Shown piece after piece: positions 1 to 64,000 of a stretch of DNA of 64,000 nucleotides (its first letter is position 1; every line of letters starts with the position of its first letter). Origin of the DNA: Narthecium ossifragum. Lineage: Eukaryota > Streptophyta > Magnoliopsida > Dioscoreales > Nartheciaceae. Both the position numbers and the translations under genes were made by a program. Below the pieces are notes generated by a model, which did no database searches, was not told the DNA's origin, and saw nothing but the letters and a program-made list of their open reading frames with translations. The stretch is from assembly GCA_963920575.1 (NCBI GenBank), contig OY986971.1, positions 12,824,492-12,888,491 of the forward strand. The letters are read 5' to 3'.

Positions 1-267
1 CTTTCTTTCATCTAAAAATGTTTCCCTTACGCCTCTGACGCCCAGCCAGCAAGCGCCGAATCAATGCAGGGAAGAATGAGTGGAAGACTAAACTCGAGCA
101 AAAGAGGAACAATTTGTATATTAATAACACTCTTGTTGGATTTTGTAATATGGCGCCACTAATACTATTCATTGTACATAAATGACATTATTTTATAACT
201 GGACCAAATTGCCCCTCACCTTGCTGACTCAGTCCTGTCATGTCATCGTATATATATATATATATAC
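1..267. other. unassigned left flank with TA microsatellite
   Basis: No coding region or known element is recognisable here. A (TA)n run lies at 249-266, directly before the possible left end of the MULE. AT-rich plant intergenic DNA fits. Confidence 0.5.
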
Positions 268-279
268 TAGGTGGTGGGC

Positions 280-297
280 CCGTGCCACCTGGCACGG
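280..297. repeat. terminal-type hairpin CCGTGCCA/TGGCACGG
   Basis: An 8-bp perfect inverted repeat with a 2-nt spacer follows the TA run and the sequence CTAGGTGGTGGGC. Such GC-rich palindromes near TA-rich DNA occur at ends of plant DNA transposons. It may mark the MULE left end or a small independent element. Confidence 0.35.
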
Positions 298-589
298 CTA
301 ACTGTCCGCCCCCACTATCTCTATTATAACTTCCGCCACATCAGCCACTATCCTTTTTATTTATTTATTTATTTATAATTTTATACCACGTGTATGTCAT
401 GTGTGTATAAGTTTATGACTCAGATGATGAGTCATAAAAGTAACTGTTAATTGGTGTTTAGGCCCATAGTAAGGAAATCTTTATCCAAAACTCCACTTAC
501 GTTTTTCTTAAGGTGTTTAGTGCTCTAGGTTTGGGTCATGATTAGCTATTAATTTTTAATGGCCAGAATACCCTCCAACCCTCTTTTAT

Positions 590-1395
590 CAGATCGCGCG
601 CTCTTTCCGAAATCACTTCGGCTCCCTTCCCATGGTCGTTGGCTTCGCCTTCCTTCTCCCTACACATATTTCTTTGGCCATTCGTCGTGGAAGGTCTCCG
701 TCGTCGGCACCGTCGTCTACGGCCAGTTGTTCTAGTTTTTTCCCTTCGCTTTCACGGTTGTCGCTGCTTTATCCGAGGTAGGATCGCTTGTTGATCTCGC
801 GTGATCTCTTTTTTTCCCTCTGTTTTTGTTTTTAAATCGAGGTATTGTCATGGATTGGGATTGTCCACCATTCATGTACTTTTCTCGTGATAGGATCTTT
901 AACTGTCATAACTTTGTTTTCATAATAATCATTAGTTTTCAGATTCACAATCAATTCAGTATTGTTTTGATCAATTCAGTAGTGTTTTCCACTAGTTACT
1001 TTCCATTAGTTTGTTTAGTTACTTTCCATATTTTTGAAGTTGCATATTTGGTACGAATGGGTCCATTTTAGTGTTGTGTTTGTTTGTAAACACTGGTTTC
1101 TGATGGTTTTATCAGCTATGCATAAGTTTCTTTCCGCATACTTATGCATAAGTTACTTTCCACCAATTAGTTACTTTTTCACAGTTGGTGTTTATGTATA
1201 AGTCTTGGAATGTGAACAAGTCTACTAGCTCGGGGTAGTTAGTTACTTTCCACCAATTGGTGTTTATTAACCAGTTACTTTCCATGAAGTAATTAGTTAC
1301 TTTTCACAGTTGATGTTTATGCATAAGTTACTTACCACCAATTAGTTACTTTCCATAGTTGGTGTTTATGTCATTTGTGTTGTATAGGGTTGATA
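590..1395 (+). promoter_or_regulatory. leader exon and 5'UTR intron of MULE transposase gene
   Basis: A pyrimidine-rich leader-like stretch (590-777) ends at a GT (778) that could be a splice donor. A matching acceptor, TATAG, ends at 1387, eight bases before the likely start codon at 1396. The stretch between (778-1387) is AT-rich and holds several copies of AGTTACTTTCC or close variants, like the coding introns. An untranslated first exon and a 5'UTR intron are inferred. No TATA box was assigned with confidence. Confidence 0.45.
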
Positions 1396-4029
1396 ATGGA
1401 TGAGAGGTTGATATTGCTGTTTAGATATGGTGATCAGACTTTAATACGTGGATTAGGAATGGTTGCATGTTTTGATGGAGCAGTGGGAATTGTTTGTGAT
1501 AAGTGGCCAGACTTGGGTGAGGAAAGTTTGTGTCTATGTTATTCGATACCTGAACACCCGAAGTGTGTTCTTGAATCTGAAGCTGATTTCAAGAGTATGG
1601 TTTCCATTGCATTTTCATTGCATATTGAGCGTATTGTTGTAGATGTTTGCAGTACGAATGATAGCATTTATCATTGCAATGCTGGTGATGCTTCTTCAGC
1701 CATTGTTCCTTGTTTTTCTGGTGATGAGGAGATTGATTTGCTGCCATCATTTTGTCAGCACCCCAAGAAGGTATTGTTGACATTTGGCTGGGAGAGGGCT
1801 ATCCATAGTGTGGGCCAAATGTTTAAAGGTGGTGCTAAGGAATTTAGACTAAGTCTGGCTAAGCTAGCAGTAGAGTCTGGATATGACTTTGAGTATGTGA
1901 AAAATAAACCTGAGGTGGTGTCGGTGGAGTGTTCCAAGAAGGTGTTAAGTGGTTGCCAATGGATGGTCAAAGGTTCTCGTCAGCCTTGTAATGGTTTCTT
2001 CTACGTGAAAAAGTTTAACAATGTTCATACGTGTGGCGCGGGATCTCGCACAGTGAGGCATAAATGCATGAATTCATATGTTGTGGCCTGTTTGATACAT
2101 GACCAGGTGCGCATTAATCCCAGCACTAGACCTATTGAGGTTATGAAATCCTTTCATTCAGATTATGGTGTGCAAATTTCATATGACATCGCGTGGTCTG
2201 GGGTTGAAAAGGCGAAGAAGGTTGTATTGGGAGATGACAAGGGTTCATTCGAAATGTTACGTTGGTATGCTCTGTCTGTAGTTGACGCAAACCCAAGTTC
2301 TCATTTTGTTGTTGAGGTCAATGAGGAAACTGGTCGGTTTAGGAGGTTGTTTGTAGCCATGAATGCATGTATTGAAGGTTTCAACTTTTGCCGGCCACTG
2401 CTATGTCTAGATGGCACTCATTTGAAGGGCAAGTTCAAGGGACAATTGTTGGCTGCCACAAGTTCTATTCACTAGTTACTTTATGAACTCTTATATAATA
2501 GCTATCAGTTACTTTCCGTAATGCCATTAGTTATCTTATCTATAAATTACTTTCCACTAGTTACTTTCCATTTGTTACACTAGTTACTTTCCATATTTAT
2601 AGTTGCATATTGCATTACTTATCTTATGTACAAGTTACTTTCTATTTAATTTCCACTAGTTACTTACAAGATTTCTAGTTGTGATTTGTCGTGAGTGTAT
2701 TATCTTTCAGTAGTGAATTTTTATATGTTACTTTGCATTAGTTACTTTATATACAAAGCATGCATAATTCAATAGGTTGTTGATATTCATCAGTTACTTC
2801 CAAGTAATGGTGGAATTTTGTAAATTAAGGAATGAACTCTCTATTGCTTTCTTTTGCTAAATTGAGTACGAACATTCTTCTTCCATATTTGTTTTTTGCA
2901 GGATTGTATCTTATTGCTTTTGCAGTTGTTAATGCGGAGAATGAGGAAAACTGGTCATGGTTTCTGCTCTGTCTGAAAGCAATTCTTTCTCCAGATCGGG
3001 TTATAACATTTATTTCGAATAGGAATGCTGGCCTTTTGAAAAAAATGCCAGAGGTTTTTCCTGGATGTCATCATGCGTATTGTCTCTATCACTTGAAGAC
3101 AAATTTGAGGAGTTGTTTCAGCGGTAAAAGTTTCAAGGGGGATTTTAAGGAGGCAATCATATATAAGTTTGCTGAGTGTGCTTATGCTCCCACTGTTGAT
3201 CTCTTTGAGGAGAAGGTTCAAGAGTTTGTGCGAGAGGGAACACATATTGCATCGAAGTTCTTGAAGGATTTGCCACCTGAGAAATGGGCCAATGCATATT
3301 TTAAGGGTAACAGATATGGTTTGATGTGCTCAAATGCCGCAGAATCTTTCAATGCTTGGATTGTTGATGAAAGGAGCCTCCCTATTACGAAATTGATTGA
3401 TATGATTAGAGTTAAATTCATGCAGAAATTGTCAGGTGTGATTTGTTAAGTTGAATATACCTTTTTCATCTTTGTTTTTGACAGTGTGTCTATTGCTAAT
3501 TGACATCTTCTTTGTGCATGCAGATAGGAGGAATGCTTGCAATAGTTTCAGGTCACAGATTTGTTCGGAAATTGACCGGAAGATCTCAATAGCATTTAAC
3601 GAAGGAAGGACTTGGATTGTGAACAAGTCTACTAGCTCATTATTTGAGGTTTATTCCGAACCATCTGTTTCAGTTGATATTAGAAAGAGAAGATGTTCAT
3701 GTTATAAGTGGCAAATAAATGACATCCCTAGCTCTCATGCTATGGCTTGCATCATGACGACAAGAGAAGAGGTCAGTTCATTTGTGGATGAATATTTCCA
3801 CACGTCATCTTATGTGAAGAGTTATTCGTTCCCAATATATCCTGTTCCGTCAATCAACAAGCCAGATTATGTACCGAGAGATGAACTTATTCTACCTCCA
3901 TTGTCAAGGAGGCCACATGGCAGACCCAAGAAGAAGAGGATCAGGTCAAAGGGAAAGTTTGTGAGAACCATGATTTGTGGTCGTGAGGGTCATCATAACA
4001 TAAAGACATGTAAAGAACCATTGGATTAG
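1396..4029 (+). CDS. MULE (MuDR-type) transposase, three exons
   Basis: Cut-and-paste transposase acting in the nucleus on MULE ends. Inferred exons are 1396-2461, 2902-3435 and 3524-4029 with GT-AG introns (2462-2901, 3436-3523). Joined, they stay in frame for 701 codons. In order it has a MuDR N-terminal domain (about residues 130-230), the MULE catalytic domain starting at LDGTHLKGK (first Asp near residue 339), the AAESFNAWI segment, a SWIM zinc finger (Cys591, Cys593, His605) and a C-terminal zinc knuckle near RTMICGREGHH. Three key positions are altered. The second catalytic Asp of the usual SDR motif is Asn (SNRNAGL, residue 395). The third SWIM Cys is Ser (IPSSH, residue 603). The first zinc-knuckle Cys is missing. 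The frame is open but the enzyme is probably inactive. The ATG at 1396 fits the family better than one at 1375, which would lie across the presumed acceptor. Confidence 0.8.
2462..2901 (+). repeat. transposase intron 1 with AGTTACTTTCC repeats
   Basis: This 440-bp intron is bounded by ACAA|GTTCT and TTTTTTGCAG|GATTG. It contains exact and near copies of AGTTACTTTCC, all in the sense of the gene. Its removal brings GQLLAAT next to LYLIAFAVV, as expected for the MULE domain. Confidence 0.7.
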
Positions 4030-4109
4030 TCAATTTTTGTAGTTTGAATTTCTGTATTTGAGATGAGTGAAGTGTTTTTGATACATTAATCATCATATTT
4101 GTTCAATTT

Positions 4110-4990
4110 TGAATGTGATTCACCAGTTAATAGTTACCAGTTACTTTCCATAGTGTCTTTGTTCATCAGTTACTATGCATCAATTACTTTCCACCAACAC
4201 TAGGTGTTTATTCACCAGTTACTTTCCACATTTGGTAGAATTTTATTGTCCTGTTATTCACCAGTTACTTTCCATAAACAGGTTGTTCATTAACCAGTTA
4301 CTTTCCACCAAAACTAGGTGTTTATTAACCAGTTACTTTTCATAAACAGGTTGTTCATTAACCAGTTACTTTCCACCAAAACTAAGTGTTTATTCACCAG
4401 TTACTTTCCATAAACATGTTGTTCATTAACCAGTTACTTTCCACCAAAATTAGGTGTTTATTAACCAGTTACATTCCATAAACAGGTTGTTCATTAACCA
4501 GTTACTTTCCACCAAAACTAGGTGTTTATTAACCAGTTACTTTCCATAAACAGGTTGTTCATTAACCAGTTACTTTCCACCAAAACTAGGTGTTTATTAA
4601 CCAGTTGGTTTCCATAAACAGGTTGTTCATTAACCAGTTACTTTCCACCAAAACTCCACTTACGTTTAACCAGTTACTTTCCATAAACAGGTTATTCATT
4701 AACCAGTTACTTTCCATCAAAACTCCACTTACGTTTAACCAGTTACTTTCCACATTTGGTAGAATTTTATTGTCCTGTTATTCACCAGATACTTTTCATA
4801 AACAGGTTGTTCATCAGTTTCCTGCATCAGTTACTTTCCACAATTGGGTGAATTAACCAGTTACTTTCCACCAACACAAGGTGTTCTTCACAAGATTGTG
4901 CTATTTATTCACCAGTTACTTTCCACCAACACTAAGTTTTTATTAACCAATTACTTTCCACCAAAAATAGAAATAGATTGTCAAAGTAAG
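4110..4990 (+). repeat. about 67-bp tandem repeats with AGTTACTTTCC
   Basis: Downstream of the transposase stop a minisatellite alternates two half units. One reads CCAGTTACTTTCCATAAACA and continues GGTTGTTCATTAA. The other reads CCAGTTACTTTCCACCAAAA and continues CTAGGTGTTTATTAA. The full period is about 67 bp, most regular at 4270-4720. All copies run in the transposase sense. Stretches reading as short ORFs here are products of the repeat, not genes. Confidence 0.9.
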
Positions 4991-6129
4991 ATGTCATTTG
5001 AAATTGGAAAAGTAACTCACAGTGCTACATAGAGTTTTGAAAATACAGATGGGAAGTAGCTATGTTACTTCGTATGAGTGTAAAAAGAAAAATTAACACA
5101 AGTTACTATCAGTGTAATTACATGTAAGATTTCAATTAATTTCCTGTAGTCACTTTTCAATACATGTTTCAGTTGCGCAGTACTAATCGCTCAATCAGCT
5201 GGGCCTTGAATTCATTAATTCCCTCTTCCTTGATATCCCTTGGAATTTGATGTCTATGATGAATTGCTATTTCCCGCATGAATAACAAACGTACATGGAG
5301 CAATCATTGCTGTGTAAGGAAACACCAGCATAAGTTAGATTCGAGTTGTAATGAATGCTAAACAACTAAAATTCAATAATGATTGTAGTTTGTTTCAGTG
5401 AAGATGTTGGTCAACTGTTTCTTACGAGTCAGGACTCTGCTGAGCTGCACTCTTGACGGTTACAATAGGCATCTTTTTGCTTGGTGTTGGTTGTGTTTCG
5501 TCAATGAATTCATCTTCTATCAAATCTTTCTGTGAAAAACATGGACAGAAAATGAAAGATATTCAATTCAGTTAGAACATAAATATTATCATAAACAGAG
5601 ACGTTGAACTTATAATTCTATAGAGAGCATTTAGAATTACCATTTTCTTGGCGTCCTTTAAGAATGCATCTCTCCTGCCCCTACCTCTTGGCCTCATTGA
5701 GTTATAAAAATACCATTTTTTATCGCCGACATCGTAGACCAATAGTGTCCAGTGGAACGGCGTTTTATCTTTAGTTTTGTACCCCGTTGATAGTACTGGG
5801 AATACAATATATGTCATTCCATCTGAAATTGCCTTGATATATTTGTCGAAAATTCGACATACGACGTCATCATTATAATTTAAAACTAGCATACTCTGCA
5901 GATGAAAATATATGAAAAGTAAGTAATTATAATGATAGATTACTATATGATACAATATGTTTTTTGAAATGCATCTTATGTATTTGACATACCCAACAAC
6001 AGCCTTCAATGAAGCATGTTCTTCCATCAAATTCAACATCCTCAGTTAATAACTTCGCATATGCATCTACAACCTGTGGTATGAATTACAGTTAGACTAT
6101 ATGAAATTACCTCCAATGTGTGATATGGA

Positions 6130-6306
6130 AAGTAAGTAGCAGTTAATGGAAAGTAAGTACTACTTATATGAAAAGTAACTAGTTATGGAAAGTAAGTACT
6201 ACTTATATGGAAAGTAACTAGTTATGGAAAGTAAGTATTACTTATATGGAAAGTAACTAGTTATGGAAAGTAAGTACTACTTATATGGAAAGTAACTAAT
6301 TATGGA
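6130..6306 (-). repeat. 39-bp tandem repeats in an Ulp1 intron
   Basis: About four copies of a 39-bp unit beginning GGAAAGTAAGTACTACTTAT on the + strand fill the intron at 6074-6322. On the sense strand of the Ulp1 gene each unit reads AGTTACTTTCC, the same word as in the transposase introns. Confidence 0.85.
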
Positions 6307-7302
6307 AATTGTAGTTACATACCTGCACTGATATGTAATCATTACTCAGCATGTTGATGATCATTTCAACATCTATCCAGGTGAATGGGTTATCGACGTC
6401 CTTCCATATTGATGCCCTTTGTTGTAAGAGATAGTTTTGGCAAAGTCAGTTGTAAGTCAACAAGTTATGTTTTTCATATAAGGAAATAGAATCAACTAGA
6501 AAACATAGGATGGATAATTACATTAGTCCTTCTTCCGCAAGCAATGTCTTGATTCTGTTGTAGGCATCGTCACTGAGGTACTTGCCACATCTATACTTTT
6601 CTTTTGGTTCCATCCGATGTTTCTTCCACCTTGATTGACTTTCTTTTGTCTGTCTAGTAGCACCTCATCATCTTGTACATCCAATAATTGGAATTGCGGC
6701 ATTTCGTCAGCATCTTTCTTACCTTTTTTCAATTCTGGAGGTGTACTGTACTGGTAATCATCATCTTTTGCTTGCTTTCTTTTTTTTCCTTTGAGCCTTT
6801 GTACCATTGAATTTTGATACTGGACAATGGCAAGGCTTTCCGTACTCTTCTCTATTGCAATTTTCTGTGTGATCTCATGAACATGAGCTTCTTCAATATC
6901 TATTTCACGCTCTTTGACTTGAAGATCTATTTGCCTCCTCAAACTCATGATTTCTGACCCGAGGTGTTTATTGGCTGTCACCAAGTCATCATTCTTTGAA
7001 GTTATGTCTGCTACAATTTTCTTCAGGTCATCGAGTTCAGTATGAATTTTGTCATTGTCATTTATCAAGTCATCATTAGATAACAGGAGTGCATCCCTCT
7101 CAGCTGTTGTGGCACGTAGAACCACCAATTCCTCTTGTAAATTTGCATTAATTGCCACAAGTTCCATATTGGTCTTCATCACAGATTCTCTTTGTGCATT
7201 TGAAGTAGCTATTTCCGTTTGTAGTAACATAATCTTTGATTTCATTTCCTCAATGATGTCATTACTGGGCAGCATCTCTGGATGATCTTCAGGCAGTCGA
7301 GG

Positions 7303-7624
7303 CTAAAAGTAAAATGGAAAGTAACTACCAGTTAGAAGAAAAGTAACTAGCAGCTATCATTCTAGTTACTTTCCGCATTGAACTATGGAAAGTAACTAGC
7401 ATATAGATGGGAATATACTACCAGTTACTTTCCATAGTTACTACCATAGTTACTTTCCATCTAGATGGAAAGTAACTACTAATTAGTTGGAAAATAACAA
7501 CAAGTTAGGTGGAAAGTAACTACTAATAATAACTAACTAATGTGACTGTATCAAAATGGAAAGTAACTAATATGATAATATCTAATTAAAAGTAATTAAT
7601 GGAAAGTAATCATACGTTTGTTAC
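7303..7624 (-). repeat. Ulp1 intron rich in AGTTACTTTCC, both orientations
   Basis: The intron between the acidic exon and the coiled-coil exon holds about ten copies of the word. Unlike elsewhere, both orientations occur, for example at 7365-7460, giving local inverted repeats that could fold. Confidence 0.75.
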
Positions 7625-8959
7625 TTGAAATTGTGCTTCATCCATGGCTTCTTCTTCCTCATCCCCTCCATCTATCTCATCATCCCCTTCTTCATTTTCT
7701 CCTTCCTCATCCTCTCCATCTTCCTCCTCATCATCCCCTTCTTCATTTTCTCCTTCCTCATCCTCTCCATCATTTTCTCCTTCTTCATCCTCTCCATCTT
7801 CCTCCTCATCATCCCCTTCTTCATTTTCTCCTTCCTCATCCTCTCCATCTTCCTCCTCCTCATATTCTTCTTCATCAATGCAAGTAGCATACACCTTTAT
7901 TTCTTGTAATGTTGGCTGTAATTCTGATGTCTTCAGCTTCTTTTTAGATATTCCAGAGATTTCAAAATTTATGATATTTTTTCCACCGTTATATAGGTTC
8001 CACTTGACACATCGTGGAATCATGCATCCCTCTTTTGATGGTTCAATGATTGTCGTATGCTCACAGAACCAGTACTGCACAGACAGGAACTAATTTTTGT
8101 TAATTGTAAAGTACCTAATAAGCGGAAAGTAAGTTGCAATTGGGAGGGAAAATCCTAGTGGAAATATGGAAAGTAACTGATGAATGAATTTAGATACGAA
8201 TGAACCAATAAACTTGGACATAATATATTCGTACCGGCAGCAGGACGGTGCATCCAGTCACCTTTGATGGCTCCTTATAGTTTTTATCCAGGGATTCCAT
8301 GAGAGTTTTCAAGATCCCTGTCGACCAATCATATTTCTTCATGTTGTCTATGTCATCCACGTAATCCAGAAATGCCCGTGTTATATTTCTTCCACTGGTG
8401 GGGAAGAAGAGTGATTCAATGACATAAAGAGCTAACAATTTGATGCTTTCAGTAATAGCTGCATCTGTCCTCTTCTGGAAAATACTGACTATTTTGTCTC
8501 TCAGCATAGCCATTGAGATGGTACTTTCCTTTGGAAAATTTCTGCTTAATATCTGAGAGGTTTTTTGGTGTAACCATACCTTGTTTATTTTCAAATCTTC
8601 GGTCCCATGTTCAAGGGGAAAGATGTATTTAACATCTGTACTTCTCAATTGAATGTACTTGCCTCCCATATTGAATGCTTTTATGTTGGGATCATACTGG
8701 TTGACCAATTTTATAATGTCGTCATCATGCTTTATTGTGTTTTTGTTCGTAAGCTGGCCATTGAACACTGCCTCCACCAATGCAAAAAATGGTGTCTTGT
8801 GCAGTATTGCCCAGTGTTGATCCCTAAACATTTCGTGCAAAGTTGCCATTAATTTCACTAATGTGCACACAGTTGACCTGTACTGTGCCACATTAGCTTT
8901 CCTGCCTTCACCCTTGGGAACTGTTTTCCTGCACATTGGTGAAGATACTAAGGGAAGTA

Positions 8960-9727
8960 ATCAAAAGTAACTGGAGAACAAACAGGACAATTGTGGAAAG
9001 TAACTTATGAACAAACACATTATGGTAAGAAACTAATTGATGGAAAGTAACTAACTAATTATGGAAAGTAACTGGTTACCAATTGTGGAAAGTAACTGGT
9101 GAAAAATGTGTTCTTATGGTGGAAAGTAACTGATACGTAGTAACTGATCTACAAACACATGATGGAAAGTAACTGGTTAAAAAACACCTAATGTTTGGTG
9201 GAAAGTAACTGGAGAACAAATAGGGCAATTGTGGAAAGTAACTTATGAACAAACACATTATGGTAAGAAACTAATTGATGGAAAGTAACTAACTAATTAT
9301 GGAAAGTAACTGGTTACCAATTGTGGAAAGTAACTGGTTATCAATTGTGGAAAGTAACTGGTGAAAAATGTGTTCTTATGGTGGAAAGTAACTGATACGT
9401 AGTAACTTATCTACAAACACATGATGGAAAGTAACTCGTAATTATGGAAAGTAACTGGTTAAAAAACACCTAATGTTTGGTGGAAAGTAACTGGAGAACA
9501 AATAGGACAATTGTGGAAAGTAACTTATGAACAAACACATTATGGTAAGAAACTAATTGATGGAAAGTAACTAACTAATTATGGAAAGTAACTGGTTATC
9601 AATTGTGGAAAGTAACTGGTGAAAAATGTGTTCTTATGGTGGAAAGTAACTGATACGTAGTAACTGATCTACAAACACATGATGGAAAGTAACTCGTAAT
9701 TATGGAAAGTAACTGGTTAAAAAACAC
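8960..9727 (-). repeat. higher-order repeat upstream of Ulp1 gene
   Basis: Subunits of about 20-25 bp, each with GGAAAGTAACT on +, are ordered into a higher-order unit beginning CTGGAGAACAAA. Copies start near 8972, 9211 and 9493, so the period is 239-282 bp. The same array continues at 13897 after the inserted TIR element. Confidence 0.85.
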
Positions 9728-10394
9728 CTACGGCCCGTTTGGTTCGCACAAGGAATGGTGGTGGGAATGGGAATGGGATTAGGAATGGGAATGGGATTAG
9801 GAATGGATTATTACCAAGGTGATTTTGTGATATCAGGATTGGGAATAGGAATGAAGCATTACCATGTTTGGTATACAAACAGAAGCCCGGGAATGGAATA
9901 GGAATGAAGTACACATGACTAAAATACCCTCCTTTTTTTCTTTTATTTGTAATTTTTACGATGAGAGAAAATTGTAGATACAAGTGAACTAAGCTAGACA
10001 AACAAAAACACCTTCTCTTTGTACATAAAATTCATTCAATGCATATTTCAACTCTTCTCTTTTCTACAATGGAAGTTGGAAATTAGCAAAAGCTTTGATT
10101 CTTGATAGAAATCCTTTGACAAGAACGCTACTATTTTGTAAGTACGTAAAGCAAAGACAACAATCATGAAAACAAACCAAAAGAAATGAAGATGGGAGTT
10201 TAATTAGTTCTTAAATCCCATGCATCAACTGTAGTTTATCATGACCTAGCTATATGATGTATGTGTATATCTATCTATTTCCTCTTGTTCTTGCTTCCCA
10301 ACAAGAGAGTCACGTAGAAAAGGATCCTGAAGAAGAAGCCCCAGGCCACTGTCACCCAGAAACAGTCCCACTTGAGCACCTTGGATTTCGTGGC

Positions 10395-12727
10395 TGTGAG
10401 GGCCCGTCCCTCAGACCTGACTCGACCACGTGGGTCGAGAGCCGGTTTCCTGTTGGTTTGGTTCCGCGTCGGGCACGATCCGGCGATCGTGTGGCAGTTT
10501 TTGGACCCGGGGGCATTTTGGTAAATATGCCCTCTGGTGGTCGGTTTCACACCCGCGTTCCACACACTGACTTTGATTGATGTATGTGTTTGATTAGAAC
10601 CCCTAGGGTGCATCCGATCGGAAGATCGGAGCTCGATCGGGAAAGATCGAATCGGACGGCTGAGATAGATTTGGATTTTCTATATAAGGCCTGTCTCTTT
10701 CTCTCTTTCCTTCTCTCCTTCACCTGTCGTTCTCTTCCCTTCTCTCTCTCTCCTTCGGCTGAGGTAGGGTGTGGAGATTCGGCTTTCGGAGCTTGGATCT
10801 TGGCGGCTCGGCTGGTGGCACGCGTGGAGGAGCTTCCCTACTTGCTCAAGTAGGTGTTTCTACCACGATCCTTGGATCGGGTTCTCCTAGGATAGGTTTT
10901 ATGTACTTTCGTTGTAGGAATATTTGTTAGAATGTTGTGTGGATAAATGCATGTGTAGTATAGCTTGTTTCTAGTATTCCTACGTTGAGATTTCCGTATT
11001 CTAACGGTTGGTTTCCGTATTGTCGCCGTTTTGTCGGTTTTTGTCCATTTGGATCTAGATAGGAGATTTAACCGTCAAAATCTGGATTTCTTCACTCCAT
11101 TAGCTTTCTCATTGCTAAATACACTTGCTTGCAAAATCTCATCTAATTCCAACATATTTTGATTCTTGAAATCCAAGGAAATGGATTTTCGGCACTGTTC
11201 TGATGAACTGTGCCAAGGGCCCGACGGTCGATCGGTGCATCGACCGTCATATGTTGTTTTACGCTTTCTGCGCCTGGCGGTCGACCGTCAGATCGACCGT
11301 CGCATCGACCGTCAGGCTCTGTCGGGATTTTAGCCTCCCACGGTCGATGGGTCGATCGACCGTGGGTCCTCTCTCTTTTTCATCCCGCCTCACGGTCGAC
11401 CACCGGATCGACCGTCGCATCGTCCGTGAGGCTCTGTCCCGTTTTGGGCTCTCGACGGTCGATGGGTCGATCGACCGTCGCCCATGAGGTTTTCTTCGTT
11501 TTGGCCTCACGGTCGATCGGTGACATCGTCCGTGGTCTCACGGTCGATCCCCGGATCGACCGTGGCATCGTCCGTGACCACTTGGACTTGGTTTTCTGGC
11601 TTTTCCTTGGTGGATTTGATTTGGGATTAGTATCTAAACATGTTGGGAAGCATATAGGGGGATTTAATGAGGTTTTTAAAGGATTTTCATTGGGTTTGAG
11701 AATCGATTCGAATAACTCTCTTTTGGGTAAATCTAAGGTTTCACTTGCATTTAATACATGTTTGTTGTAGTTAAATGCTTAATTGTTTGCTTAGCCATTA
11801 ACTAGCTATGAGTGCTAGTTAATGAGGGATAGTGGAACCTTAGCCTCTTGCCGGCGAGTGCCGAGGGCTATTGTATATCTGTTGGACTGGTAACTGTTGA
11901 TGTGGCATATAGAGACATCTAGGGTAGATGTTTGCCAGGGCTCATGCATTGTATGCATTAAAAGCATTTGAGGTTAGGCGGGCGATGGTTTGGGTAGCCG
12001 ATCCGAGGCTCTCGGGTAGCTCGGATCTAGCCTTAGGGCCGTGGCTGGGTAGTCAGGAGTAGGGTGTGATTGTATGATCAAGTCTCTTGTGATTGAGGAT
12101 TGCGATAGTTGACTTGAATCGGTATTTGAGGTTTAGAGGTCGTGTTGTCTTCCAAAGCCGAGTGCTAAGGATGGATGTTGATGTGTTCCCGATGTGGTTC
12201 CCCAAGGCTTGGTACTCCAGCTTGGGTAAGGGTGATCTTGTATGTTACTGTTCCTTGGCCTCCTGGTAACTTGTTCAGGAGAGAGGTTTCATGACAAGAG
12301 CCCTAGGGACATCAACTGGGTTATGGGACCCGCGGCACTCCTACCCGGGCTGCGTTTGCAGGTGCAGGCGGCAGTTCATCGTCCGTGGAGCCGGCAGGAT
12401 CAGCCTTTGGCGGCGCGAGTACATCCAGGGGCGCTTGAGGTTGCTGGAGGATGATCTGTTGTACATTTTGGATATTTATATATGTTGTTGTACACATTCT
12501 GAGGATTTTGGATCATGTATATATATATGTCTTTACCTTGGGAGTATTAGAATGAAAATTTTGTAACTGTACAACTTGATGTTATATGAATTGAATCTGT
12601 TTAGCCTCTGGAATACAATTGTTTAATTTGTCCGTCTTTTCCGCTTTGTATCGCGCCGGTTGATGTTGAATAGTGTTAGGACCCTCACGCCCCGTCCTGG
12701 ATGGGTTTTCTGGGTCGGGGTGTGACA
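10395..12727 (+). mobile_element. solo LTR, Tekay/Del-like gypsy
   Basis: A single 2333-bp LTR begins TGTGAGGGCC and ends GGGGTGTGACA, with GTGGC duplicated at 10390-10394 and 12728-12732. Its start, the CGGTTTCACACCCGCGT zone, the CTACCCGGGCTGCGTTTGCA zone and its end match the LTR at 58775-61152, which borders a tRNA-Met PBS. A TATA box (TATATAA) lies at 10681-10687. It arose by recombination between the two LTRs of a full element inserted in the ABCG fragment. Confidence 0.9.
11218..11575. repeat. GGTCGACC/GATCGACC palindrome cluster in solo LTR
   Basis: Within about 360 bp there are many copies of CGGTCGAYSGT-type words such as CGGTCGACCGTC and GATCGACCGTC, in both orientations. The cluster lies downstream of the TATA box, so it would be transcribed. 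ORFs crossing it are translations of the palindromes. Confidence 0.85.
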
Positions 12728-13419
12728 GTGGCGGCGGGGAGGGCGCCGAGCGGCGTGGTGTCGAAGATCTGAGCGCCTGTGACGAAGCACTTGTTGGTGT
12801 AGCTGAACTCGTTCTGCAGCACTCCTTCGTAGGGGTACTTCACCAGAGAGAGGTAGTGGAACCAAATCCAGTAGTCGGGGATTCGGTCCCGGGTGATGAA
12901 GAAGCCGCTGAAAAGCAGGTAGTATGCTAGGATGGCCACCACCACCACGTAGCGGCGGGGAGGGCGCCGATCATGACCTGGGACACCACGCCGGAGAGGA
13001 ACCTCACGAAGGAGCTCCCAGCCCAGAAGGAGGCGAGGATGATGTGGAAGAAGAAGAGGAACCCCGAGGAGCCGCTAGCGAGGCCGACGGCGAAGAATGT
13101 GGTCACCGCGAAGGTGATGGACAGGAGTACCAGAGAGGGGAGGCCGACGATGGAGTTGGAGAGGACGTAGGACGACGTGCCGGTTGAGGTGGGGTCGGCG
13201 TGCACCGGGGTCTTCGCCAAGGGGGCCCTGTGCGGCCTGGACTTGAACAGAGCTCCCGTGCGTCGCTGTCGGAGGAGAGAACAGGGGAGGAGAAGAGAAC
13301 AGGGGAAGAAGAGATGGACAGGGAGGGAGAAGAAGAGATGCACCGTCCCTCTCGGCGTCGATCAGCCGGAGGCTGAAGAGCAGCGGCCGGTACAAAAGCT
13401 TGGTGCACAGGGCAGTGCT

Positions 13420-13680
13420 AAACCCGAAGAAGAGAAACAGGGGAGGAGAAAGAGGGGCGCGGAAGAGAGCAGAGGGAAGATGGACGCGGAAGAGAGAAGA
13501 AGAAGAGAAGGGAGAAGGGAGACGGGGAAGAGAGAAGAGAAGAAGAAGAGGGAAGATGGACGCGGAAGAGAGAAGGGTGACGGGGAAGAGAGAAGAGAAG
13601 AAGAACAGGGGAGAGGGAAGAGGACGGGGAAGAGAGAAAGAGAAGAAAAGGAGAGAAGAGGGGAAGAGGGACGCGCCCGA
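13420..13680 (+). repeat. purine-rich low-complexity tract
   Basis: Nearly pure A/G on + (GAAGAGAGAAGAG-type) next to the right end of the gene-capturing element. Read on - it is a pyrimidine tract upstream of the captured ABCG fragment, possibly a 5'UTR tract taken with the gene. Confidence 0.8.
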
Positions 13681-13896
13681 TCAGGGTAGTCTAGTAATTT
13701 AACTTTCTATTCCCTTCATCGTCCGGAATGGAATGAACCATTCTGGGGTATGAGATGGGAATGGTCTATTCCCAAGTTGTCAGGAATGAAACATTCCATT
13801 CCCGACGTTAAGTGCCAACCAAACATGGGAATGGGATTTGACCAGGGAATTGACCATTCCATTCCTATCATTTTTGTGCAACCAAACATGCCGCTA

Positions 13897-14300
13897 ATGT
13901 TTGGTGGAAAGTAACTGGAGAACAAACAGGACAATTGTGGAAAGTAACTTATGAACAAACACATTATGGTAAGAAACTAATTGATGGAAAGTAACTAACT
14001 AATTATGGAAAGTAACTGGTTAAAAAACACCTAATGCTTGGTGAAAAGTAACTGATGAACAAACACATGATGGAAAGTAACTCATAATTATGGAAAGTAA
14101 CTGATTAAAAAACACCTAATGCTTGGTGGAAAGTAACTGGAGAACAAACACATGATGGAAAGTAACTGGTTAAAAAACACCTAATGCTTGGTGGAAAGTA
14201 ACTGGAGAACAAACACATGATGAAAAGTAACTCGTAATTAAACAGGACAACCAAATTCTACCAAATGTGGAAAGTAATTGGTTACCAGTTTTGCAAAGAT
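13897..14300 (-). repeat. continuation of MULE repeat array
   Basis: The GGAAAGTAACT higher-order repeat resumes right after the TIR element, starting TAATGTTTGGTGGAAAG and CTGGAGAACAAACAGG (13917). It decays from about 14230 and stops at the assembly gap. Confidence 0.85.
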
Positions 14301-14446
14301 AATATGAAGAATACTAGAAAGTAACAATAATGTCAAAAAACGATGATTAAGAAAATAATGAGCAAATATATCATGAAGAGTAACTCGTAAAGAAGAAAAG
14401 AAATACTAGAAATTAACAATAGTTTCCATAATGTGAAGCAACATTC

Positions 14447-14646
14447 NNNNNNNNNNNNNNNNNNNNNNNNNNNNNNNNNNNNNNNNNNNNNNNNNNNNNN
14501 NNNNNNNNNNNNNNNNNNNNNNNNNNNNNNNNNNNNNNNNNNNNNNNNNNNNNNNNNNNNNNNNNNNNNNNNNNNNNNNNNNNNNNNNNNNNNNNNNNNN
14601 NNNNNNNNNNNNNNNNNNNNNNNNNNNNNNNNNNNNNNNNNNNNNN
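14447..14646. other. assembly gap (200 N)
   Basis: Exactly 200 undetermined bases. The right end of the large MULE may be hidden here. Confidence 1.
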
Positions 14647-14903
14647 AATGCTAACTCACCCCAAAACGTTGATCCATGTACTACCGCATTTAATGCAAGC
14701 AGTGCACAAAGAAGCCTCAACACGTGAGATTGGCGTCAAGGGTGGGGGTGTTCGCGCCCCTTCGCTCATCTTTCTCTGCGATCCCTTATCCCTTTATTTT
14801 CTTCTTCTTCAACATAAACCCTTTCCAAGCCGCTCCTTTTTCTTTTAAAGCCATCTTGCATCACCGGCAAGGTGAAACCCAAGCCAAACCCTAGCACCAA
14901 GCC

Positions 14904-16464
14904 ATGGCTTGGTCTTCTCTCAATGACTTCTCCACAACCGGTTCTCCACAAACGTTGCATTTACTCTGTCATTATAATGGGAAGATTATTTGTGATGGTA
15001 GTAAGGCTCTTTATGAGTAAGGAACCTACAAATTGGCAATTTTGCATACGTCCACGTCCTTCGAGCAACTATTGGCTTAATTTTATTAGTTCTTGAAGAC
15101 AAGCCCGAGCAAGACCGATTTAGCCTTAAAGTACCTATACCCGAGTGTCTCACATGATAGCTTTGTTGATCTCGAAGACGACAACGATGTAGATGTTATG
15201 TTCTCGTTCCTTTAGGCATCAAGCAACGCGATTCACGTCTATGCAACTAGTGATATGAGGTAAATTTCTCTTACTACGTGCTTTTATAACTTTATGCAGA
15301 TATATTGATACTTATTAGGTAATTTCAAGCACTTATTACATAATTGTAGTAGTGTAACAATTTCCTGCTTGTTGCGCAGATTTAGATATTGTGTAATCTA
15401 ATATTCTTTTTGTGCAGGTTGGTATACTTATTGGGCCAATTATTATACCTATTGCCCAAAATCATGCCGCAAGTTCATACATTATTTTTAAGTCTTTGTT
15501 TCATTTTTTTCATAGGTCTAGTTTATTAATACAAAACTTTGCATATGTGAATGAGGATCAAATGATCCCACAACAATACGAAGAAATTGTAGCAGCCGTT
15601 GAGAATCGGAATACACAAAAGACTACGGAACATCCACCTAGCAACAACATATAGTAGTCAGAAGATATGCAAGGGGCTGAGAATGACTACTTCTTGAATG
15701 CAATCACAATAGAGCTATTGGCTTATGAAGGAGGTATTGATATTCAAGAACAAAAACCTCACGAAGGAGACTCTAAGGCCGTGTATTATGATTCGAATAC
15801 TCTAATGGAGATGGAAAGGGTAGATGACGAGTACCTAGCCATGAATGGCATAAGGCCACGGCCCGCATCCGAGAGCGTAATGGAGCCGGAAACATTTGAT
15901 GTTATGCATGATGATTACATAATGCATTTCGAGACACCCGAAGCAACCGGCGAGTCATTCACAACTGAATTTTAATTTTTCAAAGGCCAAAAATTTCAGG
16001 GGATGTATGACTTGAAGAGGAGACTACGGGTATATTGTATGTCTCACAATTTCGAACATCGACCCATTGAATAAAGATATGATAAGATAGTCACACAATG
16101 CTCGACCCCCTCATGTACTTGGAAGATAAAGGCTAGGAAGCTTCCTAGCATTAACACATTCTATGTAAAGGAGTACACGATTGAGCATACATGCAACATA
16201 ACAATACTTGGTATGGGACGTAAGCAGTGTACTAGAGCCTTCATTCATGATGAGATTAGGCAGCAAGTGGCTTCTAGCACTTAGTTCACATAAAAAATGA
16301 TTTAGATTGACATGCAAAAGAAATATGGCGTGGTAACATCCTATCACAAGGCATACCGTGCTAGGGTTAAAGCGATCGAAGAGGTACGTGGGAGCTACGA
16401 GTAGTCCTATAACCTGCTAAGGACGTATATAAGAGGCCGATTCCATTGTTTCTTCTGGGCCTTT
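14904..16464 (+). pseudogene. decayed MULE transposase, 5' part
   Basis: A second MULE of another subfamily. The N-terminus starts at ATG 14904 (MAWSSLNDF) and continues with HYNGKIICDGSKALYE, a stop, and KLAILHTSTSFEQLLA. It then shifts frame several times, with recognisable SFVDLEDDNDVDVMFSFL and IHVYATSDM. An intron probably runs from 15259 to about 15418. The next part carries MYDLKRRLRVYCMSHNFEH, CTWKIKARKLPSINTFYVKE, YTIEHTC and RAFIHDEIRQQVASST, which is the MuDR domain before the catalytic region. The gene stops at 16464, where an LTR begins. Stops and frameshifts throughout show it is dead. The leader-like stretch 14700-14903 is C/T-rich. Confidence 0.8.
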
Positions 16465-17189
16465 TGTCACACCCCGACCTAGAAAACCCATCCGATCCGG
16501 GGCGTGAGGGTTCCTAATCTACTCAATCCATCACTGGCGCGTTTATAATAAAATAACATATTTAAGTTAAACAATTGATCTGGGGTCAATGTTATAATCT
16601 CTAATATAAGACAAAATTTTAATACAAAACTGATCCTCAGATGTCTTATATAACTATCTCAAAATCCTTATAGAGGAAATTATATATTTATATAATCCAA
16701 AAAGAGTAACTGAACCCCAAGTCCTCAAACACCTCCAGAGGTCGACGTGCCACCAAGAGCCTGTCCAGCTGGTGCTACGGAAGAAGAACTAATCCATGCA
16801 CCTGCAAAACGTAGCCCGGGTAGGAGTGAGCAACAAGCTCAGCAGGATTCTATTCAACGTCACACAGAAAGGAAGGGAACAGTAAAGTCCCAGGTTCCAA
16901 CTCATCTCTAGGGGACAAACACACGTTACAAACTCCGCCTACCCCAGGGCACGCACTCTGATGACCTCTACTATCAACAGTCATCTCTCTCAAATCAATC
17001 GCTCCAGCGCTGAACAACAGGGGTAGGACACATGGAGATACGTAACTTCCCCTATGAAAACTAAGACTAAGACTGAAACCTAAGACGACCTCTACACCTC
17101 AATCAAAGTAATTACAGTCAGCTAGACAAAAACCTCCATAACATAGATTATCATACAATTCAATCCTAGATCTTGCTACCCATCCTCGG
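16465..17189 (-). mobile_element. LTR fragment, 3' end, of the 10395-type LTR
   Basis: Begins TGTCACACCCCGACC on +, the reverse complement of the end of the solo LTR at 12727. Similarity includes the AACCCATCC..GGGGCGTGAGGGT zone and the CTGCAAAACGTAGCCCGGGT zone. It is cut at 17189 by the next LTR. The remaining part was not found in the window. Confidence 0.75.
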
Positions 17190-18760
17190 TGTTGCGCCCC
17201 GACCCGCGAAAGGCCAACCGGGCTGGGGACGCAAACCGGAACCTAACCAACCGCGAAAAACATATGGCGAGGGTTCTCTCTAATCTATTGGTCTCTCTAA
17301 GCAATTCATTAAACACCATTAATTAACAATTCTAACATCAACAGAAACCTCAAACTCAAACATTACAAATCCAAAGTACAAAACTACAAAACCTCGAAAA
17401 GGGGAAAATCAGTTACAAACATTTATACACTCCCGTAGGAGGCTAACTATACATGGGTTCAGAAACAGAAAGATCACCACTCCTCATACTCCGTCAGGCG
17501 CCGCCGTACCGCCAACCAACTGCCCGGTGGGGGCCACCGAAGAGGAGCTAACGCCTCCACCTGCAAAACGCAGCCTAGGTAGGAGTGAGCAACTAAGCTT
17601 AGTAAGAAAACTATACTACGACTCATAGAAGGAAGAGCGAAACGCAACAGTGTCGCCCTCTAGCAAGGTCTGGGTGTACACATGGGTCCCATAACCCCAC
17701 CACGTGTCCCTGAGGTCCACAATCATGATCTTCCAGTCGAGCTGGTCACACGACGGGTCACGCTCAGTAAGCAGGAAACCAACACTTTGACTCACAAGCA
17801 GGAAATCAGCACTGCTGACAGGAAATGACACCGCTGAGTAGACATACCCTCTACTCAAGAGTTGTTATAACCGGACACCGGCTACACCTTAGAACCCGAC
17901 TTGAGGCCGACACGACCTCTAAAATCATCAAACAGCAGGTGTTCAAGTCATCTAGGCTTATCATCGAAATCGACTGAACACCACCATTCAAACCTTGGCC
18001 AAGCTACCCAGCCCCGCCCCTAAGGCTAAATCCGAGCTTCCAAGCTTCGGGACGGTGATACCACAGATCGCCTACCCTCTAATCTTATGAAGCTAATGCA
18101 CAACCAGATGCATGCTATGAACACACACAGGAAAGCAGATAAGCATGCAACACATGTGACGATAAAAAAAACAAGGTCTGGGCTCGGCATCCTGCCGGCT
18201 CGGGGTGGTTAACAGGTAAAACAGGGCAAGGGACTGCTGTAGTGGTAACCCCACTGACGCGCCCAAACCACTCGTCGTTAAAAGTGACTAGGGCGTCAAA
18301 GATTTACAATTTATACCGAATCCTAACTAACTACTACGTAGCTAGCGGGAGTCCGGGTTGATCCACAGGGAAATGAGATTTGACTGACATACTCGATAGA
18401 TAACTCCAAACAACTAGCTAAAATGATTTGGGTTTTGGATTAATGTCTATTAAAGCAATTAACTAAGTGAAGAGAAATATAACTAATATAGAGAGGTCTT
18501 GGGATCTCTATTTCATTGTAGGTCCTAATGTAGCCTCCTAAGGAATTAAGGTGTGTAATCCAATTGGGACGATCGAAATCAAGAAGTCGACAAGCGGGTG
18601 GTTAGCCTCACTTATCGCTCGACGGAAGTCGGGTTAGGATCATCCAACGGAAATAATCACATTCACAAAGTCGACGAATGAGTGATTAGCTTCTATTGTC
18701 GCTAACGAACCTTCGATTAAGATCGATTCGTCGCAAGAAAAAGATATTGCATGGAGTCGG

Positions 18761-18929
18761 GCATTGGATCGAGATGGTTCTAGCACCTCGAATCCAATGC
18801 AAGAGAAAGATAGAATGGATCCTTTGATTAGAGAGATAGGGATGGTTCTAGCATCCCTAACCTCTAATCTAGGGCTAGTAATCCTCCCAATGTCATTGGA
18901 TGTGTTTCTAGCACATCCAACTCATTGGG
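18761..18929 (-). repeat. three stem-loops with a common loop, 3' LTR of A
   Basis: Example: left arm GATTAGAGAGATAGGGAT, loop GGTTCTAGC, right arm ATCCCTAACCTCTAATC. The next: left arm CCCAATGTCATTGGATGTG, loop TTTCTAG, right arm CACATCCAACTCATTGGG. Confidence 0.85.
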
Positions 18930-19369
18930 GCAAAACAACAAACACCTATCATGCACAAGTCCTAACTCATACCAAAGAAAGGCATTCATCCATTCAACAT
19001 ATGAAATCCATGTACAAAAATAAGGAAATAATGCTCAAATCCATACAATAGATCAATCCCAAAGATTACACATAAAAAACCCTAGGAAAACTACAAAAGA
19101 ATCTTACAACTACATGGAAATCCCAAGATAGAGGAAGTTAGCTACTCATCTTGGTTAGATCCATGGATGGAGGTTGATGAAGCTCCCCTCCCATGGATTC
19201 CCTCCAAGAAGTCCTCCTCTCAATTGGGTAAGAAACCTAGAAGGGCTGGAGAGACTAAGAGAAGCCCCCTAAAATCCCCCCTAAGGGGTCTATTTATAGT
19301 AAACAAGCCTCCCCCACTCGGATTAGATCTGGGCCATTGATTTTGCTCGGCTGGCATCAAAGAATCGAT

Positions 19370-19680
19370 CCTCATAGGGTGAAGGATCGATCATTCGCTT
19401 CGTGTGATCGCTGGTCCCGTGAAGGATCGATCCTCCCATAGGAAAGGATCGATCTTTTCTTCTTGAATTCTGGCTGCGCTCCGATGAAGATCGATCCTTC
19501 CCAGGGTGAAGATCGATCCTTCAGAACTTGCGTTCTGTCACTGAGAAAATGCGCAAAAATGATCGATCCTCTCATGCCATAGGATCGATCCTTGTTGTCC
19601 TGATTGGCTCCTTCTTAAAGCACTTCAAAGGATCGATCCTTCATCAATACAGGATCGATCTTCTTCATAAAAACTGGCCC
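19370..19680. repeat. GATCGATC palindrome cluster in A 3' LTR
   Basis: About ten copies of RRGATCGATCYT-type palindromes in 300 bp, upstream of the TATA box. The same cluster is in the 5' LTR at 31798-32118. Short ORFs rich in DRSF are translations of this repeat. Confidence 0.9.
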
Positions 19681-19829
19681 GAATGACATCGTTTAAGCTC
19701 GGAACTTGATCCAATCCTCGTTGAGGGTACTTGTACCTGTAATAGGGTAAAATCCATCAGTAAGGCCTTGCTCGGAGACTAACAAGGCCAAGTTAAAAGG
19801 GTGATTTATGCACTTTTCACGTCTTATCA

Positions 19830-19840
19830 CACCCCCTAAC
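19830..19840 (-). other. polypurine tract of A at 3' LTR
   Basis: Sense GTTAGGGGGTG directly before the 3' LTR, preceded by CTCGAGGACTAGCAAAG. Confidence 0.85.
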
Positions 19841-20310
19841 TTGAACTTTGCTAGTCCTCGAGCAAAGCAAAAGAAAAATAACTAGAAGGGAAAGAGAAGA
19901 AATAAGAAACTCAAAAAGTGCAATCCCCCGTTCAACAATTAGTCACTTCTCATAAAGCTTTGGTTCTTATACGATCAAAATTCATTCATATGCACACATA
20001 GATTCAAATGCATAGCTCCATCCATCAACCCATAGCACAAGTAAAATGCAAGCGAATAATTCCATCAATAGCATCATTCAAACACTTCAAAGCACTTGAA
20101 CAAGATTAAAGCTCATCTAAGCGATCCGTGTAGTGAAAGTCGCTACTCAAGTATTCGGGGTCTCATAGTCATTCAAGTAGGGTTCCCATCAAAACTAGAC
20201 ATCCTTAGTGCTTTACACCGGTTGAACAAATGACAAGTTTTTATTTAAAGTAAAATCTTTGTTCTTCTTTCTTTTCTTTTCTCTCTTTTTTTTTTCTTTG
20301 ACTAAAACCA

Positions 20311-20660
20311 GTGGTCGTGCAATGCCATGATCCCTTAGGCTTTCTACTAGGCCCATGTAACAGGATTTAGGCCAGTGGCTCCTCGGTCAGATGACCTAAA
20401 GGCACTGGGTGTTGAGACACCCCTCGGGCTTAATTTCCCGAACCTAGCAGGCCACGAATCACAGCTGACCAACAAGCTTTTATTTGATACTAGTGTGACC
20501 GTGCAATGCCTTGATCCCTTAAGCTTTCTACTAGGCCCATTTAACGAGTGTTAGATCAATGACTCCCAAGCCAGATGCCTTTGGGGCATTAGGTGTTGAA
20601 GCACCCCTCTGGTCTAACTACTCGAGCCTAGAAGGCTACAAATCAAGACTAGTCACTTTT
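20311..20660 (-). repeat. 184-bp tandem module between the two PPTs of A
   Basis: Two diverged copies, with GTGCAATGCC at 20317 and 20501. Each ends in a small hairpin (GGGTGTTGAGACACCC in the first, a weaker form in the second). Non-coding. The rest of 19841-20950 is AT-rich without genes. Confidence 0.8.
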
Positions 20661-20950
20661 ATTAACCTGGCTCTCAGCCTCTAACTTGGCTTCGAACCCT
20701 ACTACAAGTCATCTCAATCGAGTGTAAATAGCCTTGGACTCCCAATCTATCAAGGTCCCCCAATCAAACACTACTTGCCCCCTCATACATGTGTAAGTGC
20801 ACAAGTGGATTGGATCACTTAAATGTCCTTAATGCATGGCAAGAAGAATTAAAGTAGAAGAATAACATTACTCATGAAATGATTCGCCAAATTTTACAAG
20901 GCATGGGAATCAAGATGAATTACGCAATAGTCATCCATGCTAGCATAAGA

Positions 20951-21229
20951 GTTGAAAATTTTTCACATATTTACCAATCAAATAAACGTGTGACTAACTG
21001 TAGATCGATCACATGTTATCTATAAACATGATGCAATCATAATCGTTGAAAATTTTTCACATATTTACCAATCAAATAAACGTGTGACTAACTGTAGATC
21101 GATCACAGGTTATCTATAAACATGATGCAATCATAATCGTTGAAAATTTTTCACATATTTACCAATCAAATAAACGTGTGACTAACTGTAGATCGATCAC
21201 AGGTTATCTATAAACATGATGCAATCATA
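20951..21229 (-). repeat. 94-bp triplication next to internal PPT of A
   Basis: Three almost identical 94-bp units start at 20951, 21045 and 21139 (GTTGAAAATTTTTCACATAT). Each holds GATCGATC. The near-identity means very recent expansion. Confidence 0.95.
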
Positions 21230-21240
21230 CCCCCTAACTT
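21229..21240 (-). other. second, internal PPT-like tract of A
   Basis: Sense AAGTTAGGGGGT, preceded by GCTTGAGGACAAAC, about 1.4 kb upstream of the 3' LTR. The GAGGAC plus AAGTT(A/G)GGGGG layout copies the terminal PPT and recurs in X, Y and Z. Confidence 0.75.
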
Positions 21241-21848
21241 AAGCGGGTTTGTCCTCAAGCACGGAAGAAGGGTAAAGTGTAGAGATAACCTTGTGACGAA
21301 ATGGGCGAAAATGTGACCTTGACGAAAGATATGACAGGAATTAGAGTCAAGGTTAGTCGTGAAAAACCGTATTATTGTGATGTCAAAATGTAGTATTTTG
21401 TGTTGTTATCCATAGCTCGTATGCCCTGCAAAAACATAGAGGAAATACCCACCATAGCATTATGGAAATAAAAAAATAGATATGACAAATTTTGAGAAAA
21501 ATTGGGCAGCATTCCCTCTATTTATTCAATACGCCCAAGGGCTGTACAAAGATGCCATTTGCATCCAACATGTTACATTCATTCAAAATGAAAATACAGA
21601 AATGCAACCACCTCAATCATCATTTACAAGCATTCATCCACATCCATATACATACATCCACATACAGACAGACACACCCGGGGCACACCCCCATACCAAA
21701 AATTATGCATATATATAATCACTAACATCGAAGCCAACCATATACAAAGATAGAGCAGTGGAATACAAAAAGTTACCCACCCTCCCAACACAAAAAGAGA
21801 TCCACTCTAACCATCCAGAAAATACAGAATACCCCTAAATACAGTCTA

Positions 21849-23378
21849 TCATCCCTGAGGTCTCTGCTCTGGAAAGTGAAGAGGTCGGTAAGGCACAATA
21901 GCAGTGACCGGCGGAGGTGGTGGGTGGATGGCATCGAGACGGGCGAGGATAGTCGACGCGACCAAGTGAAGTGAGGTGGTGTCCTGGCGTAGGGCGGCGA
22001 TGTCCTGACGTAGGGCGGCGTGGTCCTGACGTAGGGCGGCGTGGCGCGCGTCTACCTCGTCCAGCCGCTGCAGTACTGCGGACTGGAACGCCCGGTGCTC
22101 CCTATAGATCTCACCCATGGTAGGGTGCTCTACAGGTCCGAACTCAGGTGGGGGGCACCGAGGACGCGGCTGCCGGAAAGGTGCCCCGGCCTTCCTCATA
22201 TGGCCGAGGACCTTGCCCCAGGTGGGGCCACCGAAGCGCGCAAAGCGGAGGGCCTCGTCGGAAACGGTCGGCTCGCCCTTGGGGACTAAGTCCTGGCTTG
22301 ATAGAAATGCTGAAATAAGGCACGGGTGCGGCGCGGCCTTCTTGGCAAAGCTTGTTGTCTTGTCTCTGACTGCCCCGCCGTAAAAATGGAACATGTCCTC
22401 TAAAATCATCTGGGGTATGTTGACCGCCCACCCCTTGGCCAACAACCACAGAATGCCAAGCCAATGACCAGTTCGATACTGGTCATGGCCATTCTGGAAG
22501 ACATTGCGACGCAGTATATCGTCGAACAGCCAGAACTGAGGCGAAAGCTCTGCCCGTGTAAATTTGCCCTCGCCTATGTGATCCGGGTTAAGGACAAGAT
22601 GGGCCTCGCTGGGATGACGGTATAAGTCCTCAACCTGGACCCTATAAAGATCAGGGCAGCGCATCGGAATAGCCAAAATCTCGGATACGGTCTTGGCCGT
22701 CACGGTAACGCTGACCCCGTCAATAATGGACGTGAAACCAAGGCAGGGTTAATAAGCATCAACAGCGTCGTCGCGCTCATCCCCGTAGGTGATGGCTGTC
22801 ATGTTCTGGTAGAACATGCAGACAAGCCTAGGGTACACCGTGGTCTCCGGTGTACAAAGAGGTAGAAGACCACGGTTCTCCAACATCTCAATGGAGTCCT
22901 GAGCATGCTCTACAGTACGAAAGTGCTCCACATTGAAGGTAAACTCGAGGTTTACCTCCCGCTGCCACTCTGGATGGAGACCTCGGATGAGCGTGGGCGC
23001 AGTGGATGGCCGTGTCTGCTTCTTGATCTTCTTGGACTGGCGAGGGTTGGTTGGAGCTGCCTTCTTGCGTTTGGAGGTTGCCGGAGCCGTGGGTGGTGCA
23101 GCCAGGGAACGTGTGGAGGATGTGGAAGCCGCCCTCGGAGTCCTTGCTGGCCGGGACGATGAGGATGGAGGTATGGACGCTCGAATGGGTGAGGCTGGTG
23201 GGGAAGACGGTGAAGCCGGAGGTGTGGGAGCTTGCTGTGGAGATGATGGAAGCGCCGGAGGTGTTGAAGATTGACGTGGAGGTGCCGAGGGAGGTCATGC
23301 CGGTGGTGTGGAGGACGAAGCGGCGGCCTTGCCCTTCCCGGTGGCCTTCTTGGTCGTCGCGGTCTGCTTGCGAACCAT
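21849..23378 (-). pseudogene. Athila ORF2 (env position), two in-frame stops
   Basis: A reading frame of 510 codons on - in the place where Athila elements keep their second, env-like ORF. It starts MVRKQTATTKKATGKG at 23378 and is open except for TGA at 23295-23297 and TAA at 22749-22751. It has a Pro/Ser/Ala-rich N-terminus, a basic patch (KRKK and SKKIKKQ), a conserved middle (WQREVNLEFTFNVEHFRTVE, PRLVCMFYQNMTAITYG) and the Athila domain around EILAIPMRCPDLYRVQVED. The C-terminus has four ALRQD-type repeats, probably a coiled coil, and ends near LDAIHPPPPPVTAIVPYR. I see no signal peptide or clear membrane segment, so an envelope role is doubtful. X and Z keep C-terminal remnants. Confidence 0.75.
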
Positions 23379-23700
23379 TGGAGATGAGTGGAGAGGAATA
23401 GGTCGCCTTGGGGTGAAGTGGAACGGCGAAGGTGGCCGGCGAAGAGGAGCTTGGACGACGCGACGGCGCCGGTGGGAGGTGAGGGAGGAATGTGGATGGC
23501 GCCGGGGTCTATTGAGGGTAGAGGAGTGAAGGGGAGAGGTCGTGCGCCGGCGGCTTGCGTCGGAGGCGAGGAAAGGAGGAAATGAGGAAATGTGGATGGC
23601 GCCGGGGGTGAATGATGGAGGAGGAGTGAGGGGGAAAGGTCGTGGAGGCACTGGGAGGTGAGGGACGGCGGCTCGATGGACGGCGGCGGCGATATGCGTC
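23379..23700 (-). repeat. GC-rich leader of ORF2 with 100-bp duplication
   Basis: Upstream of ORF2 the sense strand is C-rich. TGTGGATGGCGCCGGGG occurs at 23491 and again at 23591 on +, inside two diverged 100-bp copies. This may be the leader for a spliced or separately started ORF2 transcript. Confidence 0.65.
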
Positions 23701-23756
23701 GGAGGCGGAGACGAAGAAGGGCGGGGCGGCGTCGTCTCCTGAGGGAAGAAAGGGGG

Positions 23757-24180
23757 AGGATCGATCTTAGGGCTTGTGAGCCCTAAGTCGATCCGCTGGA
23801 GTTTATATTTTTTTACAAAACCCCGCAAAGGATCGATCTTCCTAAAGAGGAAGATCGATCTTTTTGCCACGTGTCAGCATCATAACGGTTCAACTTAAGT
23901 CGTGCTGACGTGTCCAAGTGAGTAAGAGCGATCTTTTATTAGAGAAGGATCGATCTTCTCAAAACCAATCCCCTGTCACGAAAAAATTCGCAAAAATGAT
24001 CGATCATCAGGGATTGAAGGATCGATCTTCTCAAAACCAATCCCCTGTCACGAATTAATTCGCAAAAATGATCGATCATGGGGGTATGGAAGGATCGATC
24101 CTCTCACCCCCAGGTTCCATCGTAACTCCATCGGGCATAAAGGATCGATCCTCTCCGCTTGGAGGATCGTTCTTTTATGC
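23757..24180. repeat. internal GATCGATC cluster of A
   Basis: About ten copies of GATCGATC-type palindromes between pol and ORF2. The phrase TTCGCAAAAATGATCGATCA is close to one in the LTR cluster (TGCGCAAAAATGATCGATCC), so the two clusters share origin. 24181-24460 is AT-rich with nothing recognised. Confidence 0.85.
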
Positions 24181-24462
24181 ACCAAACTGCAAAACTGGGC
24201 TGAAAACCTGGGAATTTGCCCCAAACACCCCAAACAAGAATACTAGGCTCCTTAGGCATTAAAATACCACAATAACAGCCCTCCAAACCAAACAAAACAT
24301 CAATCATCCCACAAATTCAACATACCATCTTGACATCACAATTATTCCAACAAAGATCAAATCAAAAAAACACACCAAAATCAAACATGCAAAGAATGGG
24401 AAAAACAATCAATCATGCAAAGAAGAAATAACAAGTAAAAACAGAAAAATACGAAGAAAGGA

Positions 24463-24513
24463 TGGGTTGCCTCCCACCAAGCGCTAAATTTACCGTCTAT
24501 AGCTAGACGCAAT
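24463..24513 (-). other. conserved post-pol motif of A
   Basis: Sense: a hairpin CGTCTA-GCTA-TAGACG, then GTAAATTTA, then GCGCTTGGTGGGAGGCAACC followed by CA. It starts right after the pol stop. The same arrangement is in X, Y and Z. TGGG and CCCA can pair around AGGCAA. Confidence 0.8.
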
Positions 24514-24518
24514 AAAGC

Positions 24519-27500
24519 TCAAGTATCATACGGTTCCGCCAACATAACGGTTGGCTCAAGGGTGATGTCAAGAGGGAAGCTATGAATATAAGGTTCCAAA
24601 CGTTGACCATTAACAGTGAATGTAGCACCCGAAAAAGGATTTTGCAGCTCAACATGCCCATGGGTGAAAACCTTAGTGACATTAAATGGACCATCCCACC
24701 TAGTCTTAAGTTTTCCCGGGAAAAGCCGAAGACGTGAATTGTAGAGCCAAACCTTATCCCCAACATCAAAGGTTTTCCGAACTATGAGTTTATCATGAAA
24801 AACTTTAGTCCGGGCCTTGTAAATTTTGGTATTCTCGTAGGCCTCATTTCGAATTTCTTCGAGCTCATGGAGTTGGAGTTTCCTATTGCTTGAAATATCA
24901 TTAGGGTCCCAATTAAGAGCTTGAATTGCCCAAAACGCTTTATGTTGAATCTCTACCGGGAGATGGCAAGGTTTTCCAAAGACCAATCGGAATGGCGACA
25001 TCCCGATTGGCGTCTTGTAGGCCGTTCGATAGGCCCACAAGGCATCATTGAGCTTAAAAGCCCAATCTCTCCGGTCGATTCTCACAACTTTTTCTAAGAT
25101 CCGCTTGATCTCGCGATTGGACACCTCAACTTGGCCACTAGTTTGAGGGTGGTAGGGTGTGGCTACCTTATGGGTAATTCCATATTTTTCACATAGAGAT
25201 TTAAAATGCCGGTTAGTGAAGTGAGGGCCACCATCGCTTATGATGGTCCTCGGGAAACCGAAACGAGTGAAGATATTGGCATGCAAGAATTTCAACACAA
25301 CTTTATGATCATTTGTTTTCGTGGCAATTGCCTCCACCCATTTGGAAACATAATCCACCCCTACCAAAATGTATAAGTAGCCATTTGATTGAGGGAATGG
25401 ACCCATAAAATCAATACCCCACACATCGAAAACTTCACACACAAGAATGGGAGTTTGGGGCATTTCATTTCGTCTAGAGATTGTGCCAACTTGTTGACAC
25501 CGGAGGCAAGCTTTGGCAAAATTGTGAGAATCACGGAATATGGTAGGCCAATAGAAACCGCATTCAAAGATTTTAGCGGCGGTCTTCCTACCGGAGAAAT
25601 GTCCACCACAAGGATGAGAGTGACAATGAGTGAGGATGGACGTAACTTCCGATTCGGGAACACACCGTCTCAACAATTGATCCGGGCATCGTTTGAGCAA
25701 GTATGGATCGTGCCAAAAATAGTTCTTGATATGTGAGAAGAATTTATTACGATCATTTTTGGACCAAAAGAGTGGAATTTGCCCGGTGGTGAGATAATTG
25801 ACAATATGAGCGAACCACGGCTTGGGAAATTGATCGATGGCCAAAAGATGCTCGTCCGAGAACAACTCATTGATCGGAATGGAGTCTAAGATGTGCTCGG
25901 ACGATAGCCTAGAGAGATGATCCGCTACCACATTAGAGGAGCCTTTTTTATCCTTAAATTCAAGATTGAACTCTTGGAGAAGCAAGATCCATCGAAGTAA
26001 GCGTGGCTTGGCATCCTTCTTGGAGAACAAATACCGCAAAGCGGCATGGTCGGTGAAGATAATGATTTTGGAACCAAGGAGGTAGGATCGAAATTTCTCC
26101 AAAGAGAAGACTACCGCTAGCTATTCTTTCTCGGTAGTCGTGTAATTGACTTGAGCATCATTCAAGGTTTTGCTAGCGTAGCATATAACATGAGGGAGTT
26201 TATCAATCCGTTGGCCCAAAACAGCGCCCACGGCATGGTCCGAGGCATCGCACATGATTTCAAACGGGAGTGAATAATCGGGTGCGTGCACAATGGGTGC
26301 GGAAGACAAGGCCTCACGAAGAGTGATATAGGCATGCATGCAAGGGTCATCAAAGATGAAAGGAACGTCTTTAGCAAGTAAGGCACAAAGAGGACGAGAG
26401 ATTTTGCTAAAATCCTTGATGAAGCGACGATAAAAACCCGCATGCCCAAGAAAAGATCGGATTTGGCGAACCGATGATGGAGGAGGAAGTTTAGAGATGA
26501 GCTCAAGTTTGGCCTTATCAACTTCTATCCCCCTACTTGAAACAACATGGCCCAACACAATCCCCTCATTTACCATAAAATGACTCTTCTCCCAACTCAA
26601 GACTAGGTTTGTTTCCTCACACCTAGCTAAGACTTTGGTAAGATTCTCAAGACAAGAGTCAAATGATTGGCCAAAGACTGAAAAGTCATCCATGAAGATC
26701 TCTAGAAAGTGTTCGATCATGTCTCCGAAGATGGCTAACATGCAACGTTGAAACGTTGCCGGTGCATTACAAAGACCGAAGGGCATACGCCGATAGGCGA
26801 ATGTACCAAAAGGACAAGTAAATGTCATTTTCTCTTGGTCCTTAGGATCAATTGCCACTTGGTTATATCCGGAGTAGCCATCAAGGAAACAATAGAAACT
26901 TTGCCCGGCAAGTCTCTCCAAAATTTGGTCAATGAAAGGAAGTGGAAAATGGTCCTTCCTAGTGAATGAGTTCAACTTCCGGTAGTCAATACATACTCGC
27001 CATCCCGTAGTTTGGCGAGTAGCAATGCTTTCTCCCCTCTCATTCTTAATCACGGTAATGCCCGATTTCTTGGGCACTACTTGGGTTGGACTCACCCATT
27101 TGGAGTCCGAGATGGGTAAAATGACCCCCGCCTCAAGGAGTTTAAAGACCTCCTTCAACACAACTTCCCTCATGTTTGGGTTCAATCGACGTTGGAACTC
27201 AATGACACTTTTAGACTCATCTTCTAAATGTATGCGGTGCATGCATATAGATAGATCTATCCCCTTGAGGTCGGCAATGGACCACCCAATGGCCCTCTTG
27301 TGCTTGGTGAGCACCTTAATGAGTTTTCCCTCTTGTGTAAGAGTCAAGGATGAAGATATGATTACCGGAAGGGAGCAATTTGGCCCAAGATACTCATATT
27401 TCAAATTGGATGGCAAGGGTTTCAACTCTAAGGTTGGTGGCTTAATCAAAGATGGGGGTGCCGGTGTGGAGGATATAGGTGGCAATGGCTCAAAAGAAGT

Positions 27501-30431
27501 TTTTCGAAAGGCCATGGCACAAGCATGTTCAAATTCATCGAGTAATTCCGAAGTGGGTAAATCCGCATCTTGCAACACATTGAAAACCATCGAAAAATCA
27601 TCAAAAGTCAACACTTCATCACGTAAACCCGGAAAATCCTCATCAACACTCGGCAAATCATCAAAATTCAACACATCATCACCACTCGATAAAGAATTAT
27701 CACAAGCATCCACAAAGGATTCACACGAATCATCTATATCAAAGTTCGCAATCATTACATCATTTGCACATTCATCAACAATATCATCATCCACCAAAGC
27801 ATCAACCATAAAACATTCATTCCCATGCATAGATTGTTTAGTAGCATCAAAAATATTTAATTTCAATTTCATATTCCCGAAGGTAACGGTCATAATGCCA
27901 CTTCTACAATTGATGCATGCATTGGCCGTAGCCAAGAAAGGTCGGCCAAGTATGATAGGAATGGATTTCTTATGTCTAACCCCCGGTTCCATGTCAAGAA
28001 TAACGAAATCGACCGGGAAGACACATCTATCGACCTTGACTAAAATGTCTTCAAGAACACCCCGTGGTGTCTTGATAGATCTATCGACCAATTGCAAGGT
28101 CATTGAGGTCGGCTTGAGCTCTCCTAAGCCAAACTTACAAAATAAGGAATATGACATAAGATTCACACTAGCTCCTAAATCAAGAAGAGCCCCCTCAATC
28201 AATTGATCTCCTATTATGCAAGAAATGGTAGGAGTGCCGGGGTCTCTCAATTTCGGAGGTAGATCAAGTTGAAGAATAGAGCTAACTTGCTCCGTTAGGA
28301 AGAGCTTTTTGGAGACATGAGACTTGGATTGCCTCTTATGGGTACACAAGTCCTTCAAAAATTTGGCATAAGAAGGAACTTGCTTAATGGCATCCAACAA
28401 GGGAAGGTTGATGTGGACCTTCTTAAAAAGTTCTAGCATTTCCTCATATTTGCCACTCTTCCAAGGTTGAGATGTGGCTTGAGGATCAACTAGTGCTTGA
28501 GGGTATGGAGCCCTAGGAATGTATGATTTAGTTGGTACTGGATCGAGTGAAATAGGCTCATTTTTCTTGGAAGATGGCAATGAACTTGAGGGATCATGAG
28601 GGGCATGATGAGGTGATGCTTGAGAGTCATTCATTGAAGTTGGTAAATGAGGTTCATGCCCTTGCTCTAATGTGGTGTCTTTGGACATCTCCACATTAGG
28701 AAAAATCTTTCCACTTCGGAGGGTAGTGACCACTTGCACTTCCTCATGAGTGGAATCAACGAAATGTTGGCCTTTAGGGTTTGCTATGGGTTGACTAGGA
28801 AGTCTACCCTCCTCCCTTCTTGCCATAGTATTGGCCAATTGGCCTATTTGTACTTCCAATTTTGCAATGGATTGGGAATGAGAATGCAAAAGTTGGGTAC
28901 TTGACTCAAAAGAGTCCAAAGCCTTGAGAAGCCTTTCCTCAATACAAGGATCACGTTTAGGAGCTTGAGGGGCTTGATGGGCTTGATAGGGGGCTTGGTA
29001 TGAAGAAGGCCCAGGTGGCCTTTGATTCCAATTTGGAGGGTGAGAGGATTGTGGATAACCCGCCACTTGAGAGGGATAAGCATTAGGGGCTTGAGGTGGA
29101 TATGCATGAGGAGCTTGAGGTGGCCGGTAGGTGGATTGATTTTGTGGAGGTGGATTAGAATGATATGGCGCTTGGTACCTAGGAGGGTAGCTCGGGGCTT
29201 GATTGCCCGAAATTGGAGGCCTAGGATTGTATGCATTTGGAGGTTGTTGGCCGGGATTTCTCCACGAGAAATTTGGATGATCCCTAAGACCGGGATTGTA
29301 CGTATTTGAGTATGGGTCATAGGTAGGCTTGGATTGATTGAATACTGCGTTAATATGCTCTTGCACGAGCTCCGGATATTCACATGCCAAATGACACTCG
29401 GTAACTAGATGACCGGGAGTCGAACATAAGAAGCAAAGTTCTCCCAATGTTGGAGAATTAGGTGGGTAGCTCGATGAAGAAGGAGGAGTAGGAATTTGAT
29501 TCAAAGAATGAGCAAGTACTTGATCAAATTTTCTACTTAGAGTATCAATTTGTTGTGCAACACGAGTGGCTTCGGATAACTCTAATACTCCTCTAGAATT
29601 GGATTGTCCCTTAGGGCTTGAAGTATCCCTAATATTCCTCGAAGTGAAGGCATGATTTTGGGAATTAATGGCAAGCTTTCCAAATAAGATCCATGAGTCC
29701 TCGTATGGGTTGGTCATGAATACCCCACCGCACGCGGTGTCTACGTCTTGTTGATGACGTAGTCTAAGACCATTGTAAAAATAATCAACAAGAGACCATT
29801 TAGGGATTTGGTGGTGTGGGCATTTTCTAAGAAACTCTTTAAATCTATCCCAAGTATCATGAAATGGTTCGTCATCTTCTTGACGAAAGGTTGCTATTTG
29901 GGTTCTCATTTCATGAGTCTTAGCGATAAAAAAGAACTTTTCTAGAAAAGCACTTTGTAATTGGTCCCATGTAGTGATCGTTTGGGGCTCAAGGGATCCT
30001 AACCAATGCTTGGCTTTGCCCTTCAAGGTAAATGGGAACAACTTTAATCTCATAGCATCCTCGGTAAAGTTTGGGATTTTGACCGTGGAACTCTTTTCGA
30101 GGAAGTCTTCTAAGTGATAGTAAGGGTCCTCATTACTCAAGCCGTGGAAGTTTGGAAGGAATTGAAGGAATTGAGGCTTAAACTCGTAATGTGCGGCTTG
30201 AACAACGGGTTGTTGTATGCCCGATGGAGGTGCAAAAGTAGTAGGGACATAATAATCCCTCATACTCCTACGGTCCGGGACGAGATTGGCATTAGGATTG
30301 GGGTCCGGGTTGGGAACATCCATGACTTGAGGAAAAAGGAGATCCTTATGCAAGGGTATGCTTGAAGATGTCCTAGAATCTAGGAATGCTTGCAATGTGA
30401 TATCTAGATCTGAATCATCTTCATCAGTCAT
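24519..30431 (-). pseudogene. Athila gag-pol, one in-frame stop
   Basis: One frame from ATG 30431 to the stop at 24519, broken only by TAG at 26121-26123. Domains: gag (about residues 80-260, with MRLKLFPFTLKGKAKHWLG), zinc knuckle CFLCSTPGHLVTEC (333-346), Pro-rich linker, aspartic protease with DLGASVN (Asp near 751), RT with CIDYRKLNSF and FMDDFSVFG (MDD near 1247-1249), and RNase H from CDASDHAVGAVLG (about 1395). The stop falls in RNase H after NYTTTEKE. After it come the rest of RNase H ([15 protein letters not shown]) and integrase: zinc finger around [10 protein letters not shown] and CLRCQQVG, catalytic Asp in WGIDFMGP, Asp in IISDGGPHF and Glu in GQVEVSNRE, spaced D-35-E. It should produce the particle and enzymes for A and perhaps for X, Y and Z. 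Readthrough of TAG cannot be excluded. The antisense frame at 27025-28206 is not a gene. Confidence 0.95.
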
Positions 30432-30668
30432 TCATACATATAGGAATTTGGACCATACAAGGTAAGAAATACATTACAGTGGGCTGGTCCAAGAACCTTG
30501 TATCTTCGCCCGTAGATGAGTCGCTTCGCCCCCCGAAAGCTTCACCTACAACCACAAAAAGATATACAATATAAGCAACGTTCTATTTTTGGTATTTTGT
30601 AATAAAATAAAATAAAGTAATCTAATTGAAGGAAGGAATTTATCAAGTAAGAAATTCAAATCAACAAA

Positions 30669-30686
30669 TCCCCGGCAACGGCGCCA
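30669..30686 (-). other. primer binding site of A (tRNA-Asp)
   Basis: Sense TGGCGCCGTTGCCGGGGA, complementary to the 3' end of plant tRNA-Asp, the usual Athila primer, six bases inside the 5' LTR. Confidence 0.9.
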
Positions 30687-31198
30687 AAATCTTGACGCGC
30701 CCAAACCACTCGTCGTTAAAAGTGACTAGGGCGTCAAAGATTTACAATTTATACCGAATCCTAACTAACTACTACGTAGCTAGCGGGAGTCCGGGTCGAT
30801 CCACAGGGAAATGAGATTTGACTGACATACTCGATAGATAACTCCAAACAACTAGCTAAAATGATTTGGGTTTTGGATTAATGTCTATTAAAGCAATTAA
30901 CTAAGTGAAGAGAAATATAACTAATATAGAGAGGTCTTGGGATCTCTATTTCATTGTAGGTCCTAATGTAGCCTCCTAAGGAATTAAGGTGTGTAATCCA
31001 ATTGGGACGATCGAAATCAAGAAGTCGACAAGCGGGTGGTTAGCCTCACTTATCGCTCGACGGAAGTCGGGTTTGGATCATCCACCGGAAATAATCACAT
31101 TCACAAAGTCGACGAATGAGTGATTAGCTTCTATCGTCGCTAACGAACCTTCGATTAAGATCGATTCGTCGCAAGAAAAAGATATTGCATGGAGTCGG

Positions 31199-31367
31199 GC
31201 ATTGGATCGAGATGGTTCTAGCACCTCGAATCCAATGCAAGAGAAAGATAGAATGGATCCTTTGATTAGAGAGATAGGGATGGTTCTAGCATCCCTAACT
31301 TCTAATCTAGGGCTAGTAATCCTTCCAATGTCATTGGATGTGTTTCTAGCACATCCAACTCATTGGG
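31199..31367 (-). repeat. three stem-loops with a common loop, 5' LTR of A
   Basis: Stem-loops at 31199-31238, 31264-31307 and 31324-31367 correspond to 18761-18800, 18826-18869 and 18886-18929 in the 3' LTR. On + the loops read GGTTCTAGC, GGTTCTAGC and TTTCTAG(C), so the sense loop is GCTAGAACC or GCTAGAAA. In the 3' LTR copy the arms pair over about 14, 15 and 16 positions with a small internal loop each. The arms are unrelated between the three. Confidence 0.85.
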
Positions 31368-31728
31368 GCAAAACAACAAACACCTATCATGCACAAGTCC
31401 TAACACATACCAAAGAAAGGCATTCATCCATTTAACATATGAAATCCATGTACAAAAATAAGGAAATAATGCTCAAATCCATACAATAGATCAATCCCAA
31501 AGATTACACATCAAAAACCCTAGGAAAACTACAAAAGAATCCTACAACTACATGAAAATCCCAAGATAGAGGAAGTTAGCTACTCATCTTGGTTAGATCC
31601 ATGGATGGAGGTTGATGAAGCTCCCCTCCCATGGATTCCCTCCAAGAAGTCCTCCTCTCAATTGGGTAAGAAACCTAGAAGGGCTGGAGAGACTAAGAGA
31701 AGCCCCCTAAAATCCCCCCTAAGGGGTC

Positions 31729-31738
31729 TATTTATAGT
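31729..31738 (-). promoter_or_regulatory. TATA box of element A 5' LTR
   Basis: Sense ACTATAAATA. The matching site in the 3' LTR is 19291-19300. The GATCGATC cluster lies upstream (U3) and the stem-loop array downstream (transcribed leader). Confidence 0.7.
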
Positions 31739-33572
31739 AAACAAGCCTCCCCCACTCGGATTAGATCTGGGCCATTGATTTTGCTCAGCTGGCATCAAAG
31801 GATCGATCCTCATAGGGTGAAGGATCGATCATTCGCTTCGTGTGATCGCTGGTCCCGTGAAGGATCGATCCTCCCATAGGAAAGGATCGATCTTTTCTTC
31901 TTGAATTCTGGCTGCGCCCCGATGAAGATCGATCCTTCCCAGGGTGAAGATCGATCCTTCAGAACTTGCGTTCTGTCACTGAGAAAATGCGCAAAAATGA
32001 TCGATCCTCTCATGCCATAGGATCGATCCTTGTTGTCCTGATTGGCTCCTTCTTAAAGCACTTCAAAGGATCGATCCTTCATCAATACAGGATCGATCTT
32101 CTTCATAAAAACTGGCCCGAATGACATCGTTTAAGCTCGGAACTTGATCCAATCCTCGTTGAGGGTACTTGTACCTGTAATAGGGTAAAATCCATCAGTA
32201 AGGCCTTGCTCGGAGACTAATAAGGCCAAGTTAAAAGGGTGATTTATGCACTTTTCACGTCTTATCACCCACCAACTACAGCCAGTCCATAAAAAAGACA
32301 GCATGTTACGGGAAACAACCCCGGCAACCAAGTCTAACAGTACAACGTGTTAAACTACACATCCCGGAAGTCGTCACTCTCCTGGTGCACCACTACCCCT
32401 CATTATGGGGCTATCATGCTCAAGAATATGTACAAGTTATAAAGCGGTAAAGAAAACCGCATAAGTGAAGCCCCGCAAGCAAAACCCATTGAAAACGCCT
32501 CTCAGCCACCAAAGAGATCGATCTCTCTACCAGAGAAGATCGAGCTTCTTAGTGCTTGGAAAGCCTCGTCCCAGTCAACCGAAAGGGATCGATCTTCTCC
32601 ACCAGAAGGATCGATCTTTTTCGTGACTCGAACCCCACCCATGCCAACCAAGAAAAGATCGATCTTCTCCAACAAAAGATCGATCCCGCACGGGCTGAGC
32701 ATGACGTCCCACAAATGATCGATCTTTTAAGGAAAGATCGATCTGAATGGGTTCACCAGCGGACCGCCAGTGAGAAATACCGTCGGAAAACTCCATCAAA
32801 CCCCACAAAAACCTTGGGATCTGGTAGTACGAAGGATCACCAGTCCAAAACCGATGATTTCATTGAAAATAAACTTGTACATAATCAGATCTAAGCAAAA
32901 CAAACCACATCCAAGCTCAAACTCACAAAATCCGAAAAAACATGTAGGTAGGATCCCTACCTAGACTAAAGCAGCTTCAATCCCAGCTGCTAAGCCTCGG
33001 ATCGTCCTCAATCTCCTCCAAATCCAGCCGGATCTCAACTCAAGAACGCGGATTTCAAAAGAGAAACAAAGAAGGGGGTCTCGTTCGTTTTATAGACGGA
33101 CAAACAGCCTTATGAGAGATCGATCTCTTCTCAAAAAGAGATCGATCTTTCATGACAAACCGACTTAATTTTCTTGCGCTAAAAGATTGATCTCCTTAGC
33201 AAGGGAAGATCGATCCCCTTCGCCCAGAAAGCTAGACTTGGGCTAAAACACAAGCCCAAGTTAGAATCTTTCGATCCCGGGTCCACCTAACCGTTCTAAT
33301 CAAATATTAACACAAACACGGTCAGTGTGTGCACACGCGAGTGTGAAACAAACCGATAAGGCGCAATTTATAAAATTGCCCTTGCGGCCCAAGAAACAAT
33401 GCGATCTATCAGATCACGCGCTCGACGCGAAACAAGCAAACGAGCCACGGGCCCGACCCAGCTAGTCGACCCAGGAGTAGAGGGATAGGTCCTCACATCC
33501 TAATACCCTTAAAGGAAATCTCGTCCTGAGATTCGATAAAGGTAGGGCTTGGAAACAGAAAAAGAAGCTACA

Positions 33573-34222
33573 CTAGAAGACTTGACAAAGGTTACCTCGA
33601 GAAGAAAACAAATGTGGATACTCCTGCCGCATGCGCGCCTTGCGCTCCCAGGTCATCTCCTCGACGCCTCTATGCCTCCACAGTACCTTGACCAAGGGAA
33701 ACGTCTTGCCCCGTAAGACCTGATCCCTCCGGTCAAGTACCCAAACTGGCTGCTCAACGAACGTCGTGTCTGTCTCAAGCTCGATGTCATCCACCCTGGT
33801 GATATGAGACTGGTCCGGGTGATACTTCCTCAACATCGACACATGGAATGTCAGATGCACAGCTGACATGTGCTGAGGAAGATCCAGGCTGTAAGCTACC
33901 TCGTCAATTCTCTCTAGGATCTCGAACGGCCCGACGAACCTCGGCGCCAACTTACCACCTCTGCCAAACCTGACTGACCCTCTATACGGCGATGCTCGCA
34001 AGAACACTCTATCGCCGACTGCAAACTCCAACGGTCGTCGCCTCTAATCTGCATAACTCTTCTGCCGGCTCTGAGCCGTCAGAAGTCTCTGCCTGATCTG
34101 CATTAGCCTCTCTGACGACCGTCTGACGATGTCTCGACTGGTGAGTGGTGCCTCTCCAACCTCTGTCCAGCATACTGGGGAACGACACGGCCTACCGTAT
34201 AACGCCTCGAAAGGTGATTGAA
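33573..34222 (-). pseudogene. Tekay pol C-terminus: integrase end and chromodomain-like tail
   Basis: The piece starts inside integrase at SPFEALYGRPCRSPVCW and continues through IRQRLLTAQSRQKSYAD, an in-frame TAG (near 34044) and LEFAVGDRVFLRASPYRGS. It ends with the tail common in Tekay/Del chromoviruses (VWVLDRRDQVLRGKTFPLVK, VLWRHRGVEEMTWER). In this family the tail is thought to tether integrase to chromatin. Only about 210 residues remain; RT and the integrase core are gone. One stop and the 5' truncation make it non-functional. Confidence 0.85.
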
Positions 34223-34384
34223 CAAGCAGTTTAAGTGAAGAACATAAAATCCGAAAATTAGATGAGGAAAAGATGCCTAAATCAGGATTAAATCCAATGA
34301 AAACCCAATGAAACTTCAATTAGATATTAAGCAATCCTAGAAGAACATTCTAGCACAAAGAAACCAAAAAAAAATCAAACTAAA
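34223..34384. other. unassigned segment beside Tekay truncation
   Basis: AT-rich sequence between the truncated Tekay pol and a solo LTR. It continues after the LTR at 35843. No family was recognised. Confidence 0.3.
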
Positions 34385-35837
34385 TGATGAGTGCATGAAA
34401 GTGCACTCTAAATAGCCTTATAACCATCTCAATTGCTAGATTATTATCCTTAATCAACATCTTTATTACTATTTTTATATCTATATGTTGCTTCATATAG
34501 TTGTTTGGAAAATGCAGGAAAAAGGAGTAAAGAAGCTGAAAATATTACATGGATCAATTTGAAAGATTAAACTGTACCTGCTCATGAAGAACCAGATGAT
34601 GTGCTATATATGATTGGAAAGATCTTGAAGTCTAGTTTCGGGAGAATTTTACGGTTCGTGATTTAGAGCTTCATAGAGGAAGTTACATTGTTTTTCGTAC
34701 AAGTGCGCAGTGCTGAATGAATAGTGACGGTCGACCGCCAGATCTCACGGTCGACCGTCGCGCTCAAAAATTCCCCCGAACGACCATCGCATTGACCGTC
34801 ACATGCAAAAATTCCCACGGTTGACCGTTGCATCATCCTTGGCATCGACCGTCAGCCTCTGTTAAAGAAAATTCTTCTCAGGGTCGATGCGAAGATCGAC
34901 CGTCGCTCTTCCAAATTATTTTGTACAGTTGACGGTCGACCGTGAGATCTCACGGTCGACCGCCAGATCAGCAGGGAGTGTATAATGAGCTGGATCTAAC
35001 CCGAGTTTAGGCCTATAAATAGGATACTTAGGGTTATCAAAGGGGATCTTTTGGAGGACTTTTCTGGAGCATCTGGAGGAGAGGAAGTCGCGTTAGGGTT
35101 TTGTTTTCTTCGTCTTTCTTTCTTTATTTTTCTTTGAACACTTTTGTCGTCTTCATGATGAACATGAGTGGCTAGTTTCTTCTCTAAGGTACCGATATAG
35201 CCCTAACTGAATCATTCTATGTTATTGGATCATATTTATTTAATCAGTTTATTTTCCTTGTTTCATTCATTATTATAACTGAGATCTTAAATACCTTTAT
35301 ATGGCCAATAAAAGTATTATAGATTGTTTTATGTGAGATTGGGCGAGGGTTCATTCCCTAATCTTGCAGGATCTATGAATGAATGAGTTTATGTCGAGGC
35401 CGGGTTCAAGCTAAGAGTATTCTTGGTTCATAATTGTTCTTCAGAGCTTAATAGATTCTTGGTTAACACTTAGTTATGGGTTCATTAGCTAGGGTTAATT
35501 GAGGGTACTTGGTGAAGACCGCGGCCGAACGGATCATCATACTGGAAGAATGAGCCCTTTGAATTAAACTGAAATCTCGATTGATTCAATGCATAGAATG
35601 AGGATGTTATGGTGAAATCGGAACCTTAGTATTCATCCATCATATTTCCATCCTTTTCTTATTTCGTTATTAAATCATCTATTTTCGAGACTTCATATTT
35701 CTATTTTTCCTTTCCTTTTTTTCTTTCTTTTCTGTTCTCTAATAATCTCTACAAATCTCTGTGGGTACGATACTCGTCTTGCTGCTATACTGATTGCACC
35801 GATTCGTATACTTGCAAGATATAAAATTTATTCATCA
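34385..35837 (+). mobile_element. solo LTR, Athila-like
   Basis: A single 1453-bp LTR beginning TGATGAGTGCATGAAAGTGC and ending TTATTCATCA, with CTAAA duplicated at 34380-34384 and 35838-35842. The start resembles other Athila LTRs here. TATAAATA at 35014-35021. It has palindromes of the GGTCGACC type. Confidence 0.85.
34728..34975. repeat. CGGTCGACC palindrome cluster in solo Athila LTR
   Basis: About eight CGGTCGACCG-type words, the same vocabulary as the Tekay-like solo LTR at 11218-11575 and not that of the other Athila LTRs. It lies upstream of the TATA box. Confidence 0.85.
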
Positions 35838-35842
35838 CTAAA

Positions 35843-36029
35843 CCATAAACTTAGCTCGACGCAAGCTAAACGCAAGATCCCTATCTTACTATGCTAATAT
35901 GCCGCTAAACCATAGTCAAACCAGCTCCTCCCTCGTCGTCGTCGCCCTTAGGCTCGTCGGGGAATGCCAGGCTTCTCTCTCTCTCACACAGCTTCACCCA
36001 CGATCGGAAGGAAGAAGAAGAAGAAGGGT
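35843..36029. other. unassigned segment
   Basis: Partly GC-rich, with GTCGTCGTCGCC and a GAAGAAGAAG run. A 74-codon frame here has no recognisable domain. Confidence 0.3.
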
Positions 36030-36120
36030 TGTGAGGACCTGTCCTCCTACTCCTGGATCTGAGTCGGTCCACAGCTTCACCCTCGTCGTCGTCCCTATCT
36101 TACTCCTGGCCCGTGGCTCA
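36030..36120 (+). mobile_element. start of a Tekay-type LTR, cut by element X
   Basis: TGTGAGGACCTGTCCTCC is the start of a Tekay-type LTR, and TACTCCTGGCCCGTGGCTC matches the next conserved part, after an apparent short insertion. Element X begins at 36121. The rest of this LTR would lie beyond X, outside the window. Confidence 0.55.
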
Positions 36121-36544
36121 TGACACGCCTTGAAAAGTATCGTAAGGTTAACAAGTACGCTAAAATTAGAAATTTATAATCTGAATCACTAACTCACTAC
36201 TTTAGATAACAATGAATCCGAGTCGGTCCACATGGAAAAGAAGTATTAAGTCTAATTACCTCGTATAGTTCTAAATCAAAAGATTCATAAAGGAAATGAT
36301 TTTTTGGGTTTAAATTACTCTTAACTAAGATTAAACTAATTCAAAATAATAATAAGATAAACGGCCAAGAGATTTCTAATCCGTAATAAAGAACTAACTA
36401 GGTCTTCCTAACATAAGAGCAAATCAATTGAGCATTAACGGTTTTAACTAGTCGAAAGGTGAATGGCTAGAACCCCTACCGCTCAACTAAGATCCGTACA
36501 ATCTTTAGTCGACAATGATATCATCAAAGAATGGATATTGGTAC

Positions 36545-36790
36545 ATAATCAAGATGGTTCTAGCACATTGAGATCGATAAATAGAATGTATCAAGGATTA
36601 GAAGTTACCCTAGTGGTTCTGGCACTAGCGTAGTGGTACTGGCACTTACGAAATCCCTAATCTTAAATTAAGATGAATAACAGATTAAGAAGTGGTTATG
36701 ATGGTTCTGGCATTATGTGTAATGGTTCTAGCATTACAAAACCCTTGATCTCGAGAAGGAAATCCTCACATCCATGGTTCTAGCATAGAT
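36545..36790 (-). repeat. six stem-loops with GGTTCTRGC loops in X LTR
   Basis: Loops on + start at 36556, 36615, 36635, 36703, 36724 and 36776 (GGTTCTAGC, GGTTCTGGC or GGTACTGGC). Arms pair around each, for example TGTAAT and ATTACA at 36718-36738, CTAGT and ACTAG at 36610-36628, TCAA and TTGA at the first. Arms differ between copies. Confidence 0.8.
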
Positions 36791-37249
36791 GTTTTGATGA
36801 GAATCTCTAATCTCAAGCCCTAACATGCTTAAGACCTAAATCTAGGGCATATAAGAACAAATCATTCATCCACACTATTAAAATCACACCAATAGATATA
36901 AAGAGAATAAGAATCATCCATTCAAACCATTAGAATATGTTTACATGCTCAAATCCATAGGAAACCCTAGAAATATTCCTTATTACATCATAGAAATCCC
37001 TAGCCTAGGGTTTAGTTACTCATCTTAGGAAGGAGAGCCGTTGATGAAGGTTACTGCCACACCCCACCCATGGATCTTCTACCAAAGATCTCACCAAATT
37101 TATGAAAAAGAAACAAAGAAAAACCCTAAGAGATGAAGGAAATTCGTCTATGGAAGGCTGCCAAAAATCCCCCAAAAAGGTCTATTTATAGGCCTAAGAT
37201 AAACCCTAACTCGGATCAGATCTCAGCCATTAATATTTCCCACATCGCC

Positions 37250-37451
37250 AAAAGAGATCGATCGTCTTTGGGCTCATATCGATCTTCTTCTCACGGATGA
37301 CTGAAATGTCTAGGTTCGGATCAATCTGGTTTGTCTCAGATCGATCTGGATAAAAAGTGATCTCTGTCAACTCTCTGTCATACTAAAAGTAGCGGCCAGT
37401 CGGCTGATACAAAAATCAAATCGATCTGGATTGCATCATCCGATCGATCGC
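37250..37451. repeat. GATCGATC/GATCGATCTGG zone in X LTR
   Basis: Several GATCGATC and AGATCGATCTGG words upstream of the X TATA box, more decayed than in A. Y inserted at its end. Confidence 0.75.
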
Positions 37452-38905
37452 TGATGAGTCACTAAATATTCATACTTAAACCCCTTAATTTATACTTAAA
37501 CCCCTTAATTTACCTTTGTTAGGCTTAGAGTATTTGTATTTGATAGTTTGTTAGTTGATTTCAGGTTTAATCATGCTTTGAAAAGAAATGCAAGAAATTC
37601 GGTTAATATGCTGAAATACACTGCTCTGTCGACTGTTAGCACAATATTCACCAGAAATTATCCTTATGTCTAAATATTCTGAAATTTGAATGACAGCTAG
37701 TAGACATCAAGACCTACAAGTTTCATGTTGAACACTTTCAGAGATTCCAGATGGATTGATAGCAGTTTGGGAAAAGATGAAGATATTTAGCTGCTGGAAG
37801 ACTGGTCCGTCAATGCGCGGGAGGATATTCGCCAAATATTTTAGTTAAGTCCAAATATTGCAAACTCTTCGGGAGAGGATAGAAGACTTCCAAATCTACA
37901 TCTTTTGTGTTGGACTCATTCTCAAATTTCGAACCAGTTGAGCCCAATCGCGATTGGAAGAAGCTGTCAGGGTTGAACCAGGAATTCCGAGTTGTACTTG
38001 AGGTCTAACTTAACCCTAAACCCTAATTCCGGGAATTAACATATTAAAAGGGTTTTGTTAGCCAAAAACCAGAGGCCCTCATAGAGAGAAAGAGAGGAAT
38101 TCATATTGGAGAAGAAGACGGAGATGCGGTGTGGATCCCTAACCTTCTTCATCAAATACATGGATCTCATCCAAAAGATGAGTGGCTAAACTCTATACTT
38201 AGGGATCTCATGAAGCTTTAGTGTAGCTTCCTTGTATTTTCTAGTTTGATTCTTGTATCTTTTCAAAGACATGATCTTATGAATATGGTTTTATTTTATA
38301 AAGAGTTGAGGGAACAGAGTTCCTCAACGTATATTCAGACCTACTTGATTGCTGAGCTTGATGGTAGAGATTCGTAGGATGGTTTTTATGTTGCTTTTGT
38401 GTATGCCTTTGAGATACTCTATGCTAGATGAAGATAGGTTATACTCAGATTAAGTTCGAAGACAATCTATGCTAAGTTTGGATAGGTTATGCCTTAGGGA
38501 AGCAATAGCATTATTTTAGGGATTCATGTAAGCTTAAGAAGCTATGAATCCATAATGTCGAGATAAGAGACAAGAGGATAATTAGAGAGTACAGGAAGTG
38601 AAACTAAAGTGGATTGAGTAATCCCTAGGTTTTCTCTCATTGATCTATTTTAATTTCGTTAATCGCGTTTTTAATTAGTTTTAATTAATCAATTTCTAAA
38701 AACCCTAAATCAATCCTTCTTCGCTTTAGGATTAGAGTGTTGAGAGTTAATTCTGATTTCTTCGTTTGTTAAACAAGTTTTCCCTGAGGATCGACCCCGT
38801 ATTTCACCATTATTCTATCTTCTTAATTTAGTGCTGAAAGAAAGGTTTATAAATTTCTAAATTGCGTTTTACATCTGTTTTAACGACGACGTTTGTGAGC
38901 GATCA
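37452..38905 (+). repeat. 5' LTR of Y
   Basis: Starts TGATGAGTCACTAAATATTC, ends GTGAGCGATCA. It holds a 20-bp tandem duplication (ACTTAAACCCCTTAATTTAT) near its start that the 3' LTR lacks. Its TATA box reads TATTAAAA (38042-38049), while the 3' LTR has TATAAAAA at 45258-45265. Confidence 0.9.
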
Positions 38906-38910
38906 ATTTT

Positions 38911-38928
38911 TGGCGCCGTTGCCGGGGA
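38911..38928 (+). other. primer binding site of Y (tRNA-Asp)
   Basis: TGGCGCCGTTGCCGGGGA, identical to the PBS of A, five bases after the 5' LTR. Confidence 0.9.
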
Positions 38929-39104
38929 TGATTTTGATTTTTCAAAGAAGTTTCTGATTTTTCTCTTTGCTCTTTTTCTAGGCATAGTTAGGTTTTTATT
39001 TTCAGTTATTTTTCGTTTACTTTTAGGAATTTTTCTGACAATTCTCGGGATTTTCGTAGCATTAAAGCAACAGTTTTTTTGGAGAAGAAGCTTTCTGCAA
39101 CTCG

Positions 39105-39190
39105 GATTACCGACCGATCGGCCTACCAGGTGAGCGATCGGAAGGCCTACCGATCGATCGGCCATCTTCCTGATCGATCGGACGCGCGTC
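39105..39190. repeat. CGATCGATCGG palindromes in Y leader
   Basis: Words such as CCGACCGATCGG, GAGCGATCGG, CGATCGATCGG and TGATCGATCGG lie between PBS and gag start. This is a third palindrome type, in the leader and not in the LTR. Confidence 0.75.
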
Positions 39191-39311
39191 ACTCAGGTAT
39201 GTTTTCTTCACCTAAACTTGCACTTTTTGCTGTGGCATTCCGTGGTTTTCTCCTCTCCTTCGAAACTTCTGTTTTCTTTTTCTTTTCTTTGTGGTGTGTG
39301 GTTGACAGTAT

Positions 39312-42300
39312 ATGCAAGGTAGGCGATCATTAAGTTTTCCATTGACACCTTTAGATCCTGAGATTGCAAACACTCTTAGATCCATCCGCCAGGAGTCATT
39401 TCGTCAAAGATCTTCACAAGTTGATATTCCTGAACTACATCTTGATTCTTTCTACACCATGATGCAAGGAAATAATAATGGGAATGGGGGGAACAATGAG
39501 AACAATAACCATATAGAAGGCCCAATTAGGAATCATTTTCTGCCTGGACCTTTCACATATGCCTCCTGTATTAATCCACCTCCTATTAATGCTACTCATT
39601 ATGAGATTAAGCCCAATTGGATTACAGCTTTACCTTCTTTTTATGGGCGTGAAAATGAGGATCCTTATGGTCATATTGTTAGCTTCCTTGAACTTCTTTC
39701 CATGTTCAAACTCCAGCATTTTAATGATGATGCCTTTAGACTCAAGCTCTTCCCTTTTTCTTTGAAAGACAAGGCTAGACATTGGCTTCATAATTTAGCT
39801 CCAAATTCGATTTCAACATGGGACCAACTTCAGGATGCCTTTCTTAAGAAATATTTCCCGATCATTAAAACGCAAAATTATCGAACCATGATTATTTCTT
39901 TCAAGCAAAATGAAGATGAGATGTTTCATGAAGCTTGGGAAAGATTTAAGGATCTTCTTAGAGAGTGTCCCCATCATGAGGTACCTGAGTGGCAGTTAGC
40001 CCATTCATTCTATAATGGTCTTAATGATCGTTATAGGACAATGGTCGAAGCCTGCTGCGGGGGTGTTGTTCTTAGTAAGCCATGGCCTGCTCTTTGGGAA
40101 ATGTATGATAACCTTGCTGAAAATTCATAACACAAAGCCTCAGTTTCTAAGAGTCGGTCTACCACTGTTCGTAATTCTCGGGGAATTCATGAAATTTCTG
40201 AATTCCAAAGTCTCTCCGCACAAGTAGCCCTCCTAACCAAAGATTTGAACCAGTTGAAAACAGGCCAATCTCTTGCTCAACAATTGCCTAACACTTCTCT
40301 TGGACCCTGTGGCCTTTGTCTTAACTCTGGTCATCATATCACTGATTGTCATCTGGCCCCCAATTTCCCTGACTTTGTTCAGGAACTTGCCAACGCTACA
40401 TATGGTTTCTCCAAACCTCAGAACAACCCTTATTCTAATACCTACAATCCAGGTTGGAGAAATCATCCTAATTTTAGTTGGAAGCCACAACAGTCAAGTA
40501 ACTTTCAAGGCCAAAACAATACATCCAATACTTCTACTTTCAAATACCCACTAAAACCCTCTGCAAATCCAAATCCTGGGTACCCGCCACATTATCTGTA
40601 GAATACGCCTCAGCCTTCTCCTGCTGAACCATCTGATGAACCCACTTTGAGTTCCATCCTTGTAGTCATAAATGAAAATTTTAGTGGAATGAGAAGTGAC
40701 CTAAAAAGTGATATCTCTAAAATTCAGAATAATGTGTCTAGAATAGAGAACCAGTGTAATTCTAATACCCAATCCATTGCTAAACTTGAGAATTCACTGG
40801 GCCAACTTTCTAACACTATAGCCAAAAGAGAGGAAGGTCACTTGCCAAGTCAACCTGTAACAAACCCCAGAGGCCAGCACTATGTAGGAAGCCAAAACTT
40901 TGAGAGTGCCAAAGCCGTGGTGACCCTCAGAAGTGGTAAAACAGTAGATGACCAAATAGGTGAACCTGTCAGTACGGACGATCAAACGCCCGATCCACCG
41001 ATCAATTGTCCAACTCAAGATTACTCTTCTCTTCCACCTAATTATAATCCAACTGATTCTAGAGAGCCTGATCCAGCTAAATACATTCCAAAAGTGCCAT
41101 TTCCTGCAGCCCTTAAGGACCCGTACCCAAGCATCAAAGCTCGAAGAGCTAATGAGGAAATCCTTAAAACGTTCAAACATGTCAACATCAACATACCCTT
41201 GCTTCAGGCTATTCGTCAGATCCTTTCGTATGCCAAGTTTCTTAAGGACCTGTGCACTCATAAACGCCTGACAAAATACAAAGGGGACAAGAAAATCCTT
41301 TTACCTGAACAAGTCAGTTCGATTTTGAAACATGACACCCCACCCAAATTGAAAGACACTGGTACTCCTACCATACCCTGTTGCATAGGAGACTACCAGA
41401 TTGATGGTGCCCTTCTCGACCTAGGAGCCAGTGTTAATATTTTGCCCTACTACCTTTATAAGGAATTTGGGATGGAAGAACTCCAACCGACACCGATCAG
41501 CCTATAATTGGCTGATAGATCCATTAGGACTCCTAGAGGCATTGTAGAAGATGTTTTAGTGAAGGTGGACAACTTCTTTTTCCCGGTCGACTTTGTCGTC
41601 TTGGATATAGAACCCGCTGTTCATTGTAAAAAAATCATGCCTATCATCTTAGGACGTCCCTTTTTGGCTACAGCAAATGCGAATATCAACTGTCGAACTG
41701 GTGTCATGGATGTCTCTTTTGGTAATATGCATGTTAAACTGAACATCTTTAAGACTACATGTTTGCCTGAGCGTGAGAATGAATGCTTTCGTGTTGATAG
41801 TTTGACTGACTGCTGTGATGATAAATCTCATGTTATAATGATTGATAGATTATCTGAGATTTTGAGAGATTATGACTCTGACGATGATGATGATGATGAT
41901 GGTGATGCTACACTGCACAATGATAGAGTATCTGAGATTTTGAAGGAATATGATTCTGACAATGATGATTATAATGTTGAATAACATAATGCTAGATTGG
42001 CTGTGATTCTAAAGGAGTATGAGTTTGAGGATTCGGAGGATGATGATGTTGAAGTGGAAAATGATAGGCTATCTGATATCGTAAATGCCTATGCTTTTGA
42101 TTCTGATGATGATGTTAATTTGAACACTACACAATCGAAATATGATATCAAAACACACATCTTGCCCGACCAATCACTCGATCGGCATACTGTGGAGACA
42201 AAAACTATTTTTGGGATGGTTGAACCCCTTTCACCGCTATCTTTTACTCCCGCACCTATGATAGATACGGGCCAATTGTGTGCTTATTATGCCGACACTC

Positions 42301-42674
42301 ACCTTTGCACAGATGCGGCAGTGTATCCTAAGGTTGAGCCACCTCCTTTTTTCTCTATATCTGCACCATCATCACTGCTTTCACCGCGTCTTTTATCTAT
42401 ATTTGACCTTTCACTTCCGATTCACCTGATTGATAGTTTCACTATTCTGGAGGACACATACTGTAGACCGGGGTGCAAGATGAAACATTACGATAGGTTG
42501 CCTTTTATAGAGGGTGGGGTCTCTAGTTCTCTTGTTGGGAGGAAAAACTTTGTTAGCCTACATCATCAACTACTGGATTTACTGTGGGGTTGGGTTTGGT
42601 TTCAAGCATTATATGGAGGAAATTATTTTAAGTGGGGTGATCGATTCCGTCATTTAGACGGATCCATGCTATAA
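39312..42674 (+). pseudogene. Athila gag-protease with acidic tail, four in-frame stops
   Basis: One frame of 1120 codons with stops at 40128, 40599, 41505 and 41982 and no frameshift. It contains gag (FRLKLFPFSLKDKARHWLHN), zinc knuckle CGLCLNSGHHITDC, a coiled stretch (IAKLENSLGQLSNTIAKREE), the protease motif DLGASVN and the following LADRSIRTPRGIVEDVLVK, then an acidic tail. RT, RNase H and integrase are absent. Two stops align with Gln codons in paralogues (NSQ in A at the first; LQLVDRS in A and LQLADRS in X at the third), so CAA became TAA. The other two also fit CAG/CAA to TAG/TAA. The product would assemble particles and process gag but needs enzymes from another element. Confidence 0.9.
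41835..42120 (+). repeat. acidic tandem repeats at Y gag-protease end
   Basis: Four diverged modules of about 25-30 codons (DRLSEILRDYDSDDD, DRVSEILKEYDSDND, ARLAVILKEYEFEDSED, DRLSDIVNAYAFDSDDD) occupy the place where pol begins in autonomous elements. Confidence 0.8.
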
Positions 42675-42684
42675 TGGCACCTTT

Positions 42685-42736
42685 TCGGGAAGTCGAGCGA
42701 AGACTTAAAATTGCGCGCTTTTTTTGAGGCAACCCA
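42685..42736 (+). other. conserved post-coding motif of Y
   Basis: AAGTC-GAGCGAA-GACTT hairpin, then TTAAA, then GCGCTTTTTTTGAGGCAACC and CA. It is a degraded copy of the motif found intact in A, X and Z. Confidence 0.7.
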
Positions 42737-44138
42737 AGTTTTATATTTTTTTTCCATATTTTCCTTAATTTTTAGGATTTTCCATGATTTTTTTCATTTT
42801 TTTCCGTCTTTTTCCTATTTTTCAGAATTTTCTTTATTTTCTTTGAATTTTCTCTCTCCTCTCGCTCTTTTCTTCTCCCCGCGGCTCGTCGTCCCGGCTT
42901 GTCGGCTCATCCCCGAGCCGACGACCACCGCCGCCCGTCGCCACCTCTCCGGTCGTCCCCAGCCCCTAAAAATACCGCCGATACCTCCGCCAACCTTCCA
43001 CCTATTCATCCCCGTCCTTCATTTCCCTCGCCACCTTCTCCTCCGATGCCGATGAGCCACCCCGCCGTCGTCTTCACCGCCATTCACGGCCGCTCACCGC
43101 CCCAAACCACCTCCATAACCTTCCTCATGCCACCACGAAGCTTCCTCCACAATCAAAACAACTCCTTGCCGCCGGGATCATCGACTTCAACCGCCGTCGG
43201 TTTCCACCTTTCCGACCACCCTCAATCCGCCGCCTGGAAGCCCCATTCTTCAATCAAACCCCATAGAACACTTCATTAGCCTTCCACGATCCTTACTCAA
43301 TCGTCCCCATCCTTGATTTGAGCCCCGATCAGCGGAATGCAATTCCGGCAATCAACCTCTCCGCGCCGGCCATCTCTGATCTCCCACCTGGAAGCTTCAA
43401 TTCCACAATCAGACTACATAGATGCGTTCCTTAGGCTTCCATGATTCTTCCTGTATTGTTCCCGTCCTCTGGCGACGACGTTTCACCAATGATCCGTCGC
43501 CGGCGAGTTTCAGCCGTCCGATTGTTGCTGGACATGATCCTGGTGCTACAGTGATCCGATATCCGATCGGATGGTATAGATCTTCAATCAGGACCATGTT
43601 GAGCATTCCTTGATCTTCTAGACGTCCTAGAGCAACATCCGGTGTTCAATTCTCGTTATTTTCGCCGATTTTATTTCTGATCTCGCCACGGACGGCCACT
43701 GTGTGTGATGATGTTTTTTGCGGATGCTAACTGATGGTTGCCCTGCTTGGATATTTTGGTCCTTTATTTCCTTATCTGTGATGTCTAGAAGATTATTTTT
43801 GATGTATTATCTCCTTTACTATTTATCTGTACATGGTATAGTTTTATGTGATGAATGTTTGTACAGATTAATATATCATGAAAATACAAAGGAGACTCTG
43901 CTGAAATTTTCTATGATTTTAATACCGGCATTTATTTGTTATATTTGATCTTTTTGGAAAGGTATATATTTCTGTGACAGGTTATGGTGGGGAAGGAAGT
44001 ATTTATTCAATGATGGTGATGCCTAAACTAAAATTGGAAAAGAGAGAAATCTATTTTGAGGCGTTCATTATGGTTATCTCTACCCTTTACTTCTTGATTT
44101 ATTTTTGTGACTTAGAGTAATTGGGGACAATTACATTT
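42737..44138 (+). other. non-coding 3' region of Y with GC-rich block
   Basis: T-rich at first, then a C-rich block (42860-43600) that looks like the ORF2 leader of A, then AT-rich DNA. ORFs here are proline- or serine-rich by composition and show no domain. ORF2 itself was not found in Y. Confidence 0.55.
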
Positions 44139-44150
44139 AAGTTGGGGGGT
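44139..44150 (+). other. internal PPT-like tract of Y
   Basis: AAGTTGGGGGGT preceded by GGGGACAATTACATTT, about 540 bp before the terminal PPT. Confidence 0.75.
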
Positions 44151-44674
44151 AGCATTCATAAATTTCATGCTCATATATTTTTATTTTTATTTTCTGATAA
44201 CCAAATATTATACATCCCTTGAATTATGTCAAAAGAATGAAATTAGGATATGATTTGACAAAGGTGCATGTTTTAGAAATTTATTTTATGAATTAGGATA
44301 TGAGTGTTAAAGTTATTTTTAGTCATGATTAAATATGTTGAAGTGTTGGAAAAATGTTATGACATGTTTTGATTTACTATATTTTTATGTGACTATGAGT
44401 TGAAGGGTATATTTATGGATATTATTTCTATTTCATGCATTAGAGTTGATGAATATTGTGATTGATTTCTAATGATATATTCAAGGGGATGTATAGATGT
44501 TTGTGGGTGTCATCCCTGAAAACCCTCAGGAGACTACAACTCCTCCACTGGGGTAACCCAAGGGTTTAAAGGCTTGTTGCACATTCTAAGTGCAATCGTG
44601 AGACCTACGAAAGTGACTAGTTAGATTTATTGCTTTCTTTTTATATTTATTTTGCTCGAGGACTAGCAAAGTGT

Positions 44675-44687
44675 AAGTTGGGGGGTG
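44675..44687 (+). other. terminal polypurine tract of Y
   Basis: AAGTTGGGGGGTG directly before the 3' LTR, preceded by GCTCGAGGACTAGCAAAG. Confidence 0.85.
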
Positions 44688-46121
44688 TGATGAGTCACTA
44701 AATATTCATACTTAAACCCCTTAATTTACCTTTGTTAGGCTTAGAGTATTTGTATTTGATAGTTTGTTAGTTGATTTCAGGTTTAATCATGCTTTGAAAA
44801 GAAATGCAAGAAATTCGGTTAATATGCTGAAATACACTGCTCTGTCGACTGTTAGCACAATATTCACCAGAAATTATCCTTATGTCTAAATATTCTGAAA
44901 TTTGAATGACAGCTAGTAGACATCAAGACATACAAGTTTCATGTTGAACACTTTCAGATATTCCAGATGGATTGATAGCAGTTTGGGAAAAGATGAAGAT
45001 ATTTAGCTGCTGGAAGACTGGTCCGTCAATGCGTGGAAGAATATTTGCCAAATATTCTAGTTAAGTCCAAATATTGAAAACTCTTCGGGCAATGACAGAA
45101 GACTTCTAAATCTACATCTTTTGTGTTGGACTTATTCTCAAATTTCGAACCGGTTGAGCCCAATCGCGATTGGAAAAAGTTGTCAGGGTTGAACCAGGAA
45201 TTCCGAGTTGTACTTGAGGTCTAACTTAACCCTAAACCCTAATTCCGAGAATTAACATATAAAAAGGGTTTTGTTAGCCAAAAACCAGAGGCCCCCATAG
45301 AGAGAAAGAGAGGAATTCAGATTGGAGAAGAAGACGGAGATGCGGTGTGAATCCCTAACCTTCTTCATCAAATACATGGATCTCATCCAAAAGATGAGTG
45401 GCTAAACTCTATACTTAGGGATCTCATGAAGCTTTAGTGTAGCTTCCTTGTATTTTCTAGTTTGATTCTTGTATCTTTTCAAAGACATGATCTTATGAAT
45501 ATGGTTTTATTTTATAAAGAGTTGAGGGAACAGAGTTCCTCGACGTATATTCAGACCTACTTGATTGCTGTGCTTGATGGTAGAGATTCGTAGGATGGTT
45601 TTTATGTTGCTTTTGTGTATGCCTTTGAGATACTCTATGCTAGATGAAGATAGGTTATACTCAGATTAAGTTCGAAGACAATCTATGCTAAGTTTGGATA
45701 GGTTATGCCTTAGGGAAGCAATAGCATTATTTTAGGGATTCATGTAAGCTTAAGAAGCTATGAATCCATAATGTCGAGATAAGAGACAAGAGGATAATTA
45801 GAGAGTACAGGAAGTGAAACTAAAGTGGATTGAGTAATCCCTAGGTTTTCTCTCATTGATCTATTTTAATTTCGTTAATCGCGTTTTTAATTAGTTTTAA
45901 TTAATCAATTTCTAAAAACCCTAAATCAATCCTTCTTCGCTTTAGGATTAGAGTGTTGAGAGTTAATTCTGATTTCTTCGTTTGTTAAACAAGTTTTCCC
46001 TGAGGATCGACCCCGTATTTCACCATTATTCTATCTTCTTAATTTAGTGATGAAAGAAAGGTTTATAAATTTCTAAATTGCGTTTTACATCCGTTTTAAC
46101 GACGACGTTTGTGAGCGATCA
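44688..46121 (+). repeat. 3' LTR of Y
   Basis: 1434 bp, same ends as the 5' LTR, one copy of the 20-bp unit, TATAAAAA at 45258-45265. Confidence 0.9.
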
Positions 46122-46126
46122 ATCGC

Positions 46127-46486
46127 CTTCTTCCGAAGCTTCTTTCTCTGCACCTCTGTACTAAAAATAACATAACTTCTTCTAGCAAACTCCAAATCAG
46201 GTACCATAAAAACGCCTGGAAACTAGACTTCCAGAGCTTTCCAACCATGTATAGCATACCATCTGATTCGTTCTAAGCAGGTATAGTTTTGATGTCAAAG
46301 ATGACCCATCTTTGCTCCTTTGCTCCTAGCAGGTTCTCTATTTATTCGTTTTAGCACCAAACTTGATCTAATTTTTGCTGAGGGTCCTTAAAATTGAAAT
46401 GAGGAAAAGACGATCAAAATAGCATTACTTGGAGACTAACAAGACCTCGTTAAAAGGGCGATTTGTGCACTTTTCAAGTCTTATCA
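46127..46486 (-). repeat. 3' LTR of X, second part
   Basis: Continues the X LTR after Y. On + it ends GACTTATCA-like (TTTTCAAGTCTTATCA), the sense LTR start. Confidence 0.85.
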
Positions 46487-46500
46487 CACCCTCCAACTTG
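46487..46500 (-). other. terminal polypurine tract of X
   Basis: Sense CAAGTTGGAGGGTG directly before the LTR. Confidence 0.8.
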
Positions 46501-46984
46501 ATAAACATAAAGCAGTAAACCTAACTAGTCACTTTCGTAGGTCTCACGATTACACTTAGCATGTGTAACAAGCCTTTAAACCCCTGAGTGGCCCCAGTGG
46601 AGGAGTTATAGTCTTTTGAGGGTTTCCAGTGATGATACCCACAAACATCTATACGTCCCCTTAAATATGCTATTAGAAATCCATTATAATATTCATTAAC
46701 TCCAATGCATAAAATAGAAATAATATCCATGAATATATTCATTGATTCATAGTCACATAAGAGTAAAGTAAATCAAAACATGTCATAACACACTTCCAAT
46801 ACTTCAACATATCTAATCATGATTCAAAAATAACTTTGACTCTCTAGTGTGTGAATTTGGTTTCACATGCATCAGAGTGTCCATTATTTCCAAGCGTTCA
46901 ACTAGTAAAGATCACAATTCTAAGTAAGCACATATTTTCCACTTATCACATAACAATCTCTGTTCTTTTCTTCTTCTTTTTTCT

Positions 46985-47175
46985 CAAAGACATTCAACCG
47001 TTTTACGCGAACAACACACCTTGTTAGGCACATTACCCGGTTACTAAGTATGAAATCCTTTTTCTCATCATTTTCATTCTTCTTCTTTTTTCTTTTTTTT
47101 TTCTTTTCAGGAAATTCAACTATTTTACGCGAACAACACGCTGGTTAGGCATCCTGTCTGGTTACTAAGTTGAAA
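46985..47175 (-). repeat. 121-bp duplicated module between PPTs of X
   Basis: Two copies of a module with TTTTACGCGAACAACAC and GGTTACTAAGT (second landmark at 47041 and 47162) separated by a T-rich run. Related modules with an 87-bp period occur in Z. The rest of 46501-47570 is AT-rich without genes. Confidence 0.8.
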
Positions 47176-47570
47176 ACCCTATACTTTCAGACACATATAC
47201 TTTTTGCAAATAGAAAATTGCATGTGTTCATGTATCTTTTGTGACATGACAAAGAACTGTAAATCTATCCCAGTCTCAGGCTCAGTATCTAATTTCAACT
47301 CCTAAACATGTGGAAGTGCGCAAGTGCAATAAGATTTATCAAGTTATCCCTAAATCATGGTAAAAGTGTTAAAGTATAGAACTCATGCCATGCATAGCTA
47401 AATTTACTAAATTTTATATGATATATGAATTTCTGAATAAATCATAGAATAAATTTCTAAATCAAGCACTTTTATCAATAATTATCATAATTTCATTCTT
47501 CTGACATAATCCAAGGGGTGTATAAAATCTGGTTATCATAAAATAAATAAATAACATGAATTCCTAGAAT

Positions 47571-47590
47571 TCTACCCTTCAACTTAAATG
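47571..47590 (-). other. internal PPT-like tract of X (degraded)
   Basis: Sense CATTTAAGTTGAAGGGTAGA. It matches the internal PPT of Y with the G run interrupted. Confidence 0.65.
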
Positions 47591-49115
47591 TAATTATCCC
47601 TAATTACTCTAAGTGATAAAGATAAAGCAATAAAATAGGGTAGAGATAACCATAATGAACGCCCAGCATGGTAGTACCTGGTGTTGTCATGGTATGCAAG
47701 TGACGTGTGGAATGTGTCTCGTTACTCGATATTGTGCAATGTATAGCTGCTAGCCCTGTAAAATAGTAGAGAGAAGATGCCACATGACGGTAATAGCAAA
47801 ATAAAAGAATAAGCGTGTAATTTTGAGAAAAATGAGGCAGCATTCCCTCTATTTATGCATGAAGCATAAGTGTAGAATAATATTTGTCATTGACAGAGCA
47901 ATTACTATTCATGCATATAATCTGCAATCACACAGCCGCATATAGTCACCCACACATGCACATCCAGTCGCACATTCACACGATCCCACGGGGCACACCC
48001 CCAGAATAAAAAATCACATATATATATAGCTATATCATAAAGATGGGCATACAATATATAAATATAACCGTCCTCAAAAGGAAATAAAATATCACCCAAC
48101 CATCCTCACAAAATGCCTATCCACATATGCCATGATCCTAGGTACAAGACGCCTAAAAGATGTACACACAAAACAAGCAAGACATAGGAAACATGCAAAC
48201 ATGATCGCTCATGGACGAGGCGCAGAAGGAGCAAGAGGTCGGAAGGGTGCGATGGATCGGCTGGGGCACGCTGTGGAATGCCTAGATGTGCGCGAATCAG
48301 AGAGACCTCATGGTGTAAATCAGCTATGTGGGTCTCCAATGCGTCCTAGCGCCATGAGATGGTGTCAGGGGGGCAAGTGGCGCGGAGGGCTCAGGTAGGG
48401 GCCGTGCAAGTGGCGCTCATCACGGTTGTTGTGGCGATACATGGGCACTAGCAAGGATGAAATTAATGGCCGGACGAGGATGAAGAAGGTACACAGAGGC
48501 ACGGAGAAGAGGAATTATGGCACAAGGGTAGACGGGCGAGATGGGAGCCGGCAGAGGGAACACGGCGTCTACGGTGCCAGAATCTGACGAACTCCATGGC
48601 AATGCCATGGGTTCCGGAACTTGCGGCTAAAAAGAATAAGGGATAGAGGAGGGTGGAGGAGAGGAAAGAAGATAAGAGAGAAGCAACAGAGGACACCGCC
48701 CTTGGCCGTCGGCGTCATTGGTCAAACTCGCCATGGGTTCCGCTTGTGGATTGAAGTAGAGGAAGCTCGGAGAGAAGAGGAGGAACGAAACGGAGAGCAG
48801 GAAGGGACGAATGGACGCTTACCGGATAGAAACGGGAATGATGGCATTGGAGGGCACGACCGAAAGAGCTTGGAGATGACGCCGGGGCTCTACGTCGGAA
48901 ACAGAGGAGGGAACGACGATGAGGATGACAAGGGGGTAGGGGTGGGGTGACGGAGACGAGGGCTCGAGTACGGATAAGCTAGAGTTACCCATGCTCTAGG
49001 AGTTCTAGGTGGAGTGGAGGACTGGTAGGACAAGGGTCAAGATCAAGCCGGCAATAGGATAACCATGACAAGAGTGTCTGGCTTGGGGATGAAGGCTTGG
49101 ATGTTTGATTGTTTT
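47591..49115 (-). pseudogene. ORF2 remnant and leader of X
   Basis: The frame at 48106-48339 (METHIADLHHEVSLIRAHLG) resembles the coiled C-terminus of ORF2 in A and Z. Most of ORF2 is deleted. 48340-48980 is GC-rich, like the ORF2 leader of A, and contains no recognisable domain. 47591-48100 is AT-rich. Confidence 0.5.
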
Positions 49116-49124
49116 CCTGGAAGC

Positions 49125-49240
49125 TCGATAAAGATCGATCTGGATGGGATAAGAAGATCGATCTAGCTCCATCCTATGACCTGGACAAATCTGCTCGGTC
49201 AGAATAGATCGATCTGTTGAGGTTAAGAAGATCGATCTGG
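49125..49240. repeat. GATCGATCTGG palindromes of X internal region
   Basis: Four AGATCGATCT-type words between the ORF2 leader and the coding remnant, the same relative position as the internal cluster in A and Z. Confidence 0.75.
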
Positions 49241-49535
49241 TTCCTTCAGAACTGTAGAACAGAGCAACTAACCTAGAATCCATCCTATACATAATTCTAA
49301 TGAATACTACCCTCTTTAGGCATGAAAAATACAGCAATTTAACCCCATGTGCCCACAAATATGAATGTGCCCATAGAATTCACACATCACTTGCACCCAC
49401 ATCATATCATGATTTTCAATAACTAAGCAAGCATGCAAGACACCACCAAGACCATACTACAAAAAAAGCTAAAACGAACTAAAAGCACATATACTAACTA
49501 AAAACAAAATAAAAATGCAAAATATGATAAACATA

Positions 49536-49592
49536 TGGGTTGCCTCCCACCAAGCGCTCGGTTTAACGTCACTAGCCCGACGCACTCCAAGC
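49536..49592 (-). other. conserved post-coding motif of X
   Basis: Sense: CGTC-GGGCTAGT-GACG hairpin, GTTAAACC, then GCGCTTGGTGGGAGGCAACC and CA. It is intact although the pol genes are gone. Confidence 0.8.
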
Positions 49593-49715
49593 TTATTCAT
49601 TAAACTCCAAGCCTCCATCTACGTGATGGAAGCATTTGAAAACCCGCGATAAAAGCCATCTTCTAACGACTTTACTTACATGCCAATGGTAAAACCATGT
49701 TTCTTTCAAAATAAG

Positions 49716-51609
49716 TCATTTTAAAATTTTGTCACAACTCACATAAAAAGGGTTACAATCTTTCTTATATGTATGCAAGATTAAAGAGAATGACTTGGAA
49801 CATGCGGTGGGTGTTGTGAACAACATGGCAATAATCATGGATGTATGTGGTGTGAATAATGGTAAATCCCATCCATGCCTCCACCAAGGAACCATGTCAC
49901 TGTTACCTAATTCAAACTCTCCAAAAATGGGATAGACCTCATCTAAATTCTTTCTCATATGAAGTGTTGGTGCAACATCAAGACATATGTCATCACAGGT
50001 GCTAGGGTTTGGTAAATCTTCATACAATCCAAACAAGATCGGCTCAACACTATCGGAAATATCCTCATTAAACACCTCATAAACCGGTAAGTCAATCTCA
50101 TAATCATCCTAAAAAATATGTACATTTTCAACAAAAACTTCATACACCGGTGAATTGATATCACAATTATTATTATCCTCAAGTATTTTCTCACAAGAAT
50201 TCATATTGCTTGGTATGTCCTCATAGAATACTTCATATATTAGTAAATCATTATCACAAGGAGCATCATTGCATAAAATATCATTATCGCATAGAACATC
50301 CTCAAAACGGTAAGCTTCATAATCATTATCCACCATTGATGGTACACTATCTAAGCTCTCATCATTAGAATAACTTGTCCATGCATTGACCATAAAACAT
50401 TCTTTATCACACGCATGATTCTTAGATGTATCAAAGATATTCAATCGTATTTCCATGTTACCAAAAGTGACGGTCATGACACCATTTCAACAATTGATTA
50501 AGGCATTTGCACTTGTAAGGAAAGGTCGACCTAGAATGATGGGGATGGATTTTGTATGTTGTGGGCCCAGCTCCATGTCTAAGACAACAAAATCGACCGG
50601 AAAGAATGCATTGTCTACTTTGATCAACACATCTTCAACTATACCTCTAGGTTTTTTCATTGATCTGTCTGCAAGTTGAAGTATCATTGCCGCAGATTTC
50701 AGTTCTCTTATTCCCAATTGACAATATAATGAGTAAGGTAAAATGTTCACACTAGCTCCCAAATCAAGTAGGCTCCCTCGATGACATTATGACCAATTAT
50801 GCAAGAAATAGTAGGAATACCCGGATCTTCGAATTTATGGGGAAGGTCACACTTAAGGATGGAACTCAGTTGCTCGGTCAAGAAGATTTTCTTAGAAACA
50901 TGCGATCGAGATTTCCTTTTTTGAGTGCAAAGATCTTTGAGGAACTTAGCATATGCCAGAATTTGCTTAATGACATCAAGAAGCGGAAGATTGACATGCA
51001 CTTTCTTAAATACTTCCATCATCTCATCGGTTTTTGGATTCTTGCATGGAGTTGAGGTAGGGCCTACTAGGGCCTCAGGAAAAGGAACTTTAGGTACGTA
51101 GGTCCTAGGGTTTGGCTCAGATGCAATTAGTGTAGGCTCATGAGGTGGCGGTGTTGGTTATGATGATGTATGCAAATCAATTGAAGGATGTGAATTATGT
51201 GATACTTAAGAATGTTGTGATGCATGCTCATCTTGTAATGATGTATGTATGTCATGGTCATGCTCTAATGATATGTCATTGGGGTTCTCCACATTTGCAA
51301 ATGATTTTCCACTCCTAAGGGTCGTCACTAAATGAACTTGTTCAAAGCTAGAATCAATAGAATGTTGATCTCTAGGATTAGGAATCGGTTGACTAGGTAA
51401 TCTACCCTCTTCTCTCCTAAACATAGAATTAGCTAATTGACCCAGTTGGGTTTCCATCTTAGCTAAAGCTTGAGAATGAGAATGAACCAATTGAGTACAA
51501 GCTTCAAAAGAATCAAGAGCCTTCACAAGTCTATCATCAATATTTGGACTTCGATTCGACTGTGGTGGAGGAAGAGAAAATTGGTTTTGAATCGCTTGAG
51601 GTTTTGGTG
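49716..51609 (-). pseudogene. Athila gag-protease remnant of X
   Basis: Sense order from 51609: gag linker (DRLVKALDSFEACTQLVHSH, QLGQLANSMFRREEGRLPSQ), KVHVNLPLLDVIKQILAYA, the protease start, then ADRSMKKPRGIVEDVLIKVD, PIILGRPFLTSANALINC and an acidic tail. A one-base deletion near 50755 shifts the frame exactly at the protease active site, between EGA and the LLDLGASVN equivalent. At 50484-50486 an Arg codon (CGA in A-like context) is TGA, and other stops lie near 50109, 51130 and 51206. RT, RNase H and integrase are absent. It is clearly inactive. Confidence 0.85.
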
Positions 51610-52004
51610 TGATAAGACGTGAAAAATGCACAAATCACCCTTCTAAATGGGTTTCATTAGTCTCCGAGCAATGCCATTTTGATTGTCTTCTCCCCATTTC
51701 AGGTATTAGGACCCTCAGTGAAGATTAGATCAAATTTAGTGCTAAAACGAACAAATAAAGAACCTGCTAAGTCAAAGGAGCAAGGGAGCGAAGATGGGTT
51801 AGCTTTAAAGATTAAATTGTACCTGCTTAGGAAGAACCAAATGATGTTCCATATATGATTGGAAAGCTCTTGAAGTGTAGTTTCAGGAGAATTTTACGGT
51901 TCGTGATTCCGAGTTTCCTAGAAGAAGTTACGATATTTTTACTACCAATGGCGCAGTCTGATGGCAAAAGAGTAAATACGCAGAACAGAATGATAGATCA
52001 TCAT

Positions 52005-52165
52005 CCCCTAAAGGATCGATCCTTGCACTGTAGCAGAGGCGACAGAGAGACATATTTTGCATGATCGATCATTCCCTTTTGAATGATCGATCATACTCAG
52101 ACGCAGCCAATTTTTTGGGTTCAAAGGATCGATCTTCACCCTTAAAGGATCGATCCTTTGATATC
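52005..52165. repeat. GATCGATC cluster in Z 5' LTR
   Basis: About six GATCGATC words upstream of the TATA box. The corresponding 3' LTR zone is 58455-58615. Confidence 0.85.
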
Positions 52166-52663
52166 AGTTAAGCAAAATCAATGGCCCAGATCTAATCTGA
52201 ATTAAGGGGATACCTAGGCTATAAATAGGCATGTTCTAGGGTTTTTGGGGTTGTTCTTGTTCCTCTCTTAGGGGGGCTCTCTAGACTCTCTCTTGGCTGC
52301 TTAGAGGTCAAGGAAAGGGAGCAATCTTTCTTAGTTTCTTTTTCCTCTTTTTAACTTTTCTTTTTAGATTCTTTTGGGAGGAAATTCATGGCGGAAGAGC
52401 TTCATCAACCTTCATCCACGGATCAAACCTAAAGATGAGTAGCTAAACTTTTTACCATGGGATTCTTATGATGTAATTAGAGTTTCTATTTGGGATTCCT
52501 AAAATTTAGGGCTTGTATACCTCTTTGAATGGTTCGTATGGATTGATCTTAATTTCTTTATGAACTTGGTGTGATTTTATTATTAGTGGTTGAATGATTT
52601 GTTCCTTTATGCCTAGATCTAGGTCTTGAGCATGTTAGGGCTTGATATTAGAGATCCTCATCA

Positions 52664-52910
52664 AAGCATTCATGCTAGAACCATGGATGTGAGGATTTTC
52701 TTCTCGAGATTAAGAGTCTTGTGATGCTAGGACCATTACATATAATGCTAGAACCATTATGACCGCCTCTTAATCTGTTATTCATCTTAATTCAAGATTA
52801 GGGATTTCTTAAGTGCTAGTACCACTACGCTAGTGCTAGAACCACTAGGTTAACTACTAATCCTTGATACATTCTATTTGGCGACCTCAATATGCTAGAA
52901 CCATCTTGAT
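52664..52910 (+). repeat. six stem-loops with GCTAGAACC loops in Z LTR
   Basis: Loops start at 52674, 52726, 52747, 52815, 52835 and 52894 (GCTAGAACC, with GCTAGGACC and GCTAGTACC once each). Arms: CATTCAT/ATGGATG, TGTGAT/ATTACA, ATAAT/ATTAT, AGT/ACT, CTAGT/ACTAG, TCAATAT/ATCTTGA. The third and fifth are perfect over five pairs; others have a wobble or one mismatch. Confidence 0.8.
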
Positions 52911-53414
52911 CTTATATCTAAATCCATATTATACTATTTTCTCACGATAAATTCATCCTGATCAGAGGATTCATTAGTAGTGATCATAACTAATCATTAG
53001 GTCACTGACTTTTAGATAATTGCTCTCACTGACAATGGATCCTAATCAAAACTTGTTGAGTGATAGGGAGAACTAGCCATTCACCTATCAACTATTAGAA
53101 AAACCATTCAGTTTGGTTAGCTCATTCTAATCCTAGGAAGACCTGGTAGAATCCTAATTATTGATTAAGAATTCCCTGATATCTTTTCTCGTATTTATCA
53201 ATCCTTTAGTATAAAGTTAGTTTAATTTCAATTCTGAATCTTTCGGTAGGAATACTTAGATTGAGTTTAGTAGTTTAATTATTTTCCTACGCATTCCCTG
53301 TAGATTCGACTCGGACTCACTGCTAGCTACCCCCAAAGTAGTTAGTTTGAAGTTTGATTATAAATTTGAGTAGACTTGTTAAGCCACGACACTTTTCAAG
53401 CGCTATCAAAATTT

Positions 53415-53432
53415 TGGTGCCGTTGCCGGGGA
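53415..53432 (+). other. primer binding site of Z, one mismatch
   Basis: TGGTGCCGTTGCCGGGGA differs from the A and Y sites by C to T at position 4. Confidence 0.8.
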
Positions 53433-53683
53433 GTGCTATAGGAGATGATTGAATTGCTTTGCTTAGTCTAATATTATTTGGATATATCCTTAGTTTAAAT
53501 TTTGTTTCATATCTAAAAAAAAAGATTCCTACTTACATTGCTATATCTTCTTGTTGTTAGGAGACGACGACGTGAGGAGAATCAACGGTTTACGGTCGAC
53601 GACGGACGTCTCGTGCTTGGACCAACCCCTTGTAACGTATTTCTAACTTTTTACTTAGTCTTTGTTTAATTAATTATATATAC

Positions 53684-55414
53684 ATGGCCGATAATTATAT
53701 TCCACCGGGTGCCACGTTGAACGATTACTTTTTACCATCTAATTATGCACCCGCTTATATTAATGAAACATATGATTTCTCAAACCCAACATATGATTCG
53801 CATTCATACACCTATGATCCGGATTTGAGTGCTCATCCATACCCTTTTTGGCAATTCCAAGGTTACTATCATTATAATGTTCAACCACAAGATTCAAGCA
53901 TATCGGACTAATACTTTGCACCTAGTTTTGAACCATCTTATCTTCCTCAAACACAATATCCATCACCCCAACATGGTTATGAGCCTCTCAGTCTCTTTGA
54001 ACTACAAGCATAAGTAGATCCATCTTTAGATGAAAGGACTCTTAACGATTTAGAGACTTTTGAGGCACTAAAACCAATTGTACATTCTCATTCACAATTA
54101 TTAGCTAATATAGAAGCCCGAATTGGACAAGTAGCTTTTTTGATGGATTCATATTATGATGAGGTTGATGGTTGTGTGAATGAGGTAGTGCCTCCTAATG
54201 TTGATGATAATGCTTATGATGCTCATCTTACCAATGTTTATGTTGCAAGCAATGCTGAGATTCATTTTGGGGTTTTACCGGTTCGTGAGAGTTTTAAGGC
54301 ACTAACACCAATTGTACATTCTCATTCAAAATTAATAGTCAATATAGAAGCCTGAATTGGACAACTAGCTTCTTTGATGGGTTCATATTATGATGAGGTT
54401 GATGGTTGTGTGAATGAGGTAGTTCCTCCTAATGTGGATGATAATGCTTATGATGCTCATCTTACCAATGCTTATGATGCATGCAACGATGAGATTCCTT
54501 TTGAGGTATTACCGGTTTGTGATACTTTCGATGATAATATGCCTTGTGATGTGAATGAATCGGTGCCTCTGGTGTTTCTTGATGATAATGGTATTGATGA
54601 ATGCATGCATGATTTGATACCTCCCGTAAGTCATGATGATGTTATTATGCCAGTACCTAATCTTGATGCATATATTGTTGAAGTTTCATGTAAAAATCAC
54701 ATGTTGGTCTTTGATGTGATGGATGATGTATGTGATGACTTGGATGATCCTTGTGAGACCTCCTTTAGAAAACCTCACTTTGATCCTCTACCCTTTACTT
54801 CATCCACACTTGTTGAACATTATGCGGTACCAAACCTTGTTTTTCTGAATTTCTTATATCATGCTGAATTTGATTGTAGCTTCATCGAAAATTTATGCAA
54901 GACTTCTTATCTTTCACGTACTTTGTTTGTTACGAACATCTCCTTCTTCTTTGATGAAGCATGTCTGCATGACTTTACTTTTATTTGGACCATGTATTTC
55001 TTTACTTTAAATCATTGGCTATCAAAGGACCACTTGATGCTGACTCCATTTATTGAAACCCATGGCTTGAAGGAAGATAATTTGCCAATGCCTACAACTT
55101 ATATTGAATTATTTGCCATGAATTCTCCCTTCTTCTTTGATAAAGCATGTTTGCACCTCATCTCCATCCTTTAATGCATATATTTCTATACTTTAAACCA
55201 TAGGCCACCAAAAGTCTATCTGATGATGGACAGATTTATTAACACACATGATTTGCATGATGGTGATTGGCCACTGACTAAAATTTTTAATGATTTCATT
55301 ACCTGGGACCTGTCTTTCTTCTTTAATAAATTATGTTTGCATGTCTTCTCTATTCTTCGGTCCATGTATTTCTTTACATGGAACCACCGACCACCCAAAT
55401 TCAATTTTAGCTAA
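53684..55414 (+). pseudogene. gutted gag-like ORF of Z with duplications
   Basis: One frame with stops near 53909, 54011, 54353 and 55172. Its start (LNDYFLPSNYAP) resembles the gag N-terminus of A (MRDYYVPTTFAP). It then jumps to a piece like the linker after the zinc knuckle (PTYDSHSYTYDPDLSAHPYPF) and to the HSHSQLLANIEARIGQ coil, so the capsid core, zinc knuckle and protease are deleted. The stretch with SYYDEVDGCVNEVVPPNVDD is duplicated with a 234-bp period (54140 and 54374). One stop (54353) is TGA where the first duplicate has an Arg codon. The later part contains FRKPHFDPLPFTSST, as in A after protease, then three diverged modules with FFF..ACLH and MYFFT.NH. No enzymatic function remains. 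Confidence 0.75.
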
Positions 55415-55424
55415 GCTTGCATTG

Positions 55425-55471
55425 TGTCGAGCTCGAGACGTTAAACCAACCGCTTGGTGGGAGGCAACCCA
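55425..55471 (+). other. conserved post-coding motif of Z
   Basis: GTCGAGCTCGAGAC hairpin, GTTAAACC, then GCTTGGTGGGAGGCAACCCA. Nearly identical to A and X. Confidence 0.8.
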
Positions 55472-55737
55472 TCTTTGCTTTGATTTTAATTTGTTTATTT
55501 GAACTTTTCTTATTTGCATGCTTGCTTGTTTTCTAATTTTTTGCATGTTTGATTTGAATGTGTGCAAGTTGCTCTTTGCCTGATGGTTTGATAATGTCGT
55601 ACTTGCTGTTGCTGAATTTTTGTGTTGACTGTTAGATTGGGGTGTTCTTACTTAAGTTTAGATGTCCGGGGGTTAGTATTAATGCATATGTAGTTAGAGC
55701 CTAATTCTCAAATTTTAACTCAGTTCTGGTGTTTTGA

Positions 55738-56160
55738 TGCATATGATCGATCATCACGCCCTAGAATGATTGATCCTTGTTTTGCACCACAATTATACAT
55801 AACTTGTGTATTATACTGATCGATCATCAATACCTAGATGATTGATCATTTTTGTTCACCTATAGAGACAAAACGTGGTGTTTTAGATGATCGATCATCA
55901 ACACATGGAGGATTGATCATCGACCCCTGGAGGATCGATCATCGACACCTGGAGGATTGATCATTTGCGAGATCACCACGAGGCACGGATCGGGGTTAGG
56001 AGGATCGATCCTACCATGATAGGAGGATCGATCCTACCATGATAGGAGGATCGATCCTACCATGATAGGAGGATCGATCGGTTTTGTATTTTAATTGTGA
56101 CAGAGAGGGTGTTGTTGGAGGATCGATCATCGCTCTTTGGATGATCGATCATTTACGGAA
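55738..56160. repeat. GATCGATC cluster of Z internal region, with 23-bp tandem unit
   Basis: More than ten GATCGATC or GATTGATC words. At 55997-56077 the 23-bp unit AGGAGGATCGATCCTACC plus ATGAT is repeated at least three times without change. 55472-55737 holds nothing recognisable. Confidence 0.9.
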
Positions 56161-56349
56161 AAAAAAATCCGAGCAGCAAATGAATCTTTACATCGTCGCT
56201 TGGACGCGATAGACGCCCGGGATGCTCAACTTCGAGACGACATCTCTTACCTCCGCGCGCGGCTTGATGCCATCCACCCTCCTGCACCTGTCACTGCTAT
56301 TGTCTCGTATCGACCTCCTACTTCAGCAGAGCCGAGACCGCAGGAATGA
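56160..56349 (+). pseudogene. C-terminal remnant of Athila ORF2 in Z
   Basis: About 60 codons, with ANESLHRRLDAIDARDAQLR and RLDAIHPPAPVTAIVSYRPP, align with the C-terminus of ORF2 in A (LDAIHPPPPPVTAIVPYRP). An ATG at 56137 in the palindrome cluster is probably fortuitous. All upstream ORF2 sequence is missing. 56350-56944 is AT-rich 3' region without genes. Confidence 0.75.
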
Positions 56350-56944
56350 TATTGTATCCTAGCTTGTCGGTTTGCATGTCACCTTTGTACTTGCTTGATT
56401 TGCTTGATTATTTGTTAGGTTTCTTGTGCTTAGGTGAATGTAGTACCAGGAACTTGATCTTATTGATGTAGACTGTATCTAGGGGTCAGTTTTGTATTTT
56501 TGGATGGTTGGGACTTGTTTTGGTCTTGCATGGAGGTTGGATATATTTTTGTACTCCCGTGCTCATCTTTTGTATATTTTGACAGATTGACAGTATTTAT
56601 ATACAGTAGATGTTGGCTAAGGGGGTGTGCCCCGTGTGTATGTAGCACTATATTTGTGGATGTGGATGTAAATATTGAAAATTTGTAGCCCTTATGCTTC
56701 TTGAATAAATAGAGGAGATGCTGCCCAATTTTTCTCTAATTTTGCATGCTTAGTCTATTCTTTACTTCATTACCATCACAGGGTATTTCTTCTACTATTT
56801 TTCCAGGATCTCTATACTATGGTATGCATATTGCTGCGATGCAAGTACGGTTTTACTTATCACCAAGGTTACTGCTTCATTAGAAGCATCATCATGTTAT
56901 CTCTATCCCTTACCCTATTTCCGTGCTTGAGGACATTCCTACTT

Positions 56945-56956
56945 AAGTTGGGGGGT
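56945..56956 (+). other. internal PPT-like tract of Z
   Basis: AAGTTGGGGGGT preceded by GTGCTTGAGGACATTCC, about 1.1 kb before the terminal PPT. Confidence 0.75.
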
Positions 56957-57360
56957 AGCGTTCATAAATTTCATGCTTATGCTTAATAATTGTTTTTTGA
57001 TAACCGACATTATACATCCCTTGACATATGTTAGAAGAAGGAAATTATGATAGTTATTGATAAAGATGCTTGATTTAGAAATTTGTCTTATGAATTATTC
57101 AGAACTTTATATGTCATATAAGATTTAGTAAATTTAACTATGCATGGTATTATCTCTATACTTTAACACTTTTACCATGATTTAGGAATGACCTGACATA
57201 TCTTAATGCAATTGAGCACTTTCACATGCTTAGGAGTTGAAGTTAGATTCTGAGCATGAGACTAGGATAGATTCACAGTTCTCTGTCATGTTACAGAAGA
57301 TACATAAACACATGCAATTTTTTGTTCGTAAAAAGTATTTGTATAAAAAGTGTAGGGTTT

Positions 57361-57525
57361 TCAACTTAGTAACCGTGCAGGACGCCTGGTCAGCGTGTTG
57401 TTCGCATAAAACAATTGAACTCCCTGAAAGAAAGAAAATGAGGATTTCATACTTAGTAACCGGGCAATGTTCCTGACCAGCATGTTGTTTGCGTAAAATG
57501 GTTGAATTTCCTTGAGAAAAAAAAG
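57361..57525 (+). repeat. 87-bp duplicated module between PPTs of Z
   Basis: Two copies with ACTTAGTAACCG (57364, 57451), CAGCRTGTTGTT and GCRTAAAA. Related to the X modules at 46985-47175. The rest of 56957-58045 is AT-rich. Confidence 0.8.
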
Positions 57526-58045
57526 AAGAAAAGAAGAAAAAAAAATGAACAATTATTGTTATGTGATAGTGGAAAATATGTGCTTACTTAGGATTATAAT
57601 CTTGAATGGTTGAATGTGTGGATATAATGGATACTCCGATGCATATGGAATATTATTCACATAATAGAGTGTTAAAGTTATTTTTGAATCATGATTAAAT
57701 ATGTTGAAGTATTGGAAATGTGTTATGATATGTTTTGACTTACTATACTTTTATATGACTATGAGTTGAAGGATATATTCATGGATAGTATTTCTATGTC
57801 ATGCATTAGAGTTGATGAATATCATAATGGATTTCTAATAGCATAGTCAAGGGGATGTATAGATATATGTGGGTATCATCACTGGAAATCCTTAGGAGAC
57901 TATAACTCCTCCATTGGGGCCATTCAGGGCTTTAAAGGTTTGTTGCACATGCTAAGTGCAATCGTGAGAGCTATGAAAGTGGCTAGTTAGGTTTACTGCT
58001 TTATTTTTACTTTTATCTTGCTTTGCTCGAGGACTAGCAAAGATC

Positions 58046-58058
58046 AAGTTGGGGGGTG
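58046..58058 (+). other. terminal polypurine tract of Z
   Basis: AAGTTGGGGGGTG directly before the 3' LTR, preceded by GCTCGAGGACTAGCAAAG. Confidence 0.85.
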
Positions 58059-58774
58059 TGAGAAGACGTGAAAAGTGCATAAATCACCGTTCTAATTGGG
58101 TTTCATTAGTCTCCGAGCAATGCTATTTTGATTGTCTTCTCCCCATTTTAGGTATTAGGACCCTCAGCGAAGACTAGATCAAGTTTAGTGCAAAAACGAA
58201 CAAATAAAGAACCTGCGAAGTCAAAGGAGCAAGGGAGCGAAGATGGGTTAGCTTTGAAGATTAAACTGTACATGTTCAGGAAAAACTAGATGATGTTCCA
58301 TATATGGTTGGAAAGCTCTTGAAGTCTAGTTTCGGGAGAATTTTACGGTTCATGATTCCGAGTTTTCTAGAATAAGTTACAATATTTTTACTACCAATGG
58401 CGCAATCTGATGGCAAAAGAGTAAATACGCAGAACAGAAGGATGGATCAACCTCCCCTAGAGGATCGATCCTTGCACTGTAGCAGAGGCGACAGAGAGAC
58501 ATATTTTGCATGATCGATCATTCCCTTTTGAATGATCGATCATACTCGGACGCAGCCAATTTTTTGGGTTCAAAGGATCAATCTTCACTCTTAATGGATC
58601 GATCCTTTGATATCAATTAAGCAAAATCAAAGACCCAGATCTAATCCGAGTTAAGGTGATACCTAGACTATAAATAGGCATGTTTTAGGGTTTTTGGGGT
58701 TGTTCTTGTTCCTCTCTTAGGGGGGCTCTCTAGACTTTCTCTTGGCTGCTTGGAAGCCAATGAGAAGGAGCAAT
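58059..58774 (+). repeat. 3' LTR of Z, first part
   Basis: Starts TGAGAAGACGTGAAAAGTGC, with the GATCGATC cluster (58455-58615) and TATAAATA (58669-58676). Cut at 58774 by the Tekay element. The remainder lies beyond the window. Confidence 0.9.
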
Positions 58775-61152
58775 TGTGAGGACCTATCCCTCTACCCCTG
58801 TGGCTCGTTGTGGACCGCAAAGGTAATTTGGTAAATTACATCTTGTCGGTTTGTTTCACACCCGCGTGTGTACACACTGACCATGTTTGTGTTAGTGTTT
58901 GATTAGAATGGTTAGGTGGACCCGAGATCGAAAGATCCGGGCTTGGGCTTGCATTTTAGCCCAAGTCTAGCTTTCTGCACTTAGAAGATCGATCTTTCCT
59001 TGCTAGAAGATCGATCATTTAGTGCCAGAAAGTCAAGGCGCGATCGTCGTGAAGGATCGATCTTTCATTCATAGGTCGGTTCGTTTGTCTATAAAACGGA
59101 CGCAACCTTCTTCCTTGAATCCCTTTTGAAATCCGCCATTCTTGAGCTCAGATTCGGCTGGATTTTGGAGAGATTGAGGATGATCCAAGGCTTAGCAGCT
59201 GGGATTGAAGTTGCTCTTTGCTAGGTAGGGATCCTACCTACGTTGTTTTCCAATTTTTGATGAGTTTGAATTGATTGTGATTTGTTTTGCTTAGATCTCC
59301 CTACATGTTTGTTAGTTTGTAACATGCTTACCGGTTTTGGAATCGTAGTCCTTCGTACTACTAGATCCTAAGGTTTTATGGGATTTGGTAGAGTTTTTCG
59401 ACGGTATTTCTCGCCGGAGGTTCACCGGAGAACCCAACAAGATCGATCATTCGTGGTGAATGATCGATCCTTCTTGTTGGTCATGCTGAGCCCGAGCGAG
59501 GATCGATCTTCTCATCGATCTTCTGGTGGAGAAGATCGATCTGTGTTCCCGGGTAGCATGGGATGCTCTTTGTCGCGAGGATGATCGATCTTCCTATCTT
59601 CTTTGGCTCGACAAGGAAGATGCCCTCTGTTGCGAGGATGATCGATCTTCATGGGAGGAAGGATCGATCTTCTTGGGCTCGACGAGAAAGATGCTCTCTG
59701 TTATCTAGAAGATCGATCTTTTCTTTGGAAAAAATCGATCCTTTGGTGACAAAGAGGGGCTTTGTATGTACGGTTTTCTTATAACTTTATAATTTGTACA
59801 TATCATTAAGCATGTTAACCCCATATTAAAGGTAGTGGTGAACCAGGAGAGTGATGACTCCTGGGATGTTTAGAATAAGTGGGCGAGTGGCCCTACTGCT
59901 TTCCATAGCCTTGCATGTCGGCGTGCGCCGAGGGCCTTTAATTGTGTGGTTTGCCTTCTGTTGTTTGCGGGGCAGCTTCCCGATGCAGGTTGCTGGTGAA
60001 CTGGCTGACAGTTGGTGGTGTACCACTGCAGCAGTTCTTGACCTTAAATATGTGTTCACCACCCGGGGCCGGCAGAGTGTCGAACCCAGACCTTGTTCAT
60101 GCTATCATCGCATTTTGCTGCATGCTTAACTGTTATTTATGCGTGTGTTCATAGCATGCATTGTTTGTGCATTAGTTGCATAAGGTTAGGGCGTGGGCGA
60201 TCTGTGGGTCGTCGTCCCGAGGCTTGGAAGCTCGGATTTAGCCCTAGGACTTGGGTTGGGTAGCTTGGTCCTATTTGAATTGTGGTGTACAGTCGAATAC
60301 GATGATAGGCCTAGATTACTCGTACACCTGTTGATTGATGATGTTTAGAGGGTTGTGTCTGCCTCGAGCCAGATGTTGAGGGTGCAATCGGTGTCGGTTC
60401 TTGTTCTTTGGGGGTTGTGGGGGTTAGTCCGGCCCAGGCAGTGTCTGTCCCTGCCCGCGGTGGTGACCAGTATGGGGCCAGTCTGTTTTGGGTGACCATA
60501 GCTGGAACCTCGTAGCAGCGGCGACCAGTGTGGGCCCAGTCCATTTTGGGTGACCATAGTTGGAACCCAACGATACTAGGTGTATCCAGGATGGGCCCAG
60601 TCTTTTGGGGTGACCATGGTTGGGTATGCCTAGGGACACCGGCAAAGGGTTATGCGACCCTTGCTGCACACCCAAGTCTGGATTGGGGGCGACACTGTTG
60701 TGTTTCCCTCTTCCTTCTGTGTGTCGTAGTGTAGTTTCCCTGCTAAGCTTAGTGCTCACTCCTACCCGGGCTGCGTTTTGCAAGTACAGGCGTTAGCTCC
60801 TCTTTGGTGGCCCCTATCGGGCAGTTGGTCGGCGGTGCGGCGGTGCCAGGCGGAGTCTGAGGAGTGGTGATCCTTTATAGCTTTTGAACCTTTGTTATTT
60901 AGTCTCCTATGGGAGTGATTATATGTTGTACTTGATCTTCCCCTATTTGAGGATTTGTATATTAAACTTTGGGATTGTAAATCTTGGGTTTGAGGTTATC
61001 TTAATTGTTTGTTGTTAATTGAGGACTTGTTGATAAATTGTTTAGGGAGACCAATAGGTTAGAGGGAACCCTCACCAAATTTTTCCGCGGTTTGTTAGGT
61101 TTCGGTTCGCGTCGCCCGGCCCGGTTGGGATTTCGCGGGTCGGGGTGCGACA
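58775..61152 (+). repeat. 5' LTR of Tekay element
   Basis: 2378 bp, from TGTGAGGACC to GGGGTGCGACA. TATAAAA at 59090-59096. GATCGATC palindromes occur before (58985-59060) and after (59440-59750) the TATA box. 59760-61150 is LTR sequence with no gene; ORFs there are incidental. Confidence 0.9.
58985..59750. repeat. GATCGATC palindrome cluster in Tekay LTR
   Basis: About thirteen ATCGATC words, mostly RGATCGATCTTC, mainly in the transcribed part of the LTR. Confidence 0.85.
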
Positions 61153-61155
61153 GCT

Positions 61156-61167
61156 TGGTATCAAAGC
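61156..61167 (+). other. primer binding site of Tekay (initiator tRNA-Met)
   Basis: TGGTATCAAAGC, one mismatch from the usual TGGTATCAGAGC, three bases after the LTR. Confidence 0.85.
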
Positions 61168-61169
61168 AT

Positions 61170-64000
61170 AGGTTGTAGATCCCTGGGTTAGGATCAAGAT
61201 TCGGTTGAGATTGAGCGTGGAATGGGTTAGTTCTATGTCTAGAACATCCGTGCATGCTCCTTTTTGATGTGTTATGCTTTTTGCTTTTCGTTGTGTTGGT
61301 CGTTTTGCCGTTTTCTGACGAGTGGACGCTCGTTTGTCGTTGGTGATTGCGCAGATGTTGGGAGCTCGAGACCGACTTTCTTGTGTTGGTCTGGGTGGGG
61401 CACGACTTGGTCGACCCGCCCGACCGGACAGGGTGGCACATGTCAGGGCGGTCAGAGCTAGAGGGACTGAGCCATCAGCAGCATTTTTTTTTACAGTTTC
61501 GGTCGCATGGGAGGAGGCCCTTTTCGCTAAGGAGAGGGTTCTCCCTCCTGTCGACACGCGGACCGCTACGGCGGTCTTGTTGGTGTTTCAGCAGTAGTTT
61601 GAGTAGGGACTTCGATTAGAGATCAGACGGCAGGCCGGTTCCCACTGTTTCCAGGTGTACACTACGGTTCTAAACTGCGCTTTTGCAGGGGAGGCACAGT
61701 TGTAGGCCGAGAGGTGCGGGGCAGTTCCACCAGCATTCTCTAGGGACGTACTGCAGAGATCCCAGTTCAAAGGAGGATTTGGCAGATGCGAGCAGCAGCG
61801 TTCGTGACACTTACGACAGCAATCACGGCGTCCTCAGCTGTTTCAGCCGCAGTTGCCGAGTTCAGCAGGCCAGTTCCTCCGGACGGCCGGGCCGTCTGGG
61901 CAGGCTTCGTAGGGGGGAGGCCAGGGCTAGCAGCCTGATGGTGCGTCAGTCACGTGTATCCAGTGCGGGCAGCTGGGACACTTCCGTAGAGACTGTCACC
62001 TGCGAGGAGCGCGGGGCGCTATGCCGCAGGGCAGTAGAGGGCGAGGGTCCAGTGCTTGGCAGAGGAGCAGTAGTGGGCCCGGATCAGGGGTTGGACCGAG
62101 CCGCTCCAGAGGTGGAGGCGGCCAGCGGGGGCGTGTGTTTGCTCTCCCAAAGCGTGAGCAGCCGGACACCATTCAGCTTTACCAGCCGCCACAGCAGTAC
62201 CAGTAGGCAGCGGCAGAGCCATTCGTACTCAGAGGTATCTTTCAGCTTTCTAGTTCCTTAGTAGATGTGCTGATAGATTCTGGGGCGTCTCATTCCTATG
62301 TTGCTAGTTTGTGTGTGGCATCGTTAGGATTAGAAACGAGTTGGCTAGAGGTGGCATAGTCAGTAGACTCACCGATCGGCGGGGCAGTCAGGGTAGACCG
62401 GGTCTGCCGATCTTGTTCTTGGAGGTTGGAGGCCTCCGTGTCTGTCTAGCCCTGCGGGTGCTAGACATGACGGGTTTCGATGTGATACTTGGTATGGACT
62501 GGTTATCAGCATACCGGGCCATCATCGACTGTGGTCGCCGGAGGGTGGTCGCTTGGACACTCGACGGGACACAATTTGTGTTGTTGGGGGATCGGTTTTC
62601 AGCCGATTCCTTTGCTTGTGGTGTGGGGAGGCGTGGTAGCGAGCTTTCAGCCTTGTTGGCCAGCTTGTCCCTGTTTGGTTCTGAGGGAGTGCAGCAGAAC
62701 AGTTTTCCCAGGATCATGTGCGGCTTCACCGATGTGTTTCCCGAAGATGGTGTTTTGGACTCGGTATGGCCTGTACGAGTTCGTAGTGATGCCATTTGGG
62801 CTGACGAACGCACTAGCAGTGTTCATGGATCTGATGCAAAGGATCTTCCGGCCATTCCTAGATCAGTTCGTGGTGGTGTTCGTTGACGACATTCTGATCT
62901 ACTCTCAGTCAGAGGCGGAGCACGGGCGACACTTGGCGACAGTGTTGCAGTTACTTCCGGAGCATCAGCTATATGCCAAAGATTCCAAGTGTGAGTTTTG
63001 GCTTGCACATGTGGGATTCCTTGGACACGTGGTATCGGCAGCAGGGATCTCAGTTGACCCGGCCAAGGTCGAGGCAGTGGTACAGTGGCAGAGACCGAGG
63101 CCAGTGTTCGAGGTCCACAGTTTCTTAGGCCTGGCGGGTTATTACAGACGGTTCGTGCGGGACTTCTTCAGGGTTGCCGGACCGTTGACCAAACTGACAC
63201 AGAAGGCCGTCCCGTTCGTGTGGGATGTTGCTTGTGAGCGAGCTTTTGTGGAGCTGAGGACGAGGTTGACCAGTGCGCCGGTGCTGATCGTCCCCGAGTA
63301 AGACGTTGGTTACAGTGTCTACTACGACGCTAGCGGTGAGGGTTTGGGGTGTGTCCTTATGCAGGAGGGGCACGTAGTTTCCTATGGTTCTCATCAGCTG
63401 AAGAACCATGAGAGGAACTACCCGACCCATGACTTGGAGCTAGCAGCGGTGGTCTTCGCCCTGAAGACCTGCCGGCATTACCTCTATGACGTGAAGTTCT
63501 CTGTCTTCTCGGACCATAAGAGTTTGAGGCACGTTTTCACCCAACGTGACCTCAACCTGAGGCAGCGACGCTGGATGGAGCTACTGGAGGACTACGACTT
63601 TGAGTTGCATTACCATCCTGGTAAGGCAAACGTCGTAGCAAACGCGCAGAGTAGACAGGTGAGAGACACCAGAGCAGCAGTTGCAGGGTTGTCAGCGCGG
63701 CAGTGGCAGGCATTGGAGATAGTAGGCCAGTTGGAGCTCGAGTTTGAGGATCAGGGGTCCAGCAGCTTCCTCTACACCGTGCAGAGTATGCCAGCAGTTT
63801 TACCCAGAGTGTTAGAAGCACAGCGCAGCGATCTAGAGCTCAAGGAGTTCACACATTGGCGGGCACGGAGGGCGCAGACGGGGACTGTGCAGTATCGTCA
63901 GACGGAGGGCTACGATTCAGAGGCAGAGTAGCGGTTCCAGCAGATCCAGTTTTACGAAATGACGTCCTACGAGAGTTCTATCACTCTCGTTTTGCAGTTC
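61170..64000 (+). pseudogene. Tekay gag-pol, decayed and partly deleted
   Basis: Gag is scattered over frames with stops. The zinc knuckle CIQCGQLGHFRRDCH is at 61955-61996 and the protease motif VLIDSGASHSYV near 62265. RT begins at FTDVFPED, but about 140 residues (fingers and first palm part) are missing: near 62745 the sequence jumps to [17 protein letters not shown]. The catalytic FVDDILIYS remains, followed by [20 protein letters not shown] and the connection domain. An in-frame TAA (63299-63301) precedes RNase H ([40 protein letters not shown]). A further TAG is at 63929. Integrase would follow beyond the window. The RT deletion alone makes the copy inactive. Confidence 0.85.

Follow-up and report, generated by a model that had tools for sequence, protein, structure and literature searches.

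Both LTRs of a retrotransposon of Narthecium ossifragum, termed element A, contain a row of three hairpins in which nearly the same heptaloop is presented by unrelated stems, and related hairpins occur in many LTRs of this genome. The structure, loop constancy together with covarying stems, is well supported. As to function, a cis-acting array in the leader RNA, most likely bound by the CCHC knuckle of Gag for packaging or dimerisation, is tentatively preferred among the explanations considered.

Element A and the hairpin arrays of the window

In the window, the whole stretch of 64,000 nt that was analysed, element A comprises the following features.

18255-32267, minus strand: element A, LTR retrotransposon of 14.0 kb, defined by LTR alignment, TG...CA ends and target site duplication
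18250-18254 and 32268-32272: target site duplication of 5 bp, CCCAC on the plus strand, read from the sequence
30693-32267, minus strand: 5' LTR, from LTR alignment
18255-19829, minus strand: 3' LTR, from LTR alignment, holding the hairpin array at issue
31729-31737 (copy 19291-19299), minus strand: TATA-like box of the 5' LTR
31576-31588 (copy 19138-19150), minus strand: conserved upstream motif GATGAGTAGCTAA, which reads as a short ORF, M-S-S-stop
30670-30686, minus strand: primer binding site (PBS) TGGCGCCGTTGCCGGGG, adjoining the 5' LTR
26121-30431, minus strand: gag-pol ORF of 1436 aa with matches to Gag, RT and RNase H
29394-29435, minus strand: single CCHC zinc knuckle of Gag, CFLCSTPGHLVTEC

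The LTRs are 1,575 nt long and 98.9% identical in a 1,587-nt alignment containing both. An integrase ORF comes after gag-pol. LTRs with a target site duplication, and RT and RNase H ahead of integrase, are features of Ty3/gypsy elements, and on these sequence features the label Athila-type Ty3/gypsy (plant Metaviridae) fits element A. The protease match in gag-pol (E 9e-5) is slightly below the Pfam cut-off. When an env-like ORF was looked for after integrase, the ORF at 21849-22703 gave a sub-threshold match to PF20167 only. The PBS word TGGCGCCGTTGCCGGGG, which we take to be the Athila-type primer binding site, is present in 2,372 exact genome copies against none for controls. It cannot single out one lineage, because element B, described below, has the same word. 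Four IMG/VR contigs matching the PBS word were considered as relatives and taken as chance matches, because they are GC-rich (64-68%) and have no TATA-like box, upstream motif or loop word; they were excluded from later counts. A search yielded 65 relatives, 44 of which have the CCHC spacing of element A somewhere within their first 900 residues. The array region has many close copies; of 926 candidates from a first look, 40 were scored, and identity over 221 nt is 98-100% in every one of these.

Several other repeats and matches were observed. Between 19360 and 19680, and in the matching part of the other LTR, GATCGATCCTT-like palindromes are repeated upstream of the TATA-like box; they are possibly promoter elements or methylation targets. 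Two Rfam matches to snoR71 (RF00097) above the gathering score, 29806-29912 on the plus strand and 39876-39982 on the minus strand, each cover part of a gag ORF in antisense, in element A and in element B, respectively. Two readings are conceivable: this family overlaps retrotransposon sequence, or the antisense strand of gag contains a snoRNA-like stretch. Tandem repeats with about 68-nt spacing and identity of up to 94% occupy 4181-4753 of the window, and another internally repeated stretch with different spacings is located at 8964-9730.

Three consecutive stem-loops with internal loops and a common loop had been reported in the earlier note, and they are present in each LTR of element A.

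18761-18800, minus strand: hairpin H1, the 3'-most in sense orientation, loop CTAGAAC at 18777-18783
18821-18873, minus strand: hairpin H2, loop CTAGAAC at 18845-18851
18886-18929, minus strand: hairpin H3, the 5'-most in sense orientation, loop CTAGAAA at 18905-18911
31199-31238, 31259-31311 and 31324-31367, minus strand: copies of H1 to H3 in the 5' LTR (offset +12438), where the hairpin model matches too

In the copy at 18.8 kb, the sense folds of H1, H2 and H3 have energies of -22.8, -25.2 and -25.8 kcal/mol, respectively. Their apical stems measure 7, 8 and 10 bp and the basal ones 9, about 8 and 7 bp, in the same order. A bulge or small internal loop separates the two stems in each of them. 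On the sense strand, all three heptaloops are closed by a G-C pair followed by a U-A pair. The claim that the arms differ completely therefore needs correcting: the stems are indeed unrelated, but the UG...CA pairs flanking the loop are nearly constant. The LTR of element A contains three heptaloop hairpins with contiguous stems of at least 8 bp, compared with a mean of 0.33 in dinucleotide shuffles. Three such hairpins, with no likeness of the loops required, were reached in 9 of 1000 shuffles. An Rfam search of the window yielded no match above the gathering score at the array, the two snoR71 matches lying elsewhere.

Scanning the window with a 25-nt hairpin model gave 14 array matches, six of which are the two copies of H1 to H3. 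The others belong to arrays of two further elements, listed here with element B, which served for comparison.

36548-36792, minus strand: related hairpin array of another element, four model matches on the minus strand
52666-52910, plus strand: related hairpin array of a third element (the 52-kb element), four model matches on the plus strand
52434-52446, plus strand: upstream motif of the 52-kb element
37488-46123, plus strand: element B, with LTRs at 37488-38907 and 44704-46123

A 15th model match (36458-36482, plus strand) has the orientation opposite to its array and was left out of it. Element B shares the PBS word with element A, and at 38177-38189 on the plus strand it has the upstream motif in a variant form, GATGAGTGGCTAA; it also encodes a CCHC motif. 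Among the hairpins listed downstream of its upstream motif, no heptaloop beginning with YYAG was found. Since element B has a CCHC motif and lacks the array, the array appears confined to some lineages, and a knuckle does not entail an array.

Loop constancy and stem covariation

Genome-wide counts were obtained from one genome (379 Mb, 150 contigs), with the reversed pattern as control. The loop word GGTTCTAGC is present in 10,915 copies compared with 3,343 for the reversed word. The excess is far larger for pairs of loop words: 721 versus 3 at spacings of 5-30 nt, and 2,790 versus 9 at 31-60 nt. A looser word, TGCYAGNNCCA, occurs 16,965 times against 8,140 for its control and is by itself not diagnostic, being merely twofold above it. 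The upstream motif GATGAGTARCTAA, which reads as a tiny ORF, M-S-S/N-stop, has 4,356 genome copies versus 15 for the reversed pattern.

The motif-selected sample was made up of the 32 occurrences of the upstream motif that come first on contig C1; it is not random, and two of its members (L096 and L097) overlap. A hairpin was counted if its stem reached at least 5 bp and its heptaloop was of the form C-N-A-G with G-C as the closing pair. At least one such hairpin is present in 28 of the 32 LTRs and at least two in 21; the highest number per leader is five, in L070. In four leaders (L080, L086, L097, L103) none was found by this criterion; L103 has a like hairpin with the loop TTAGAAC. A census of the same leaders for stems of at least 7 bp yielded 39 distinct heptaloop hairpins, 26 of them with a loop starting with YYAG, compared with none of 54 distinct hairpins with loops of 4-6 or 8-11 nt. 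Loops of three nucleotides (11 hairpins) are too short to begin with YYAG. In the 250 nt upstream of the motif, two heptaloop hairpins were detected in the 32 leaders, neither with YYAG. In L074, L100 and L103 another hairpin, GACGGATAG-like with TTATTCGTT, recurs about 511-515 nt past the upstream motif.

According to the earlier note, a fixed loop on changing but complementary arms is unlike simple duplication. The pairing of arms bears this out. From 69 sources, 200 word occurrences were reduced to 77 different pairs of flanks, which fall into 27 arm clusters. Pairing of an arm with its own partner amounts to 6.6 of 10 positions, compared with 4.7 for partners from other clusters, and the own-partner pairing sum over positions 3-12 was matched by none of 5000 permutations.

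Compensatory changes in the arms of family members had been set beforehand as the test of the structure, and they were found. For this comparison, the ungapped alignment took in all 32 arm types, which had been picked on nothing but five loop words, and included several plainly non-folding ones. Paired cells amount to 76.0% of 288 compared with 54.6% in shuffles, cells with two-sided changes to 85 versus 34.6, and the covariation value to 0.609 versus 0.204; each was reached in none of 500 shuffles. If the partner was slid by 1-3 columns, covariation was at most 0.236. One measure fails to discriminate: two-sided change of some kind is seen at 8 of 9 pairs, a figure that 134 of 500 shuffles attained as well. 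All six standard pair types are seen at each of pairs 4, 6 and 7 from the loop. The loop-adjacent pairs are near-invariant, G-C in 32 of 32 arm types (fixed by the search word) and U-A in 26 of 32. Because these two pairs hardly vary, the recognised unit is probably UG-CYAGNNC-CA. Past pair 8, pairing drops in this alignment without gaps; at pair 9, it is seen in 8 of 32 arm types.

Loop variants were compared in 74 distinct hairpins, namely those of 124 candidates that had Watson-Crick pairing at 6 or more of 8 positions; only loops with YYAG were searched for. The loops include CTAGAAC (45 hairpins), CTAGTCC (8), CTAGGAC (4), CCAGAAC (4), CTAGAAA (3) and TTAGAAC (3). The general form of the heptaloop is CYAG-NNC, and in the sense strand CUAGAAC is carried by many unrelated stems. 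Two resemblances of the loop were considered and dropped. CUAGAAA equals the anticodon loop of some tRNA-Ser(AGA), but anticodon mimicry was discarded, as CUAGUCC, CUAGGAC and CCAGAAC keep no anticodon; ARAGORN found no tRNA in the window. A reading of GGTTCTAGC as T-loop or B-box was dropped by inspection, since T stands where the consensus has a purine and the stem is out of register.

Position in the LTR and possible functions

The earlier note had placed the array downstream of the TATA box and hence in the transcript leader. Positions were surveyed in 68 loci fetched by the loop word or by the array of element A. In 61 of them, a TATA-like box precedes the middle loop word by 396-674 nt (seven have no such box), which makes the leader position likely. 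The motif ATGAGTARYTA is found 100-650 nt before the middle loop word in 60 loci and not in the other eight. The motif lies 149-177 nt past the TATA-like box in 58 cases and 215 nt past it in the 52-kb element. An exact loop word first appears 180-423 nt after the motif (62 cases), and the PBS comes 533-538 nt past the last loop word in the 13 cases whose locus contains a PBS. Thus, the order TATA-like box, motif, array, PBS recurs. Judging from the TATA-like box alone, the array is likely to be transcribed as RNA leader. As expected of a psi-type signal, it would then be a conserved RNA structure in the 5' leader, with leader transcription taken from the TATA-like box only.

A partner that reads the loop is suggested by the data, because such a partner would leave a fixed loop on free stems. 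The array may be a cis-acting RNA element in the 5' leader, perhaps also in the R region, of plant Ty3-like elements. Every hairpin would present one heptaloop, C-Y-A-G-N-N-C, closed by G-C and usually then U-A; the loop would be read, and the stem would need only to pair. The reader would most likely be the element's own Gag, whose single CCHC knuckle could grip the exposed guanosine of C-Y-A-G. Rows of up to about five hairpins might nucleate Gag on full-length RNA, and the Gag-bound RNA, possibly dimeric, would thereby be marked for packaging and reverse transcription. The sequences show the constant loop, the covarying stems, the placement relative to TATA-like box and PBS, the abundance of the hairpins and the existence of a knuckle; we infer RNA running through the array, Gag as its reader and packaging as the outcome. 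Gag binding is held most likely because of the likeness to the MoMuLV knuckle with its UCUG sites and to the GACG-hairpin pair, both discussed below.

Variation of the loops between leaders is partly in line with a Gag reader. In L075, L099 and L102, all CYAG loops counted are CTAGTCC or CTAGTCA, on differing arms, as would be expected if one reader sets the loop. This suggests that loops within one array change together. Exceptions are a CTAAACC hairpin in L099, a six-base loop CGAAGT in L075, and L098, a relative of these three leaders, in which CTAGTCC is mixed with CTAGAAC. Because of these exceptions, the idea of loop dialects is drawn from three leaders of one family. A bolder and rather doubtful extension would be a modular packaging code, in which tandem hairpins sharing a heptaloop are read by the Gag knuckle and family dialects (CUAGAAC, CUAGUCC, CUAGGAC and CCAGAAC) shift with Gag. 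If true, it would mean a packaging signal made of loops alone and a way to stop families from packaging one another's RNA. Against Gag as reader, knuckle and array are not strictly coupled, as element B indicates, and four of the 32 leaders have no hairpin by the criterion.

Dimer linkage by loop-loop kissing is considered unlikely. Here, the self-complementary CUAG would pair with the like loop of a second RNA or of some other hairpin in its own RNA, and weak contacts would be multiplied by the array. CUAG is palindromic, U is found at loop position 2 in 69 of the 74 selected hairpins (C or T being required), and in MuLV, dimer stability is increased by loop-loop contacts of the GACG tetraloops in SL-C and SL-D (PMC5874298). 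But CCAG, which is not self-complementary, is kept in one family (in two hairpins of L070 and in a single one of both L079 and L092), and kissing alone leaves the kept positions 6 (A in 64 of 74) and 7 (C in 67 of 74), outside CUAG, unexplained.

A low probability is also assigned to control of leader translation, in which the short uORF and the structured stretch would together bring about ribosome shunting or re-initiation in the manner of plant pararetroviruses, and the hairpins would be the roadblock. Shunting after a short uORF is known in Caulimoviridae (PMC5902531). In favour of such a device, ATGAGTARCTAA is strongly conserved upstream of the array, and 23 AUGs follow the TATA-like box in the LTR leader of element A, so that plain scanning to gag looks unlikely. 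By inspection, an in-frame ATG further upstream lengthens the tiny motif ORF of element A. A roadblock, however, requires stability and not a constant loop; in ten predicted leader folds no shared stem base was found soon after the uORF stop, and the first exact loop word follows the motif only at the 180-423 nt given above.

Small, too, is the likelihood that a plant RNA-binding protein reads the loop as a host site for RNA export, stability or silencing. The structural facts suit a host protein as they suit Gag, and nothing here distinguishes the reader. The joint shift of loops within one family, with its exceptions, fits an element-encoded reader somewhat better, which is a weak argument.

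Readings at the DNA level depend on the strand under selection. This was asked in four ways, and under strand-neutral rules only the count of G-U against A-C pairs was significant. Taking the commonest sequence per arm type, G-U versus A-C in the sense strand was 21:4 (p 0.0009) in 28 of the 32 arm types; 22 rows gave 17:2, and eight rows 6:1 (p 0.125). A ratio of 19:4 (p 0.003) obtained under a GU-favouring rule was set aside. The test was not significant in distinct hairpins (25:14, p 0.11), nor at 11:6 (p 0.33), and the mean number of enclosing pairs did not differ significantly between strands (14.6 versus 14.2, p 0.23; p 0.21 by cluster). Fold z-scores were derived from 60 shuffles each. 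In the region 230-430 nt past the motif, the sense z is negative in 11 of 11 families and lower than the antisense z in 9 of 11; the antisense fold of L075 is far below its shuffles (z -6.1). For the families of L039, L044 and L048, whose counted hairpins are mostly beyond this region, the 430-630 windows gave sense z-scores of -2.3, -2.4 and -4.4 and antisense z-scores of -2.1, -1.4 and -2.6, respectively. The excess of G-U over A-C therefore favours sense RNA, which is likely but not settled as the selected strand.

By template switching within a hairpin, one arm can serve as template for the other. Such switching during reverse transcription might keep arms complementary without selection on RNA, as might a DNA cruciform. 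The non-significant strand tests and the antisense fold of L075 speak for this reading, which is nevertheless very improbable: neither process accounts for one loop on unrelated stems, and the G-U count and the lower sense z in 9 of 11 families argue against both. Chance or plain repeat duplication is refuted by the permutation, covariation and pair counts, even if some adjacent hairpins, such as two CTTGGGTG hairpins in L078, are probably duplicates.

Comparison with known leader signals

The preferred reading, a leader array bound by Gag, concerns a field in which, to our knowledge, the choice of RNA for packaging by plant LTR retrotransposons is largely open. A compact, repeated and covarying motif in many LTRs of one genome offers a concrete site for tests of Gag binding, dimerisation, export and translation, and a sequence-and-structure profile of the hairpin could be used for scanning other plant genomes. 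The earlier note knew of no account of the array. None in plant elements was found in the literature searched, most subscription journals being outside the search, and one may exist elsewhere. For the loop word, the titles among the matches listed concern other subjects; for the upstream motif, the matches concern only Klebsiella phage depolymerases and transposon vectors in human cells. In PMC3601003, on LTR structure, the term Athila is absent.

Four known systems can be compared with the array. BARE is a Ty1/copia-like element. It is a plant LTR retrotransposon with packaging and dimerisation signals called conserved, and the term 'hairpin' is absent from the searched text; outside BARE, fairly little is known of the packaged RNA (PMC3735527). 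The leaders of CaMV and RTBV resemble the present one in that a short uORF of a plant reverse-transcribing element is followed by a structured leader bearing the packaging signal. There, one large stem-loop is topped by the signal, which is purine-rich in RTBV, whereas the array is a row of small hairpins (PMC5902531).

In MoMuLV, UCUG in the leader is bound by the single knuckle of NC, a cleft of which accommodates the G (PMC7599994); the 5' UTR of MLV is enriched in unpaired UCUG (PMC2951377). UCUG and the CYAG of the array are both repeated short pyrimidine-pyrimidine-N-G sequences with an exposed G, and in both cases Gag has a single CCHC knuckle. They differ in that UCUG is paired in the monomer and exposed upon dimerisation (PMC7599994, PMC2951377), whereas CYAG sits in predicted hairpin loops. 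The GACG-hairpin pair, SL-C and SL-D, was described in MLV-related leaders by Konings et al. 1992, as cited in PMC5874298. Like the array, these are adjacent leader hairpins with one highly conserved apical loop, and they are linked to dimerisation; they have a tetraloop, in two copies, in vertebrate viruses (PMC5874298). The present array has the heptaloop CYAG-NNC in up to five counted copies, inside the LTR before the PBS, in plant elements. By analogy, it is of a known kind, the like-loop hairpins in retroelement leaders known from gammaretroviruses, while its loop, copy number, place inside the LTR and host group were new to us.
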